A stretch of DNA of 47,229 nt from assembly GCA_944386905.1 (NCBI GenBank), contig CALXCW010000004.1, positions 1 to 47,229 on the forward strand, in the 5' to 3' direction. Source of the DNA: an uncultured Oscillospiraceae bacterium. GTDB lineage: Bacteria; Bacillota; Clostridia; Oscillospirales; Oscillospiraceae. Made by a program: the position numbers and the translations under genes. This document shows positions 1 to 47,229 of this stretch, piece by piece. The notes under the pieces are model-generated. The model worked only from the letters and a program-made list of their open reading frames with translations, made no database searches and had not been told where the DNA came from. The stretch's first letter is position 1. Every line of letters begins with the position of its first letter.

Positions 1-24
1 GCAAATTGATGAAAATACGGGAAA

Positions 25-354
25 ACTGATTTGTCCTGCAGGCGATGCCGGGCGCGGAGCCCCCGGAGCTGCCCGGCGGGAAGCCTGCGGCGGCTCCGCA
101 CCTGCAGCAATGGGAATGACCGATTACTTGTCCTGCAGGCAGGCGATGCCGGGCGCGGCGTCGAATACGCCGCTTCCATCACGCCGCTCCCAAGGAGCGG
201 CGCTCTTCCGCTCCGTTTCTCCGCCTTTCCCCACCCAAAGGCTGCGCCTTTGCGCGGGGCCCCCGGAGCTGCCCGGCGGGAAGCCTGCGGCGGCTCCGCA
301 CCTGCGGCAATGGGAATGGCCGATTACTTGTCCTGCAGGCAGGCGATGCCGGGC
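25..354. repeat. Duplicated pgk 3'-end repeats downstream of pgk
   Basis: Positions 53-154 and 253-354 form a direct repeat of about 102 bp at an exact 200-bp offset with only a few mismatches. Each copy ends in the last ~30 bp of pgk; the copy at 324-354 is the real gene end. A third, shorter copy with a 4-bp deletion lies at about 25-57. Between the long copies, 182-202 forms a 9-bp-stem, 3-nt-loop hairpin. No gene is supported in 1-323. The block looks like duplicated 3'-flanking DNA or a degenerate dispersed element, and pgk itself is intact. No U-tract terminator for pgk was found here. Confidence 0.8.
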
Positions 355-1523
355 AGCTCCAGGCCTTCCAGGAACTCCAGGGAGGCGCCGCCGCCGGTGG
401 AGATGTGGGTGATCTTGTCGGCAAAGCCCAGCTGCTCACAGGCCGCAGCGCTGTCGCCGCCGCCGACGATGGTCACCGCGTCGGACTCGGCCAGAGCCTT
501 GGCCACGGCGATGGTGCCCTGGGCCAGGGTGGGGTTCTCAAAGACGCCCATGGGGCCGTTCCACACCACGGTCTTGGCAGACTTGGCGGCCTCAGCAAAG
601 AGCTTGCGGGTCTCCTCGCCGATGTCCAGACCCATCATGCCCTCGGGCATGGCGTCGGCAGCCACGTTCTTCACATCGATGGGGGCGTCAATGGGGTTGG
701 GGAAGGAGGCGCCCACATAGGTGTCCACGGGCAGCAGGAGCTTGACGCCCTTGGCCTCGGCCTTGGCCATCATCTCCTTGCAGTAGTCGATCTTCTCGCT
801 GTCGAGGAGGGAGGTGCCCACGGAGTAGCCCTTGGCGGCCAGGAAGGTGTAGGCCATGCCGCCGCCGATGATGAGGGTATCCACCTTCTCGAGGAGGTTG
901 TTGATGACGTTGAGCTTGTCGGAGACTTTCGCGCCGCCCAGGATGGCCACGAAGGGACGCTCGGGATCGGCCAGGGCCTTGCCCATGATGCCGATTTCCT
1001 TCTGAATCAGGTAACCGCAGACGGCGGGGAGATAGTCGGCCACGCCGGCGGTGGAGGAGTGGGCGCGGTGGGCGGTGCCGAAGGCGTCGTTGACGAAGAT
1101 GTCGGCCAGGGCGGCCAGCTTGCGGCTCAGCTCGGGATCGTTCTTCGTCTCGCCCTTTTCAAAGCGGGTGTTCTCCAGGAGCATGACCTGGCCGTCCTGG
1201 AGCGCGGCGGCCTTGGCCTGGGCGTCGGGGCCGGCCACGTCGTCGGCCATAATGACGGTCTGACCCAGGAGCTCGCTGAGGCGGTCGGCCACCACCTTCA
1301 GGCTCAGCTCGGGCTTGTACTCGCCCTTGGGCTTGCCCATGTGGGAGCAGAGGATGACCTTGGCGCCGTGCTTGACCAGATACTCGATGGTGGGCAGAGC
1401 GGCCACGATGCGCTTGTCGCTGGTGATGACACCGCCCTTGATGGGCACATTGAAGTCGCAGCGGCACAGAACGCGCTTGCCGGATACGTCAATGTCTTCC
1501 ACAGATTTCTTGTTGTAGTTCAT
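324..1523 (-). CDS. pgk: Phosphoglycerate kinase
   Basis: This cytoplasmic glycolytic enzyme moves phosphate from 1,3-bisphosphoglycerate to ADP. The 399-residue length is normal for bacterial PGK. Visible family signatures are the N-terminal substrate segment [11 protein letters not shown], the [11 protein letters not shown] motif, the GPMGVFE segment and the GGGDS nucleotide-loop motif, with the usual [12 protein letters not shown]-terminus. The ATG at 1523 has a GAGG ribosome binding site about 8 nt upstream. trmL ends only 35 bp upstream on the same strand, so the two are probably cotranscribed. gap is not adjacent: its 3' end lies at the far end of the window, also on the minus strand, which differs from the common gap-pgk pair. 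Confidence 0.97.
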
Positions 1524-1558
1524 CTAATTTGCCTCCTCAAAACGTCATGAAAATGAAG

Positions 1559-2044
1559 TTACCAGGTACTCATGGAGCCCTGCGCCGTGAGGTGCGGGAA
1601 CTCCAGCTGCCGCAGCGCCTCAAACACTGCCACAGCCACGCTGTTGCTGAGGTTCAAGCTCCGGGCCTCCGCCCGGATGGGGATGCGCAGGCACCGCTCG
1701 GCATGCCGGGCCAAAAGGGGTTCCGGCAGGCCCCGGGTCTCCTTGCCAAAGACCAGGTAGTCGTCCGGGCCGAAGGCGGCCTGGGTATAGCTGCGGGGCG
1801 CTTTGGTGGAGAAGAGCCAAAAGGCGGCTGCGCCGGTCTTGGCGAGGAAATCCTCCCAGCTCTCATAGACCCGCACATCCACCAGCGGCCAGTAATCCAG
1901 CCCCGCCCGCTTGACGGCTTTGTCCGAAATATCAAACCCCAGGGGCTTGATGAGATGGAGCACGCTGCCGGTGGCGGCACAGGTGCGGGCGATATTGCCC
2001 GTGTTGGCCGGGATCTCCGGTTCTAAGAGCACAATGTTCAGCAT
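1559..2044 (-). CDS. trmL: tRNA (cytidine(34)-2'-O)-methyltransferase
   Basis: This SPOUT-family methyltransferase 2'-O-methylates the wobble base of some tRNA-Leu species, using SAM. The 161-residue protein starts MLNIVLLEPEIPANTGNIAR, which is the typical TrmL opening. It carries the trefoil-knot motifs VFGKETRGLP and RSLNLSNSVAVAVFEAL. I chose the ATG at 2044 because a GGAGG sits a few bases upstream; an in-frame start at 2068 lacks that support. A promoter (TTGCAA, 17 bp, TAAAAT) lies just upstream. pgk follows after 35 bp, so the pair is likely one transcript. Confidence 0.93.
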   Translation of the reverse strand: MLNIVLLEPEIPANTGNIARTCAATGSVLHLIKPLGFDISDKAVKRAGLDYWPLVDVRVYESWEDFLAKTGAAAFWLFSTKAPRSYTQAAFGPDDYLVFGKETRGLPEPLLARHAERCLRIPIRAEARSLNLSNSVAVAVFEALRQLEFPHLTAQGSMSTW

Positions 2045-2073
2045 TTCCTCCTGCGACCTTCTTTCCACTGGAT

Positions 2074-2102
2074 ATTTTAGGCCAAAAAATCACGAATTGC
2101 AA
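2074..2102 (-). promoter_or_regulatory. Sigma-A promoter for trmL-pgk
   Basis: On the minus strand TTGCAA (2097-2102) is followed 17 bp later by TAAAAT (2074-2079), about 30 bp ahead of the trmL start. The spacing is ideal and both hexamers are close to consensus. Confidence 0.7.
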
Positions 2103-2247
2103 CTGCTTTTTCCGAGTTTATGCAATTTATAGGATATTTCCAATGGAAGCCAGGGAAAATGCAGCCGCTTTTGTGACTTTTACCGAAAATTTCTCCGGCT
2201 GCCACAGGTTTTTCCGGGGAAAGGTCGCATCTTGGCCCAGGATTTTC

Positions 2248-3273
2248 CTAACGACAGGCCGCAGCCGTGAGGGCCCGGGCAAACGCATCCAGACGGGTCT
2301 GCACCTGGGGGGCGCGCAGGGCGTCGCCGGGGTCGTGGGCCGTCTCCAAAAGCAGGGCGCGGGGCGGCGTGATGGCGCCGCGGTTGAGACACATGGCCCC
2401 CAGCAGCTGCCGCGCCACCACGTCGCCGCCGCTGTAGCCCGAAGCCACCACGCCCATCACATACTTCTCCCCCAGGGATTCCCGCACCACCAGCCCGGTC
2501 AGTCGGTTGATGAGCGCCATGAGATTGGCCCCCAGGGCGTCGTTGTAGTTGGGGCAGAGAAAGAGCAGCACGTCGCTCTCCCGAATGGCGGGAAACACCG
2601 TCTCGGACAGGGCGCCGCCGTAAAAGCAGGTGGCGTTCTGGGCAAAGTGGAGGCACTGGCGATAGCCGCAGCCGCGGCAGTCGTGGACGGTGCCGTTTAA
2701 GAGCGCCAGCTCGGCCACATCGCAGCGGTCTTGAATCCGTGCCGCCACGGCCCGGCCCAGTGCCAGGGTATTGGAGCGGCCGGGGTTGGAGGCATGGAGC
2801 AGCAGCACCTTGGGCCGCTGGAACTTGGGGGGTGTGAACGCGGAGAGGCGCTCTGCCAGGAGCTGCACCCGGCGAAAGTAGGTCTCCTCCCAGGTCATCC
2901 CCCAGTTGGCCGCCTGGATATGGTGATTATAGAGCGAACCCGTGGCCTCCACCAGCGGCATGCCGGGGAGCCACGCACCGGCCTGAGTGGCCGCCAGCGC
3001 CAGGGCCTGGGCGGCGGATTTGGTGTAGAGCTCTCCGTCGCCGTCCACCACCATGGCCACCGTAGCCCCCGCCAAGGCCGCCGGGTCGGTGCGCAGGCGG
3101 CGCAGCAGAGCAAAAAAGGCCGGATCGGCGCCGCCGCCGTCTACGGCCACGGCGAAGAGCACTCGCCGTCCCGCCAGGGGGGCGGCGGGATCCACGGCAT
3201 CCAGCTCCAGGGGCGCCAGCGCCCGCTCCAGCCGGGGCGAGGCCCCCAGGCGGCAGAGCAGCGGCTCCATCAC
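2248..3273 (-). CDS. Flavodoxin-fold NAD(P)H-FMN reductase-like protein with Cys cluster
   Basis: This is probably a flavoprotein oxidoreductase. The C-terminal half (about residues 153-341 of 341) has the NADPH-dependent FMN reductase fold: a KVLLLHASNPGRSNT phosphate-binding loop near residues 155-169 and a PNYNDALGANLMALINR segment near 241-257. Four cysteines (C199, C202, C207, C216) form a cluster where iron-sulfur flavoproteins carry Cys ligands, although the spacing differs from the classic pattern. The first ~150 residues are not recognised. The start is GTG at 3273 or ATG at 3270; either overlaps the stop of the dehydrogenase-like gene upstream, so translation is probably coupled. 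The substrate is unknown. Confidence 0.75.
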   Translation of the reverse strand: MMEPLLCRLGASPRLERALAPLELDAVDPAAPLAGRRVLFAVAVDGGGADPAFFALLRRLRTDPAALAGATVAMVVDGDGELYTKSAAQALALAATQAGAWLPGMPLVEATGSLYNHHIQAANWGMTWEETYFRRVQLLAERLSAFTPPKFQRPKVLLLHASNPGRSNTLALGRAVAARIQDRCDVAELALLNGTVHDCRGCGYRQCLHFAQNATCFYGGALSETVFPAIRESDVLLFLCPNYNDALGANLMALINRLTGLVVRESLGEKYVMGVVASGYSGGDVVARQLLGAMCLNRGAITPPRALLLETAHDPGDALRAPQVQTRLDAFARALTAAACR

Positions 3274-4496
3274 TCCGCCTCCGTCAGGTCGCGGTAGGAC
3301 GCCTCCAGCCGCTTTACCAGCGCCGGGTGGAGCCGCTCCCGCTCCGTCTCCAGGCCCAGGGGGCCCATGCGGCTGCGGCAGCCGAAGTAGGCGCTGCCCA
3401 GCGGCACGGCGCCGTAGTGATATTCTCCCCGGACGAGCTGGAGGATGCTCACCGCCGCCGAACTGAGGGCCGGGGCAATGTAGGGCTTGAAGCCCAGCTC
3501 CCGCAGGCGCAGGTTGGCCTCCCGCGCCAGGTTGGTAAGGCGCTGGGAGAGCTCGTCATTATACTCCTCGCCGGGGGCGTTGGCGGCCACCAGCCCCTGT
3601 CCGTGGGGGCCGTAGACCCGCACTCTGGACAGATCCAGCCCCATATCCTCGGCATAGTAGAGCGTCCGGGCGGCCATGACCCCCAATCCGAAGCCCTGGA
3701 TCTGCTCGGGGAGAAGGCCCTGCCAATCGTAGTGCCCGGCCTCGCCGCGGTTGCTCTCAAGATACACCGCCCGAGCCAGCAGATCCACCGGGTCGGAGAT
3801 CTGGCAGAAAATTCCCTGGAACCGGGCCGACCGGGCCCGGCGGGCATAGCTTGCGATCATGGTGCGGTTGGCCTCGTACTGGGCCATGCGCACGTCCCCC
3901 TGCTCCTGGCCCACCGGCGGCACTCCCTTGGAAGCAGTGAAGAGGAAGAGGTCGCAGTCGAAGAGCTGATCCTCCCGGCACAGGCGCACCGTGGGCATGG
4001 GCGCGCCGTCGAGGGAGAGCACTTGCCCCAGCTCCAGGCAGTACCGGCGGCCCAGGGCCTCGTTGAAGTCAAAGACCTGGATCGTTTCGATCTCCCGGCC
4101 CAGGAGCTTGAGAGCCGTGAGCACCGTGCCGCCCACGTCCCCCAGGCCCACCAGGGTCAGCTTGAGCCGCGCCGGCCGCGGAGCAAAAAACCGCTCGACA
4201 AAGTCAAAGCCCCGGGGGAAGGCGGTGTTGAGCACGGCGGCGCCGTGGGCCTTGACAAAGTCCTGGAGCTCCCGGGGCGCGTCGGCGGGGGCGGGCTGGG
4301 GCAGCAGGGCGGCCACGCCGTCGCCCTCGGTGAGCTGGCCCAGGTCGCGGATGGCGAAGAATCCGCGGCTATAAAGGGGGTCGCGGCGAATGAGCACCAC
4401 CACAGGTGCGGTCAGATGGCGCACCGGCACGGCCCCGGCGGGAAAAGCCCCGCCCAGGGAGACGTAGGTGATGCCGTTTTTCTTGCGATATTCCAT
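3270..4496 (-). CDS. Lactate/malate dehydrogenase-like NAD-binding protein
   Basis: The 408-residue product has a Rossmann glycine motif VGLGDVGG (residues 116-123) preceded by a ~110-residue extension that I do not recognise. The segment CQISDPVDLLARAVY (231-245) resembles the NPVD region of lactate/malate dehydrogenases. GPHGQG (296-301) matches the position of their catalytic histidine. It is probably a divergent 2-hydroxyacid dehydrogenase, but the substrate cannot be read from the sequence. I chose the ATG at 4496 because AAAGGAG lies 7 nt upstream; the in-frame extension to 4604 runs through repeat DNA. It follows the giant fusion gene on the same strand and overlaps the flavoprotein gene, which suggests a linked redox role. 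Confidence 0.72.
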   Translation of the reverse strand: MEYRKKNGITYVSLGGAFPAGAVPVRHLTAPVVVLIRRDPLYSRGFFAIRDLGQLTEGDGVAALLPQPAPADAPRELQDFVKAHGAAVLNTAFPRGFDFVERFFAPRPARLKLTLVGLGDVGGTVLTALKLLGREIETIQVFDFNEALGRRYCLELGQVLSLDGAPMPTVRLCREDQLFDCDLFLFTASKGVPPVGQEQGDVRMAQYEANRTMIASYARRARSARFQGIFCQISDPVDLLARAVYLESNRGEAGHYDWQGLLPEQIQGFGLGVMAARTLYYAEDMGLDLSRVRVYGPHGQGLVAANAPGEEYNDELSQRLTNLAREANLRLRELGFKPYIAPALSSAAVSILQLVRGEYHYGAVPLGSAYFGCRSRMGPLGLETERERLHPALVKRLEASYRDLTEAE

Positions 4497-4539
4497 GGGG
4501 TTCTCCTTTCTCGCAGGGAAATGATGCACCGGGCGCTGC

Positions 4540-4612
4540 GAAGGCGGCATGCAGGCGGACATACCGCCCGCCCCTATGCGGCCGTCCGTTGGATCCGCCC
4601 CCAATGCGGCGG
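4540..4612. repeat. Degenerate GC-rich hairpin repeat
   Basis: The spacer between the giant gene and the dehydrogenase-like gene contains GGCGG-ACATA-CCGCC followed by CGCCCCTATGCGG. This resembles the stronger hairpin repeat at 34114-34142 (GGGCGGCC-ATACA-GGCCGCCC then CTACGC). Two related copies in one window suggest a REP-like dispersed family. Confidence 0.4.
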
Positions 4613-7600
4613 CTACTCCGTCGCGGTGCGCATCAACAGAGCCAGGTCGTCGGCCACATAGGACGAGGCCGGGACGCTGAGGTCATACTGCATCCACGAC
4701 CCCTTGTCCGGCAGGCGGGGACTGTAGACCGCCTCGCCCAACCGCCGCAGCGTCAGCGTCGCGCCGCAGAGCACCTGGTGCCGCCGCTCCAGGGTGAGCA
4801 GGATTTCCCGGGCGTTTTCCAACGCCGTCTGGGACAGGCGGCGGATTCCCGCCGGGGCGGCATCGTAGATGTACTTGGGGTAGTAATAGGGCAAAATCAT
4901 GTTGATCGACGGAAGCAGCTGCTCCGGGGCCTCGCCGCCCACCACGCTGTCGCCGCCCAGGAAGGGCGTGATGCCGCTCTCGGTGAACCAGTAGTGGAGG
5001 TTGGGAATGAAATACTCGCAGTCCACCGCCCGGCCCTGAAGGGCCATGAGATCCTGGCCCCGGCCGGACATGATCCCCACCAGAATGCAGCGGATGTCCA
5101 TGCCCGCCTCCTTGAAAAGGGGATCGAGATTGTCGATTCGGTAGCCCTTATGCAGCAGGTCGTCCACCAGCAGCACCGGCCGGCGGAAGGACTTGATGGT
5201 GCGGATCTGGTTGGGAAGGGTGCTGTAGCCCGGGTACTGCTCCACGGTGAAGGAGGCGATGTCCCGGTCGTAGACCTTTTCCACATGGAGCGTCTTGGTG
5301 ACGGTGTTGGGCACAATGGCGTCGGAGAGGATCTTGCCGTAGGGCACACACATGAGGTTCCCCAGCCGCCGCACCCCCTTGGGCACGTCCAGGACTTTGT
5401 TGTGCTTTTGCACCTTGTGCAAAAGGGCCTGGTTGAGGGTCTCGGCGTCGAAGGTCAGCACCAGGGAGCCGGGGAAGAGGCCCGTGAGGGCCCAGCGCAG
5501 CTTTGGCCGCGTCCGGGCCACGGCGGCACGCACCTGGGCGTCGTCGCGGTGGGGCAGCTTCATGGTCAGGAAGATATCCTGGATGAGCACCACCGGGTCG
5601 CGCATGTCCACATAGTATAGGCCCTCCTGGCCCCGGATCTGGGCAAAGCCCAGCTGGGCCAGCGCCTCCTCCAGCGCCGGGCGGGGCTTTTTCAGCCGGC
5701 AGAGGGAGTAGGTGCACGAGGTGGGCAGGCTCCGGGCCAAAAGCTCGTTGACCAGGCTGCGGCAGACCTCGGCGCTGTCGTCCCCTTCGCAATGCACCGC
5801 GTCCACCACGAGAATCCGCCCCGAGGTGTGACGGCGGACGAAGCTGGCCGCCTCGATGTCCTCCACCACCTCATAGAGCTCCGAGGGCCCCGCGGTGTGG
5901 CCGCAGACCCAGCCCAGCAGCCGGTCGTCCCGGCGGTCGTAGAGGCCCACAGCCTGGGGCTCCCGGCCCGTGAGGCGGTAGCGCAGCTCCGCGGGCATGG
6001 TGGCCTGGGAGTAGCGGCGGTAGTAGAGGGCCTGGGGTTCCAGTACCTCCTTGAACTGGGGCGAGCGCAGATACAGGCCGTATTCGTAGATATAGGACTG
6101 CACCACCGGATCCACCAGCATGGAGATGTCCATATCCTTGTCCACATACTCCCGAATCCGGGTAGAGGAGACGGTCTCGTAGTACGACGGCAGGGACAGC
6201 TCAATGAGCTCCCGATGGAGTACCGCCGAGAGGGGTTCGCCGTTCTCCGGCTCCTCCCGGTGAAAGATCACATGGTTATAGTAAGCGGCGCTGCCGGGCC
6301 GGTCGGTCTGGTAGGCCGAGGCATGGCGGATGACGTCGCTCCCCGCCACCAGATAGAGCTTGCGCCCGGCGAAGAGTCTTGAGAGGGTGGCGAGATCCTC
6401 CACGCTCGCGATGTTCACCGGGATCTCGTCGGGGAAGATGTGCACATTCCACAGCCCCGCCACCGACATGCTCACAATTCGCCGGCGCCTGAGGCGCGCC
6501 AAGGTGCGCTTGCTCCAGGAGAACTCGTCGATGGCGAGATACACCTCGAAGCCCCGGGCGCGTATCTCCTCGACGATGCGCTTGTGGCCGGCGGAGAAGG
6601 GATCGAAGGTGCCGGGGAAGAAGGCCACCGGCCGGAGCGGCTCGTCGGGGAACTCCCCCAGCTCCACCCGGCAGGCCACCAGGAAGCGGTAGAGGTGGTT
6701 GAGCATGGCAGCGCGGTTGAAGAACGTCAGCTGATTGTCCCGCTTTTCCGAGAGCAGGCACAGCAGCTTCTTTTGCAGCCGCAGGAAATCGGCCCGGCGC
6801 ACCTCCAGCTCGATTTTCTCGCTGGAGAGAACGTCGCGGCAGAGGGCCGTGAGGGTGGTCTGATGGATGGAATCCTTATAGTGGGCAATGCCCGTGGCCA
6901 GAAGGCCCAGGGCGCGATCCACCGTGGCGGGGTCGTCGCGCACCAGGGTGAGGATGGCGCCCAGGGTATAGCCCGCTGCCCGGGCGGAACGCTCCACACC
7001 GGAGTGGATCATATCTTCCAAGAAGCTCATGCCCTCTTCAAATTCCTTCTGCGGCAGGGTGCACAGGAGCTTCCCCAGGTAGGGCGGGATGAACCGGGAG
7101 ACCTGGTCGCGGCCATTTTCCAGCTCCCGCAGGAGATCCACGGCGATTTCGTTGCGCTGATCCACCGTCAGGTGGGGCGCGATGCGCAGCAGGCCTTCCC
7201 CCGCATGCTCCCGCACCGGCAGATGCTCGCTCACCGAGAGGAGGTTGGAGAGGTGCGTGGCGGTGTGGTAGGCGTTTTCCGGGTGGGCCGTGGCGTCGTC
7301 GCAGAGGGCGTCGATCTGGATGAGCTTCACCGTCCAGTGCACGGCGTTTTTGAGGTTGCTGAGATAGAGAAGGGCCGGATCCACCGGCGGCGGAGGCAGC
7401 AGCGTGGGGTTGACGCGCCGCAAAATTCGCCCGGCCAGATAGACCACGGCGAACTCCGCGTCGCCGCTGGCCGCCTGCAGGAGTGTTTGAAGCCCCACCG
7501 ACAGAGGCCGCGGCGCCAGGGGCAGGAGGCGCTCCAAGAGGCCCAGGGCCGTGATCCGATGGTGCACCGGCCCCCGGCTCAGCGCCAGCAGCGGCTCCGT

Positions 7601-9196
7601 CAGCGCCGCAACGTCCTCGGAGGTGAGGGCTTCCAGGGGCACGAAGCGCAAAGCGTCGGCCAGAATGAAGCGCTCTTCCTCGGAGCAGGCGTTGAGCATG
7701 GTCAGCATGGGGCGGGCCAGAGCCGGCGCTTCGCCGGGGCGGCAGCTTCGAAACAGGCTCACGGTAATGGCTTTGAGCGAGTTGGAGATGCGCTGGGCAT
7801 GGCCGGCGGTGATGCGCCGGTCGGGCCGCAGGCACTGGAGAAGATAGCTCTCCCACACCTCGGCGGATCTGTCCAACAGAGCCATCATGGCCGGGGCCAG
7901 GGCCGACTTGGGAGCGGCCTGGGGCAGCTCCTTGCGGTAGCTGGGGCCGGAGTTGGCCAGAATCTGGCCCATCAGCTGGCCTGCGCGGCGGCGCACGTCG
8001 CCCTCATGGTGCATCAAAAGCTCATAGAGGAACTTGAGGGTCTTTTCCTTGCCGGCGGCGGTCATATAGGTGCTGTATTCGTCGAGCAGCCGCAAATAGG
8101 TGCGGATAGAGGCGGTGGTGCGCTCACTGCGGGCCTGCTCCAAAAAGAGATCAAAGGAGCGCTCGGCGGTGATGGTATGCATCAGGCGGACGTTGTTGTC
8201 AAAGGTCATCCGGGCCAGGGCCTCCCGGGCCTCGGCAGGGGAGAGCAGGGCCGGGTCGCGCAGCTCCTTGCTGCCCAGCGTCTTATCCTCCAGGTTCACG
8301 CCCACGCCGTTGGCCCGGAGAAAGGCTTCAAAGTCCCGGAGCTTATAGTATACCGTCTCATAGCGCCGCTGCTTCTGGGGCGTCATATCGGCCAGCTTCG
8401 AGAAGATCATGTCCCGGCTCTCGGCCAGGGAGTAGATGCCCATGACCTCCTTCCCATCCACGCGGACGCCCCGGACGCGGAAGTCGGAATAGATCAACAG
8501 CAGCGACTCCATGGGCAGGTTTTCAAATTCCAGATCCCAGGTGGAGTGGTTGGCGGCCACGTGGCCGATTTCCGGCAGGCCCGCGCCCTCGAGCCACGTC
8601 CAGGTGTAGTAGTAGTGGAGATAGGCGATTCGCTTGAGGTCAGGGCCACGGCAGCCGAATTTGCCCACGTCGTGGCTGAGGCTGGCGGCCGACACCAGGG
8701 GAAGATCCACCGGCAGCCCGGCCTGCCGGGCCAGAATGGCGGCGTGGAGGGCCACATTGTGCACGCCGATGATGTGGCCGGCGGTGTCAAAGGGCATACA
8801 TTCGCGGCCAATGCGCAAGAGGGCCATCAGGCGGCTGGATTTGACCAGCGCCTGGAAGGTCTGGTACTCCCCGGCCACCCGGCTGTCGGCCAGGGCGTCC
8901 GCCGGGAGAGGCAGCAGATCGGTGAGGGGGTCGAAGGGAGCCTGCTCATGGTCGAGCGCCCAGCAGAGGGCCGGGAGATAGACCTGCTCCACGGCCTCGG
9001 CCAGCGCCGGGTCGAAGGCCGGCGCGCCGTCGGGGTAGAGCCCGGCGCAGAGATATTGATAGCACCAGGGGAGATACCCTTCGGCGGGCGGCGGCGGCAT
9101 CTGGGGCAGGCACAGCGAGAGCACCGCATCGCACAGCCCGGCGCGGTCGCCGGTGAGCGCCGCCGCAAGCCCCTGGGGCAAAGGCCGTTGATCCAT
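4613..9196 (-). CDS. Giant fusion: HD phosphohydrolase, helical repeats, NMNAT-like nucleotidyltransferase, PRTase-like domain
   Basis: This is a 1527-residue predicted cytosolic protein with no signal peptide. An HD-type metal phosphohydrolase module is visible from H146, H175-D176 (SHDVGKFG), H217 and D238. Residues ~370-830 are helix-rich and look like HEAT/ARM-type repeats. A cytidylyltransferase/NMNAT-like domain spans ~857-1020, with FFPGTFDPFSAGHKR at its start and the SSTRIR signature at 1010-1015. Residues ~1080-1200 could be a divergent acetyltransferase-like segment; this is weak. At 1340-1353 VLLVDDLLHKGYR resembles the PRPP-binding loop of phosphoribosyltransferases. Nucleotide or NAD-type chemistry is inferred and no pathway is proven. 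The ATG at 9196 follows AAGGAGGG, and a strong promoter lies just upstream. The two redox-enzyme-like genes follow on the same strand. Confidence 0.8.
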   Translation of the reverse strand: MDQRPLPQGLAAALTGDRAGLCDAVLSLCLPQMPPPPAEGYLPWCYQYLCAGLYPDGAPAFDPALAEAVEQVYLPALCWALDHEQAPFDPLTDLLPLPADALADSRVAGEYQTFQALVKSSRLMALLRIGRECMPFDTAGHIIGVHNVALHAAILARQAGLPVDLPLVSAASLSHDVGKFGCRGPDLKRIAYLHYYYTWTWLEGAGLPEIGHVAANHSTWDLEFENLPMESLLLIYSDFRVRGVRVDGKEVMGIYSLAESRDMIFSKLADMTPQKQRRYETVYYKLRDFEAFLRANGVGVNLEDKTLGSKELRDPALLSPAEAREALARMTFDNNVRLMHTITAERSFDLFLEQARSERTTASIRTYLRLLDEYSTYMTAAGKEKTLKFLYELLMHHEGDVRRRAGQLMGQILANSGPSYRKELPQAAPKSALAPAMMALLDRSAEVWESYLLQCLRPDRRITAGHAQRISNSLKAITVSLFRSCRPGEAPALARPMLTMLNACSEEERFILADALRFVPLEALTSEDVAALTEPLLALSRGPVHHRITALGLLERLLPLAPRPLSVGLQTLLQAASGDAEFAVVYLAGRILRRVNPTLLPPPPVDPALLYLSNLKNAVHWTVKLIQIDALCDDATAHPENAYHTATHLSNLLSVSEHLPVREHAGEGLLRIAPHLTVDQRNEIAVDLLRELENGRDQVSRFIPPYLGKLLCTLPQKEFEEGMSFLEDMIHSGVERSARAAGYTLGAILTLVRDDPATVDRALGLLATGIAHYKDSIHQTTLTALCRDVLSSEKIELEVRRADFLRLQKKLLCLLSEKRDNQLTFFNRAAMLNHLYRFLVACRVELGEFPDEPLRPVAFFPGTFDPFSAGHKRIVEEIRARGFEVYLAIDEFSWSKRTLARLRRRRIVSMSVAGLWNVHIFPDEIPVNIASVEDLATLSRLFAGRKLYLVAGSDVIRHASAYQTDRPGSAAYYNHVIFHREEPENGEPLSAVLHRELIELSLPSYYETVSSTRIREYVDKDMDISMLVDPVVQSYIYEYGLYLRSPQFKEVLEPQALYYRRYSQATMPAELRYRLTGREPQAVGLYDRRDDRLLGWVCGHTAGPSELYEVVEDIEAASFVRRHTSGRILVVDAVHCEGDDSAEVCRSLVNELLARSLPTSCTYSLCRLKKPRPALEEALAQLGFAQIRGQEGLYYVDMRDPVVLIQDIFLTMKLPHRDDAQVRAAVARTRPKLRWALTGLFPGSLVLTFDAETLNQALLHKVQKHNKVLDVPKGVRRLGNLMCVPYGKILSDAIVPNTVTKTLHVEKVYDRDIASFTVEQYPGYSTLPNQIRTIKSFRRPVLLVDDLLHKGYRIDNLDPLFKEAGMDIRCILVGIMSGRGQDLMALQGRAVDCEYFIPNLHYWFTESGITPFLGGDSVVGGEAPEQLLPSINMILPYYYPKYIYDAAPAGIRRLSQTALENAREILLTLERRHQVLCGATLTLRRLGEAVYSPRLPDKGSWMQYDLSVPASSYVADDLALLMRTATE

Positions 9197-9257
9197 AATA
9201 GACCCTCCTTGGTTAAGTTTGTCCCCAAACCGGGGAGTCGGGGAGGAGTTTGTACTT

Positions 9258-9286
9258 ATTATACTGTTTTTTCCCCTCGTTGACAA
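9258..9286 (-). promoter_or_regulatory. Sigma-A promoter for the giant fusion gene
   Basis: On the minus strand TTGTCA (9281-9286), a 17-bp spacer and a perfect TATAAT (9258-9263) lie about 60 bp upstream of the ATG. The -35 abuts the terminator of the upstream ATPase gene. Confidence 0.8.
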
Positions 9287-9287
9287 T

Positions 9288-9316
9288 AAAAAGTGGCCAG
9301 CCGAAGCTGGCCACTT
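9288..9316 (-). terminator. Rho-independent terminator of the ABC ATPase gene
   Basis: On the minus strand an 11-bp stem (9306-9316 with 9291-9301) is closed by a UUCG tetraloop and followed by a U-tract. It sits 16 bp after the ATPase stop codon. Confidence 0.88.
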
Positions 9317-9331
9317 GGCGTTTGTGTCCTC

Positions 9332-10534
9332 TTAGATGAGGTTCTTGTCGGTTGCCTTGCTGAACAGGTGCACCACGTTGCCGCCGAAGGTGATATCGAT
9401 TTTGTCGCCGTAGTTGAAGCCGTTCTTGTGCTCATTGGCGAGATCGATGGTGGGCAGGATCACGATGGCATCCTTGCCGCTGATGTTGACGTGCATGTGG
9501 ATGGTGCTGCCCATGAGCTCGGTGACGTCCACGCGGGCATCGATGGCATGGGGCGCGCTGGCGTCGCACAGGACAATGTGGTCGGGACGGATGCCCAGGG
9601 TGATATCCTGAGGCTGGACGGCGTTCTTCTTCAGAGCCGCCTGCTTGTCGGCGGGCAGGTCAATGCGCACACCGCAGGTGGTCACATAGTAAGTATCGCC
9701 GCTCTTCTCCAGCTTGGCATCGAAGAAGTTCATCTGCGGCGTGCCGATAAAGCCGGCCACGAAGAGGTTCGCGGGATGGTCGAACACTTCCTGGGGAGTG
9801 CCGATCTGCTGGATGAAGCCGTCGCGCATAATGACAATGCGATCGCCCAGGGTCATGGCTTCGGTCTGGTCGTGGGTGACGTAGATAAAGGTGGTGTTGA
9901 TCTTCTGCCGCAGCTTGATGATCTCAGCACGCATCTGGTTGCGGAGCTTGGCGTCCAGGTTGGACAGAGGCTCGTCCATCAGGAACACCTGAGGATCACG
10001 CACGATGGCGCGGCCGATGGCAACACGCTGGCGCTGACCGCCGGACAGGGCCTTGGGCTTACGGTTGAGGTACTGGGTGATATCCAGAATCTCGGCAGCC
10101 TCGCGCACCTTGCGGTCGATCTCATCCTTGGGCGTCTTTTTCAGCTTGAGCGAGAAGGCCATGTTGTCATACACGGTCATATGGGGATAGAGGGCGTAGT
10201 TCTGGAAAACCATGGCGATATCGCGATCCTTGGGGGCCACGTCGTTCATCAGCTTGTCGCCGATGTACAGCTCGCCCTCGCTGATCTCTTCCAGACCCGC
10301 GACCATGCGCAGCGTGGTGGACTTGCCGCAGCCGGAGGGGCCGACCAGAACGATAAATTCCTTGTCCGCGATTTCCAGGTTGAACTCCTGCACGGCCACA
10401 ACACCCTTATCGGTGATTTGCAGATTGGCCTTTTCCTTCTGGGGCTCGTCGTCCTTCTTCTTCTTTTTCTTCTTGCTCTCGCCGCTTACAAAGGGGTAGA
10501 TCTTCTTGACGTTCTTCAGGATAACTTTTGCCAT
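9332..10534 (-). CDS. MalK/UgpC/MsmK-type ABC transporter ATP-binding protein
   Basis: This 400-residue ATPase would energise binding-protein-dependent uptake of sugars or glycerol-3-phosphate. It has Walker A GPSGCGKST, signature LSGGQRQRVAIGRA, Walker B VFLMDEPLSNLDA and a C-terminal regulatory TOBE-type region, like MalK, UgpC and MsmK. No permease or binding-protein gene is nearby, so it may be a shared ATPase serving several importers. Between the first strand and Walker A it carries an unusual lysine-rich insert (residues ~18-40, with seven consecutive lysines) not typical of the family. The start is the ATG giving MAKVILKNVKKIYP; no good ribosome binding site precedes it, and a hairpin lies 14 nt upstream. 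Confidence 0.93.
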   Translation of the reverse strand: MAKVILKNVKKIYPFVSGESKKKKKKKDDEPQKEKANLQITDKGVVAVQEFNLEIADKEFIVLVGPSGCGKSTTLRMVAGLEEISEGELYIGDKLMNDVAPKDRDIAMVFQNYALYPHMTVYDNMAFSLKLKKTPKDEIDRKVREAAEILDITQYLNRKPKALSGGQRQRVAIGRAIVRDPQVFLMDEPLSNLDAKLRNQMRAEIIKLRQKINTTFIYVTHDQTEAMTLGDRIVIMRDGFIQQIGTPQEVFDHPANLFVAGFIGTPQMNFFDAKLEKSGDTYYVTTCGVRIDLPADKQAALKKNAVQPQDITLGIRPDHIVLCDASAPHAIDARVDVTELMGSTIHMHVNISGKDAIVILPTIDLANEHKNGFNYGDKIDITFGGNVVHLFSKATDKNLI

Positions 10535-10547
10535 GCGTACGACTATA

Positions 10548-10573
10548 ATCACAGTGCCTTCGCAAGCTGTGAT
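10548..10573 (-). promoter_or_regulatory. Hairpin just upstream of the ABC ATPase start
   Basis: ATCACAG (10548-10554) and CTGTGAT (10567-10573) form a 7-bp inverted repeat that can extend into the loop. It ends 14 nt ahead of the ATG, where a ribosome binding site would be expected but is not seen. It could be an operator or a translation-control hairpin. The 10535-10870 gap also holds the divergent promoters of this gene and the NUDIX gene; no gene is supported there. Confidence 0.45.
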
Positions 10574-10722
10574 CTCACGGCCCCGCGCTTGGCGAGCGCC
10601 GCATTGCGACAGGTCTCCACACTGCCGCACCGCTAGTCCGGCGGTTTGTTGCTGTTCCTCCTTTTTTGTTACCGTCCCAGGATATTCAGTGGAGTACCAC
10701 TGGGCGGCCATAGTACGATGAT

Positions 10723-10751
10723 ATTTTAGCACAGAACCCCCGCCGCCACAA
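10723..10751 (-). promoter_or_regulatory. Sigma-A promoter for the ABC ATPase gene
   Basis: On the minus strand TTGTGG (10746-10751), 17 bp, TAAAAT (10723-10728). It predicts a leader of about 180 nt before the ATG. Confidence 0.6.
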
Positions 10752-10812
10752 CGGACAGAACTTCCAATTTTATGGCGTGCCTTTTGGGGATTTTTACGAT
10801 TTTCCCCCGACG

Positions 10813-10841
10813 TTGCCATTCCCTTCGGGCCGTGGTATAAT
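10813..10841 (+). promoter_or_regulatory. Sigma-A promoter for the NUDIX-TRIC genes
   Basis: TTGCCA (10813-10818), a 17-bp spacer and TATAAT (10836-10841) with an extended TGG ahead of the -10. It lies 29 bp upstream of the NUDIX start. Confidence 0.82.
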
Positions 10842-10870
10842 GACGGAAACTATATTGGGGAGGCTTGACC

Positions 10871-11347
10871 ATGCGCAATACCACCCTCTGTTATCTGGAG
10901 CGTGACGGCGCTTATCTGATGCTCCACCGGGTAAAAAAGGCCCGGGACGTCAACCACGGCAAGTGGATCGGCGTGGGCGGAAAGTTTGAACGTCAGGAGA
11001 GTCCCGAGGAGTGCCTCATCCGGGAGGTATGCGAGGAGACCGGCCTCACCCTCACCCGCTGGCGCTGCCGCGGCATCGTCACCTTTTTATACAACGACGA
11101 TGACGCCGAATACATGCACCTCTACACCGCCGACCGCTGGGAGGGAACGCTCCGCGACTGCGACGAAGGCGACCTCCGGTGGGTGCCCATCGACCAGGTG
11201 CCCGCCCTCAATCTCTGGCGGGGCGACCGGATCTTCCTCGACCTGCTGGCCCGGGATGTCCCCTTCTTCTCCTTGAAGCTCACCTACCGCGGCGACGACC
11301 TGGTGGCCGCCGCCCTGGACGGCGCGCCTTTGGAGGTGACGCCATGA
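10871..11347 (+). CDS. NUDIX hydrolase, MutT/8-oxo-dGTP diphosphatase-like
   Basis: This 158-residue NUDIX protein probably hydrolyses an oxidised or surplus nucleoside diphosphate derivative. The Nudix box is complete: GGKFERQESPEECLIREVCE followed by ETGL, with the REVCEE metal-binding glutamates. The opening (MRNTTLCYLERDGAYLMLHR) resembles 8-oxo-dGTP diphosphatases. I chose the ATG at 10871, 7 nt after GGGGAGG (10857-10863), over a TTG two codons upstream. Its stop overlaps the start of the TRIC-type gene (ATGA), so the two are cotranscribed. The exact substrate is not determined. Confidence 0.9.
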   Translation: MRNTTLCYLERDGAYLMLHRVKKARDVNHGKWIGVGGKFERQESPEECLIREVCEETGLTLTRWRCRGIVTFLYNDDDAEYMHLYTADRWEGTLRDCDEGDLRWVPIDQVPALNLWRGDRIFLDLLARDVPFFSLKLTYRGDDLVAAALDGAPLEVTP

Positions 11348-11982
11348 ACAACCTGCTCTTCACCGCCGTGGAGATGATCGGCATGGTGGCCTTCGCCCTG
11401 TACGGAGCCCTGGTGGGCCTCAAATACCGGCTGGATCTGTTCGGTATTCTCCTCATGGGCGTCACCGCCTCCCTGGGCGGCGGCGTGATCCGGGATCTGC
11501 TCATCGGCTGCATCCCCCCGGCCATGTTCCGCGACTACCGCTATCTCCTGGTGGCGGTGGTCACGTCGCTGGTGGTGTTTTTCGCCGCCTATCTCTCCCG
11601 GGGCCGCTACCACCGCTACGAAGCCCGGGTGGAGGCCCTGGCCAATATCTTCGACGCGCTGGGTCTGGGCGCCTTCAACGTGGTGGGCGTCCAGGCGGGC
11701 ATCAACGCGGGCTTTGCCGACAACGGTTTTTTGCTGGTCTTTCTCGGCCTGCTCACCGGCATCGGCGGCGGCATTTTGCGCGATCTCTTTGTGCTGCGCA
11801 TGCCGGTGGTGCTCCACAAGCACGTCTACGCTCTGCCCGCCATCGCAGGTTCCCTGCTCTATGTGCTGCTCTACCGTCTGGGCGTCCAGGAGCTGGCGGC
11901 ATCCATGGCCGTGATCGCGGCGGTGTTCGCCCTGCGGATGCTGGCCACCCATTTTCGCTGGAACCTGCCCCACGCGTCGTAA
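11344..11982 (+). CDS. TRIC / UPF0126 family membrane protein (YicG-like)
   Basis: This 212-residue integral membrane protein has two homologous halves of glycine-rich helices. The paired motifs TASLGGGVIRDLL and TGIGGGILRDLF mark bacterial homologues of trimeric intracellular cation channels. About seven hydrophobic segments are visible. It is probably a monovalent cation channel, though some relatives have been proposed as glycine transporters. The ATG overlaps the NUDIX stop by 4 bp, giving translational coupling. A 60-bp gap separates it from the ABC exporter genes. Confidence 0.88.
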   Translation: MNNLLFTAVEMIGMVAFALYGALVGLKYRLDLFGILLMGVTASLGGGVIRDLLIGCIPPAMFRDYRYLLVAVVTSLVVFFAAYLSRGRYHRYEARVEALANIFDALGLGAFNVVGVQAGINAGFADNGFLLVFLGLLTGIGGGILRDLFVLRMPVVLHKHVYALPAIAGSLLYVLLYRLGVQELAASMAVIAAVFALRMLATHFRWNLPHAS

Positions 11983-12042
11983 CGGGCCGCGGTTTTTCCC
12001 CCGCCCATTTCCCCCCTTCCTTCCCCGTCTGGAGGTGATATC

Positions 12043-13782
12043 TTGACTCTGTTGGCCGCCTATGTCCGGCCCTACCGCAGCCGCGTCGCCCGCTCCATGG
12101 TCATCAAGCTGCTGGGAGCCGTGACGGAGCTGCTCATTCCCTACATCCTTGAGCACCTCATCGACGAGGTGGTGCCCCTGGGCCGGCTGGAGCTGGTGCT
12201 CTTGTGGAGCGCGCTGATGATCGCCACGGCCCTCCTCACCCGCCAGCTCAATGTCTGGGCCAACCGCATCGCCGTGGACAACGCCCACCACGTCTCCTAC
12301 GATCTGCGCCAGGCCCTCTTCACCAAGACGCTCTCCCTCTCCGGCGCCCAGTTCGACGCCTTCGGCCTGCCCAGCCTCACCAGCCGCCTCACCTCCGACA
12401 GCTACAACATCCAGACTGCCGTCCAGGCGCTCCAGACCATGTGCGTCCGCATGCCCATGATGCTGCTGGGGGGCCTGGCCGTGTCTCTCCTCATGGATCC
12501 GCCCCTGGCCGCCATCTTGGTGGTGATCGTGCCGGTGCTGGTGGCGGTGATTCTTCTGGTGTCCCGCTATGGCATCCCGCTGTACCGTCTGGTGCAGGAC
12601 AAGCTCGACCAGGTGGTGCGGATCATGCGGGAGAACATCACCGGCATCCGGGTGGTCAAGGCGCTGTCCAAGACCGGCTACGAGGCGGGCCGCTTCGCCG
12701 CCGCCAGCCGGGAGATGGCGCGCGCCGATATCCGCGCCAGCACCATCATGGCCATTCCCGCCCCCCTGATGCAGATGTGCCTGAATCTGGGCCTGACGCT
12801 GGTGGTGTGGGTGGGAGCCCGGCGGGTCTACACCGGCGAAATCAAGCCCGGCGTGATTCTGGCTTTTCTCACCTACTTCAACATGGTGATCCAGGGGGTC
12901 ATGGGCGTCAACCGCATCTTCATCATGCTCAGCAAGGCCACCGCCTCGGCCAACCGCATCGCCCAGGTCTTGGCCGCGCCGGAGGATCTGCCGGTCTGCC
13001 CCGCCTCTGAGGCAGCCCCCGCCGACGAGGCCCTGATCCGCTTCGACCATGTCTCTTTCCGCTACGATTCCGCCGCCGCCTCCCACGCGCGCCGGGAGGA
13101 CTGCCTCAGCGACGTCTCCTTTTCCCTGCGTCCCGGCGAAAGTCTGGGAATCATCGGCCCCACCGGCTGCGGCAAGACCACCATCGTCAATCTGCTCTTG
13201 CGGTTTTACGACGTCGATTCCGGCGTGGTGTCTGTGGGCGGGCGGGATGTGCGCACCTATCCCCTGGACGAGCTGCGCAAGAAATTCGGCGTGGTGTTTC
13301 AAAACGACATGGTGTTCTTCGACACCCTGCGGGAAAATATCCGCTTTGGCCGCGATCTCTCCGACGAGGCCCTCTGGGCCGCCGCCGACGATGCCGCCGC
13401 GTCGGAATTTCTCCATGCCCTGCCCGACGGCCTCTCCCACCGCGCCGACATCCAGGGCGCCAACCTCTCCGGCGGCCAGAAGCAGCGGCTGCTCATCGCC
13501 CGGGCTCTGGCGGCCAACCCGGAAATCCTGGTGCTGGACGACGCCTCCTCGGCCCTGGACTACAAGACCGACGCGGCGCTGCGCCGGGCCATCCAGGCCC
13601 GCCACAGCCAGTCCACCATCGTGATGATCGCCCAGCGGGTCAGCTCCATCCAGGCCATGACCCACATCCTGGTGCTGGACAACGGCCGCATCATCGGCGC
13701 CGGCGACCACGCCACGCTGCTCAAGACCTGCCCGGCCTACCAGGCCATCTATCACGCCCAGATGGGCGAACTCCCCGGCTGA
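12043..13782 (+). CDS. ABC exporter half-transporter with degenerate Walker B
   Basis: This 579-residue permease-ATPase fusion has about six N-terminal transmembrane helices and a C-terminal nucleotide-binding domain. Walker A is GPTGCGKTT (~373), the signature is canonical LSGGQ (~475), but Walker B reads LVLDDASSALD, with Asp in place of the catalytic Glu. This marks the degenerate half of a heterodimeric exporter. The start is TTG at 12043, set by GGAGGTGAT at 12031-12039. The partner gene begins 14 bp downstream. The substrate (drug, lipid or peptide) cannot be assigned. Confidence 0.92.
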   Translation: MTLLAAYVRPYRSRVARSMVIKLLGAVTELLIPYILEHLIDEVVPLGRLELVLLWSALMIATALLTRQLNVWANRIAVDNAHHVSYDLRQALFTKTLSLSGAQFDAFGLPSLTSRLTSDSYNIQTAVQALQTMCVRMPMMLLGGLAVSLLMDPPLAAILVVIVPVLVAVILLVSRYGIPLYRLVQDKLDQVVRIMRENITGIRVVKALSKTGYEAGRFAAASREMARADIRASTIMAIPAPLMQMCLNLGLTLVVWVGARRVYTGEIKPGVILAFLTYFNMVIQGVMGVNRIFIMLSKATASANRIAQVLAAPEDLPVCPASEAAPADEALIRFDHVSFRYDSAAASHARREDCLSDVSFSLRPGESLGIIGPTGCGKTTIVNLLLRFYDVDSGVVSVGGRDVRTYPLDELRKKFGVVFQNDMVFFDTLRENIRFGRDLSDEALWAAADDAAASEFLHALPDGLSHRADIQGANLSGGQKQRLLIARALAANPEILVLDDASSALDYKTDAALRRAIQARHSQSTIVMIAQRVSSIQAMTHILVLDNGRIIGAGDHATLLKTCPAYQAIYHAQMGELPG

Positions 13783-13796
13783 AAGGAGGCGCCGCC

Positions 13797-15566
13797 ATGG
13801 CTCAGCGAACCGCCGGAAAAAAGGAAAAGCCCCGGGATGCCCGGGGCACCACGTTGCGGATTGCCCGCTATCTCGGCACCTACCGGCTGTGGGTGGCGCT
13901 GCTGCTCCTGGGCACCCTCCTCAGCAACCTGGGCAACCTCCTGGGCCCCACCTTCGCCGGCAAGGCCATCGGCGCGGCGGTGGACAAGGGGCAGGTGGAC
14001 TTCGCCGTGGTGGCCTATTACGCCAAGTGGATGCTGGCATCCTACCTCCTGAGCAATCTTCTCTCCTTCGCCGTCAACCTGGGGATGATGCGCCTGGGAC
14101 GGCAGGTGGCCCACCGGATGCGCCGGGACGTGTTTGAAAAGCTGATGAAGCTGCCCGTGCGGTACTTCGACCGCAACCAGGCCGGCGACATTCTCTCCCG
14201 CGTCTCCTACGACGTGGACGTGGTCACCACCTGCCTCTCGGCGGATTTGGTGCAGATTCTCACCAGCGTGGTCACGGTGGTGGGCTCCTTTGCGATGATG
14301 TGCTGGATCTGCACGCCCATGGTGGCGGGGCTGCTCATCACCGTGCCCATGGCCATCGCCTTCACCCGGCTGATGGGCCGCCGCACCCGGCCCCTCTACG
14401 CCAAGCGCTCGGCATCCTACGGCCGGATGAACGGCTACGTGGAGGAGATGTACTCCGGGCAAAAAACCATCCTGGCCTATGCCCACGAGGCCCAGGTCTG
14501 CCGCGACTTTTCCCAGATCAACCGCGACGCCGCCGAGAGCTACCGCGACGCCGACACCCTGGGCATGACCACCGGCCCCACCATCAATATGATCAACAAC
14601 CTGGGCCTCTCCCTGGTGGGCATGGCCGGGGCGGTGCTCTATCTCCTGGGCCGGGTGGGCATGGAGCAGATCTCCTCTTTCGTGCTCTACTCCAGGAAGT
14701 TCTGCGGGCCCATCAACGAGATCGCCAACATCATCAACGAGATCTATTCCGCTCTGGCAGCCGCCGAGCGGGTCTTTACCCTCCTCGACCAGCCGGAGGA
14801 GCCCCCTGACGTCCCCGACGCGGCGTCCTTGGAGGCGGTGGTGGGCGATGTGGCAGCCGAGCACGTGGTCTTTGGCTACCTCCCCGGCCAGGTGGTGCTC
14901 CACGACCTGTGCCTCCACGCCCACCCGGGCAAGACCATCGCCATCGTTGGCCACACCGGCGCCGGCAAGACCACCATCATCAATCTCCTGATGCGCTTTT
15001 ACGACGTGGATTCCGGCCGGATTCTGGTGGACGGCCACCCCATCTGTGCGGTGACCCGGGATTCCCTGCGCCGTTCCTACGCCATGGTGCTCCAGGACAC
15101 CTGGGTTTTTCACGGCACCATCTTTGAAAACATCGCCTACGGCAAGGAGGGCGCCACCCGCGCCGAGGTGGAGGCCGCCGCCAAGGCCGCCCAGATCCAC
15201 GGCTACATCATGCGTCTGCCCCAGGGCTACGACACCGTCATCCGCGAGGACGGCGGCAACATCTCCAAGGGGCAGAAGCAGCTCATCACCATTGCCCGGG
15301 CCATGCTCTATGACACCCACATGCTCATCCTCGACGAGGCCACCAGCAACGTGGACACCACCACCGAGCAGCAGGTGCAGCTGGCCATGCGCACGCTCAT
15401 GGCCGGCAAGACCTGCTTCGTCATCGCCCACCGCCTCTCCACCATCCAAAATGCCGACCACATCCTGGTCATGGAGCACGGCGACGTGGTGGAGCAGGGC
15501 ACCCACGAGACGCTGCTGGCCGCGCGCGGGGTCTATTACCGGCTCTACGCCGCTCAATTTTCCTAA
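13797..15566 (+). CDS. ABC exporter half-transporter, catalytic partner
   Basis: This 589-residue transmembrane-plus-ATPase half-transporter pairs with the preceding gene. It has Walker A GHTGAGKTT and Walker B LILDEATSNVD with the catalytic Glu, but an altered signature ISKGQ instead of LSGGQ. In a heterodimer its Walker motifs combine with the partner's LSGGQ to form the active ATP site, while its ISKGQ faces the partner's Asp Walker B to form the inactive one. The ATG at 13797 follows AAAGGAGG. The product is expected to be an inner-membrane exporter. Confidence 0.93.
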   Translation: MAQRTAGKKEKPRDARGTTLRIARYLGTYRLWVALLLLGTLLSNLGNLLGPTFAGKAIGAAVDKGQVDFAVVAYYAKWMLASYLLSNLLSFAVNLGMMRLGRQVAHRMRRDVFEKLMKLPVRYFDRNQAGDILSRVSYDVDVVTTCLSADLVQILTSVVTVVGSFAMMCWICTPMVAGLLITVPMAIAFTRLMGRRTRPLYAKRSASYGRMNGYVEEMYSGQKTILAYAHEAQVCRDFSQINRDAAESYRDADTLGMTTGPTINMINNLGLSLVGMAGAVLYLLGRVGMEQISSFVLYSRKFCGPINEIANIINEIYSALAAAERVFTLLDQPEEPPDVPDAASLEAVVGDVAAEHVVFGYLPGQVVLHDLCLHAHPGKTIAIVGHTGAGKTTIINLLMRFYDVDSGRILVDGHPICAVTRDSLRRSYAMVLQDTWVFHGTIFENIAYGKEGATRAEVEAAAKAAQIHGYIMRLPQGYDTVIREDGGNISKGQKQLITIARAMLYDTHMLILDEATSNVDTTTEQQVQLAMRTLMAGKTCFVIAHRLSTIQNADHILVMEHGDVVEQGTHETLLAARGVYYRLYAAQFS

Positions 15567-15602
15567 AACGGCTCTTTTTCTGTGGAAATCTCCGCCGCGC
15601 CG

Positions 15603-15611
15603 TGGTATACT
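15603..15611 (+). promoter_or_regulatory. Extended -10 promoter for prfC
   Basis: TGG immediately followed by TATACT (15606-15611) forms an extended -10. No good -35 is seen at 17 bp. Transcription would begin near 15618 and give a leader of about 90 nt. Confidence 0.5.
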
Positions 15612-15635
15612 AAATCAGTTGTGAAATTTTACCTT

Positions 15636-15690
15636 GGAGGGAGCCGCCCATGTGATGCCGCGATGCCCGTCCCACCCAATTTCAATATGA
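15636..15690 (+). promoter_or_regulatory. prfC leader with start-stop mini-ORF
   Basis: A strong Shine-Dalgarno (GGAGGGA, 15636-15642) is placed 8 nt before an ATG directly followed by TGA (15650-15655). The TGA overlaps a second ATG opening an 11-codon ORF (15655-15690, MPRCPSHPISI). The prfC ribosome binding site (15693-15697) comes straight after. A ribosome initiating at the first ATG would have to terminate at once, just upstream of the gene for a termination factor. Confidence 0.5.
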
Positions 15691-15705
15691 CTGGAGGAAC
15701 CCATC

Positions 15706-17292
15706 TTGCCCACTCTGCAAGAAGAAATCCGGCGGCGGCGCACCTTCGCCATCATCTCCCACCCCGACGCCGGCAAGACCACCCTCACCGAGAAATTCCT
15801 GCTCTACGGCGGGGCCATCGCCCAGGCCGGCGCCGTCAAGGGCAAAAAGAACCGCCGGGCCGCCGTGTCCGACTGGATGGAAATTGAAAAACAGCGCGGC
15901 ATTTCCGTCACCTCGTCGGTGATGCAGTTTCAGTATGAGGGCTGCTGCATCAACATCCTCGACACCCCCGGCCACCAGGACTTCTCCGAGGACACCTACC
16001 GCACGCTGATGGCCGCCGACTCCGCCGTCATGGTCATCGACGGCAGCAAGGGCGTGGAGGCCCAGACCCGGAAGCTCTTCAAGGTCTGCGCCATGCGCCA
16101 CATCCCCATCTTTACCTTTATCAACAAAATGGATCGCGAAGCCAAGGATCCCTTCGACCTTCTCGACGAGCTGGAGCGGGAGCTGGGCATCGAGACCTAC
16201 GCCTGCAACTGGCCCATCGGCTCGGGCAAGGAGTTTCAGGGCGTGTACGACCGGGCGCGCAGTCAGATTCTCTTTTTCTCCGGCATCTCCGGCAAAAACA
16301 AGGCCGAGACCCTGGAGGTGGAGCTCACCGACGAGGTCGTGGGCCAGCGCATCGGTGCGACGCGCCACCGCCAGCTCATGGACGACATAGAGCTCCTGGG
16401 CGCCGGGCGGGAGTTTAACCTGGAGGAAGTCCGGGCCGGACAGCTCTCGCCGGTGTTCTTCGGCTCCGCCCTCACCAACTTCGGCGTGGAGCCCTTCCTG
16501 GAGGCCTTTTTGCGCATGACGCCTCCGCCGCTCAACCGCGAGGCCGACTGCGGCGTCATCGACGCCTTTGACCCCGGCTTCTCGGCCTTCGTTTTCAAAA
16601 TCCAGGCCAATATGAACAAGGCCCACCGGGATCGGCTGGCCTTTCTGCGGATCTGCTCGGGCAAATTCGAGCGGGATCAGGAATATTTCCACGTCCAGGG
16701 CGGCAAGAAGATGCGCCTCTCCCAGCCCCAGCAGCTTATGGCCCAGGAGCGGGAGATCGTGGACGAGGCCTACGCCGGAGACATCATCGGCGTGTTCGAC
16801 CCGGGCCTTTTCTCCATCGGCGACACCGTGTGCATGCCGGGCAAAAAATTCCGCTTTGCCCCCATCCCCACCTTTGCCCCGGAGCACTTCTCCCGCGTCA
16901 GCCCCAAGGACACCATGAAGCGCAAGCAGTTTATCAAGGGCACCGAGCAAATCGCCCAGGAGGGCGCCATTCAGATTTTCAAGGTGCCCAATACCGGCAT
17001 GGAGGAAGTCATCGTGGGCGTGGTGGGCACGCTGCAATTCGACGTCTTTGCCTACCGCATGCGCAGCGAATACGGCGTGGAGCTTCGAATGGAGGGCCTC
17101 CCCTACGAGCACCTGCGGTTTATCACCAAGAGTCCCGTTTTAGACCTCAAGGATTTGAACCTCACCTCCGACGCCGAGCTCCTGGAGGACTACCGCGGCA
17201 ACAGCCTGCTGGTGTTCTCCAGCCTGTGGAGCATCGACTACAACCTCAAAAAGAACCCCGGCCTGGCGCTGAGCGAGACGCTCAGCCGCTGA
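15706..17292 (+). CDS. prfC: Peptide chain release factor 3
   Basis: This GTPase speeds removal of RF1/RF2 from ribosomes after termination. The 528-residue length is typical. The G1 motif SHPDAGKTTLTE is at the N-terminus, followed by the switch segment QRGISVTSSV, the DTPGHQDFSEDTYR motif and NKMDREA. The start is TTG at 15706, supported by CTGGAGGA 8 nt upstream. It stands alone after the ABC exporter, with its own extended -10 promoter, an unusual leader and a strong terminator downstream. A shadowing uORF leader makes autoregulation possible. Confidence 0.96.
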   Translation: MPTLQEEIRRRRTFAIISHPDAGKTTLTEKFLLYGGAIAQAGAVKGKKNRRAAVSDWMEIEKQRGISVTSSVMQFQYEGCCINILDTPGHQDFSEDTYRTLMAADSAVMVIDGSKGVEAQTRKLFKVCAMRHIPIFTFINKMDREAKDPFDLLDELERELGIETYACNWPIGSGKEFQGVYDRARSQILFFSGISGKNKAETLEVELTDEVVGQRIGATRHRQLMDDIELLGAGREFNLEEVRAGQLSPVFFGSALTNFGVEPFLEAFLRMTPPPLNREADCGVIDAFDPGFSAFVFKIQANMNKAHRDRLAFLRICSGKFERDQEYFHVQGGKKMRLSQPQQLMAQEREIVDEAYAGDIIGVFDPGLFSIGDTVCMPGKKFRFAPIPTFAPEHFSRVSPKDTMKRKQFIKGTEQIAQEGAIQIFKVPNTGMEEVIVGVVGTLQFDVFAYRMRSEYGVELRMEGLPYEHLRFITKSPVLDLKDLNLTSDAELLEDYRGNSLLVFSSLWSIDYNLKKNPGLALSETLSR

Positions 17293-17389
17293 CCGGGGGG
17301 TGGCCTGTGGAAAGATCCGTGGAAAAATTGTTGAAAATTTCCCCAGGGGACACGGTTCGACACACATCGTCACGTTCATATGCTATGAT

Positions 17390-17431
17390 ATCTCCAGCGG
17401 ATGGCTCTCCCACCTCCGCTGGAGATTTTTT
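17390..17431 (+). terminator. Rho-independent terminator of prfC
   Basis: A 12-bp perfect stem (17390-17401 with 17415-17426), a 13-nt loop and a run of six Ts lie about 100 bp after the prfC stop and just short of the convergent spoIIE end. Confidence 0.88.
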
Positions 17432-17435
17432 GCAG

Positions 17436-19382
17436 CTACAGCGTCAGACCCCGGCGCAGCGTCAGCACCGCTGCCGTCCGGTCGTCCTCTCCCGGCGCTT
17501 GGCTACAGCTGATGATCCCGGAGGCCAGCTCCTTCGGCGACAGTCCTCCATACTGCCGGATGAACCGCTCGGCCACCTCTCCGCCGGCGCCATCACTCAC
17601 CAGCACCAGCATTTCTCCTCTTGCCAAGGACAGCTTCGCTTCCTCCGGGCGGTGTTCCTCTCCCACACCCAGCCCCGGCGGCGGCGAAGCTGTCCCGATT
17701 TTTTCCATCTGGCCCTTGCGCTTGAGGTAGGACGGCGCCGCGCCCCATTTATAGAGCGTCGCCTCGCCGCTCACCAGGTCGGCCTCCACCAAATCCACCG
17801 TGGAAAAGGCGCCGTCGTCCCGGAGGAGATACAGGTCGTTGAGAAACTCCATGGCCTCGCCGGGCCGGGCGCCGGTCAGCAGCAGCTGGCGCAGAATCTC
17901 GATGGCGGCCCCGGCCTCGGCCCGGGCGGCCCGCCCCGCCCCCATGCCGTCGCACAGCAGGACATAGTAGTGCCGCCCCAGGCGAAAGCTCGCCGTCTCG
18001 TCGCCGGACAGAGGCGCGTCGCCCCGGCTTCTGCCCCGGCAGGCCAGCTCCGGCACAAAGCGTACCGGCTCGTGATCGTCCCGGCGGCGGCGGAGCGCCT
18101 GGGAGAGAAGGATGTACTGCCGTCCCAGCGCCAGACGGCTCTCCCGCAGGCGGCTTCTCGCCTGTCGGCGGAAGGCCAAGTCGTCCAGGCAGCGGTTGAT
18201 GGCCGTGAGGAAGCCTTCCAAGTGGCAGCAGCCCTCGGTGAAGGCTGCCGGCAGATCCGCGGGCAGCGCCTTGCCGCGGGCCATCATGGCCGGCGTGGCC
18301 CGGTCTAAGGCGGCGCAGGTCTCCCCCAGGTTCTTCTGCCAGCACAGATCAAAGCGGCTGCACAGCCGGCAGACCTGGTCGGCGGCCCGGTCAAAGACCG
18401 CAGCGGCCTCGGGATCGGATTGAGACGGGCGGCCCAGGGCCAGGCACTTTCCCAGCCCCTCCAGGAGCTGCGCCGCCGCGCTCTGGCTGTCCGGGCCGGC
18501 GGCGGCGTCGCCGAAGAGCCGCCGGGCCGGCAGCAGCCAAGCCGCCGCAAAGCCCACCAGCGCCGCCGTGAGTACCACCGGGCCCGCCCCGGTGAGAAGC
18601 ACCGCCGCCGTCACGCCGCCCAGCCACAGTCCCCGGCGGCCCAGCGGGCGGGAGGCCGCGGCGGCCAGCAGCGCCGCCAGGGGCAAAACCGCGCCGCACC
18701 CGGCATAGCCCCCCAGCTCCAGCGCCACGCCGCCGAGGGCGGACACCGTCAGACTCGAAGCGCCATCCAGCGCCGCCGCGCTCAACGCAAACCCCGCCGC
18801 CGCGCCCAGGGGAAGGCCCCAGGGCGCCACGGCGCTCAGGCCGTTCACCAGCGCCGCCATCAGCGCCAGCCGCGGAAGCCTCGCCCCCGCCAGGGCCTGG
18901 GTAAAGACGGCCGTGCCGCCTCCGGCGGACAGGGCCATCACCAGAAGGCTCCACACCGCCGCCGGGGCGAAGCGCCGCTCCAGCAGAAACAACAGGCCCA
19001 CCAGAACCGTAAAGAGGGCCGCCATGGCCGGGCCGAACCACCGGTTTTCCCCGGAGATCTCGCCGCCGAAGATGCACAGGCAGGCCTCCATCAAAAGCCC
19101 CGCCGCCATGGGGTGCAGCCCCGCGTCCATACCCCAGAACAGGGCATAGCCCAGGCAGCCCCCGGCGTAGGCCGCAAAGGAGTTGAGCCCCAGGCCCAGC
19201 GCCGCCGCCAGCGCCAGGGGCAACGGCAGGAGGATCTCTCCCGCCCGGCTCCCGGCCAGGGCCAATCCCGCTCCGGCGCACAGGGCCAGGCGCAAAGCCT
19301 GTCCCGCAGCCGGGTGGCTGCTCCACCGGTTCCATCGCTGCCGCACGGCCTCATAGACCGCCGGACGCGCCTTTACTGACAT
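17436..19382 (-). CDS. spoIIE: Stage II sporulation protein E, PP2C phosphatase
   Basis: SpoIIE is a membrane serine phosphatase that dephosphorylates SpoIIAA to activate sigma-F in the forespore and helps place the polar septum. The 648-residue product has an N-terminal block of hydrophobic helices (to about residue 300), a central regulatory region with the family's Cys-rich CRLCSRFDLCW segment, and a C-terminal PP2C domain with metal-site motifs LLCDGMGAG and LVSDGAGG. It is shorter than the ~830-residue Bacillus protein. The ATG at 19382 has AGAGGGAAG upstream; an in-frame GTG at 19409 is less likely. It stands alone on the minus strand between prfC and the CYTH gene. Confidence 0.93.
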   Translation of the reverse strand: MSVKARPAVYEAVRQRWNRWSSHPAAGQALRLALCAGAGLALAGSRAGEILLPLPLALAAALGLGLNSFAAYAGGCLGYALFWGMDAGLHPMAAGLLMEACLCIFGGEISGENRWFGPAMAALFTVLVGLLFLLERRFAPAAVWSLLVMALSAGGGTAVFTQALAGARLPRLALMAALVNGLSAVAPWGLPLGAAAGFALSAAALDGASSLTVSALGGVALELGGYAGCGAVLPLAALLAAAASRPLGRRGLWLGGVTAAVLLTGAGPVVLTAALVGFAAAWLLPARRLFGDAAAGPDSQSAAAQLLEGLGKCLALGRPSQSDPEAAAVFDRAADQVCRLCSRFDLCWQKNLGETCAALDRATPAMMARGKALPADLPAAFTEGCCHLEGFLTAINRCLDDLAFRRQARSRLRESRLALGRQYILLSQALRRRRDDHEPVRFVPELACRGRSRGDAPLSGDETASFRLGRHYYVLLCDGMGAGRAARAEAGAAIEILRQLLLTGARPGEAMEFLNDLYLLRDDGAFSTVDLVEADLVSGEATLYKWGAAPSYLKRKGQMEKIGTASPPPGLGVGEEHRPEEAKLSLARGEMLVLVSDGAGGEVAERFIRQYGGLSPKELASGIISCSQAPGEDDRTAAVLTLRRGLTL

Positions 19383-19472
19383 GTTCTTCCCTCTTTCCAA
19401 GCGTATCACTGCCAGAAGTCTACCACGGCGGCACGGCGGAACGTGTCGGGAAATGGGCCGGGAAATGGCCGC

Positions 19473-19501
19473 TTGTCAAAAGAGGCAAAACCGGGTACAA
19501 T
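19473..19501 (+). promoter_or_regulatory. Sigma-A promoter for the CYTH-queH genes
   Basis: TTGTCA (19473-19478), 17-bp spacer, TACAAT (19496-19501), 34 bp before the CYTH start. Confidence 0.8.
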
Positions 19502-19535
19502 AGGGGCAAAGATACCTCAAAACGGAGGAAAAACC

Positions 19536-20147
19536 ATGGGAATTGAATTGGAGTACAAGCTGGCCGCCCCCAGCCCGGCGGCCCTGGACGCCCTCTGGGC
19601 CGATCCGGCTGTGGAGGCGGCCCGGCTGGAGGAAGTGCGCAGGATTGAGATGGCCACCGTCTACTACGACACCGCCGACCGGCGGCTGGGGGCGCTTCGG
19701 TGGACGCTGCGGCTGCGGCGGGAAAACGGCGCGCTGGTGGCCACCCTCAAGACCCCCGGCCAGGGCCACCTGCGCGGCGAGTGGGAGTGCCCCGCCGCCA
19801 CCATCGCCGAGGCCATTCCCCGGCTGATGGAGGTGGGCGCACCGGAGGAGCTGCCGGAGCTGCTGGAAGAAGAGCCGCTGGAGGCGGTGTGCGCGGCGCA
19901 GTTTCTCCGCCGGGCAGCCCGGCTGAAGCTGGCCGCGGACACCGAGGCGGAGCTCTGCTGCGACGTGGGCACCCTGGCCGGCGGCGGCAGGGAGCTGGCC
20001 TTCCAGGAGGCCGAGGTGGAGCTCAAGACCGGCCGGGTGGCGGAGGCGGAGGCCTTTGCCGACGCCCTGGCGGCCCGCCACGGCCTGAAGCCGGAGCCCC
20101 TGAGCAAGTTCGCCCGGGCCATGGCGCTGGCGGAGGGACGGCTATGA
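19536..20147 (+). CDS. CYTH domain protein (triphosphate tunnel metalloenzyme)
   Basis: CYTH proteins hydrolyse inorganic triphosphate or thiamine triphosphate, or make cAMP, inside a charged beta-barrel tunnel. The 203-residue product opens with the diagnostic ELEYK (ExExK) motif at residues 4-8 and has alternating Arg/Glu strands such as RWTLRLRRENG. The ATG at 19536 follows ACGGAGGA. It overlaps queH by 4 bp (ATGA). Triphosphatase activity is the commonest bacterial role, but the substrate is not fixed by sequence. Confidence 0.85.
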   Translation: MGIELEYKLAAPSPAALDALWADPAVEAARLEEVRRIEMATVYYDTADRRLGALRWTLRLRRENGALVATLKTPGQGHLRGEWECPAATIAEAIPRLMEVGAPEELPELLEEEPLEAVCAAQFLRRAARLKLAADTEAELCCDVGTLAGGGRELAFQEAEVELKTGRVAEAEAFADALAARHGLKPEPLSKFARAMALAEGRL

Positions 20148-20689
20148 AACTCTTACTGCACATCTGCTGCGCCCCCTGCGCCAACCGGCCCCTGGCCGAC
20201 CTCCAGGCCCAGGGCCATGATGTCACCGGCTTTTGGTATAACCCCAACATCCACCCCTTCACCGAGTACCGAAGCCGCCGCAACTGCCTGCGCGACTACC
20301 TCCAGGAGATCGGCGTGCCCCTCATCGAGCAAAACGACTACGGCCTGCGGCCCTTTGTCCGGGCCGTGGCCGAGGACATCCCGGGCCGGTGCGTCAAATG
20401 CTACGAGATGCGCCTCTTCCGCACCGCCCAGACGGCCAGGGAACAGGGCTTTGACGGCTTCACCTCCAGCCTCTTCATCAGCCCCTACCAAAAGCACGAC
20501 CTGATGCGCCAGGTGGCCCAGCGGGCGGCGGAAACCTGGGGCGTGGAATTTTACTATCAGGACTTCCGGCCCCTCTTCCGCGCCGGGCAGGACTTTGCCA
20601 GGGAGCACGGATTTTACATGCAGAAGTACTGCGGCTGCGTCTTTTCCGAGGAGGAGCGGTATTTGAAGCCGTCGAAGATCCTGCCGTAA
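20144..20689 (+). CDS. queH: Epoxyqueuosine reductase QueH
   Basis: QueH (formerly DUF208) carries out the last step of queuosine formation on tRNA, replacing the unrelated cobalamin enzyme QueG. The 181-residue protein has the family's cysteine pattern: HICCAPC at residues 7-13, CVKC in the middle and YCGC near the C-terminus, which are candidate metal-cluster ligands. The ATG overlaps the CYTH stop. No other queuosine gene is in the window, so the precursor genes, or salvage, lie elsewhere. Confidence 0.9.
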   Translation: MKLLLHICCAPCANRPLADLQAQGHDVTGFWYNPNIHPFTEYRSRRNCLRDYLQEIGVPLIEQNDYGLRPFVRAVAEDIPGRCVKCYEMRLFRTAQTAREQGFDGFTSSLFISPYQKHDLMRQVAQRAAETWGVEFYYQDFRPLFRAGQDFAREHGFYMQKYCGCVFSEEERYLKPSKILP

Positions 20690-20743
20690 AAGCTCCGTCG
20701 CGATCCGGCACGGCCATCCGCCGCAGCACCATGGAACGCACCC

Positions 20744-20772
20744 TTGACAAATACCCCAAAACGGGGTATTGT
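20744..20772 (+). promoter_or_regulatory. Sigma-A promoter for T-box-ileS
   Basis: Perfect TTGACA (20744-20749), 17-bp spacer, TATTGT (20767-20772). It precedes the T-box leader. Confidence 0.85.
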
Positions 20773-20778
20773 AAGGAA

Positions 20779-21024
20779 GATAGCGAAAAAATGCAATGAC
20801 GAGGACGCGTACCCGGGTTGGATGCCTTTAGAGAGCCTGCGGCTGGTGCAAGCAGGCGGCATGTCCCGGGGAGAGATCCCCTCCGAGCTTCCCGCCGAAC
20901 CCCTTGGGGCAGTAGACCGGGACGGTGCGCGGCCGTTATCCGCCTTCGAGTGGCCCTTTGGGCAATGAGAGTGGTACCGCAGAGGTGTGCGCCTTTGTCT
21001 CTTGAGAGACAAGGGCGCTTTTTT
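20779..21024 (+). ncRNA. T-box riboswitch, isoleucine type, with terminator
   Basis: A 5' leader of about 300 nt between promoter and ileS carries the conserved T-box sequence TGGTACCGC (20972-20980). A terminator follows: a 13-bp stem (20989-21001 with 21006-21018, one G-U pair), a 4-nt loop and six Ts. Uncharged tRNA-Ile should pair through its anticodon and CCA end and favour the antiterminator. A candidate isoleucine specifier ATC lies at 20876-20878, within GAGATCCC. The exact leader folding is not drawn here, so the specifier position is tentative. Confidence 0.92.
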
Positions 21025-21081
21025 ATGTCCCGCGCCGAAGGTTTCCCCACAGATAAAAAACTAAATTGTTTGGAGGCAATT

Positions 21082-23871
21082 ATGGAATACAAGCAGACAC
21101 TGAACATGTTCAAGTCCGGCTTCCCCATGCGGGCCGGTCTCCCTGCCCGGGAGCCGGGCATGCTGGAAAAGTGGTACGAGATGGATCTGTACCACGAAAT
21201 GCTCAAGAAAAACGAGGGCAAGCCCCGCTTCTCCCTCCACGACGGCCCGCCCTTCTCCAACGGCGGCCTGCATATGGGCCACGCCCTCAATAAGTCCATC
21301 AAGGACTTCATCGTCCGCTCTTACGCCATGCGGGGCTACTACACCCCCTATATCCCCGGCTGGGACAACCACGGCATGCCCATCGAATCCGCCATCATCA
21401 AAAAGAATAAGCTCAACCGCAAGGCCATGAGCGTGCCGGAGTTCCGCTCCGCCTGCCACGAATTCGCCCAGCACTATATCGACGTGCAGATGGACGGCTT
21501 CAAGCGCATGGGCGTCATCGGCGACTGGGAGCACCCCTACAAGACCATGGATCCCGGCTTCGAGGCCGAGGAAGTAAAGATCTTCGGCAAGATGTTCCAA
21601 AAGGGCTACATCTACAAGGGCCTCAAGCCCGTGTACTGGTGTCCCAAGGACGAGACGGCCCTGGCTGAGGCCGAGATCGAGTATCAGGACGACCCCTGCA
21701 CCACGGTCTATGTGAAGTTCCCCATGCACGACGACCAGGGCAAGCTCTCCCACATCGACGCAAGCCGGCTCTTCTTCGTCATCTGGACGACCACCATCTG
21801 GACGCTCCCCGGCAACCTGGCCATCGCGCTTCATCCCGATGAAGCCTACGCGCTGGTGAAGGCGCCCTCCGGCGAGGTCTATATCATGGCCGAGGCCCTC
21901 ACCGAGAAGGTCATGGGCATCGCGGGCATCGAGGGCTACGAGATCCTCGAGACGCACCCCGGCGCCTTCTTTGAGAACATGCTGGCCGACCACCCCTTCC
22001 TGCCCAAGACCTCCCGGCTGGTGCTGGCCGACTACGTCACCATGGACTCCGGTACCGGCTGCGTCCACACCGCGCCCGGCTTCGGCGCCGACGACTACCA
22101 GACCTGCCTTCGCTACGGCATGGACATGGTGGTGCCCGTGGACGACCAGGGCCGCCACACCGACTACGCCGGCAAGTACGCCGGCCTCAAGACCGAGGAA
22201 AGCAATCCCGTCATCCTGAAGGACATGCAGGAATCCGGCATGCTCCTGGCCAAGGAAGAGATCGTCCACTCCTATCCCCACTGCTGGCGCTGCAAGGGCC
22301 CCATCATCTTCCGGGCCACGCCCCAGTGGTTCTGCTCCGTGGACGCCTTCAAGGACGAGGCCGTGGCCGCCTGCGACAACGTCAAGTGGTTCCCCGGCTG
22401 GGGCAAGGATCGCATGATCGCCATGATCCGCGAGCGCAGCGACTGGTGCATCTCCCGCCAGCGGCGGTGGGGTCTGCCCATCCCGGTGTTCTACTGCAAG
22501 GACTGCGGCAAGCCCGTCTGCGACGATACGACCATCCAGGCCGTCTCCGACCTCTTTGCCGCCCGCGGCTCCAACGCCTGGTATGAGCTGGAGGCCGAGG
22601 AGATTCTGCCCCAGGGCTACGCCTGCCCCCACTGCGGCAGCAAGGCCGGCTTTACCAAGGAGGAGGACACCCTGGACGGCTGGTTTGACTCCGGCTCCAC
22701 CCACTTCGCCTCCATGCAGCGCGACCAGGGCTTCTGGCCTGCCGACATGTACCTGGAGGGCCTGGATCAGTACCGCGGCTGGTTCCAGTCGAGCCTCCTG
22801 ACCTCCGTAGGCGCTCTGGGCGGCGGCGCGCCCTTCAAGGAGTGCGTCACCCACGGCTGGACGGTGGACGGCGAGGGCAAGGCCATGCACAAGTCCCTGG
22901 GCAACGGCGTCGATCCCCAGGATATCTTCAAAAAGTACGGCGCCGATCTGCTGCGCCTCTGGGCCGCCTCGGCAGACTACCACGTGGACGTGCGCTGCTC
23001 GGACAACATCTTCAAGCAGCTGAGCCAGAACTACCTCAAGTTCCGCAACACCGCCAAGTATTGCCTGGACAATCTGGTGGACTTCGATCCCAACGCTCTG
23101 GTGGCGCCTGAGGAGATGCTGGAGCTGGATCGCTGGGCCGTGACCAACCTCAACGACCTGATGGCCCGGGCGGAGCTGGCCTATGAGGGCTACGAGTTCC
23201 ACATGATTACCCACGCCGTCAACGACTTCTGCGTGGTGACCCTCTCGGCCCGGTATCTGGACATCATCAAGGATCGCCTCTACTGCGACGGCAAGGACAG
23301 CCTCCCCCGCCGCAGCGCCCAGACGGCCCTGTACCTGATCCTCAGCGCCATGACCAAGCTCTTCGCTCCCATTCTCTGCTTCACCTGCGACGAGATCTGG
23401 CAGGTGATGCCCCACCGCAGCGGCGACGACGGCCGCAATGTCCTTTTGAACGAGATGGACAAGCCCTTCACGGCCTACGCCCTCTCCGACGAGACCATGG
23501 CCAAGTGGGACGTGCTCTTCGCCCTGCGCTCCGACGTCAACGGCGCCTTGGAGGCCGCCCGGAATGAAAAGCGCATCGGCAAGGCCCTGGAGGCCCATGT
23601 GACCCTCGCCGCCTCTGACGCCGACGCCAAGGAAGCCCTTTCCCGGGTGGCGGGCCTCAATCTGGCCGAGCTCTTCCTGGTGTCCTCCGTGGACGTGGCC
23701 GCCGAGGCCCAGGGCCTCCCGGGCGTGGCCTATCCCGGCCTCAGCGTGGCCGTGGAAGAGGCCAGAGGCACCAAGTGCCCCCGCTGCTGGATGCACTCCA
23801 CCGAGGCCAACGCCGAGGGACTCTGCCCCCGCTGCGCCGCCGTGATGGCCGCGCTGGACGTGGAGCTCTGA
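21082..23871 (+). CDS. ileS: Isoleucyl-tRNA synthetase
   Basis: This 929-residue class I synthetase charges tRNA-Ile. The HIGH-type motif reads HMGH (residues 64-67). The KMSKS-type loop reads AMHKSLGN (~601-608), a variant with His. An editing domain lies between them and an anticodon-binding domain follows. A C-terminal zinc knuckle is formed by C899, C902, C915 and C918. The ATG at 21082 follows TTGGAGG. Expression is controlled by the T-box upstream. Length and domain order are normal for the bacterial-type enzyme with the C-terminal zinc site. Confidence 0.97.
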   Translation: MEYKQTLNMFKSGFPMRAGLPAREPGMLEKWYEMDLYHEMLKKNEGKPRFSLHDGPPFSNGGLHMGHALNKSIKDFIVRSYAMRGYYTPYIPGWDNHGMPIESAIIKKNKLNRKAMSVPEFRSACHEFAQHYIDVQMDGFKRMGVIGDWEHPYKTMDPGFEAEEVKIFGKMFQKGYIYKGLKPVYWCPKDETALAEAEIEYQDDPCTTVYVKFPMHDDQGKLSHIDASRLFFVIWTTTIWTLPGNLAIALHPDEAYALVKAPSGEVYIMAEALTEKVMGIAGIEGYEILETHPGAFFENMLADHPFLPKTSRLVLADYVTMDSGTGCVHTAPGFGADDYQTCLRYGMDMVVPVDDQGRHTDYAGKYAGLKTEESNPVILKDMQESGMLLAKEEIVHSYPHCWRCKGPIIFRATPQWFCSVDAFKDEAVAACDNVKWFPGWGKDRMIAMIRERSDWCISRQRRWGLPIPVFYCKDCGKPVCDDTTIQAVSDLFAARGSNAWYELEAEEILPQGYACPHCGSKAGFTKEEDTLDGWFDSGSTHFASMQRDQGFWPADMYLEGLDQYRGWFQSSLLTSVGALGGGAPFKECVTHGWTVDGEGKAMHKSLGNGVDPQDIFKKYGADLLRLWAASADYHVDVRCSDNIFKQLSQNYLKFRNTAKYCLDNLVDFDPNALVAPEEMLELDRWAVTNLNDLMARAELAYEGYEFHMITHAVNDFCVVTLSARYLDIIKDRLYCDGKDSLPRRSAQTALYLILSAMTKLFAPILCFTCDEIWQVMPHRSGDDGRNVLLNEMDKPFTAYALSDETMAKWDVLFALRSDVNGALEAARNEKRIGKALEAHVTLAASDADAKEALSRVAGLNLAELFLVSSVDVAAEAQGLPGVAYPGLSVAVEEARGTKCPRCWMHSTEANAEGLCPRCAAVMAALDVEL

Positions 23872-23879
23872 GCGGAACC

Positions 23880-23931
23880 GGGGTTTTTAAAAAAGATTTA
23901 ATATTTGACCACTAAGATATTTAAAAACCCC
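23880..23931. repeat. AT-rich inverted repeat after ileS
   Basis: GGGGTTTTTAAA (23880-23891) and TTTAAAAACCCC (23920-23931) are perfect 12-bp inverted arms around a 28-nt AT-rich loop. They are strikingly AT-rich for this genome. The repeat lies just past the ileS stop and before the terminator at 23992. It could be a first terminator, a protein site or a remnant of mobile DNA. Confidence 0.6.
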
Positions 23932-23991
23932 TTGGTATGATAAACATGCAAGAAGCGATTATCTTTTTCATTTCCCCCTCTCTTTTATAAG

Positions 23992-24029
23992 AAAGCACCG
24001 CAGGTCTGGTCAACCTGCGGTGCTTTTTT
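23992..24029 (+). terminator. Rho-independent terminator between ileS and the LCP gene
   Basis: A 14-bp stem (23992-24005 with 24013-24026), a 7-nt loop and a T-tract to 24029. It lies 120 bp after ileS and 38 bp before the convergent LCP gene end. Confidence 0.85.
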
Positions 24030-24066
24030 ATCTGCGGCAATGGGCGGGGCGCTTGTCGCCCGACCC

Positions 24067-25416
24067 TCATCCGGTGCGGATGGACAGCTGGCCGGTGGTG
24101 ATATCCTGGACGTAAGGGTTACAGTAGGCGTTCACGGTCTGCGCCACCGAAGCGGGATCCAACACGTAGTAGGACACGCCTCCAATGTACTGCGGCGTCC
24201 CCGGCAGGGTCACCGTGTCGATTGCGTCGAGGTCGGAGAGCAGCAGCGTCTCCGCCAGCCAGATGAAATTGGTCGCGGACAGATTGGTGGTGGTGCGCTC
24301 CATCAGCATATCCAGGATCATCGGGGCCTTCGCCGCCCCCCGCAGGCTCACCGCCTGTTCCAGAATCGCCGACAGCAGCGCCCGCTGCACCTGCACCCGG
24401 CCCAGATCGGCGTCGGTGTAGCCCGAGCGGAACCGAGCCACCTGCATGGCCTCCTCGCCGCTCAGGGTCTGCACTCCCGCCTTGAGGTCGATATAGAGAT
24501 CCTGGCTGGGATCTTCATAGAACATATCCACCGGCACGTCGAAAGTCACGCCGCCCAGCGCGTCCACCAGCTCCACAAACGCGTCCAGCTGGATCATCAC
24601 ATAGCCGTCGGGCCGGAAGCCCACAATCTCCGCCACCCGGGTCAGGAGCATTTCGATGCCCTCGCTGCCGCCGTTGTTGGCCGCATAGACGCCGTTGAGC
24701 TTGGGCACGGTGTAGCCGCCGTTGATGAGGGTATCCCGGGGCAGACTCACCAGGGACACTTCCCCGTCGGAGCGGTCGGCGGTCAGGAGCATCATGGTAT
24801 CCGTGCGCATGCCGCCGGCGTCCATGCCCACCAGCAGAATGGTGCTCACGCCGTCCTTTCTGGCTCCCAGGGCGCTGGCCCCCTGAGGCTGGCTGGGCAG
24901 CACAAAGACCACCACCGCCAGCAGTGCCAGGGCCAGCAGCAGCAAAATGACCACCAATTTGGCAAGGATATGGCGCTTTTTCCGCGGCGGCGGAGCGTCC
25001 TCCTCCTGCTCCTCGGGCCAGTGGCGGAGGGAGCGGTGATGGGTCTGCTGGGGAGCGGCGGGGCGCTGATCCTGCTCATAGAGCCAATCGGCATAGGCCT
25101 TCTCCTGATTTTGCGCCAGCTTTGCCACATGCTTGGGCAAGCGCTGGGTCTGCGTCCAGTATTTCGGCTTCTCCGGCTGGAGCTGGGGCGGCGGCTCAGG
25201 CGCCGGCTCCGGGTCGGGAATGGGCTCGTCGTAAAAGCGGGCATAGTCGATCTCCACATCCGCGGCAGTCACCGGCCCGTCCTCCGGCAGCGCCTCTAAA
25301 TCCAGGCCCGAAAGCACCGGATCCTCGGACTCCGCGGGGGGAACTTCGTCGTCGAGCATCTGGTGGAGATCTTGCAGCAGGGCGTCCAGCTCGTAATCAA
25401 AGGGCTCCTTGGCCAT
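24067..25416 (-). CDS. LytR-CpsA-Psr (LCP) family cell-wall ligase
   Basis: LCP proteins attach teichoic acids or other anionic glycopolymers from undecaprenyl carriers to peptidoglycan outside the membrane. This 449-residue protein has a long acidic, proline-rich cytoplasmic N-terminus (~1-145), one transmembrane helix (~150-173) and an extracellular LCP domain. The domain carries DTMMLL (D206 onward) and SLPRDTLI (R227), which supply metal and pyrophosphate contacts in the family. The ATG at 25416 follows a GGAGAG site. A promoter lies upstream and mfd ends 84 bp away. The glycopolymer substrate is unknown. Confidence 0.9.
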   Translation of the reverse strand: MAKEPFDYELDALLQDLHQMLDDEVPPAESEDPVLSGLDLEALPEDGPVTAADVEIDYARFYDEPIPDPEPAPEPPPQLQPEKPKYWTQTQRLPKHVAKLAQNQEKAYADWLYEQDQRPAAPQQTHHRSLRHWPEEQEEDAPPPRKKRHILAKLVVILLLLALALLAVVVFVLPSQPQGASALGARKDGVSTILLVGMDAGGMRTDTMMLLTADRSDGEVSLVSLPRDTLINGGYTVPKLNGVYAANNGGSEGIEMLLTRVAEIVGFRPDGYVMIQLDAFVELVDALGGVTFDVPVDMFYEDPSQDLYIDLKAGVQTLSGEEAMQVARFRSGYTDADLGRVQVQRALLSAILEQAVSLRGAAKAPMILDMLMERTTTNLSATNFIWLAETLLLSDLDAIDTVTLPGTPQYIGGVSYYVLDPASVAQTVNAYCNPYVQDITTGQLSIRTG

Positions 25417-25457
25417 AGTGTTCTCTCCTGTCCTGATTGGTTCACATAACACCATTT

Positions 25458-25486
25458 ATTTTACCGCGAAACCCCGGCATTGTAAA
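25458..25486 (-). promoter_or_regulatory. Sigma-A promoter for the LCP gene
   Basis: On the minus strand TTTACA (25481-25486), 17 bp, TAAAAT (25458-25463), 41 bp upstream of the LCP start. Confidence 0.72.
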
Positions 25487-25500
25487 GGGCAATTTTTTCC

Positions 25501-28500
25501 TCAGCGGGCCGCCGCGTAGCGCTCCACCAGGGTTTTGGCGGCTCGGAGGGGGTCTTCCTGTTTGAGAAGCCGCAGCGTCAGCATGGGCTTTTCTCCGGCA
25601 GAGAAAAAGATGCGCCGCTTGTAGGCCGCCTCGGCGCAGACCGCCGAGACTGCCGGGAAGTTGAGCTGCTCCATGGTGATCTGAAGCTGGTCGCCCTTCT
25701 GCTCGATCTTGGAGATCCCCGCCGCCGAGGCGTCGGCGCGGAGGAGCGCAATGGCCACCAGGTTCATCACCGCCGGCGGCGGATCGCCGTAGCGATCGAC
25801 AATCTCGTCGAGGAGTTCCTCGCTGTCGGCCTCGGAGCGGATGGTCGCCATGCGGCGGTAGAGATCCATCCGCTGTTCCCCCGAGGGGACGTAGCTCTTG
25901 GAGATATTGGCCGAAACCGAGAGGTCTGCCGTGCACTCTGGCTCCTGGGGCCGCGTCTCGCCCCGCTCCTCCAAGACCGCCTCCTCCAGGAGCTTGAGGT
26001 ACATATCATAGCCCACCGAGAGCATGTGGCCCGACTGCTCCGCGCCCAGGAGATCTCCCGCGCCGCGGATCTCCAGATCCCGCATGGCGATCTTGAAGCC
26101 CGAGCCGAATTCGGCAAATTCCCGGATGGCGGTGAGGCGCTTTTCGGCCACCTCGCTGAGGACTTTCCCCTTGCGGAAGGTGAGATAGGCATAGGCGTGG
26201 CGGCTGCTCCGCCCCACCCGGCCCCGGATCTGGTGCAGCTGCGCCAGACCCAGGCGGTCGGCGTCCTCGATGATGAGGGTGTTCACATTGGGGATGTCGA
26301 TGCCCGTCTCAATGATGGTGGTGCAGACCAGGATCTGGATTTCCCCATCGGCCATGCGCTGCATCACATCGCCCAGCTGTTCCTCGTCCATCTTGCCGTG
26401 GGCCACGGCCACCTCGGCCTCGGGGAAGCGGCCTTTGATCCGCGCCGCCGCCTGGGCGATGCTCTCCACGCGGTTGTGCAGGTAGTAGACCTGGCCCCCG
26501 CGGGCCAGCTCCCGGCCTATGGCCTCAAACAAAATCCGCTCGTCGTGCTCCAGGACAAAGGTCTGCACCGGGTAGCGATCCAGGGGCGGCTCTTCGATGG
26601 TGGACATATCCCGGATGCCCGAGAGGGCCATGTTCAACGTCCGGGGAATGGGGGTGGCCGAGAGAGTCAAGACGTCCACCCCCTGGGACAGCTCCTTGAG
26701 CCGCTCCTTGTGGCTGACGCCGAAGCGCTGCTCCTCATCCACGATGAGCAGGCCCAAATCCTTGAAGATCACAGACTTCTGCAGGAGCTTGTGGGTGCCG
26801 ATGACCAAATCCACCGTGCCGGTGGCAATGCCATGGAGGGTCTTTTTCTGCTGGGCCGTGGTGCGAAAGCGGCTCAGCACGTCGATATTCACCGGGAAGC
26901 CGGAAAAGCGCTTCATCGCCGTGAGGTAGTGCTGCTGGGCCAAGACCGTGGTGGGCACCAAGATGGCCACCTGCTTGCCGTCCAGCATGGCCTTCATGGC
27001 CGCCCGGAGGGCCACCTCGGTCTTGCCGAAGCCCACATCGCCGCAGAGCAGGCGATCCATGGGCGTGGGGCGCTCCATGTCCTTTTTGATCTCGGCGACG
27101 CACCGCAGCTGATCGTCGGTCTCTGCGTAGGGGAAGCCCTCTTCAAATTCCCGCTGCCAGGGACTGTCGGCGGCGAAGGCGTAGCCGGGGCGGCGCAGCC
27201 GGGCGGCATAGAGCTGGATGAGCCCCGCCGCCAGATCCTTGGCCGCGGCCTTGGCCCGGGCCTTGGTCTTTTGCCAGCCGTCGCCCCCCAGCTTGCTCAG
27301 GCGCACCGGCGCGTTTTCCCCGCCGCCGATGTACTTGCTCACCATGTCCAGCTGGGTGGCCGGGACGAAGAGCACGTCCGTGCCCTGGTAGGCGATCTTC
27401 ACATAGTCCTTGACCACACCGCCCACCTTCATCTGCTCCATGGCCACATACCGGCCGATTCCGTGGGTCTCGTGCACCACCAGGTCGCCGGGGCTCAAGT
27501 CGGTAAAGGCGTTGAGCTTCTGGCGGTTGGTGGCCTTTTTCCTGGCCGGTTTTTTCCGCTGAGGCGCAGCGGCGATCTGGCCCTCGGTGAGCACGGCCAG
27601 CTTCAGCGCCGGATATTCCAGCCCCGCCGGGAGGCTGCCGTCGGTGAGGAAGATCTCCCCCGCCGCCGGCAGCCGGGGCGCCGGGAGCACCAGCGACGCC
27701 GTCAGCCCCCGCTCCTTCAAGAGCTCCAGGAGGATCTCCCCCCGGTGGCGGCCGCCGCAGAGCACCAGCGTGGCATAGTTGTTTTTCTGATAGTGGGCCA
27801 GATCCGACGCCGCCGTGTCCAGGCTGCCGCCGTAGCCGGGCAGCTGCTTGCAGGTCACCGACAGGAGCTTTTTCGGCGGCAGCGCCTCGGGGTAGGCCGC
27901 GGCAAGGAAGCTGTCCAGGTAAGCCACGCCGTGGCCCCGGAAGGCGGCCAGCAGCGTCTCCAGATCCCGGGTGAAATCGCACAGAGGCCCGGCCAGATCC
28001 CCGGCGGCCAGGCAGGCGTCCAGCTCCAATCCCAGCTGGGCCTGACGGGCCTTCTCGGCCCGGACAATGCTGCCGTGGTCGCACAGGAGCACCACGGTGT
28101 CCGCCGGGAAAAAGTCCGCGGCGGTGGCGAAGGCGGGATAGATCAGGCTCAAATAGCGATCCGCCGCCGGGAAGCTGACGCCGCTCTCCAGTTTCTCCCG
28201 GTCGGCCTCCAGCTTGGCAAGGAGCGCTTCGTGGGGCGCCTTGCGCCGCCGCTGCCGGGCGGCCAGGGCGGCGATATCCGCCGCCAGCCCCGCCGTGCCG
28301 CCGCTGTGGAGGGCGGGCAGGGCCTCCGCCACCGGCAGCGCTACGGTCTGAGCCAGGTTCTCGGTGCGCCGCTGGGTCATCAGGTCAAAATAGCCCATGG
28401 TGTCCAGCTCGTCGCCCCAGAACTCCGCCCGCACGGGGGCGTCGCAGGCCGGGGAATAGAAGTCGAGGATGCCGCCCCGGATGGAAAACTGGCCCACGCC

Positions 28501-29001
28501 CTCCACCAGAGAGGTGCGGGCGTAGCCCGCGGCGGTGAGCTGATGCGCCAGGGTCTCGATGCTGTAGCTCTCGCCGGTTTTCAGGCATACCGCCGCCCCT
28601 TGGAGCACTTGGGGCGGCATGGTGCGCAGGCTCAGTGCGTCCAGGGAGGCCACCACCACCGGCGCCTCGCCCTGGAGCACGCGCCACAGCAGCGCCAGGC
28701 GCTGCTGCTCCCAGCCCCGCGACACCACCGCCGCGTCGCAGAAGGTAAACTCCCGGGTGGGCAGGAGGGCCGGCGTCTGGGGCAGAAAAGCGGCCAGCTC
28801 CAGCTGGGTGCGCTGGGCGGCCGGCTCGTCGGGGCAGAGCACCAGCGCGGGCCGCCCCACCTGGGCGGTCAGCGCCGCGATGAAGTGGCTGCGGGTGAGC
28901 TGGCCCACGCCGGAGAGGGCGGCCACCTCCCCGGCGGCCACGCTGGCGCAGAGGGCGTTGTATTCCGGAAGGCCCCTTAGGGCGGATAAGAGAAGTTCCA
29001 T
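25501..29001 (-). CDS. mfd: Transcription-repair coupling factor
   Basis: Mfd dislodges RNA polymerase stalled at DNA lesions and recruits UvrA. The 1166-residue length is normal. It has a UvrB-like N-terminal region, an RNA polymerase-interacting domain starting near LSPGDLVVHETHGIGRYV, the helicase motor with Walker A GDVGFGKTEVAL (~650) and the DEEQRFGV box (~752), and a C-terminal TRCF domain. The ATG at 29001 follows AAAGGAG; upstream in-frame codons run into repeat DNA. It belongs to the prs-pth-mfd order common in Firmicutes, here split from pth by a MITE-like element. Confidence 0.96.
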   Translation of the reverse strand: MELLLSALRGLPEYNALCASVAAGEVAALSGVGQLTRSHFIAALTAQVGRPALVLCPDEPAAQRTQLELAAFLPQTPALLPTREFTFCDAAVVSRGWEQQRLALLWRVLQGEAPVVVASLDALSLRTMPPQVLQGAAVCLKTGESYSIETLAHQLTAAGYARTSLVEGVGQFSIRGGILDFYSPACDAPVRAEFWGDELDTMGYFDLMTQRRTENLAQTVALPVAEALPALHSGGTAGLAADIAALAARQRRRKAPHEALLAKLEADREKLESGVSFPAADRYLSLIYPAFATAADFFPADTVVLLCDHGSIVRAEKARQAQLGLELDACLAAGDLAGPLCDFTRDLETLLAAFRGHGVAYLDSFLAAAYPEALPPKKLLSVTCKQLPGYGGSLDTAASDLAHYQKNNYATLVLCGGRHRGEILLELLKERGLTASLVLPAPRLPAAGEIFLTDGSLPAGLEYPALKLAVLTEGQIAAAPQRKKPARKKATNRQKLNAFTDLSPGDLVVHETHGIGRYVAMEQMKVGGVVKDYVKIAYQGTDVLFVPATQLDMVSKYIGGGENAPVRLSKLGGDGWQKTKARAKAAAKDLAAGLIQLYAARLRRPGYAFAADSPWQREFEEGFPYAETDDQLRCVAEIKKDMERPTPMDRLLCGDVGFGKTEVALRAAMKAMLDGKQVAILVPTTVLAQQHYLTAMKRFSGFPVNIDVLSRFRTTAQQKKTLHGIATGTVDLVIGTHKLLQKSVIFKDLGLLIVDEEQRFGVSHKERLKELSQGVDVLTLSATPIPRTLNMALSGIRDMSTIEEPPLDRYPVQTFVLEHDERILFEAIGRELARGGQVYYLHNRVESIAQAAARIKGRFPEAEVAVAHGKMDEEQLGDVMQRMADGEIQILVCTTIIETGIDIPNVNTLIIEDADRLGLAQLHQIRGRVGRSSRHAYAYLTFRKGKVLSEVAEKRLTAIREFAEFGSGFKIAMRDLEIRGAGDLLGAEQSGHMLSVGYDMYLKLLEEAVLEERGETRPQEPECTADLSVSANISKSYVPSGEQRMDLYRRMATIRSEADSEELLDEIVDRYGDPPPAVMNLVAIALLRADASAAGISKIEQKGDQLQITMEQLNFPAVSAVCAEAAYKRRIFFSAGEKPMLTLRLLKQEDPLRAAKTLVERYAAAR

Positions 29002-29054
29002 GGAAGGCTCCTTTGTGGGATGGTTGGCAGAGCAGGGCTGCGGGCGGGCATACA

Positions 29055-29239
29055 GGGGCTGTCTCATTAAGAGCCAGCCCCTGTGCAAAATGCACAGCTC
29101 CAATTTGGGGGCTGTGCATTTTGCGCCGCCTGCGGGCGGGTGATTGAACGTGCAGGGGGCTCAAGGCCGCCCCCTGCACACATCCCCTGCCAAGTTTTTG
29201 TGCATCTTTCTAAGCTGCTGCTATTTTGAGACAACCCGG
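29055..29239. mobile_element. MITE-like element with nested hairpins between pth and mfd
   Basis: The ends GGGGCTGTCTCA (29055-29066) and TGAGACAACCCGG (29227-29239) are imperfect terminal inverted repeats of the GGG-TGTCTCA type seen at insertion sequence ends. Inside is a 14-bp perfect stem (29085-29098 with 29111-29124), a 10-bp stem (29151-29160 with 29169-29178) and an 8-bp stem at the left end (29054-29061 with 29075-29082). No transposase is encoded and no target duplication is obvious. It fills nearly all of the 301-bp gap between pth and mfd. Confidence 0.6.
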
Positions 29240-29302
29240 TAATTTTCACGCCACGCAACAACGCGGGCGGAGCGGCTGCTCCGTCCGTGTCGCTATGTGG
29301 AT

Positions 29303-29893
29303 TTATTTCCCGTTGTAGGCGCTGGCGGCCTTTTGATAGCCCTCGTCGAGAAACAGCAGCGCCGCGTCCACGGCGTGCTCCACCGCCGGGGCCAGGGCCT
29401 TCTCCTCCTGGGCGGAGAACTTACTCAGCACCCAGTCGGCCAGATCATAGTCCGGGTGGGGCTTCTCTCCCACGCCCACCTTGATCCGGGGAAATTGTTC
29501 GCTGCCCAGGCTGCGGATGATGGACTTGACGCCGTTGTGCCCTCCGGCGGAGCCCTCCTGCCGGAGGCGGATCCGCCCCACCGGCAGGGAGATGTCGTCG
29601 AAGATCACCAGGATCTTTTCCGGCGGGATCTTGTAATAGCTGGCCAGGGCGCCCACCGCCGCGCCGGACAGGTTCATGTAGGTCTGGGGCTGCACCAGCA
29701 AAATCTGCTGGCCGTGGTACGCACAGGGGCGGGTGAGGGCCTGAAATTTCAGCCGGTCAATCTTCACGCCCAGCCTTTGTGCCAGGAGATCCGAGACGCG
29801 AAACCCCACGTTGTGCCGCGTATGGGCATACTCTGCCCCCGGGTTTCCCAGGCCCACGATCATGTAGGCCCAGTCCTTTTGAAACAGCGCCAT
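29303..29893 (-). CDS. pth: Peptidyl-tRNA hydrolase
   Basis: Pth (SpoVC in Bacillus) releases tRNA from dropped-off peptidyl-tRNAs. The 196-residue product has the VGLGNPGAEY opening, the catalytic-His segment TRHNVGF, the FDDISLPVG loop and the GSAGGHNGVKS motif. The start is probably ATG at 29893, 3 bp after the prs stop and likely coupled. An ATG at 29863 giving MIVGLGNPG also fits the family and has an AAGGA upstream, so the N-terminus is uncertain by 10 residues. Confidence 0.95.
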   Translation of the reverse strand: MALFQKDWAYMIVGLGNPGAEYAHTRHNVGFRVSDLLAQRLGVKIDRLKFQALTRPCAYHGQQILLVQPQTYMNLSGAAVGALASYYKIPPEKILVIFDDISLPVGRIRLRQEGSAGGHNGVKSIIRSLGSEQFPRIKVGVGEKPHPDYDLADWVLSKFSAQEEKALAPAVEHAVDAALLFLDEGYQKAASAYNGK

Positions 29894-29896
29894 AAA

Positions 29897-30850
29897 TCAG
29901 TGGAACATGGGCGAGAGGGAGATCTCCTCGTAGGTGCGCTGGATGGCCTCGGCAAACACCGGAGAGACGTCCAGGTATTTGATCTTCGTGCCCTTGGCCG
30001 CCTCGGGGGCGGGGATGGTGTTGAGGAGCACCAGCTCGTCGATGACGCTGTTCTGGATGCGCTCGATGGCGGGGCCGGAGAGGACGCCGTGGGTGGCGCA
30101 GGCATAGACCTCGGTGGCGCCCTTGTCGTGGATGGCCTGGGCGGCGTTGCAGAGAGAGCCGGCGGTGTCCACCATGTCGTCAAAGAGGATGCAGCGCTTG
30201 CCGGCCACATCGCCGATGACGTTCATCACTTCGCAGAGGTTGGCCTTCTCCCGGCGCTTGTCCACAATAGCGAGGCCCATGCACATCTTATTGGCGAAGG
30301 CGCGGCTGCGGGCCACGGAGCCCACGTCCGGGGAGACCACCACCATATCCTCGTGATCGGGGAATTTGTTGAGGTAATACTTGACAAACACCTTGTTGCC
30401 CAGCATATTGTCCACGGGAATGTCGAAAAAGCCCTGGATCTGGGCGGCATGGAGATCCATGGTCAGCACGCGGTCGGCGCCGGCGGCTTCGATCATGTTG
30501 GCCACCAGCTTGGCGGAGATGGGGTCACGGCCTCTGGCCTTGCGATCCTGGCGAGCATAGCCAAAGTAGGGAATGACGGCGGTAATGCGGCCTGCGGAGG
30601 CGCGCTTGCAGGCGTCGATCATCACCAAAAGTTCCATGAGGTTGTCGTTGACCGGCTTACAGGTGGACTGGACGATGAACACATCCGAGCCGCGCACCGT
30701 CTCGTTGATGGAGACGGAGACTTCGCCGTCGGCAAAGGTGGTGACGGTGCAGTTTCCCATGGGCATGCCCAGCGCGTTGCACACACCCTCGGCGAAGGGG
30801 CGGTTGGCATTGGCACAGAGAACCTTGACGTCTTTTCCGTGAGATATCAT
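29897..30850 (-). CDS. prs: Ribose-phosphate pyrophosphokinase
   Basis: This enzyme makes PRPP from ribose 5-phosphate and ATP for purine, pyrimidine, His and NAD synthesis. At 317 residues it has normal length. Visible motifs are FADGEVSVSINETVRG, the flexible-loop YARQDRKARGRDP, DLHAAQIQGFF, SPDVGSVARSRAFA and the PRPP loop CILFDDMVDTAGSL. The ATG at 30850 follows GAAAGGAAA. It heads the prs-pth-mfd set and has its own promoter upstream. Confidence 0.96.
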   Translation of the reverse strand: MISHGKDVKVLCANANRPFAEGVCNALGMPMGNCTVTTFADGEVSVSINETVRGSDVFIVQSTCKPVNDNLMELLVMIDACKRASAGRITAVIPYFGYARQDRKARGRDPISAKLVANMIEAAGADRVLTMDLHAAQIQGFFDIPVDNMLGNKVFVKYYLNKFPDHEDMVVVSPDVGSVARSRAFANKMCMGLAIVDKRREKANLCEVMNVIGDVAGKRCILFDDMVDTAGSLCNAAQAIHDKGATEVYACATHGVLSGPAIERIQNSVIDELVLLNTIPAPEAAKGTKIKYLDVSPVFAEAIQRTYEEISLSPMFH

Positions 30851-30985
30851 GGCACTGATTTCCTTTCTTTCTTCCGGTTTCGGCACGTGGCCTTCGATCA
30901 ACAAACAGGGGCTTGCCAGAGCGTATCAAACTGCGCGGTGCGCAGCGTCCGAAAAAAAATAGGCGTGTGGAGCCCTTCTAACCTT

Positions 30986-31014
30986 AGTATACCAAAGAAA
31001 GCCAGTTTTGTATA
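30986..31014 (-). promoter_or_regulatory. Sigma-A promoter for prs
   Basis: On the minus strand TATACA (31009-31014), 17 bp, TGG-TATACT (-10 at 30986-30991). It predicts a leader of about 130 nt. Confidence 0.65.
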
Positions 31015-31097
31015 GAACTATTCCCCGGAAAAACGGAGAGATTTTGCCCTGTTTCCCCCGGGAGACTGTGCAACTTGTTCCACCACCGGCGGACACC

Positions 31098-32063
31098 CTA
31101 GAGTCCCCGCGCCCGGAGAAAAGCAGCCAGATCGGCCAGGGGCCCCGACGGATCGGCCTCGAGGGCATCGGCCAGGGCCCCAGTAGCGGCGCCGGTGAGC
31201 CGCGCCGCCACGGTCTGGGCCAAGTCCACATCCAGGGCGTCGGTATAGACCTCGGCCCGCTCCACCGTGCCGTGGCCCAGGGTCAGCAGCAGCTCCACGC
31301 CGCCCCAGGCAAAGCGGGTGGTGAGCTGCAAATCGAATTGGGGCGTCTTGCCCAGACGCCAGGCCGCCGAGGCCTGACGGGCCCGGTAGGGCGCGGCGCT
31401 CTCCCAGACCGCCGCGTCCATGGGATAGGGCGTCAGGGGGCCCAGGGCCCGGGCCGCCGCCTCCGTCACCGCCGCCATCACGGCCTCCACGGTGAGGCCG
31501 GGGCGCAGCTGGGAGAGGTTGGTCACCCGGGCGCGCACCGAGGCCACCCCCTTGGCCCGGAGCTTGAGGGCGTCGGGCCGGAGGTAGGCGGCCAGCTGCC
31601 CCAGATCCGCCGCGATCAGGAGCGTGCCGTGGTGCTGGCGCAGCTGCCCCCGGGCGGCAAAGGCGCTGCCGGAGATCTTCAGGCCGTCGGCCAGCAGGTC
31701 ATTGCGGCCCGAGACGGTGCAGGTAAGCCCCAGGGAAGCGAGGGCCTCGAGCAGAATCTGCCGCTGCGCCTCCAGATCGTAGCGCGCCGCGCCGGTGATA
31801 AAGGAGTAGTTGAGATTGCCCAGGTCGTGGTACACCGCCCCGCCGCCAGTGATGCGCCGCACCAGCTCCACGCCGTCGCGCTCCATGGCGGCAAGGTCGC
31901 ATTCCCGCCAGGGGTTTTGGTTGCGGCCGATGATGACGGCGTTGGCGTTTTGGTAGAAATAGAGCAGCCAATCCTCCGGGGCCAGGTTGTCGAGGAACCA
32001 CTCGTCCAGGGCCAGGTTGTCGTAGCCGCTGTGGGAGGCGGCGCAATAGACATAGTTTCCCAT
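31098..32063 (-). CDS. lplA: Lipoate-protein ligase A-type enzyme
   Basis: This enzyme would attach free lipoate, via lipoyl-AMP, to lipoyl domains of 2-oxoacid dehydrogenases or GcvH. The 321-residue protein has the RRITGGGAVYHDLGN motif, the lysine segment DGLKISGSAFA that contacts lipoyl-AMP, and a C-terminal accessory domain. Its ATG shares a base with the stop of ade (TGATG), so translation is coupled to the purine gene with no evident metabolic link. No lipoylated substrate gene is in the window. A related octanoyl transferase role cannot be excluded. Confidence 0.88.
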   Translation of the reverse strand: MGNYVYCAASHSGYDNLALDEWFLDNLAPEDWLLYFYQNANAVIIGRNQNPWRECDLAAMERDGVELVRRITGGGAVYHDLGNLNYSFITGAARYDLEAQRQILLEALASLGLTCTVSGRNDLLADGLKISGSAFAARGQLRQHHGTLLIAADLGQLAAYLRPDALKLRAKGVASVRARVTNLSQLRPGLTVEAVMAAVTEAAARALGPLTPYPMDAAVWESAAPYRARQASAAWRLGKTPQFDLQLTTRFAWGGVELLLTLGHGTVERAEVYTDALDVDLAQTVAARLTGAATGALADALEADPSGPLADLAAFLRARGL

Positions 32064-33784
32064 CAGACGTAGCGCTGGGTGACCACATCGATGATGCCCC
32101 GGGTGGTGAGCCGCAGCGTGGGGATCACCGGCAAGGCCATGAAGCTCAAGGTCATAAACGGATCGATTCCCGGGTTGACCCCCTGGCGGAAGGCCGCGGC
32201 CTTGGCCTCCTCCAGCAGCTCGTTCACCGTCTCCAGGGCCGTGTCGGTCATAATGCCCGCGATCTCCAGGGGCAGCTCGGCCGTGACCGTCTCGCTGTCC
32301 ACCACCACGATGCCGCCCCGGTTCTCCGCCACCCGGTTGGCCGCGAAGGCCATGTCGCGGGAGTTGGTGCCCACGACGATGATGTTGTGGCTGTCGTGGG
32401 AGATGGAGGTGGCCACGGCGCCGCGCTTGAGGCCGTAGCCCTGGATATAGCCCACACCCATATGGCCGGTGGCCTTGTGGCGCTCCACCACCGCGATTTT
32501 CAAGATATCCTGCTCCAAGTCCACCTTGGTGGCATAGCCGTTGTCGGTGGTGACGATCTCGCCGTCCACCAGGCCGATGACCGCCCGGGGCCGCACATCC
32601 CGGAAGTCCTCCAGCTTGAGCTTGGGCAGGTGGAAGGTATCCCGGGCCCGCTCCTGAAGCGTCGCGTCAATCTGAGGCTCGGCAAAGGGCTTCACCTGGC
32701 CGTCGTACCAAAGCCGCCCCTCCTTGAATACCATCTGCACCTGGAAGGATTCAAAATTATCAATGACGGCAAAGTCGGCCAGATATCCGGGGCCGATGGC
32801 GCCGCGGTTGTTGAGCTGGTAGTACCTGGCGGCGTTGTGGGTGGCCGCCTTCACCACCAGGATGGGGTCGGCCCCCTGCTGGATGGCCCGGCGGCAGTTG
32901 TAGTCGATATGGCCCTTCTCCAGAAGATCGCTGGGGTGCTTGTCGTCGGAGCAGAACATGCACCGGTCGGCGTACTGGGGGGTGAGCAGGGGCAAGAGGG
33001 CGTCCAGGTTCCGCGCAGCGGTGCCCTCGCGGATCATGATAAACTGGCCCAGACGCAGCTTGCGCAGCGCGTCGTCCACGTCGTAGCACTCGTGGTCGGA
33101 GTAGACGCCGGCGGCCACGTAGGCGTTCAAGTCCATGCCGGCCAGGCCCGGCGCGTGGCCGTCGATCTTCTTGTGGTGGGCCTGGGCGGCGGTGATCTTT
33201 TCCAAGACCTGGCTGTCGGCGGCCACGGTGCCCACATAGTTCATCATCTCCGCCAGGCCCCGCACCCGCGGGTGGTCATAGAAGGGGTCGATGGCCCGAT
33301 AGTCCAGCACCGCGCCGGATTCGTCCAGGGGCGTGGCCGGGACGCAGCTGGGGAGCATGAACCACACGTCCATGGGCAGATTTTCCGTGGCCTGGAGCAT
33401 GTAGTCAATGCCGTCGATGCCCATGACGTTGGCAATCTCATGGGGATCGGTGACCACGGTGGTGGTGCCGTGGGGCAAAAGGGCCCGGCAGAGCTGGGCC
33501 GGGGAGACCAGGGCGCTCTCCAAGTGGATATGGCTGTCCACAAACCCCGGCAGGACAATGCGGCCGGACATGTCGTACTCCACATGGCCGCTGTAGCTGC
33601 CCATGCCCACGATGAGCCCCTCCGCCACGGCGATGTCGCCCCGGCAGAGCTCATTGGAAAAGACGTTGAGATAGACGGCGTTCTTCAAGACCAGATCCGC
33701 CGGGCTGCGGCCGGCGGCGACTTCCACAATATGCTGCTTCTTGAGGGTGTTTCGGCGAATCTTAGCGGCATAGCTCTCTGCCAT
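32063..33784 (-). CDS. ade: Adenine deaminase
   Basis: This enzyme converts adenine to hypoxanthine and ammonia in purine salvage. The 573-residue amidohydrolase has the metal-binding FVDSHIHLESALVSP, the HGTTTVVTDPHE strand, GHAPGL and the SDDKHPSDL motif, with the C-terminal domain typical of the bacterial Ade type. I chose the ATG at 33784 because the AAAGGA site overlaps the alternative ATG at 33793. lplA follows with overlapping codons. Together with guanine deaminase and prs it gives the window a purine salvage flavour. Confidence 0.95.
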   Translation of the reverse strand: MAESYAAKIRRNTLKKQHIVEVAAGRSPADLVLKNAVYLNVFSNELCRGDIAVAEGLIVGMGSYSGHVEYDMSGRIVLPGFVDSHIHLESALVSPAQLCRALLPHGTTTVVTDPHEIANVMGIDGIDYMLQATENLPMDVWFMLPSCVPATPLDESGAVLDYRAIDPFYDHPRVRGLAEMMNYVGTVAADSQVLEKITAAQAHHKKIDGHAPGLAGMDLNAYVAAGVYSDHECYDVDDALRKLRLGQFIMIREGTAARNLDALLPLLTPQYADRCMFCSDDKHPSDLLEKGHIDYNCRRAIQQGADPILVVKAATHNAARYYQLNNRGAIGPGYLADFAVIDNFESFQVQMVFKEGRLWYDGQVKPFAEPQIDATLQERARDTFHLPKLKLEDFRDVRPRAVIGLVDGEIVTTDNGYATKVDLEQDILKIAVVERHKATGHMGVGYIQGYGLKRGAVATSISHDSHNIIVVGTNSRDMAFAANRVAENRGGIVVVDSETVTAELPLEIAGIMTDTALETVNELLEEAKAAAFRQGVNPGIDPFMTLSFMALPVIPTLRLTTRGIIDVVTQRYV

Positions 33785-33816
33785 GGCGATCATCCTTTCT
33801 CATTTGATTGTAACTA

Positions 33817-33825
33817 ATGATACCA
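33817..33825 (-). promoter_or_regulatory. Possible extended -10 promoter for ade-lplA
   Basis: On the minus strand TGG is followed by TATCAT (33817-33822), about 32 bp ahead of ade. No consensus -35 is seen at 17 bp. Confidence 0.35.
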
Positions 33826-33902
33826 TCTTTCCGCGACCATTTCCACAAAAACGGTGAGGGCGGCTGAGAGATTTTTTCTTTCGGAATTTGTGAAAATAGC
33901 CC

Positions 33903-33930
33903 TTGACTTCCCGGGGATTTCTGGTATAAT
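33903..33930 (+). promoter_or_regulatory. Promoter of tRNA-Gly
   Basis: TTGACT (33903-33908), 16 bp, TGG-TATAAT (-10 at 33925-33930), 18 bp ahead of the tRNA. Confidence 0.85.
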
Positions 33931-33948
33931 AAAACCCGCATTTGAGAT

Positions 33949-34024
33949 GCGGGTGTAGCTCATCCGGTAGAGCGCCACCTTGCCAAGGTGGAGGTAGCGA
34001 GTTCGAGCCTCGTCACCCGCTCCA
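33949..34024 (+). tRNA. tRNA-Gly (anticodon GCC)
   Basis: A full cloverleaf is visible. The acceptor stem GCGGGTG pairs with CACCCGC (34014-34020). The anticodon stem CCACC/GGTGG encloses TTGCCAA, with GCC at 33982-33984. The T-loop GTTCGAGCC is present, and the CCA end is encoded at 34022-34024. It is a single-gene unit with its own promoter and terminator. Confidence 0.97.
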
Positions 34025-34029
34025 AGATC

Positions 34030-34061
34030 AAGACAAGCCTAGAATGGGCTTGTCTTTTTTT
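34030..34061 (+). terminator. Rho-independent terminator of tRNA-Gly
   Basis: AAGACAAGCC (34030-34039) pairs with GGCTTGTCTT (34047-34056), followed by a run of Ts to 34061. It starts 5 nt after the tRNA CCA. Confidence 0.9.
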
Positions 34062-34113
34062 GTTTTCCTGCGCCTGGCAGGGACAGGCCTTCCAAATGAG
34101 AAAGCCTTCGCGC

Positions 34114-34185
34114 GGGCGGCCATACAGGCCGCCCCTACGCACTCGCATCGATGTTTCCCGCAGGGGCGGGCCGTGTGCCCGCCCC
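34114..34185. repeat. Pair of GC-rich REP-like hairpins
   Basis: The first hairpin is GGGCGGCC (34114-34121) with GGCCGCCC (34127-34134). The second is GGGGCGGGC (34163-34171) with GCCCGCCCC (34177-34185). Both have 5-nt loops. They sit between the tRNA terminator and the convergent end of the SLH gene. The first resembles the degenerate copy near 4550-4585. Confidence 0.6.
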
Positions 34186-34233
34186 CGGGACAAAACACGG
34201 GGGCATGCGGGATCCCCCACATACCCCCCGTAT

Positions 34234-36450
34234 TTATTGGGTCACATATTTCTCATGCAAGCGCATGACCATCGCGGCCGCCTGGGCGCGGGTGGCGCCG
34301 GCGCAGGGCGACAGGGTCGTCGGGGCAGTACCGGTGATGATCCCCTCGCCGCAGGCCCACTCCATGGCCTCCCGGGCATAGGCGTGCACCTGTGCAGCGT
34401 CGGCAAAGGCCGAGAGGGCGTTGTCCGCGCCGGACACCGTCAGGCCCTGGGCCGCAGCAAAGCGGTAGAGCATGGCCGCCAGCTGCTCGCGGGTGATGGG
34501 GTCGTCGGGGCCGAAGGCGCCGCTTAAATAGCCGGTGACAATCTTTTCACTGGCCGCCCAGCGGATGGCCTCTGTGTACCACCGGCCCTGGGCCACGTCG
34601 GAGAAGTCCATGGCGTAGTTCACCACGGGGCTGCCCGCCATGTGCCAGAGCATGGTGGCAATCATCGCCCGGCTGGTGGCGCCGGCGGGGCGGAAGGTGC
34701 TGGGGCCGGTGCCATCCATGAGCCCGTGGGTGTAGACGTAAGTCACGGCCTCGGCATACCAGGCATGCTCGGGCACATCGGTAAAGGGCAGTGCCGCCGA
34801 GCCCACCCGGAAGGACACATCGATAGTCACGGCGCAATTCGGCATGGAGAAGGCATAGGTGTTCTCCCCCTGGCCGGACACCGCCACCGTCCGGCCCTTC
34901 TCATCGGTGACGGTCAGCTTCTCCAGCATATAGCCCGCCTCGGGCTTAATCACAAGGGTCACCGTCTTGCCCGCTTCGGCGGCGTGGTGGGTCAGGCGGA
35001 CATCGCCGTGGCCGCTCAGGCGCAGCGCGATGGGATAGCCCACGGCGTCAGCGGGGATGGTCAGCGTCGCCTGGTCAGAGGGAACCTCCTGGCCCACTGC
35101 GTCCTTTACCACGCAGTAGTAGCGATTGCCGTCCAGGGCCGCAGCGGCGGTCAGGGTCAGCCGGGCCGTGTCGGCGCCATCTATGGGGGCAGCGGTGCCG
35201 CCCGCAGGCAGGACATACCACTGATACGTCAGCTGCTCCACGCCGCCGGAGGCCGTCACCTGGAACGCTGCCGGCTCACCCTCCCGGGCGGTCACATCCT
35301 CCGGCCCGGTCACATGCAGCCTGGGATATGCATTGAACACAGCGGTATAGGTTGTATCCTCGCTGACCACTTTGATCTCCGGTGTCCAACCGGCGAAGCG
35401 GTAGAAATACGTCTCATCCGCCGGTCTGGTGGGCGTGGGGCCTTCGTAGTTCGGAAGGACGTCGTACAAACCCGAGCTGACCGCCAGCACCGTGCCGTCG
35501 TAATTTTTCCAGGACACGGTGTAGGTCACATGCTTCCAGTTGGCCATATAGGTTCTATTTACATAGTTCGATGGAGCATACGCAACCGTGACGTCCTTTT
35601 GGGGCTCGCTCAAGCCGATTTTATCGCATGTCCAGCCGAGGAAGATGTAATCCTTTCGTGTGGGATTGTTGAGCGAGAATGAATCTTCCTTGGTATAAAT
35701 CTGGGGATTGTCCGGCAGGGAGACATTGTCGCCGTTGGGATCGTAGGTGATGATGCGAAAACCATCATCAGGCTGGACTGTCCAAATCGCATACAAGGTG
35801 AGATCGTCGTTGACCGAAATGATCTCGCCGGGCAAATACGCTTTGCCGGAGCCGTCAGCCCGGGTGTTCCATTTGGCAAATTGATATCCCTCGCGCCGGG
35901 GGACGTTGTTGGGCACGGGGATCTGGCCCTGCCCGGCAACCCGGGCGGGCATGTTTTCCAGCGGTTCGCCAGCGCTCTTTCCCGCAAAGGTGATGGAATT
36001 TAGATTGTTGGTCGGGATTTTCATGGTGCAGGCACGGCGATCTTGTGTCGCGGTGAACGAACACGCCGCCCGGACGACGCCCTCGTCCCGCGTAGCCGCC
36101 GCGGAAATGGTACATGCTGTGTCTAAGGGCAGATAGAGGACGGCCCGGCCGGATGCATCGGTGACGGCTTCGTTGGCGCCGTAGGCACTGATGCTGCCCA
36201 GGTCGGGAACGGGATCATAGCGCACGGAAATGTCCGCCATGCGCTGATCTGCGGAATCCACCACCGTTACCTCCACCGGATAGAGGAGATTGTCCCAGGG
36301 CGTTTGGGCCAATTCCCCACGGGCATAGGAACCGGCAAGCCGGGGATCTGCGGGATCATAGGCGCTCTGATTGCTTGCGGCGGCGGTCAGGGTCATCGCT
36401 CCCAGCGCCAGCAGCAGCAATGGGAGCAGCCCTCGTCTCATTGGCTTCAT
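34234..36450 (-). CDS. Secreted surface protein with InlB-type repeats, Ig-like domain and three SLH domains
   Basis: This 738-residue exported protein is probably anchored to the wall by C-terminal S-layer homology domains. A signal peptide covers ~1-26. An Ig-like or carboxypeptidase-regulatory-like fold (~58-130) is followed by three Listeria-Bacteroides-type (InlB B) repeats ending AKWNTRADGSGKAY...YAIW (~150-223), FLGWTC...YMANW (~234-305) and FAGWTPEI...YTAVF (~312-372). An Ig-like domain (~377-466) and a divergent repeat (~470-547) come next. SLH domains start at FTDVPEHAWYAEAV (556), FSDVAQGRWYTEAI (616) and FADAAQVHAYAREA (682). A surface or adhesive role is inferred. The ATG at 36450 lacks a good ribosome binding site at normal spacing. 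Confidence 0.88.
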   Translation of the reverse strand: MKPMRRGLLPLLLLALGAMTLTAAASNQSAYDPADPRLAGSYARGELAQTPWDNLLYPVEVTVVDSADQRMADISVRYDPVPDLGSISAYGANEAVTDASGRAVLYLPLDTACTISAAATRDEGVVRAACSFTATQDRRACTMKIPTNNLNSITFAGKSAGEPLENMPARVAGQGQIPVPNNVPRREGYQFAKWNTRADGSGKAYLPGEIISVNDDLTLYAIWTVQPDDGFRIITYDPNGDNVSLPDNPQIYTKEDSFSLNNPTRKDYIFLGWTCDKIGLSEPQKDVTVAYAPSNYVNRTYMANWKHVTYTVSWKNYDGTVLAVSSGLYDVLPNYEGPTPTRPADETYFYRFAGWTPEIKVVSEDTTYTAVFNAYPRLHVTGPEDVTAREGEPAAFQVTASGGVEQLTYQWYVLPAGGTAAPIDGADTARLTLTAAAALDGNRYYCVVKDAVGQEVPSDQATLTIPADAVGYPIALRLSGHGDVRLTHHAAEAGKTVTLVIKPEAGYMLEKLTVTDEKGRTVAVSGQGENTYAFSMPNCAVTIDVSFRVGSAALPFTDVPEHAWYAEAVTYVYTHGLMDGTGPSTFRPAGATSRAMIATMLWHMAGSPVVNYAMDFSDVAQGRWYTEAIRWAASEKIVTGYLSGAFGPDDPITREQLAAMLYRFAAAQGLTVSGADNALSAFADAAQVHAYAREAMEWACGEGIITGTAPTTLSPCAGATRAQAAAMVMRLHEKYVTQ

Positions 36451-36461
36451 GGCAATTTCCC

Positions 36462-36567
36462 GCGCGTGCCTCCACGCGCCCCTTTCGGGCCCTTTCTCTC
36501 AGGAGATCTTCCTGTCGCCCCAGAGGGGTGACGGGAAAAGCCAGGGCAGCGCAGCGGTGCCCTGGCT
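36462..36567 (-). promoter_or_regulatory. Highly structured 5' leader of the SLH gene
   Basis: The transcribed leader holds a 10-bp hairpin (36539-36548 with 36558-36567) followed by a short U-run, then smaller hairpins including a CCC-GAAA-GGG. The last is a 7-bp hairpin (36462-36468 with 36473-36479) whose loop region displays GGAGG about 18 nt before the ATG. It matches no riboswitch that I recognise. Confidence 0.45.
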
Positions 36568-36575
36568 GATAGTTT

Positions 36576-36605
36576 ATTATAGCACAGCCTGCGCGGCGCA
36601 GGCAA
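36576..36605 (-). promoter_or_regulatory. Sigma-A promoter for the SLH gene
   Basis: On the minus strand TTGCCT (36600-36605), 18 bp, TGC-TATAAT (-10 at 36576-36581). Confidence 0.72.
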
Positions 36606-36620
36606 TCTCAAAATTCGCGG

Positions 36621-38045
36621 TCACTCCCTGCCGCGCAGCAGCTCTTTGCGGTATTCCGCCAGCCCGGTGCGGCCCTCCTCGGTGACGGGCATGAGCCATT
36701 TGCCGCTCTTGGAATGCCGCAGGCACAGCACCGCCTTGGGGATGTCCTCGCCCAGATAGGCCGCCACCACCACACCCAGGAAGGGCAGATGGAGCACCTG
36801 GGCCGCCAGCAGCGAAAGGGGAATGCTCACCAGCCACAGGCAGGTGGTGTCGAAGAGCATACCGTGGAGGGTGTCGCCGCCGGAGCGGAACACGCCCACC
36901 ACCTGGGCATAGGCCACGTTGCGGAACATCACCTCCAGCGAGCAAAAGACCGTCACCGCCAGAGCCGTCTGGATGGTCAGGGCAGAGAGGTTGTCCCCGG
37001 CGGCGAACAGCGACACCAGCGGATGGCGCAGCAGCACCGTCACGCCGCCCACCACCAGCCCCGCCAGGGGAATGAGCACGGAAAAACGCCGGGCATCCTG
37101 GACGCCCCGCCGGATCTTTCCCTGACCGATGCTCTTGCCCACCATGATCACGCAGGCGTTGCCCAGGCCCACATAGAACGAGAAGGCCAGATCGGAGAAG
37201 GTGCGGAAGATGGTCATGCCGGCGTAGTACTCATAGCCCTGGTTGGAGAAGATCATGTTGAGCACCAGCGTCCCCACGGCCCAGAGGCCCTCGTTGCACA
37301 CCACCGGCAGCGCCCGGCGGCAGAACTCCCCCAGCTGCCGCCCGGTAAAGGCCAAAAGCTCCTTGACCGGGCCGATGAGCAGGTTTTTCTCGATGGCCGA
37401 AAAGAGCAGAATCAGCACCGGGCCCATCCACGCCGAGATGCAAGTGGCCAGGGCCGCGCCCTTGACGCCCAGGGCCGGAAAGCCGAAGGCGCCGAAGATC
37501 AGGCCGTAGTCCACCACGGCGTTGACCACCGTGGTCACCGCCGAGACGTACATGGGGAGCTTGACCCGCTCGGTGTTTCTGAGCACCGTGGCCAGGACGT
37601 TGGTCAGCGTCACCGCCGGATAGGAGAAACACACGATGGTGAGATACTGAACGCCCACGGCCACCACCGCGGCGTCGCGGTTGAACAGGTGCAGCACCTG
37701 CACCGGCAGGAGCAGCGCCACCGAGACGAACACCGCCGCCAGCACCAGAGCCGCGAGAAGCCCCATCCCCAGCACCCGGCGGATGCCCTTCAGATCCTTC
37801 ACGCCCCAGTATTGGGCCACAAACACCGACATGCCCGAGCACAGCCCAAAGCCCAGCAGGTTGGAAAGCCAGCCCCACTGGGCCGCCATGCCCACGGCCG
37901 AGAGCGTCACGTCTCCCAGCTGGGAGACCATCAGCGTGTCCACCAGCTGAAAAGAGCTGGTGAGAACGTTTTGAATGGCGATGGGCAGGGCAAGCCGGGC
38001 GGTGATCCGCCAGAAGGGCTTGTCGCCCAGATAGTTGGAAAGCAT
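36621..38045 (-). CDS. MATE family efflux transporter
   Basis: This is a 474-residue polytopic membrane protein with about twelve hydrophobic helices in two similar halves. The opening PIAIQNVLTSSFQLVDTLMV and the QLGDVTLSAVGMA segment are typical of MATE (NorM/DinF-like) exporters, which drive out drugs or metabolites with Na+ or H+. I chose the ATG at 38045 because CGGAGG lies 5 nt upstream. It is preceded by a block of dispersed repeats that separates it from pta. The substrate is not assignable. Confidence 0.92.
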   Translation of the reverse strand: MLSNYLGDKPFWRITARLALPIAIQNVLTSSFQLVDTLMVSQLGDVTLSAVGMAAQWGWLSNLLGFGLCSGMSVFVAQYWGVKDLKGIRRVLGMGLLAALVLAAVFVSVALLLPVQVLHLFNRDAAVVAVGVQYLTIVCFSYPAVTLTNVLATVLRNTERVKLPMYVSAVTTVVNAVVDYGLIFGAFGFPALGVKGAALATCISAWMGPVLILLFSAIEKNLLIGPVKELLAFTGRQLGEFCRRALPVVCNEGLWAVGTLVLNMIFSNQGYEYYAGMTIFRTFSDLAFSFYVGLGNACVIMVGKSIGQGKIRRGVQDARRFSVLIPLAGLVVGGVTVLLRHPLVSLFAAGDNLSALTIQTALAVTVFCSLEVMFRNVAYAQVVGVFRSGGDTLHGMLFDTTCLWLVSIPLSLLAAQVLHLPFLGVVVAAYLGEDIPKAVLCLRHSKSGKWLMPVTEEGRTGLAEYRKELLRGRE

Positions 38046-38090
38046 AAGAACCTCCGAAAATTGCGAAGTAAAAAAGCAGCGGGATGACAT

Positions 38091-38220
38091 CCGCCTCCTC
38101 TTTTCAAAAGGGAGGCGGCGCGCAGCGCCGGAGGGGATGAGAACGCGCTCGAACCTTCCGCCCTCAATCCCCTCCGTCTCGCTTCGCGAGACAGCGCCCC
38201 TCTCAAAAGGGGAGCCTTAG
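38091..38220. repeat. Dispersed intergenic repeat with three hairpins
   Basis: CCGCCTCC (38091-38098) pairs with GGAGGCGG (38111-38118). GTCTCGC (38176-38182) pairs with GCGAGAC (38186-38192). A third weaker stem, CCCCT/AGGGG, lies near 38197-38212. The layout, with AATCCCCTCCG and AAAAGGGGAGCC segments, resembles repeats scattered in genomes of gut Clostridia. That recollection has not been checked. No ORF is supported. Confidence 0.55.
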
Positions 38221-38237
38221 GGCGGCAGCCCCTGCGG

Positions 38238-38268
38238 AAAAAAAGCGCCCCGGGGAGCCCGGGGCGCT
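38238..38268 (-). terminator. Rho-independent terminator of pta
   Basis: On the minus strand an 11-bp GC-rich stem (38258-38268 with 38244-38254) and a 3-nt loop are followed by seven Us. It begins 14 bp after the pta stop. Confidence 0.9.
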
Positions 38269-38281
38269 GGTCGTGCGAGCG

Positions 38282-39292
38282 TTACGCCATGCCGGCGGTA
38301 ATAATGGCCATTTTGTAGACCTCGTCGGCGTTACAGCCGCGGGAGAGGTCGTTGATGGGCGCATTGAGGCCCTGGAGAATGGGGCCGTAGGCCTCGTAGC
38401 CGCCCAGGCGCTGGGCGATCTTATAGCCGATGTTGCCCGCCTCAATGCAGGGGAACACAAAGGTGTTGGCATAGCCGGCCACCGAAGAGCCGGGGAACTT
38501 CAGCTGGCCCACCGTGGGGGACACGGCGGCGTCGAACTGCATCTCGCCGTCGATGTTGAGCTCGGGAGCCAACGCCTTGGCGACCTGGGTGGCCTCGGCG
38601 GAGAGGCCCACCGTGGCGCCCTTGCCGGAGCCCTTGGTGGAGAAGCTCAGCATGGCGACCTTGGGGTCGATGCCGAAGAACTCGGCAGTCTTGGCGCACT
38701 CCACGGCCACCTCGGCCAGCTTCTGCGCGGCGGAGACGGTGACGTTGCCGTCCTTGTCCACGGTGTCCTCATAGGAGATATTGATGGCGCAGTCGCCCAT
38801 GCAGAGCTTGCTCAGGGCGTCGTCGCCGGGACGGGTGAGAATAAAGGCCGAGGACACCAGATGGGCGCCCTTCTTGGTCTTGATGAGCTGAAGCGCAGGA
38901 CGGACGGTGTCGGCGGTGGAGTAGGTGGCGCCGCCCAGAAGCGCGTCGGCCTTGCCCATCTTCACCAGCATGGTGCCGAAATAGTTGCCCTTGGAGAGCG
39001 CCTTGGCGCAGTCCTCGGCAGTCATCTTGCCCTTGCGCAGCTCCACCATCTTGGCCACCATGGCGTCCATCTCGGGATAGGTGGCGGGGTCGAGAATGGT
39101 GACACCCTCGATGTGGTAGCCGCCCTTTTCGGCAGCTGCCTTGACCTCGTCCACGTTGCCCACCAGGATCACGTCCATCAGATCGTCTTTCAAAAGACGG
39201 TCGGTGGCCTCCAGAATGCGGGCGTCGGGGCCTTCGGTAAAGACGATGGTGCGCCGGGTGGTCTTGAGTGCTTCGATCAGCTTCGTAAACAT
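38282..39292 (-). CDS. pta: Phosphate acetyltransferase
   Basis: Pta interconverts acetyl-CoA and acetyl phosphate. It works with acetate kinase to make ATP during fermentation, but no ackA is in the window. The 336-residue protein is the short single-domain type, opening MFTKLIEALKTTRRTIVFTE, with the substrate-site segments GSGKGATVGLSAEA and PGSSVAGYANTFVFP. The ATG at 39292 follows TGGAGG. Its promoter lies in the 3' end of the PAP2-like gene 36 bp upstream, so it can be expressed separately. A strong terminator follows. Confidence 0.95.
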   Translation of the reverse strand: MFTKLIEALKTTRRTIVFTEGPDARILEATDRLLKDDLMDVILVGNVDEVKAAAEKGGYHIEGVTILDPATYPEMDAMVAKMVELRKGKMTAEDCAKALSKGNYFGTMLVKMGKADALLGGATYSTADTVRPALQLIKTKKGAHLVSSAFILTRPGDDALSKLCMGDCAINISYEDTVDKDGNVTVSAAQKLAEVAVECAKTAEFFGIDPKVAMLSFSTKGSGKGATVGLSAEATQVAKALAPELNIDGEMQFDAAVSPTVGQLKFPGSSVAGYANTFVFPCIEAGNIGYKIAQRLGGYEAYGPILQGLNAPINDLSRGCNADEVYKMAIITAGMA

Positions 39293-39327
39293 ATCGTAAC
39301 CTCCATCAATTCGCGGTGAAGCCGCGT

Positions 39328-40041
39328 TCAGTGTCTATGCCGATTATACACGTTTTTTCCCGGCGCCACAACGGCTTTTTCCAAATTTTTTCGACCGGGC
39401 CGCCAGAAAACCCCCAAAAGGCACAGCGGCAGCGCCGCGAAAACGTCCACCACCGAATGCTGCTTTAAAAACACCGTGGAAAGGCAGATCAAAACCGTCA
39501 CCGCCACCATGGCAATCCGCCCCGGCTTCGAGGAGAAGGGGCGGCAGTTCCACCCGCCCACCGTGGCCGCTACGGCGCCGAGAACGTGGATGGATGGGCA
39601 GACGTTGGTGTTGGTGTCGAAGGTGTAAAACCAGGCCATAAACCGGGTGAGCACGTTGTCCCGCTCAAACGTCGTCGGGCGGAGGTTCTGGCAGGTGGGA
39701 AAGAGAAAATAGATGACCATGGTGATGGAGTAGGTGAGGATGGTGAAGTTCATCATCCGCCGGAAGGCGGGCACATCGGTAAAAAAAGTATAGGCCAGCA
39801 TGCCGGCCAGATAGATAAACCAGAAGAGATAGGGCAGAACAAACCACTCGCAGAAGGGAATCAGGTCGTCCAGCGGCATGTACACCGGCGTGTAGCCCCG
39901 GCCCAGCCCCACCCGCTCCACAAAGGCAAACAGCAGGCCGAACACCGGCCAGAATAAGAGCAGCTTCACATGGGAGTACGGCGCCGTGTTGATCAGGCGC
40001 AGGCGAAATTTACGGTAATCCACCGGTTTGATGCCCTCCAT
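39328..40041 (-). CDS. PAP2-superfamily membrane phosphatase-like protein
   Basis: This 237-residue protein has about six hydrophobic helices. The late motifs CPSIHV (in place of SGH) and KQHSVVDVF (HxxxD) match the C-type PAP2 superfamily found in inositol-phosphorylceramide-synthase-like and lipid phosphatase-like proteins. The N-terminal KxxxxxxRP motif is not evident. A lipid phosphate or head-group transfer reaction at the membrane is inferred. The ATG at 40041 follows AAAGGAGGA. It is divergent from spoIIP, which may be chance. Confidence 0.8.
   Translation of the reverse strand: MEGIKPVDYRKFRLRLINTAPYSHVKLLLFWPVFGLLFAFVERVGLGRGYTPVYMPLDDLIPFCEWFVLPYLFWFIYLAGMLAYTFFTDVPAFRRMMNFTILTYSITMVIYFLFPTCQNLRPTTFERDNVLTRFMAWFYTFDTNTNVCPSIHVLGAVAATVGGWNCRPFSSKPGRIAMVAVTVLICLSTVFLKQHSVVDVFAALPLCLLGVFWRPGRKNLEKAVVAPGKNVYNRHRH
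39343..39371 (-). promoter_or_regulatory. Sigma-A promoter for pta inside the PAP2-like gene end
   Basis: On the minus strand TTGTGG (39366-39371), 17 bp, TG-TATAAT (-10 at 39343-39348). It overlaps the last codons of the upstream gene. Confidence 0.72.
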
Positions 40042-40078
40042 GCCCCTCCTCCTTTCGGCGCGTCAGACAGTTGAGCAC

Positions 40079-40107
40079 ATTATACTCCATCACCACAGCT
40101 TTGGCAA
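40079..40107 (-). promoter_or_regulatory. Sigma-A promoter for the PAP2-like gene
   Basis: On the minus strand TTGCCA (40102-40107), 17 bp, TATAAT (40079-40084), 38 bp before the start codon. Confidence 0.8.
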
Positions 40108-40116
40108 GAGCAGCAG

Positions 40117-40145
40117 TGATTTTCTCCCCCCACGGCGCATACAAT
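40117..40145 (+). promoter_or_regulatory. Candidate sigma-E promoter of spoIIP
   Basis: CATACAAT (40138-40145) fits the mother-cell sigma-E -10 consensus. TGATTTT (40117-40123) is a partial -35 at the expected 14-bp spacing. Transcription would start at about 40152, right at the ribosome binding site. In Bacillus, spoIIP is transcribed by sigma-E. Confidence 0.6.
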
Positions 40146-40164
40146 GCTTCCAGGAGGGATGACC

Positions 40165-41292
40165 ATGTACCAAAGCAAGAGCCGCCGGTATGGGGCGGCC
40201 ATGGTGGCGCTGTCGCTGTGCCTGCGCCTTTGCATCTATCTGGGGCTGGACGCCAAAGCGGCGGCGATCCTGTCTCAGGCAGCACGGCAGACGCCATTCG
40301 CCGCGTTTATGCTGTATTTGGAGACCGGTCAGGTGAGCCGCGCTCAGGAGACCCAGGGGCCGGTATATGTCCTGGAGATGGAGCTGGCCGGAGACGACGC
40401 CGCGCCCGACGCCGAGGCGCCGGCGGACGAGCAGACAGACGCGCCGGCCGACCCGCCGGCGGAAACAGAGCCGGATACGCCGCAAGCCCCGGCGCAAGAA
40501 GCGGCGCCCGCAGAAGCCGAACTGCCGGCATCTCTGGCCTCTGCCTCAGCCATCGCCATCGCGGGAGGCTGTACATACCAGGTGGACAAGACGGCGCTGC
40601 TGGCCCAGCCATCCACCCTGGATTTCTCCGTGGAGGGCCCCACCATCCTCATCGTCCACACCCACGCCTCGGAGAGCTACACCGCCGAGGCCGGGTACGA
40701 ATACGACGAGAGCGGGGCCTACCGGACGCTGGATCCCACCCGGTCGGTGATCGCCGTGGGAGAGGCTCTGGCCCAGCGGCTTCGGAGCTACGGCCTGGAG
40801 GTGCTCCACGACGAGACCTTCCACGACTATCCTTCTTATAATGACTCCTATGCCAACGCCCTGGTGACGATTGAATCGTATCTGGAGCAGTACCCATCCA
40901 TTCAAATGGTCATCGACGTCCACCGCGACGCCGTGGCCGACGAGAGCGGCGCGGCGCTGCCCCTCTCGGCCACAGTGGACGGGGAGAAGTGCGCCCAACT
41001 GATGCTGGTGGTGGGCACCGACCAGGGCGGTCTGAACCACCCCGGCTGGCGGGAAAACCTGGCCAACGCCCTCAAGCTCCAGTCGGTGCTCCAGGGGGCC
41101 TATCCGGGGCTGTGCCGGAACCTCAATTTGCGCACCGAGCGGTTTAACCAGCACATGACCCCGGGGTCGATCCTGGTGGAGGTGGGAAGCAACGGCAACA
41201 CCCTCTCCCAGGCCCTGACCGCGGCGGAGCACCTGGGGGACGCCCTGGCCGCGATGATCGCAGCTCTGCCGGACAATCCCTGGGGAGGATAG
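40165..41292 (+). CDS. spoIIP: Stage II sporulation protein P, peptidoglycan hydrolase
   Basis: SpoIIP acts with SpoIID and SpoIIM to thin septal peptidoglycan and drive engulfment, working as an amidase and endopeptidase outside the mother-cell membrane. The 375-residue protein has an N-terminal hydrophobic anchor, a long Ala/Pro/Glu-rich linker (~75-130) and the catalytic domain with VHTHASESYT, DVHRDAV and VGTDQGGLNHPGW. I chose the ATG at 40165, 6 nt after AGGAGGG; ATGs at 40144 and 40159 overlap or precede that site. Neither spoIID nor gpr is adjacent. Confidence 0.93.
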   Translation: MYQSKSRRYGAAMVALSLCLRLCIYLGLDAKAAAILSQAARQTPFAAFMLYLETGQVSRAQETQGPVYVLEMELAGDDAAPDAEAPADEQTDAPADPPAETEPDTPQAPAQEAAPAEAELPASLASASAIAIAGGCTYQVDKTALLAQPSTLDFSVEGPTILIVHTHASESYTAEAGYEYDESGAYRTLDPTRSVIAVGEALAQRLRSYGLEVLHDETFHDYPSYNDSYANALVTIESYLEQYPSIQMVIDVHRDAVADESGAALPLSATVDGEKCAQLMLVVGTDQGGLNHPGWRENLANALKLQSVLQGAYPGLCRNLNLRTERFNQHMTPGSILVEVGSNGNTLSQALTAAEHLGDALAAMIAALPDNPWGG

Positions 41293-41297
41293 AGAAC

Positions 41298-41340
41298 ACC
41301 AAGTGGGCATTGCCATCGTGGCGACGCCCACTTGGTTTTT
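41298..41340 (+). terminator. Rho-independent terminator of spoIIP
   Basis: An 11-bp stem (41298-41308 with 41326-41336), a 17-nt loop and a T-tract to 41340, 5 bp after the spoIIP stop. Confidence 0.85.
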
Positions 41341-41344
41341 GCTC

Positions 41345-41374
41345 TTGCCAGGAGCATGCCTTTCATGGTAAAAT
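41345..41374 (+). promoter_or_regulatory. Promoter of the DNA methyltransferase
   Basis: TTGCCA (41345-41350), 18 bp, TGG-TAAAAT (-10 at 41369-41374), 30 bp ahead of the first possible start. Confidence 0.65.
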
Positions 41375-41404
41375 GGGTCGGTAAAAAGTTTCGCAAAGAA
41401 AAGT

Positions 41405-42820
41405 GTGGTGGATCCATTGGATACAATCGCCGCATTGCTCACCATTCAGGACGTGGCAAGCAAACTAAAAATTACGCCGCAATATGCAAGAAAACTCATC
41501 AAAGAGGATAAGCTTGCCGCCACCAGGATCGGCTCACAGTGGGTGATCCGGCCGGAGGATCTGGAAGGCTATATTCGCCGCTTTCACGTTCTCATCGAGC
41601 CCGACGACCACGAGAGGAGAAGCTATGCCCTGCCAGACATCGTGGCGCTGAGCTTTTTCTCCGGAGCCATGGGGCTGGATCTCGGTATGAAATATGGCGG
41701 CATTCCCGCGCTGCTGGCCTGTGAAAACAACAAATACTGCCGCATGACCATCGCCCGGAACGAGCCGGACATAGCGCTGATCGGTGATATCAACGACTAC
41801 ACCGCCGCGGACATCCTGCGCATGGCAAAGATTCCGCGAGGACGGCATGTGGACGTGATATTCGGCGGCCCGCCCTGCCAGGCATTCAGTACGGCGGGCG
41901 CCAGGCGCGCCCTTGATGATGCGCGGGGGAACGTATTTTTAAAATACATCGATCTTGTACAAGAGATCCGGCCCACCTATGTGGTCATTGAGAATGTCCG
42001 CGGCTTACTCTCAGCACCGTATCCCTATGGCGATCTCAAAGAGCCGGTCAAAGGCGGCGCTCTGTGTATCATCCTCGAGCGGCTCCGGCAAGCTGGCTAC
42101 GCTGTCTCCTTCGAGCTATATAACGCCGCAAATTTCGGCGCCCCCCAGATCCGTGAACGTGTGGTGATAATCGGCAAATTGGGGACACAGACCGTCCCCT
42201 ATCTCACCCCCACCCACGACGAGGCAGGGCGTAACGGCCTGCTGCCCTGGCGCACTTTGGCCGACGCTGTCGGAGATCTCCAGAGCCAAAAACTGCACTT
42301 CAGCCAATTCCCCGAAAAGCGCCTGGTGTTTTACCGTATGCTCACCGAGGGGCAATACTGGAAAGATCTCCCCCCCGATGCACAAGTCGCGGCCATGGGA
42401 GCGAAATTAAAACTCGGTGGAGGGAAAACCGGTTTTTACCGGCGGCTACGGTTTGACCGCCCATCGCCCACTCTGGTCACCGATCCAACCATGCCAGCCA
42501 CGGATCTATGCCATCCCACAGAGGATCGGCCCCTCAGTGTGGAAGAGTACCGCCGAATCCAAGGTTTCCCCGACAGCTGGGAGATCTGCGGCCCACTCCA
42601 GGAGCAGTATCGGCAGATCGGCAACGCTGTGCCCATCAAGCTAGGCGAAGCCATCGCCAAGACCATCTGTGCAGATATTGCACACAAGCCTCTGCCCCAG
42701 ATTCCAGGCATTGTTTATTCCCGCTATAAAAATACCAGCGACATCACGTGGCAGCAGATGATGAATGGAGCATTAGAAAAAGCCCGCACTGCCCAAGACA
42801 TGCAGCTGTCACTGTTCTAA
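41405..42820 (+). CDS. Type II DNA (cytosine-5)-methyltransferase with N-terminal HTH
   Basis: This enzyme methylates cytosine in a short target and protects host DNA from the nuclease encoded convergently. The 471-residue protein has all main C5-MTase motifs: SFFSGAMGLDLG (I, ~83), GGPPCQAFS (IV, catalytic C158), VIENVRG (VI, ~194), QIRERVVIIG (VIII, ~248) and QIGNAVP (X). An extra N-terminal excisionase-type helix-turn-helix (LTIQDVASKLKITPQYARK, then IGSQWVIRPEDLEGYI) could bind DNA or act as a control domain. The start is uncertain: GTG at 41405 has a weak site, and TTG at 41417 is possible. Base composition is lower in GC than in neighbours, suggesting acquisition. Confidence 0.93.
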   Translation: MVDPLDTIAALLTIQDVASKLKITPQYARKLIKEDKLAATRIGSQWVIRPEDLEGYIRRFHVLIEPDDHERRSYALPDIVALSFFSGAMGLDLGMKYGGIPALLACENNKYCRMTIARNEPDIALIGDINDYTAADILRMAKIPRGRHVDVIFGGPPCQAFSTAGARRALDDARGNVFLKYIDLVQEIRPTYVVIENVRGLLSAPYPYGDLKEPVKGGALCIILERLRQAGYAVSFELYNAANFGAPQIRERVVIIGKLGTQTVPYLTPTHDEAGRNGLLPWRTLADAVGDLQSQKLHFSQFPEKRLVFYRMLTEGQYWKDLPPDAQVAAMGAKLKLGGGKTGFYRRLRFDRPSPTLVTDPTMPATDLCHPTEDRPLSVEEYRRIQGFPDSWEICGPLQEQYRQIGNAVPIKLGEAIAKTICADIAHKPLPQIPGIVYSRYKNTSDITWQQMMNGALEKARTAQDMQLSLF

Positions 42821-42831
42821 TCTAACTGCTG

Positions 42832-43593
42832 TCACCGCAGCATTTTTTGAATCTTATCCTTTGTTTCCCTGCCCACCTGCTGGGCCAGGGCAATGAGGGA
42901 ATCGTAACAGCCCGGCCCCCCGATGGTGTCCCACAGGTCGCGTCCAATCAACACCGCCGGATCCCGACGGAAGTCAAAAATCCCCATCGGCGGGTGGAAA
43001 TCGTAGTCCTCCCGACGCTCTCCATAGGGATTGTAGGGTAAGCCGAAATAGGCCCCACAGGTGGGATCCGCCAAAGAGAGATGCAGGCAGTCCTCCTTGG
43101 CCACCGCCGTCTGGTCGATATTGGGCTTCACGGTTTTGAGGCTTACAAAGTAATCCACACCGTCCTTGCGCCACCAGAGATCTGAGATGATGCGCACCCG
43201 CCGCACCTGGCCCGATGCCGGGATCTGCCGCAGCTCTTCCAGCACCGCAGCGCAAGATTGCGGCACACCGCCTCCTGCAGAGCGCAATTGCTGAATATGG
43301 CGATGGATCCCTTCCGCTTGGGCTTCGTCAATCTCGACTAACGTCTCTTTCTGCCGCTGGGCCACCTCGGCGCCATTGGAGAGCGCCGTGAGCCGTGCAA
43401 TTTCCTCCATCACGCGCTGGCCGAAAGAGGTGCTGAAAGAGCGCTCGAAGGCGCTCCAAAAGATGACCTCCTCCGATAATAGTGCCGTATGGAAGGGCCG
43501 ATAAGTACGCTGGTTGTGCGTAATTCGCCGAATCGTGCCGTCTACACAGCGCCGATACTCGTCGGCAATTCGTTTTTGATAAGTCTCGTCCAT
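42832..43593 (-). CDS. Type II restriction endonuclease, TdeIII/MjaII-like
   Basis: This 253-residue protein is the probable cognate nuclease of the adjacent methyltransferase; the two genes end 11 bp apart, tail to tail. The segment IISDLWWRKDG (~D138) followed by FVSLKTVKPNIDQT (149-162) and GLPYNPYGE resembles the TdeIII/MjaII family. Characterised members of that family cut GGNCC, so this specificity is an inference. The core looks like PD-(D/E)xK, but the expected acidic residue before K153 reads Ser (SLK). I chose the ATG at 43593, set by AAGGA upstream. It has its own sigma-A promoter. Confidence 0.75.
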   Translation of the reverse strand: MDETYQKRIADEYRRCVDGTIRRITHNQRTYRPFHTALLSEEVIFWSAFERSFSTSFGQRVMEEIARLTALSNGAEVAQRQKETLVEIDEAQAEGIHRHIQQLRSAGGGVPQSCAAVLEELRQIPASGQVRRVRIISDLWWRKDGVDYFVSLKTVKPNIDQTAVAKEDCLHLSLADPTCGAYFGLPYNPYGERREDYDFHPPMGIFDFRRDPAVLIGRDLWDTIGGPGCYDSLIALAQQVGRETKDKIQKMLR

Positions 43594-43624
43594 CGTGCAT
43601 CCTTCTTTCGCCTGATTTCTCTCT

Positions 43625-43653
43625 ATTATAAAGGCAGGCAGAGAAAAAGGCAA
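43625..43653 (-). promoter_or_regulatory. Sigma-A promoter of the restriction endonuclease
   Basis: On the minus strand TTGCCT (43648-43653), 17 bp, TATAAT (43625-43630), 31 bp upstream of the start. Nuclease and methylase are thus transcribed independently. Confidence 0.8.
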
Positions 43654-43687
43654 ATCGATCCAGCCATCAGCCGATGGGCCGCAGAGC

Positions 43688-43717
43688 AAGGGGCGCTGCC
43701 TTTTGGCAGCGCCCCTT
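43688..43717 (-). terminator. Strong hairpin after the HPr-like gene
   Basis: A perfect 13-bp stem (43688-43700 with 43705-43717) with a 4-nt loop lies 15 bp after the stop. It lacks a proper U-tract, so termination is likely but not assured. Confidence 0.55.
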
Positions 43718-43731
43718 GGGTTGGTTCATTA

Positions 43732-43998
43732 TTATTTATAGATCTCGTCCTTCAGGCTCTCGGGGAGGAACTCCAGCGTCTCGCCAATGTCGGCGATCTT
43801 CTTGTGGAAGTCCAGATCCTCGCTCACCACCATCACAGGCTTCGAGAAGTCCAGGGCAAACAAGCCAATAAAGCTCTTCGCGTCCACAATGACGCTGCCG
43901 TCCTCGGAGTGCAGACCCACATCCTCAGAGCACTGGGTGGCCAGATACTGCACCTTCTGCAGCTCTTCAATGTTGTGGAAGTGTTTCGTGGTAACCAT
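43732..43998 (-). CDS. HPr-like protein lacking the active-site histidine
   Basis: This is an 88-residue protein of HPr size. The stretch GSVIVDAKSFIGLFALDFSK (34-53) aligns with the HPr region around regulatory Ser46 (GKxVNxKSIMGVMSLG), with S42 in the matching place. At the spot of phosphorylated His15 (31 residues earlier) there is Glu11, and the following Arg and Pro are also absent. It therefore should not carry PTS phosphate but might be phosphorylated on Ser or bind partners. The ATG follows AAAGGAG. A consensus promoter and a palindrome lie upstream. No PTS gene is nearby. Confidence 0.72.
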   Translation of the reverse strand: MVTTKHFHNIEELQKVQYLATQCSEDVGLHSEDGSVIVDAKSFIGLFALDFSKPVMVVSEDLDFHKKIADIGETLEFLPESLKDEIYK

Positions 43999-44021
43999 TG
44001 CAATTCTCCTTTCACAAGGTT

Positions 44022-44037
44022 CGGTAAACTTTTACCG
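44022..44037 (-). promoter_or_regulatory. Palindromic operator or hairpin upstream of the HPr-like gene
   Basis: CGGTAAA-CT-TTTACCG is a perfect 7-bp inverted repeat between promoter and ribosome binding site. It may be a repressor operator or an mRNA hairpin. The 43999-44353 gap otherwise holds the two divergent promoters and AT-rich DNA with no supported gene. Confidence 0.5.
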
Positions 44038-44070
44038 ATAAATGTTTATTGATTTCTTATCTACGGTGTC

Positions 44071-44099
44071 AGCATACTCGCTTTTGGATGAAATGTCAA
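44071..44099 (-). promoter_or_regulatory. Sigma-A promoter of the HPr-like gene
   Basis: On the minus strand perfect TTGACA (44094-44099), 17 bp, TATGCT (44071-44076). Confidence 0.75.
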
Positions 44100-44288
44100 T
44101 ATATGATTGGCAAATTTGTGAGATATATACAAAAACTGGACTGGCCAACGGGGCGCCTTCCGGAAAAACAATGGAACTCCAGCTGCCATTTTCCCACAAA
44201 CACCGGCGAAAACCCGGGGCATGGCGTGTTTTTCCTGCGAAAATGCCATCATCCGCCGCCACTTTGCCGGAGAATATGCTTTCCGCTC

Positions 44289-44317
44289 TTGCAGCGGATG
44301 GCCAAAGGCGCTATAAT
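44289..44317 (+). promoter_or_regulatory. Sigma-A promoter of the aspartate aminotransferase
   Basis: TTGCAG (44289-44294), 17 bp, TATAAT (44312-44317), 37 bp ahead of the start. Confidence 0.78.
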
Positions 44318-44353
44318 AAGGAATAAAATTACCACCCAGAAAGGATGATCCCC

Positions 44354-45628
44354 ATGAGCGCCACGTACCAGACCCTGACCCCTGCCCAGCGCCAGGCCGC
44401 ATATCAGGAGGTCAAAGCCCACTTCGATTCCCTCAAAGAGCTGGGGCTCAAGCTGAATATGGCCCGGGGCAAGCCCGGCAAGGAACAGCTTGACCTGGTG
44501 AGCGATATTCTCACCGTGCTGGTCGATCCGGCGCAGTGCGTCTCGGACGGCGTCGATGTGCGCAATTACGGCGAGCTCACCGGCCTCTCCGCCGCCAAGC
44601 GCCTCTTCGCCGATATCCTGGGCTGCAAGCCGGAGGAGTGCATCATCGGCGGCAACGCCAGCCTCACCCTGATGTACGACACCATCGCCAAGGCCTACAC
44701 CCACGGCCTCACCCACAGCCCCGCCCCCTGGTGCAAGCTGGACAAGGTTAAGTTCCTCTGCCCCGCCCCGGGCTATGACCGCCACTTCAAGATCACCGAG
44801 TCCTTCGGCGCGGAGATGATCGTGGTGCCCATGACTCCCACCGGCCCGGACATGGATCTGGTGGAAGAGCTGGTCAAGGACGCGGCTGTCAAGGGCATGT
44901 GGTGCGTGCCCAAGTATTCCAACCCCGACGGCATCATCTACTCCGACGAGACGGTGCGGCGCATCGCCGCCCTCAAGCCCGCCGCGCCGGACTTCACCCT
45001 TATGTGGGACAACGCCTACTGCGTCCACGAGTTCGACGGCCCCTTCGTCCCCTTTGCCGACATCCTCACCCTCTGCCGTGAGGCCGGCAACCCCGACATG
45101 GTCTATGAGTTCGCCTCCACCTCCAAGATCACCTTCCCCGGCGCGGGCATCTCGGTGATGGCCACCAGCGAGGCCAACGTGGCCTATATGGAAAAGCTCC
45201 TCACCGTGCAGACCATCTCCTACGACAAGGTCAACCAGCTGCGCCACGTGCTCTACTTGAAGGACAAGGCCCACACCCTGGCCCTGATGGAGCGCCACGC
45301 CGAAATCCTCCGGCCCAAGTTCCAGTGCGTCCTCCAGTGGCTCGACCGGGAGATTGCGCCTCTGGGCATCGCCACGTGGCAGAAGCCCAAGGGCGGCTAC
45401 TTCGTCAGCGTCAACACCGCCCCCGGCCTTGCCAAGCGCACCCTGGCCCTTTGCAAAGAGGCGGGCGTGGTGATGACCGGCGCCGGCGCCACCTTCCCCT
45501 ACGGCAAGGATCCCCAGGACTCCAACATCCGCATCGCCCCCAGCCTGCCTCCGGTGGGAGAGCTCACCCAGGCCATGGACGTCTTTTGTACCTGCCTGAA
45601 GCTGGCCGCCCTGGAAAGCCTGGGCTGA
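44354..45628 (+). CDS. Aspartate aminotransferase, type Ic-like (PLP-dependent)
   Basis: This enzyme probably transfers the amino group between aspartate and 2-oxoglutarate. The 424-residue fold-type I protein fits the atypical aspartate aminotransferase subgroup of Corynebacterium AspT rather than classic AspC: LNMARGKPGKEQLDL near the N-terminus, RNYGELTG, CVPKYSNPDGIIY, WDNAYCVHEF and the PLP-lysine segment FASTSKITFPGAG. The ATG at 44354 is preferred because AAAGGA (44340-44345) overlaps an earlier ATG. It stands between the HPr-like gene (divergent) and the guanine riboswitch, with its own promoter. Confidence 0.9.
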   Translation: MSATYQTLTPAQRQAAYQEVKAHFDSLKELGLKLNMARGKPGKEQLDLVSDILTVLVDPAQCVSDGVDVRNYGELTGLSAAKRLFADILGCKPEECIIGGNASLTLMYDTIAKAYTHGLTHSPAPWCKLDKVKFLCPAPGYDRHFKITESFGAEMIVVPMTPTGPDMDLVEELVKDAAVKGMWCVPKYSNPDGIIYSDETVRRIAALKPAAPDFTLMWDNAYCVHEFDGPFVPFADILTLCREAGNPDMVYEFASTSKITFPGAGISVMATSEANVAYMEKLLTVQTISYDKVNQLRHVLYLKDKAHTLALMERHAEILRPKFQCVLQWLDREIAPLGIATWQKPKGGYFVSVNTAPGLAKRTLALCKEAGVVMTGAGATFPYGKDPQDSNIRIAPSLPPVGELTQAMDVFCTCLKLAALESLG

Positions 45629-45639
45629 ACAGGTTTTCA

Positions 45640-45668
45640 TTGCAAACCGAACTGCGCCATGCTATAAT
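45640..45668 (+). promoter_or_regulatory. Sigma-A promoter of the guanine deaminase leader
   Basis: TTGCAA (45640-45645), 17 bp, TGC-TATAAT (-10 at 45663-45668), immediately upstream of the riboswitch. Confidence 0.85.
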
Positions 45669-45682
45669 AAAAGTACCAAGAG

Positions 45683-45784
45683 CACTCATATAATTTCGCT
45701 GGACATGGCGCGAAAGTCTCTACGGAACCGCCGAAAGGTTCTGCTATGGGTGTCCGGGCATTCCATGCCCGGACGCCCATTTTG
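45683..45784 (+). ncRNA. Purine (guanine-type) riboswitch with overlapping terminator
   Basis: The aptamer spans 45683-45752. P1 is CACTCATA/TATGGGTG, J1/2 is TATAAT-like, and P2 is TTCGC/GCGAA with a GGACATGG loop. J2/3 is AAGTCTCTAC and P3 is CGGAACC/GGTTCTG with a GCCGAAA loop. The specificity base equivalent to C74 is C at 45744, which indicates guanine/hypoxanthine. A 15-bp terminator stem (45746-45760 with 45766-45780) is followed by four Ts. Its 5' strand re-uses the P1 3' strand (45746-45752), so ligand binding should block termination, giving an ON switch. Confidence 0.92.
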
Positions 45785-45816
45785 ATTCTCAAACCGTTTC
45801 TCAGGAGGTGTCGATC

Positions 45817-47079
45817 ATGGCTCTGACCATTCTCAAAGGCAACATCGTCTCCGCCCCCCGGCTGGGTCAGCTGGACGTGACCGAAGGGGGTTACCTGGTG
45901 GCCCGGGACGGCATGATTCTGGGTGTCTTTCCCCAGCTGCCCGCCGAGTTCCAAGGGGCCTTCGTGGAGGACTTCGGCGGCGACCTCATCGTGCAGGCCT
46001 TCTCCGACATGCATCTCCACGCCCCCCAGTACCCCATGCTGGCCACGGGCATGGATTTGCCCCTTCTCGACTGGCTCAACACCTACGCCTTCCCCACCGA
46101 GGCGCGCTTCGCCGACCGCGACTACGCCAGGGCCGTCTACCGCACCCTGGCCCGGGATCTCATCGCCGGCGGCACCACCCGGGTGTGCATGTTCTCCTCG
46201 CTTCACACCGACGCCACCCTCATCCTCATGGAGGAGCTGGAGCGGGCCGGGGTCACCGGCTTCGTGGGCAAGGTAAACATGGATCGCAACAGCGCCCCGG
46301 GACTTTTGGAGGAGACCACCGAAGAATCCAAACGGGAGACCCTGCGGTGGCTGGAGGCCTGCGCGGACTTCCGCGGCCTGCGGCCCATCCTCACCCCCCG
46401 CTTCACTCCCTCGTGCACCGACGCGCTGATGGCCTTCCTGGGAGAGCTCTCCCGGACGCGGGATCTGCCGGTGCAGTCCCACCTCTCGGAAAATCGCCAG
46501 GAGATCCAGTGGGTGCGTCAGCTCCACCCCGACTGCCGCCAATACTGGCAGACCTATCAGAAGTTCGGCCTGTGGCATGATAAGACCGTCATGGCCCACT
46601 GCGTCTGGTCGGACGAGGAGGAGCGCCGGGCCATGAAAGAGGCGGGGGTGACGGTGGTGCACTGCGCCGATTCCAACCAAAATCTCTGCTCCGGCGTGGC
46701 GCCGGTGCGCAAGATGCTCCGCGAGGGTCTCCAGGTGACCCTGGGCAGCGACGTGGCCGGCGGCGACAGCCTGAGCATGTTCCAGGTGGTGGCCTCGTCC
46801 ATCCGCGCCTCCAAGGCCCGGCGGATTCTCGACAATTGGGAGACGGACTTCCTCACCGTGGCCGAGGGCTGGTATCTGGGCACCTCCGCCGCCGCCCACT
46901 TCTTCGGCGAGAAGCCGGGCTTTGCCCCAGGCAACCGCCTCCACGCCATGGTGCTGCGAGACACGGATCTCCACACCCCCAGCCATCTCGACCCCAAGGC
47001 CCGGCTGGAGCGGGCGGTGTACCTGCGCCAGAAGGACTGCGTCCGCGCCGTCTGGAGCGACGGCCGCCGGGTGCTGTGA
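45817..47079 (+). CDS. guaD: Guanine deaminase
   Basis: This zinc amidohydrolase converts guanine to xanthine and ammonia. The 420-residue protein has the metal motif FSDMHLHAPQYP, the active-site segments LLDWLNTYAFPTEARF and GGTTRVCMFSS, then QSHLSENRQEI, MAHCVWSDEEE, HCADSNQNLCSG and GSDVAGG, matching the Atz/Trz-type guanine deaminases. The ATG at 45817 follows AGGAGGTG with 6-nt spacing; an in-frame GTG at 45808 overlaps that site. Control is by the riboswitch directly upstream. A bidirectional terminator separates it from gap. Confidence 0.94.
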   Translation: MALTILKGNIVSAPRLGQLDVTEGGYLVARDGMILGVFPQLPAEFQGAFVEDFGGDLIVQAFSDMHLHAPQYPMLATGMDLPLLDWLNTYAFPTEARFADRDYARAVYRTLARDLIAGGTTRVCMFSSLHTDATLILMEELERAGVTGFVGKVNMDRNSAPGLLEETTEESKRETLRWLEACADFRGLRPILTPRFTPSCTDALMAFLGELSRTRDLPVQSHLSENRQEIQWVRQLHPDCRQYWQTYQKFGLWHDKTVMAHCVWSDEEERRAMKEAGVTVVHCADSNQNLCSGVAPVRKMLREGLQVTLGSDVAGGDSLSMFQVVASSIRASKARRILDNWETDFLTVAEGWYLGTSAAAHFFGEKPGFAPGNRLHAMVLRDTDLHTPSHLDPKARLERAVYLRQKDCVRAVWSDGRRVL

Positions 47080-47096
47080 CCGGAAATGCCCCCGAA

Positions 47097-47138
47097 TGCA
47101 AAAAAAGAGCGCCGCAGCTGCGGCGCTCTTTTTTTGCA
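47097..47138. terminator. Bidirectional terminator, 42-bp perfect palindrome
   Basis: A stem of GAGCGCCGCAG/CTGCGGCGCTC with no formal loop is flanked by seven As and seven Ts. The palindrome is perfect from 47097 to 47138. It serves the convergent guanine deaminase and gap genes. Confidence 0.92.
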
Positions 47139-47152
47139 AATTGGGCGATCTC

Positions 47153-47229
47153 TTACTTGTGATCGACGGAGTACATGTGCTTGATGAGCTCCAGAACCTT
47201 GTTGGAGTAGCCGACCTCGTTGTCGTACC
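47153..47229 (-). CDS. gap: Glyceraldehyde-3-phosphate dehydrogenase (3' end only)
   Basis: The reverse strand encodes the last 24 complete residues of GAPDH, ending YDNEVGYSNKVLELIKHMYS and four more residues before TAA (47153-47155). The YDNE-GYS-V segment is diagnostic of the GAPDH C-terminus. The gene runs off the window. It is on the same strand as pgk but about 45 kb away. Confidence 0.9.
   Translation of the reverse strand, partial: YDNEVGYSNKVLELIKHMYSVDHK

Follow-up and report, generated by a model that had tools for sequence, protein, structure and literature searches.

Does guanine turn on or turn off a gene whose product would destroy it? The question is raised by a purine aptamer that lies directly ahead of a guanine deaminase gene in an uncultured Oscillospiraceae bacterium. 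We analyzed the whole stretch of DNA that carries this locus (47,229 nucleotides, hereafter the window), for which a first-pass annotation had proposed ON control. It is very likely, in our assessment, that the leader is a guanine-I riboswitch and switches transcription of the guanine deaminase gene ON.

A guanine-I aptamer precedes a guanine deaminase gene

A covariance-model scan of the window gave an RF00167 match at 45666-45766 on the forward strand, scoring 53.1 bits where the gathering score is 37. This is the sole Rfam purine aptamer of the window; the start codon of the deaminase gene is 51 bases downstream. The core of the aptamer, which is of the guanine-I type, spans 45682-45753. 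The features of the locus are as follows.

45640-45668, + strand: promoter, with -35 TTGCAA (45640-45645), a 17-nt spacer and extended -10 TGCTATAAT (consensus scan)
45682-45690, + strand: 5' strand of aptamer P1 (RF00167 alignment, pair list)
45691-45693, + strand: J1/2; 45691 is U22, a ligand contact
45694-45715, + strand: P2/L2 hairpin, stem 45694-45699 / 45710-45715 (RF00167 alignment, folding)
45716-45723, + strand: J2/3 GUCUCUAC; 45717 is U47 and 45721 is U51, both ligand contacts
45724-45742, + strand: P3/L3 hairpin, stem 45724-45729 / 45737-45742, L3 GCCGAAA (RF00167 alignment, folding)
45743-45744, + strand: J3/1; 45744 is C74, the guanine-specifying base, and position 73 is G
45745-45753, + strand: 3' strand of P1, of which 45746-45753, the switching strand, doubles as the lower part of the terminator's 5' arm
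45746-45780, + strand: intrinsic terminator hairpin, 15-16 bp, -30.8 kcal/mol (terminator scan, folding)
45754-45772, + strand: upper 8-bp hairpin that fits both states, likened to P4 of pbuE, where strand exchange starts (PMC7707468)
45780-45788, + strand: weak U-run UUUUGAUUC (sequence, terminator search)
45803-45809, + strand: Shine-Dalgarno AGGAGGU (sequence)
45817-47079, + strand: guanine-deaminase-family protein of 420 aa, with an alternative GTG start at 45808

P1 consists of nine pairs (45682-45690 / 45745-45753), two of them G-U, while P2 and P3 have six each and the junction lengths are those of guanine-I aptamers. The pocket corresponds to the consensus (U22, U47, U51 and C74, with U75 at 45745), and the alignment confirms the assignment of the specificity base C74 to 45744 made in the first-pass annotation. 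L2 has a GG and L3 a CC that may correspond to the kissing pairs (G37, G38 / C60, C61), L3 being shorter than in the Rfam consensus, from which the aptamer also departs at position 73 (G, not A) and in both loops. J2/3 has 8 nt and J3/1 has 2 nt, without the insertions of guanine-II and xanthine-II. Because the pocket is made of consensus guanine-I residues and the junctions lack insertions, guanine is the expected ligand. The guanine-II, xanthine-II and adenine classes, which fit neither the pocket nor the junction lengths, were rejected.

The promoter, directly upstream of the aptamer, has 10 of 12 consensus matches together with the TG (TTGCAA-17-TATAAT), and two promoter-like sites occur in the scanned region against 0.1 expected. 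With the extended -10 promoter ending at 45668, transcription probably begins at around 45675, shortly upstream of P1.

As for the gene, its earlier designation as a guanine deaminase agrees with the best family match of the protein, TIGR02967 (guanine deaminase), although the score of 308.6 bits is under the curated equivalog cut-off of 375.4. The protein also matches PDB 2i9u (E 2.4e-96) and human guanine deaminase 2uz9 (E 1e-70), whereas the 8-oxoguanine deaminase family gives 84 bits and the other listed amidohydrolases are likewise far below TIGR02967. Alignment with 2i9u reveals shared HxHxxQ, PRF, SHxSE, MAHC and GSD stretches, which we take to be the active-site motifs of guanine deaminase. 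Opposite the gene, there is an antisense open frame (45637-47229, - strand) of 530 codons, open at the window end, that is probably a by-product of high-GC coding sequence.

An ON layout might also answer to a natural ligand other than guanine. The 8-oxoguanine riboswitch, reportedly an ON switch for 8-oxoguanine deaminase, is one variant of the same scaffold. Variants for xanthine and 2'-deoxyguanosine are known as well, several of them predicted or reported to be ON (PMC9295807), and the window aptamer is off consensus at position 73 and in its loops, but hypoxanthine, xanthine, 8-oxoguanine or 2'-deoxyguanosine is an improbable ligand here, with every guanine contact consensus, no xanthine-II or guanine-II insertion in J2/3 or J3/1, and a gene of the guanine deaminase rather than the 8-oxoguanine deaminase family (309 versus 84 bits).

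The only terminator is built at the expense of P1

The arms of the terminator, 45746-45760 and 45766-45780, form 15 bp, or 16 when T45761-A45765 is counted. The hairpin takes eight of the nine P1 3'-strand nucleotides (45746-45753) and stops one pair short of the junction, exactly as read in the first-pass annotation, in which the 5' arm held the P1 3' strand minus its first base. It starts within P1, at 45746, and does not invade P3. When P1 is held, the leftover 8-bp hairpin (45754-45761 / 45765-45772) ends eight bases before T45781. The remaining hairpin had thus been correctly placed away from the T-run, but the lower pairs lost to the 9-bp P1 are eight, not seven. With the P1 3' strand masked over its first seven bases, the best U-run hairpin weakens from -30.8 to -8.8 kcal/mol, in keeping with the proposed competition between P1 and the terminator. 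The overlap exceeds chance: when the 27 nt separating P1 from the U-run were shuffled 2000 times, the overlapping hairpin had a mean best energy of -3.7 kcal/mol and never passed -20.5, against the observed -30.8. These results support mutually exclusive terminator and P1, an ON-switch layout with pbuE-like logic and P1-only invasion.

The opposite output, in which guanine-stabilized P1 blocks an antiterminator and thereby frees a terminator, is the rule among described guanine-I riboswitches, including xpt of Bacillus subtilis and all four guanine riboswitches of Clostridioides difficile (PMC9295807, PMC11477304), which act as OFF switches on synthesis, salvage and uptake genes (PMC9295807). 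The literature here agrees with the first-pass annotation, which had set these mostly OFF switches against the ON switch of pbuE (PMC7707468). OFF control nevertheless requires a terminator compatible with P1, such as the separate downstream terminator that salvage and uptake leaders of the same family do carry, whereas the window's only terminator consumes the P1 3' strand. We looked for a separate one and found no terminator-like site in 45300-47229 besides 45746-45780, in line with the single terminator noticed earlier; the next-best U-run hairpin before the start codon reaches just -8.8 kcal/mol. OFF control of the deaminase is therefore very unlikely. A version with a hidden antiterminator was rejected, there being no second strong U-run hairpin.

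It is also possible, if unlikely, that the aptamer is functional and the hairpin terminates poorly, leaving control that is weak, translational or exerted via RNA stability. The U-run is indeed poor (UUUGAUUC, with five U in eight following full pairing and a break after four), and the fold calculated without ligand pairs part of the Shine-Dalgarno stretch. However, in most orthologs a stronger U-run (6-7 of 8) occupies the same place, and the Shine-Dalgarno stretch is largely paired in the aptamer-bound fold too. We rejected translational control since no dedicated anti-Shine-Dalgarno strand was found. The transcriptional ON switch is the preferred reading.

Switching would be under kinetic control

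Calculated folding of the transcript length by length gives the aptamer a probability of 0.78 up to nucleotide 45772 and of about 0 by 45778, and the terminator state gains about 10 kcal/mol over the aptamer by 45780. Ligand factors of 200-20000, a range of our own choice, delay and never reverse the takeover by the terminator at equilibrium, in a model without loop-loop contact or pausing. Because the terminator wins at equilibrium whatever ligand factor is applied, switching in the window leader must, according to this model, be kinetic. The terminator of pbuE is likewise more stable at equilibrium, and its control is kinetic (PMC7707468).

The mechanism that we infer, involving guanine binding, kinetic control and guanine-dependent read-through, would proceed as follows. 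The aptamer (P1, P2, P3) would be transcribed and folded first. Upon emergence of 45773-45780, the 3' arm of the downstream hairpin would begin to displace P1 by capturing its 3' strand. If guanine is absent, strand exchange would run to the end and produce a 15-bp terminator beside the U-run, stopping transcription ahead of the gene. If guanine is bound, the junction would clamp P1, the terminator would be left with its upper 8 bp at a distance from the U-run, and the polymerase would read through into the deaminase gene. Guanine would thereby induce the enzyme that turns it into xanthine and ammonia.

Orthologous deaminase leaders keep the ON layout

A covariance search for purine aptamers upstream of other guanine deaminases, an idea of the first-pass annotation, identified one directly upstream of 41 of the 80 deaminase relatives found with the window protein, using a model built from 25 aptamers of the family and leaving out five matches more than 1.5 kb away. 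Rfam confirms 16/20 and 9/10 aptamers in two overlapping sets. Among the hosts are Oscillibacter, Agathobaculum, Blautia, Intestinibacter and Eubacterium barkeri, and a small number of loci are labelled Spirochaetales or Bacilli. The leaders that we read include those of the cultured relatives Oscillibacter valericigenes Sjm18-20 (L015), O. ruminantium GH1 (L014), Agathobaculum butyriciproducens (L031) and E. barkeri (L056). Separately, we retrieved the RF00167 loci of the window's family, present in 88 of 300 genomes.

The direction of control was called by script for 141 aptamers, by comparing the best U-run hairpin when the P1 3' strand was available with that when it was blocked; an ON call corresponds to a terminator starting at or before U75+5 and losing at least 5 kcal/mol. 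ON-type overlap is found in 67/75 guanine deaminase leaders (66/74 distinct) but only 4/46 leaders of BMP-type transporter (1/28), xpt (1/8) and NCS2 permease (2/10) genes, in counts that are not phylogenetically independent and are altered little by dropping identical leaders. These classes come from blastp clusters, helped by a small number of NCBIfam scans; BMP and NCS2 are names assigned by eye, with no NCBIfam match at 1e-20. The corresponding Fisher p of 8e-20, for leaders with a terminator and uncorrected for kinship, is descriptive, because the thresholds were set after the first results had been seen and the start-codon limit differed between deaminase and other leaders. The same script called ON all three U74 adenine deaminase leaders of the family, for which ON control is expected. 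Judged from their leaders, same-family uptake and salvage genes are without the ON wiring that orthologous deaminase genes keep, and the ON interpretation is well supported by this comparison.

U22, U47, U51 and C74 are found in all complete aptamers of the 71 distinct deaminase set, window included; one is 5'-clipped. Eight deaminase leaders are without the ON layout: five have another layout, and in three no terminator was called. Tandem copies and one truncated leader are among the eight.

Several side observations concern the same collection. Position 73 is A in 34/35 transporter/xpt aptamers, while the deaminase aptamers have G in 39/71, A in 18, U in 7 and C in 7. Tandem purine aptamers, about 90-165 bases apart, precede guanine deaminase (L114, L128, L144) or an NCS2-like permease (L118). 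Two C74 aptamers before adenine deaminase (L150:2211-2291 and L151:316-396) have no terminator-P1 overlap, opposite to the U74 ones.

The ON layout occurs in two forms and before other genes

Most Oscillospiraceae-like leaders have a terminator that begins at U75+1 to +4 and draws on P1 alone. The terminators of Blautia, Intestinibacter, E. barkeri and other leaders begin, for the most part, 13-23 nt ahead of U75 and include P3, as in pbuE. The shared strand is complementary to both of its partners throughout 38 distinct P1-only leaders, in which U75+4 is A (partners U, U), G (U; U or C) or U (A, A), the terminator partners being taken from fold prediction and only the P1 side forming an independent count. 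In some orthologs (e.g., L008 and L010), P1 overlaps the bottom 3-4 terminator pairs, the rest retaining about -22 kcal/mol near the U-run, and these leaders may be leaky.

The C74 ON layout is also found before a selenium-dependent xanthine dehydrogenase gene (L131, TIGR03311, 1109.7 bits), an 8-oxoguanine-deaminase-like gene (L056, 577 bits, with which L169 clusters), an FAD oxidoreductase gene at five loci (named by eye; one was scanned, with no family match) and a MATE-like transporter gene (L139, named by eye). We lean towards the view that, taken together, natural guanine-I ON riboswitches make up a purine-catabolic regulon, widespread in anaerobic gut Firmicutes and of two forms (P1-only and P3 invasion), comprising guanine deaminase, selenium-dependent xanthine dehydrogenase, 8-oxoguanine-deaminase-like amidohydrolase, FAD oxidoreductase and MATE-like transporter, and mirrored by same-family OFF switches on uptake and salvage genes.

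At the E. barkeri locus, two purine aptamers with C74 and the ON layout lie 1.5 kb from each other, the first (L056:782-853) before the 8-oxoguanine-deaminase-like gene, whose score is over the cut-off, and the second (L056:2318-2389) before guanine deaminase. The pocket of the first is unaltered, with guanine-I residues.

Relation to known riboswitches

Like the pbuE adenine riboswitch of B. subtilis, an ON switch, the window leader builds its terminator at the aptamer's cost and keeps the upper hairpin in both states (PMC7707468), but it has C74 instead of U74 and its terminator invades P1 only, whereas that of pbuE invades P1 and P3. An engineered chimera of the xpt aptamer and the pbuE platform gives about 14-fold induction (PMC7707468). 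With the OFF guanine-I riboswitch of xpt-pbuX, the window leader shares aptamer class and pocket, while its wiring is opposite and its target gene catabolic. Guanine-II of Paenibacillus, predicted ON in 2022, also has guanine as ligand, but has J2/3 and J3/1 insertions and acts mainly on phosphoribosyltransferase genes; xanthine-II is predicted ON on purine degradation genes (PMC9295807). Scaffold, ON logic and purine breakdown genes are common to the window leader and the xanthine-II and 8-oxoguanine riboswitches, whose pockets are, in contrast, altered and whose reports are mostly from Paenibacillus/Paenibacillaceae.

Among the full texts searched, mostly from journals without subscription, none was found to describe a guanine-I switch that turns guanine deaminase ON. 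The leader places a known class of aptamer, wired in reverse, ahead of a catabolic gene, an arrangement apparently common in Clostridia. If this conserved ON form is true, one aptamer class would have opposite outputs according to gene function, terminator overlap would predict the direction of control, and natural guanine-induced parts would be available; it would also suggest how purine breakdown is regulated in gut anaerobes.

Origin of the locus

The adjacent aspartate aminotransferase is 80-89% identical among species of the window's genus, whereas the congeners' deaminases are 42-47% identical to the window's and Oscillibacter-like deaminases up to 76%. No purine aptamer was found upstream of the congeners' own deaminases. 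The simplest reading of these sequences is that gene and riboswitch were gained horizontally. A misbinned contig was rejected as the source, since the contig, judged from the neighboring aminotransferase, belongs with the genus even if the deaminase does not. Insertion could not be traced through synteny, since genes beyond the aminotransferase vary among congeners and an empty site is not demonstrable, and a search for plasmid carriage gave no match. Elsewhere, the window contains a malK-I RNA motif (10529-10712, - strand, 131.1 bits) and a T-box leader (20787-21005, + strand, 100.9 bits).
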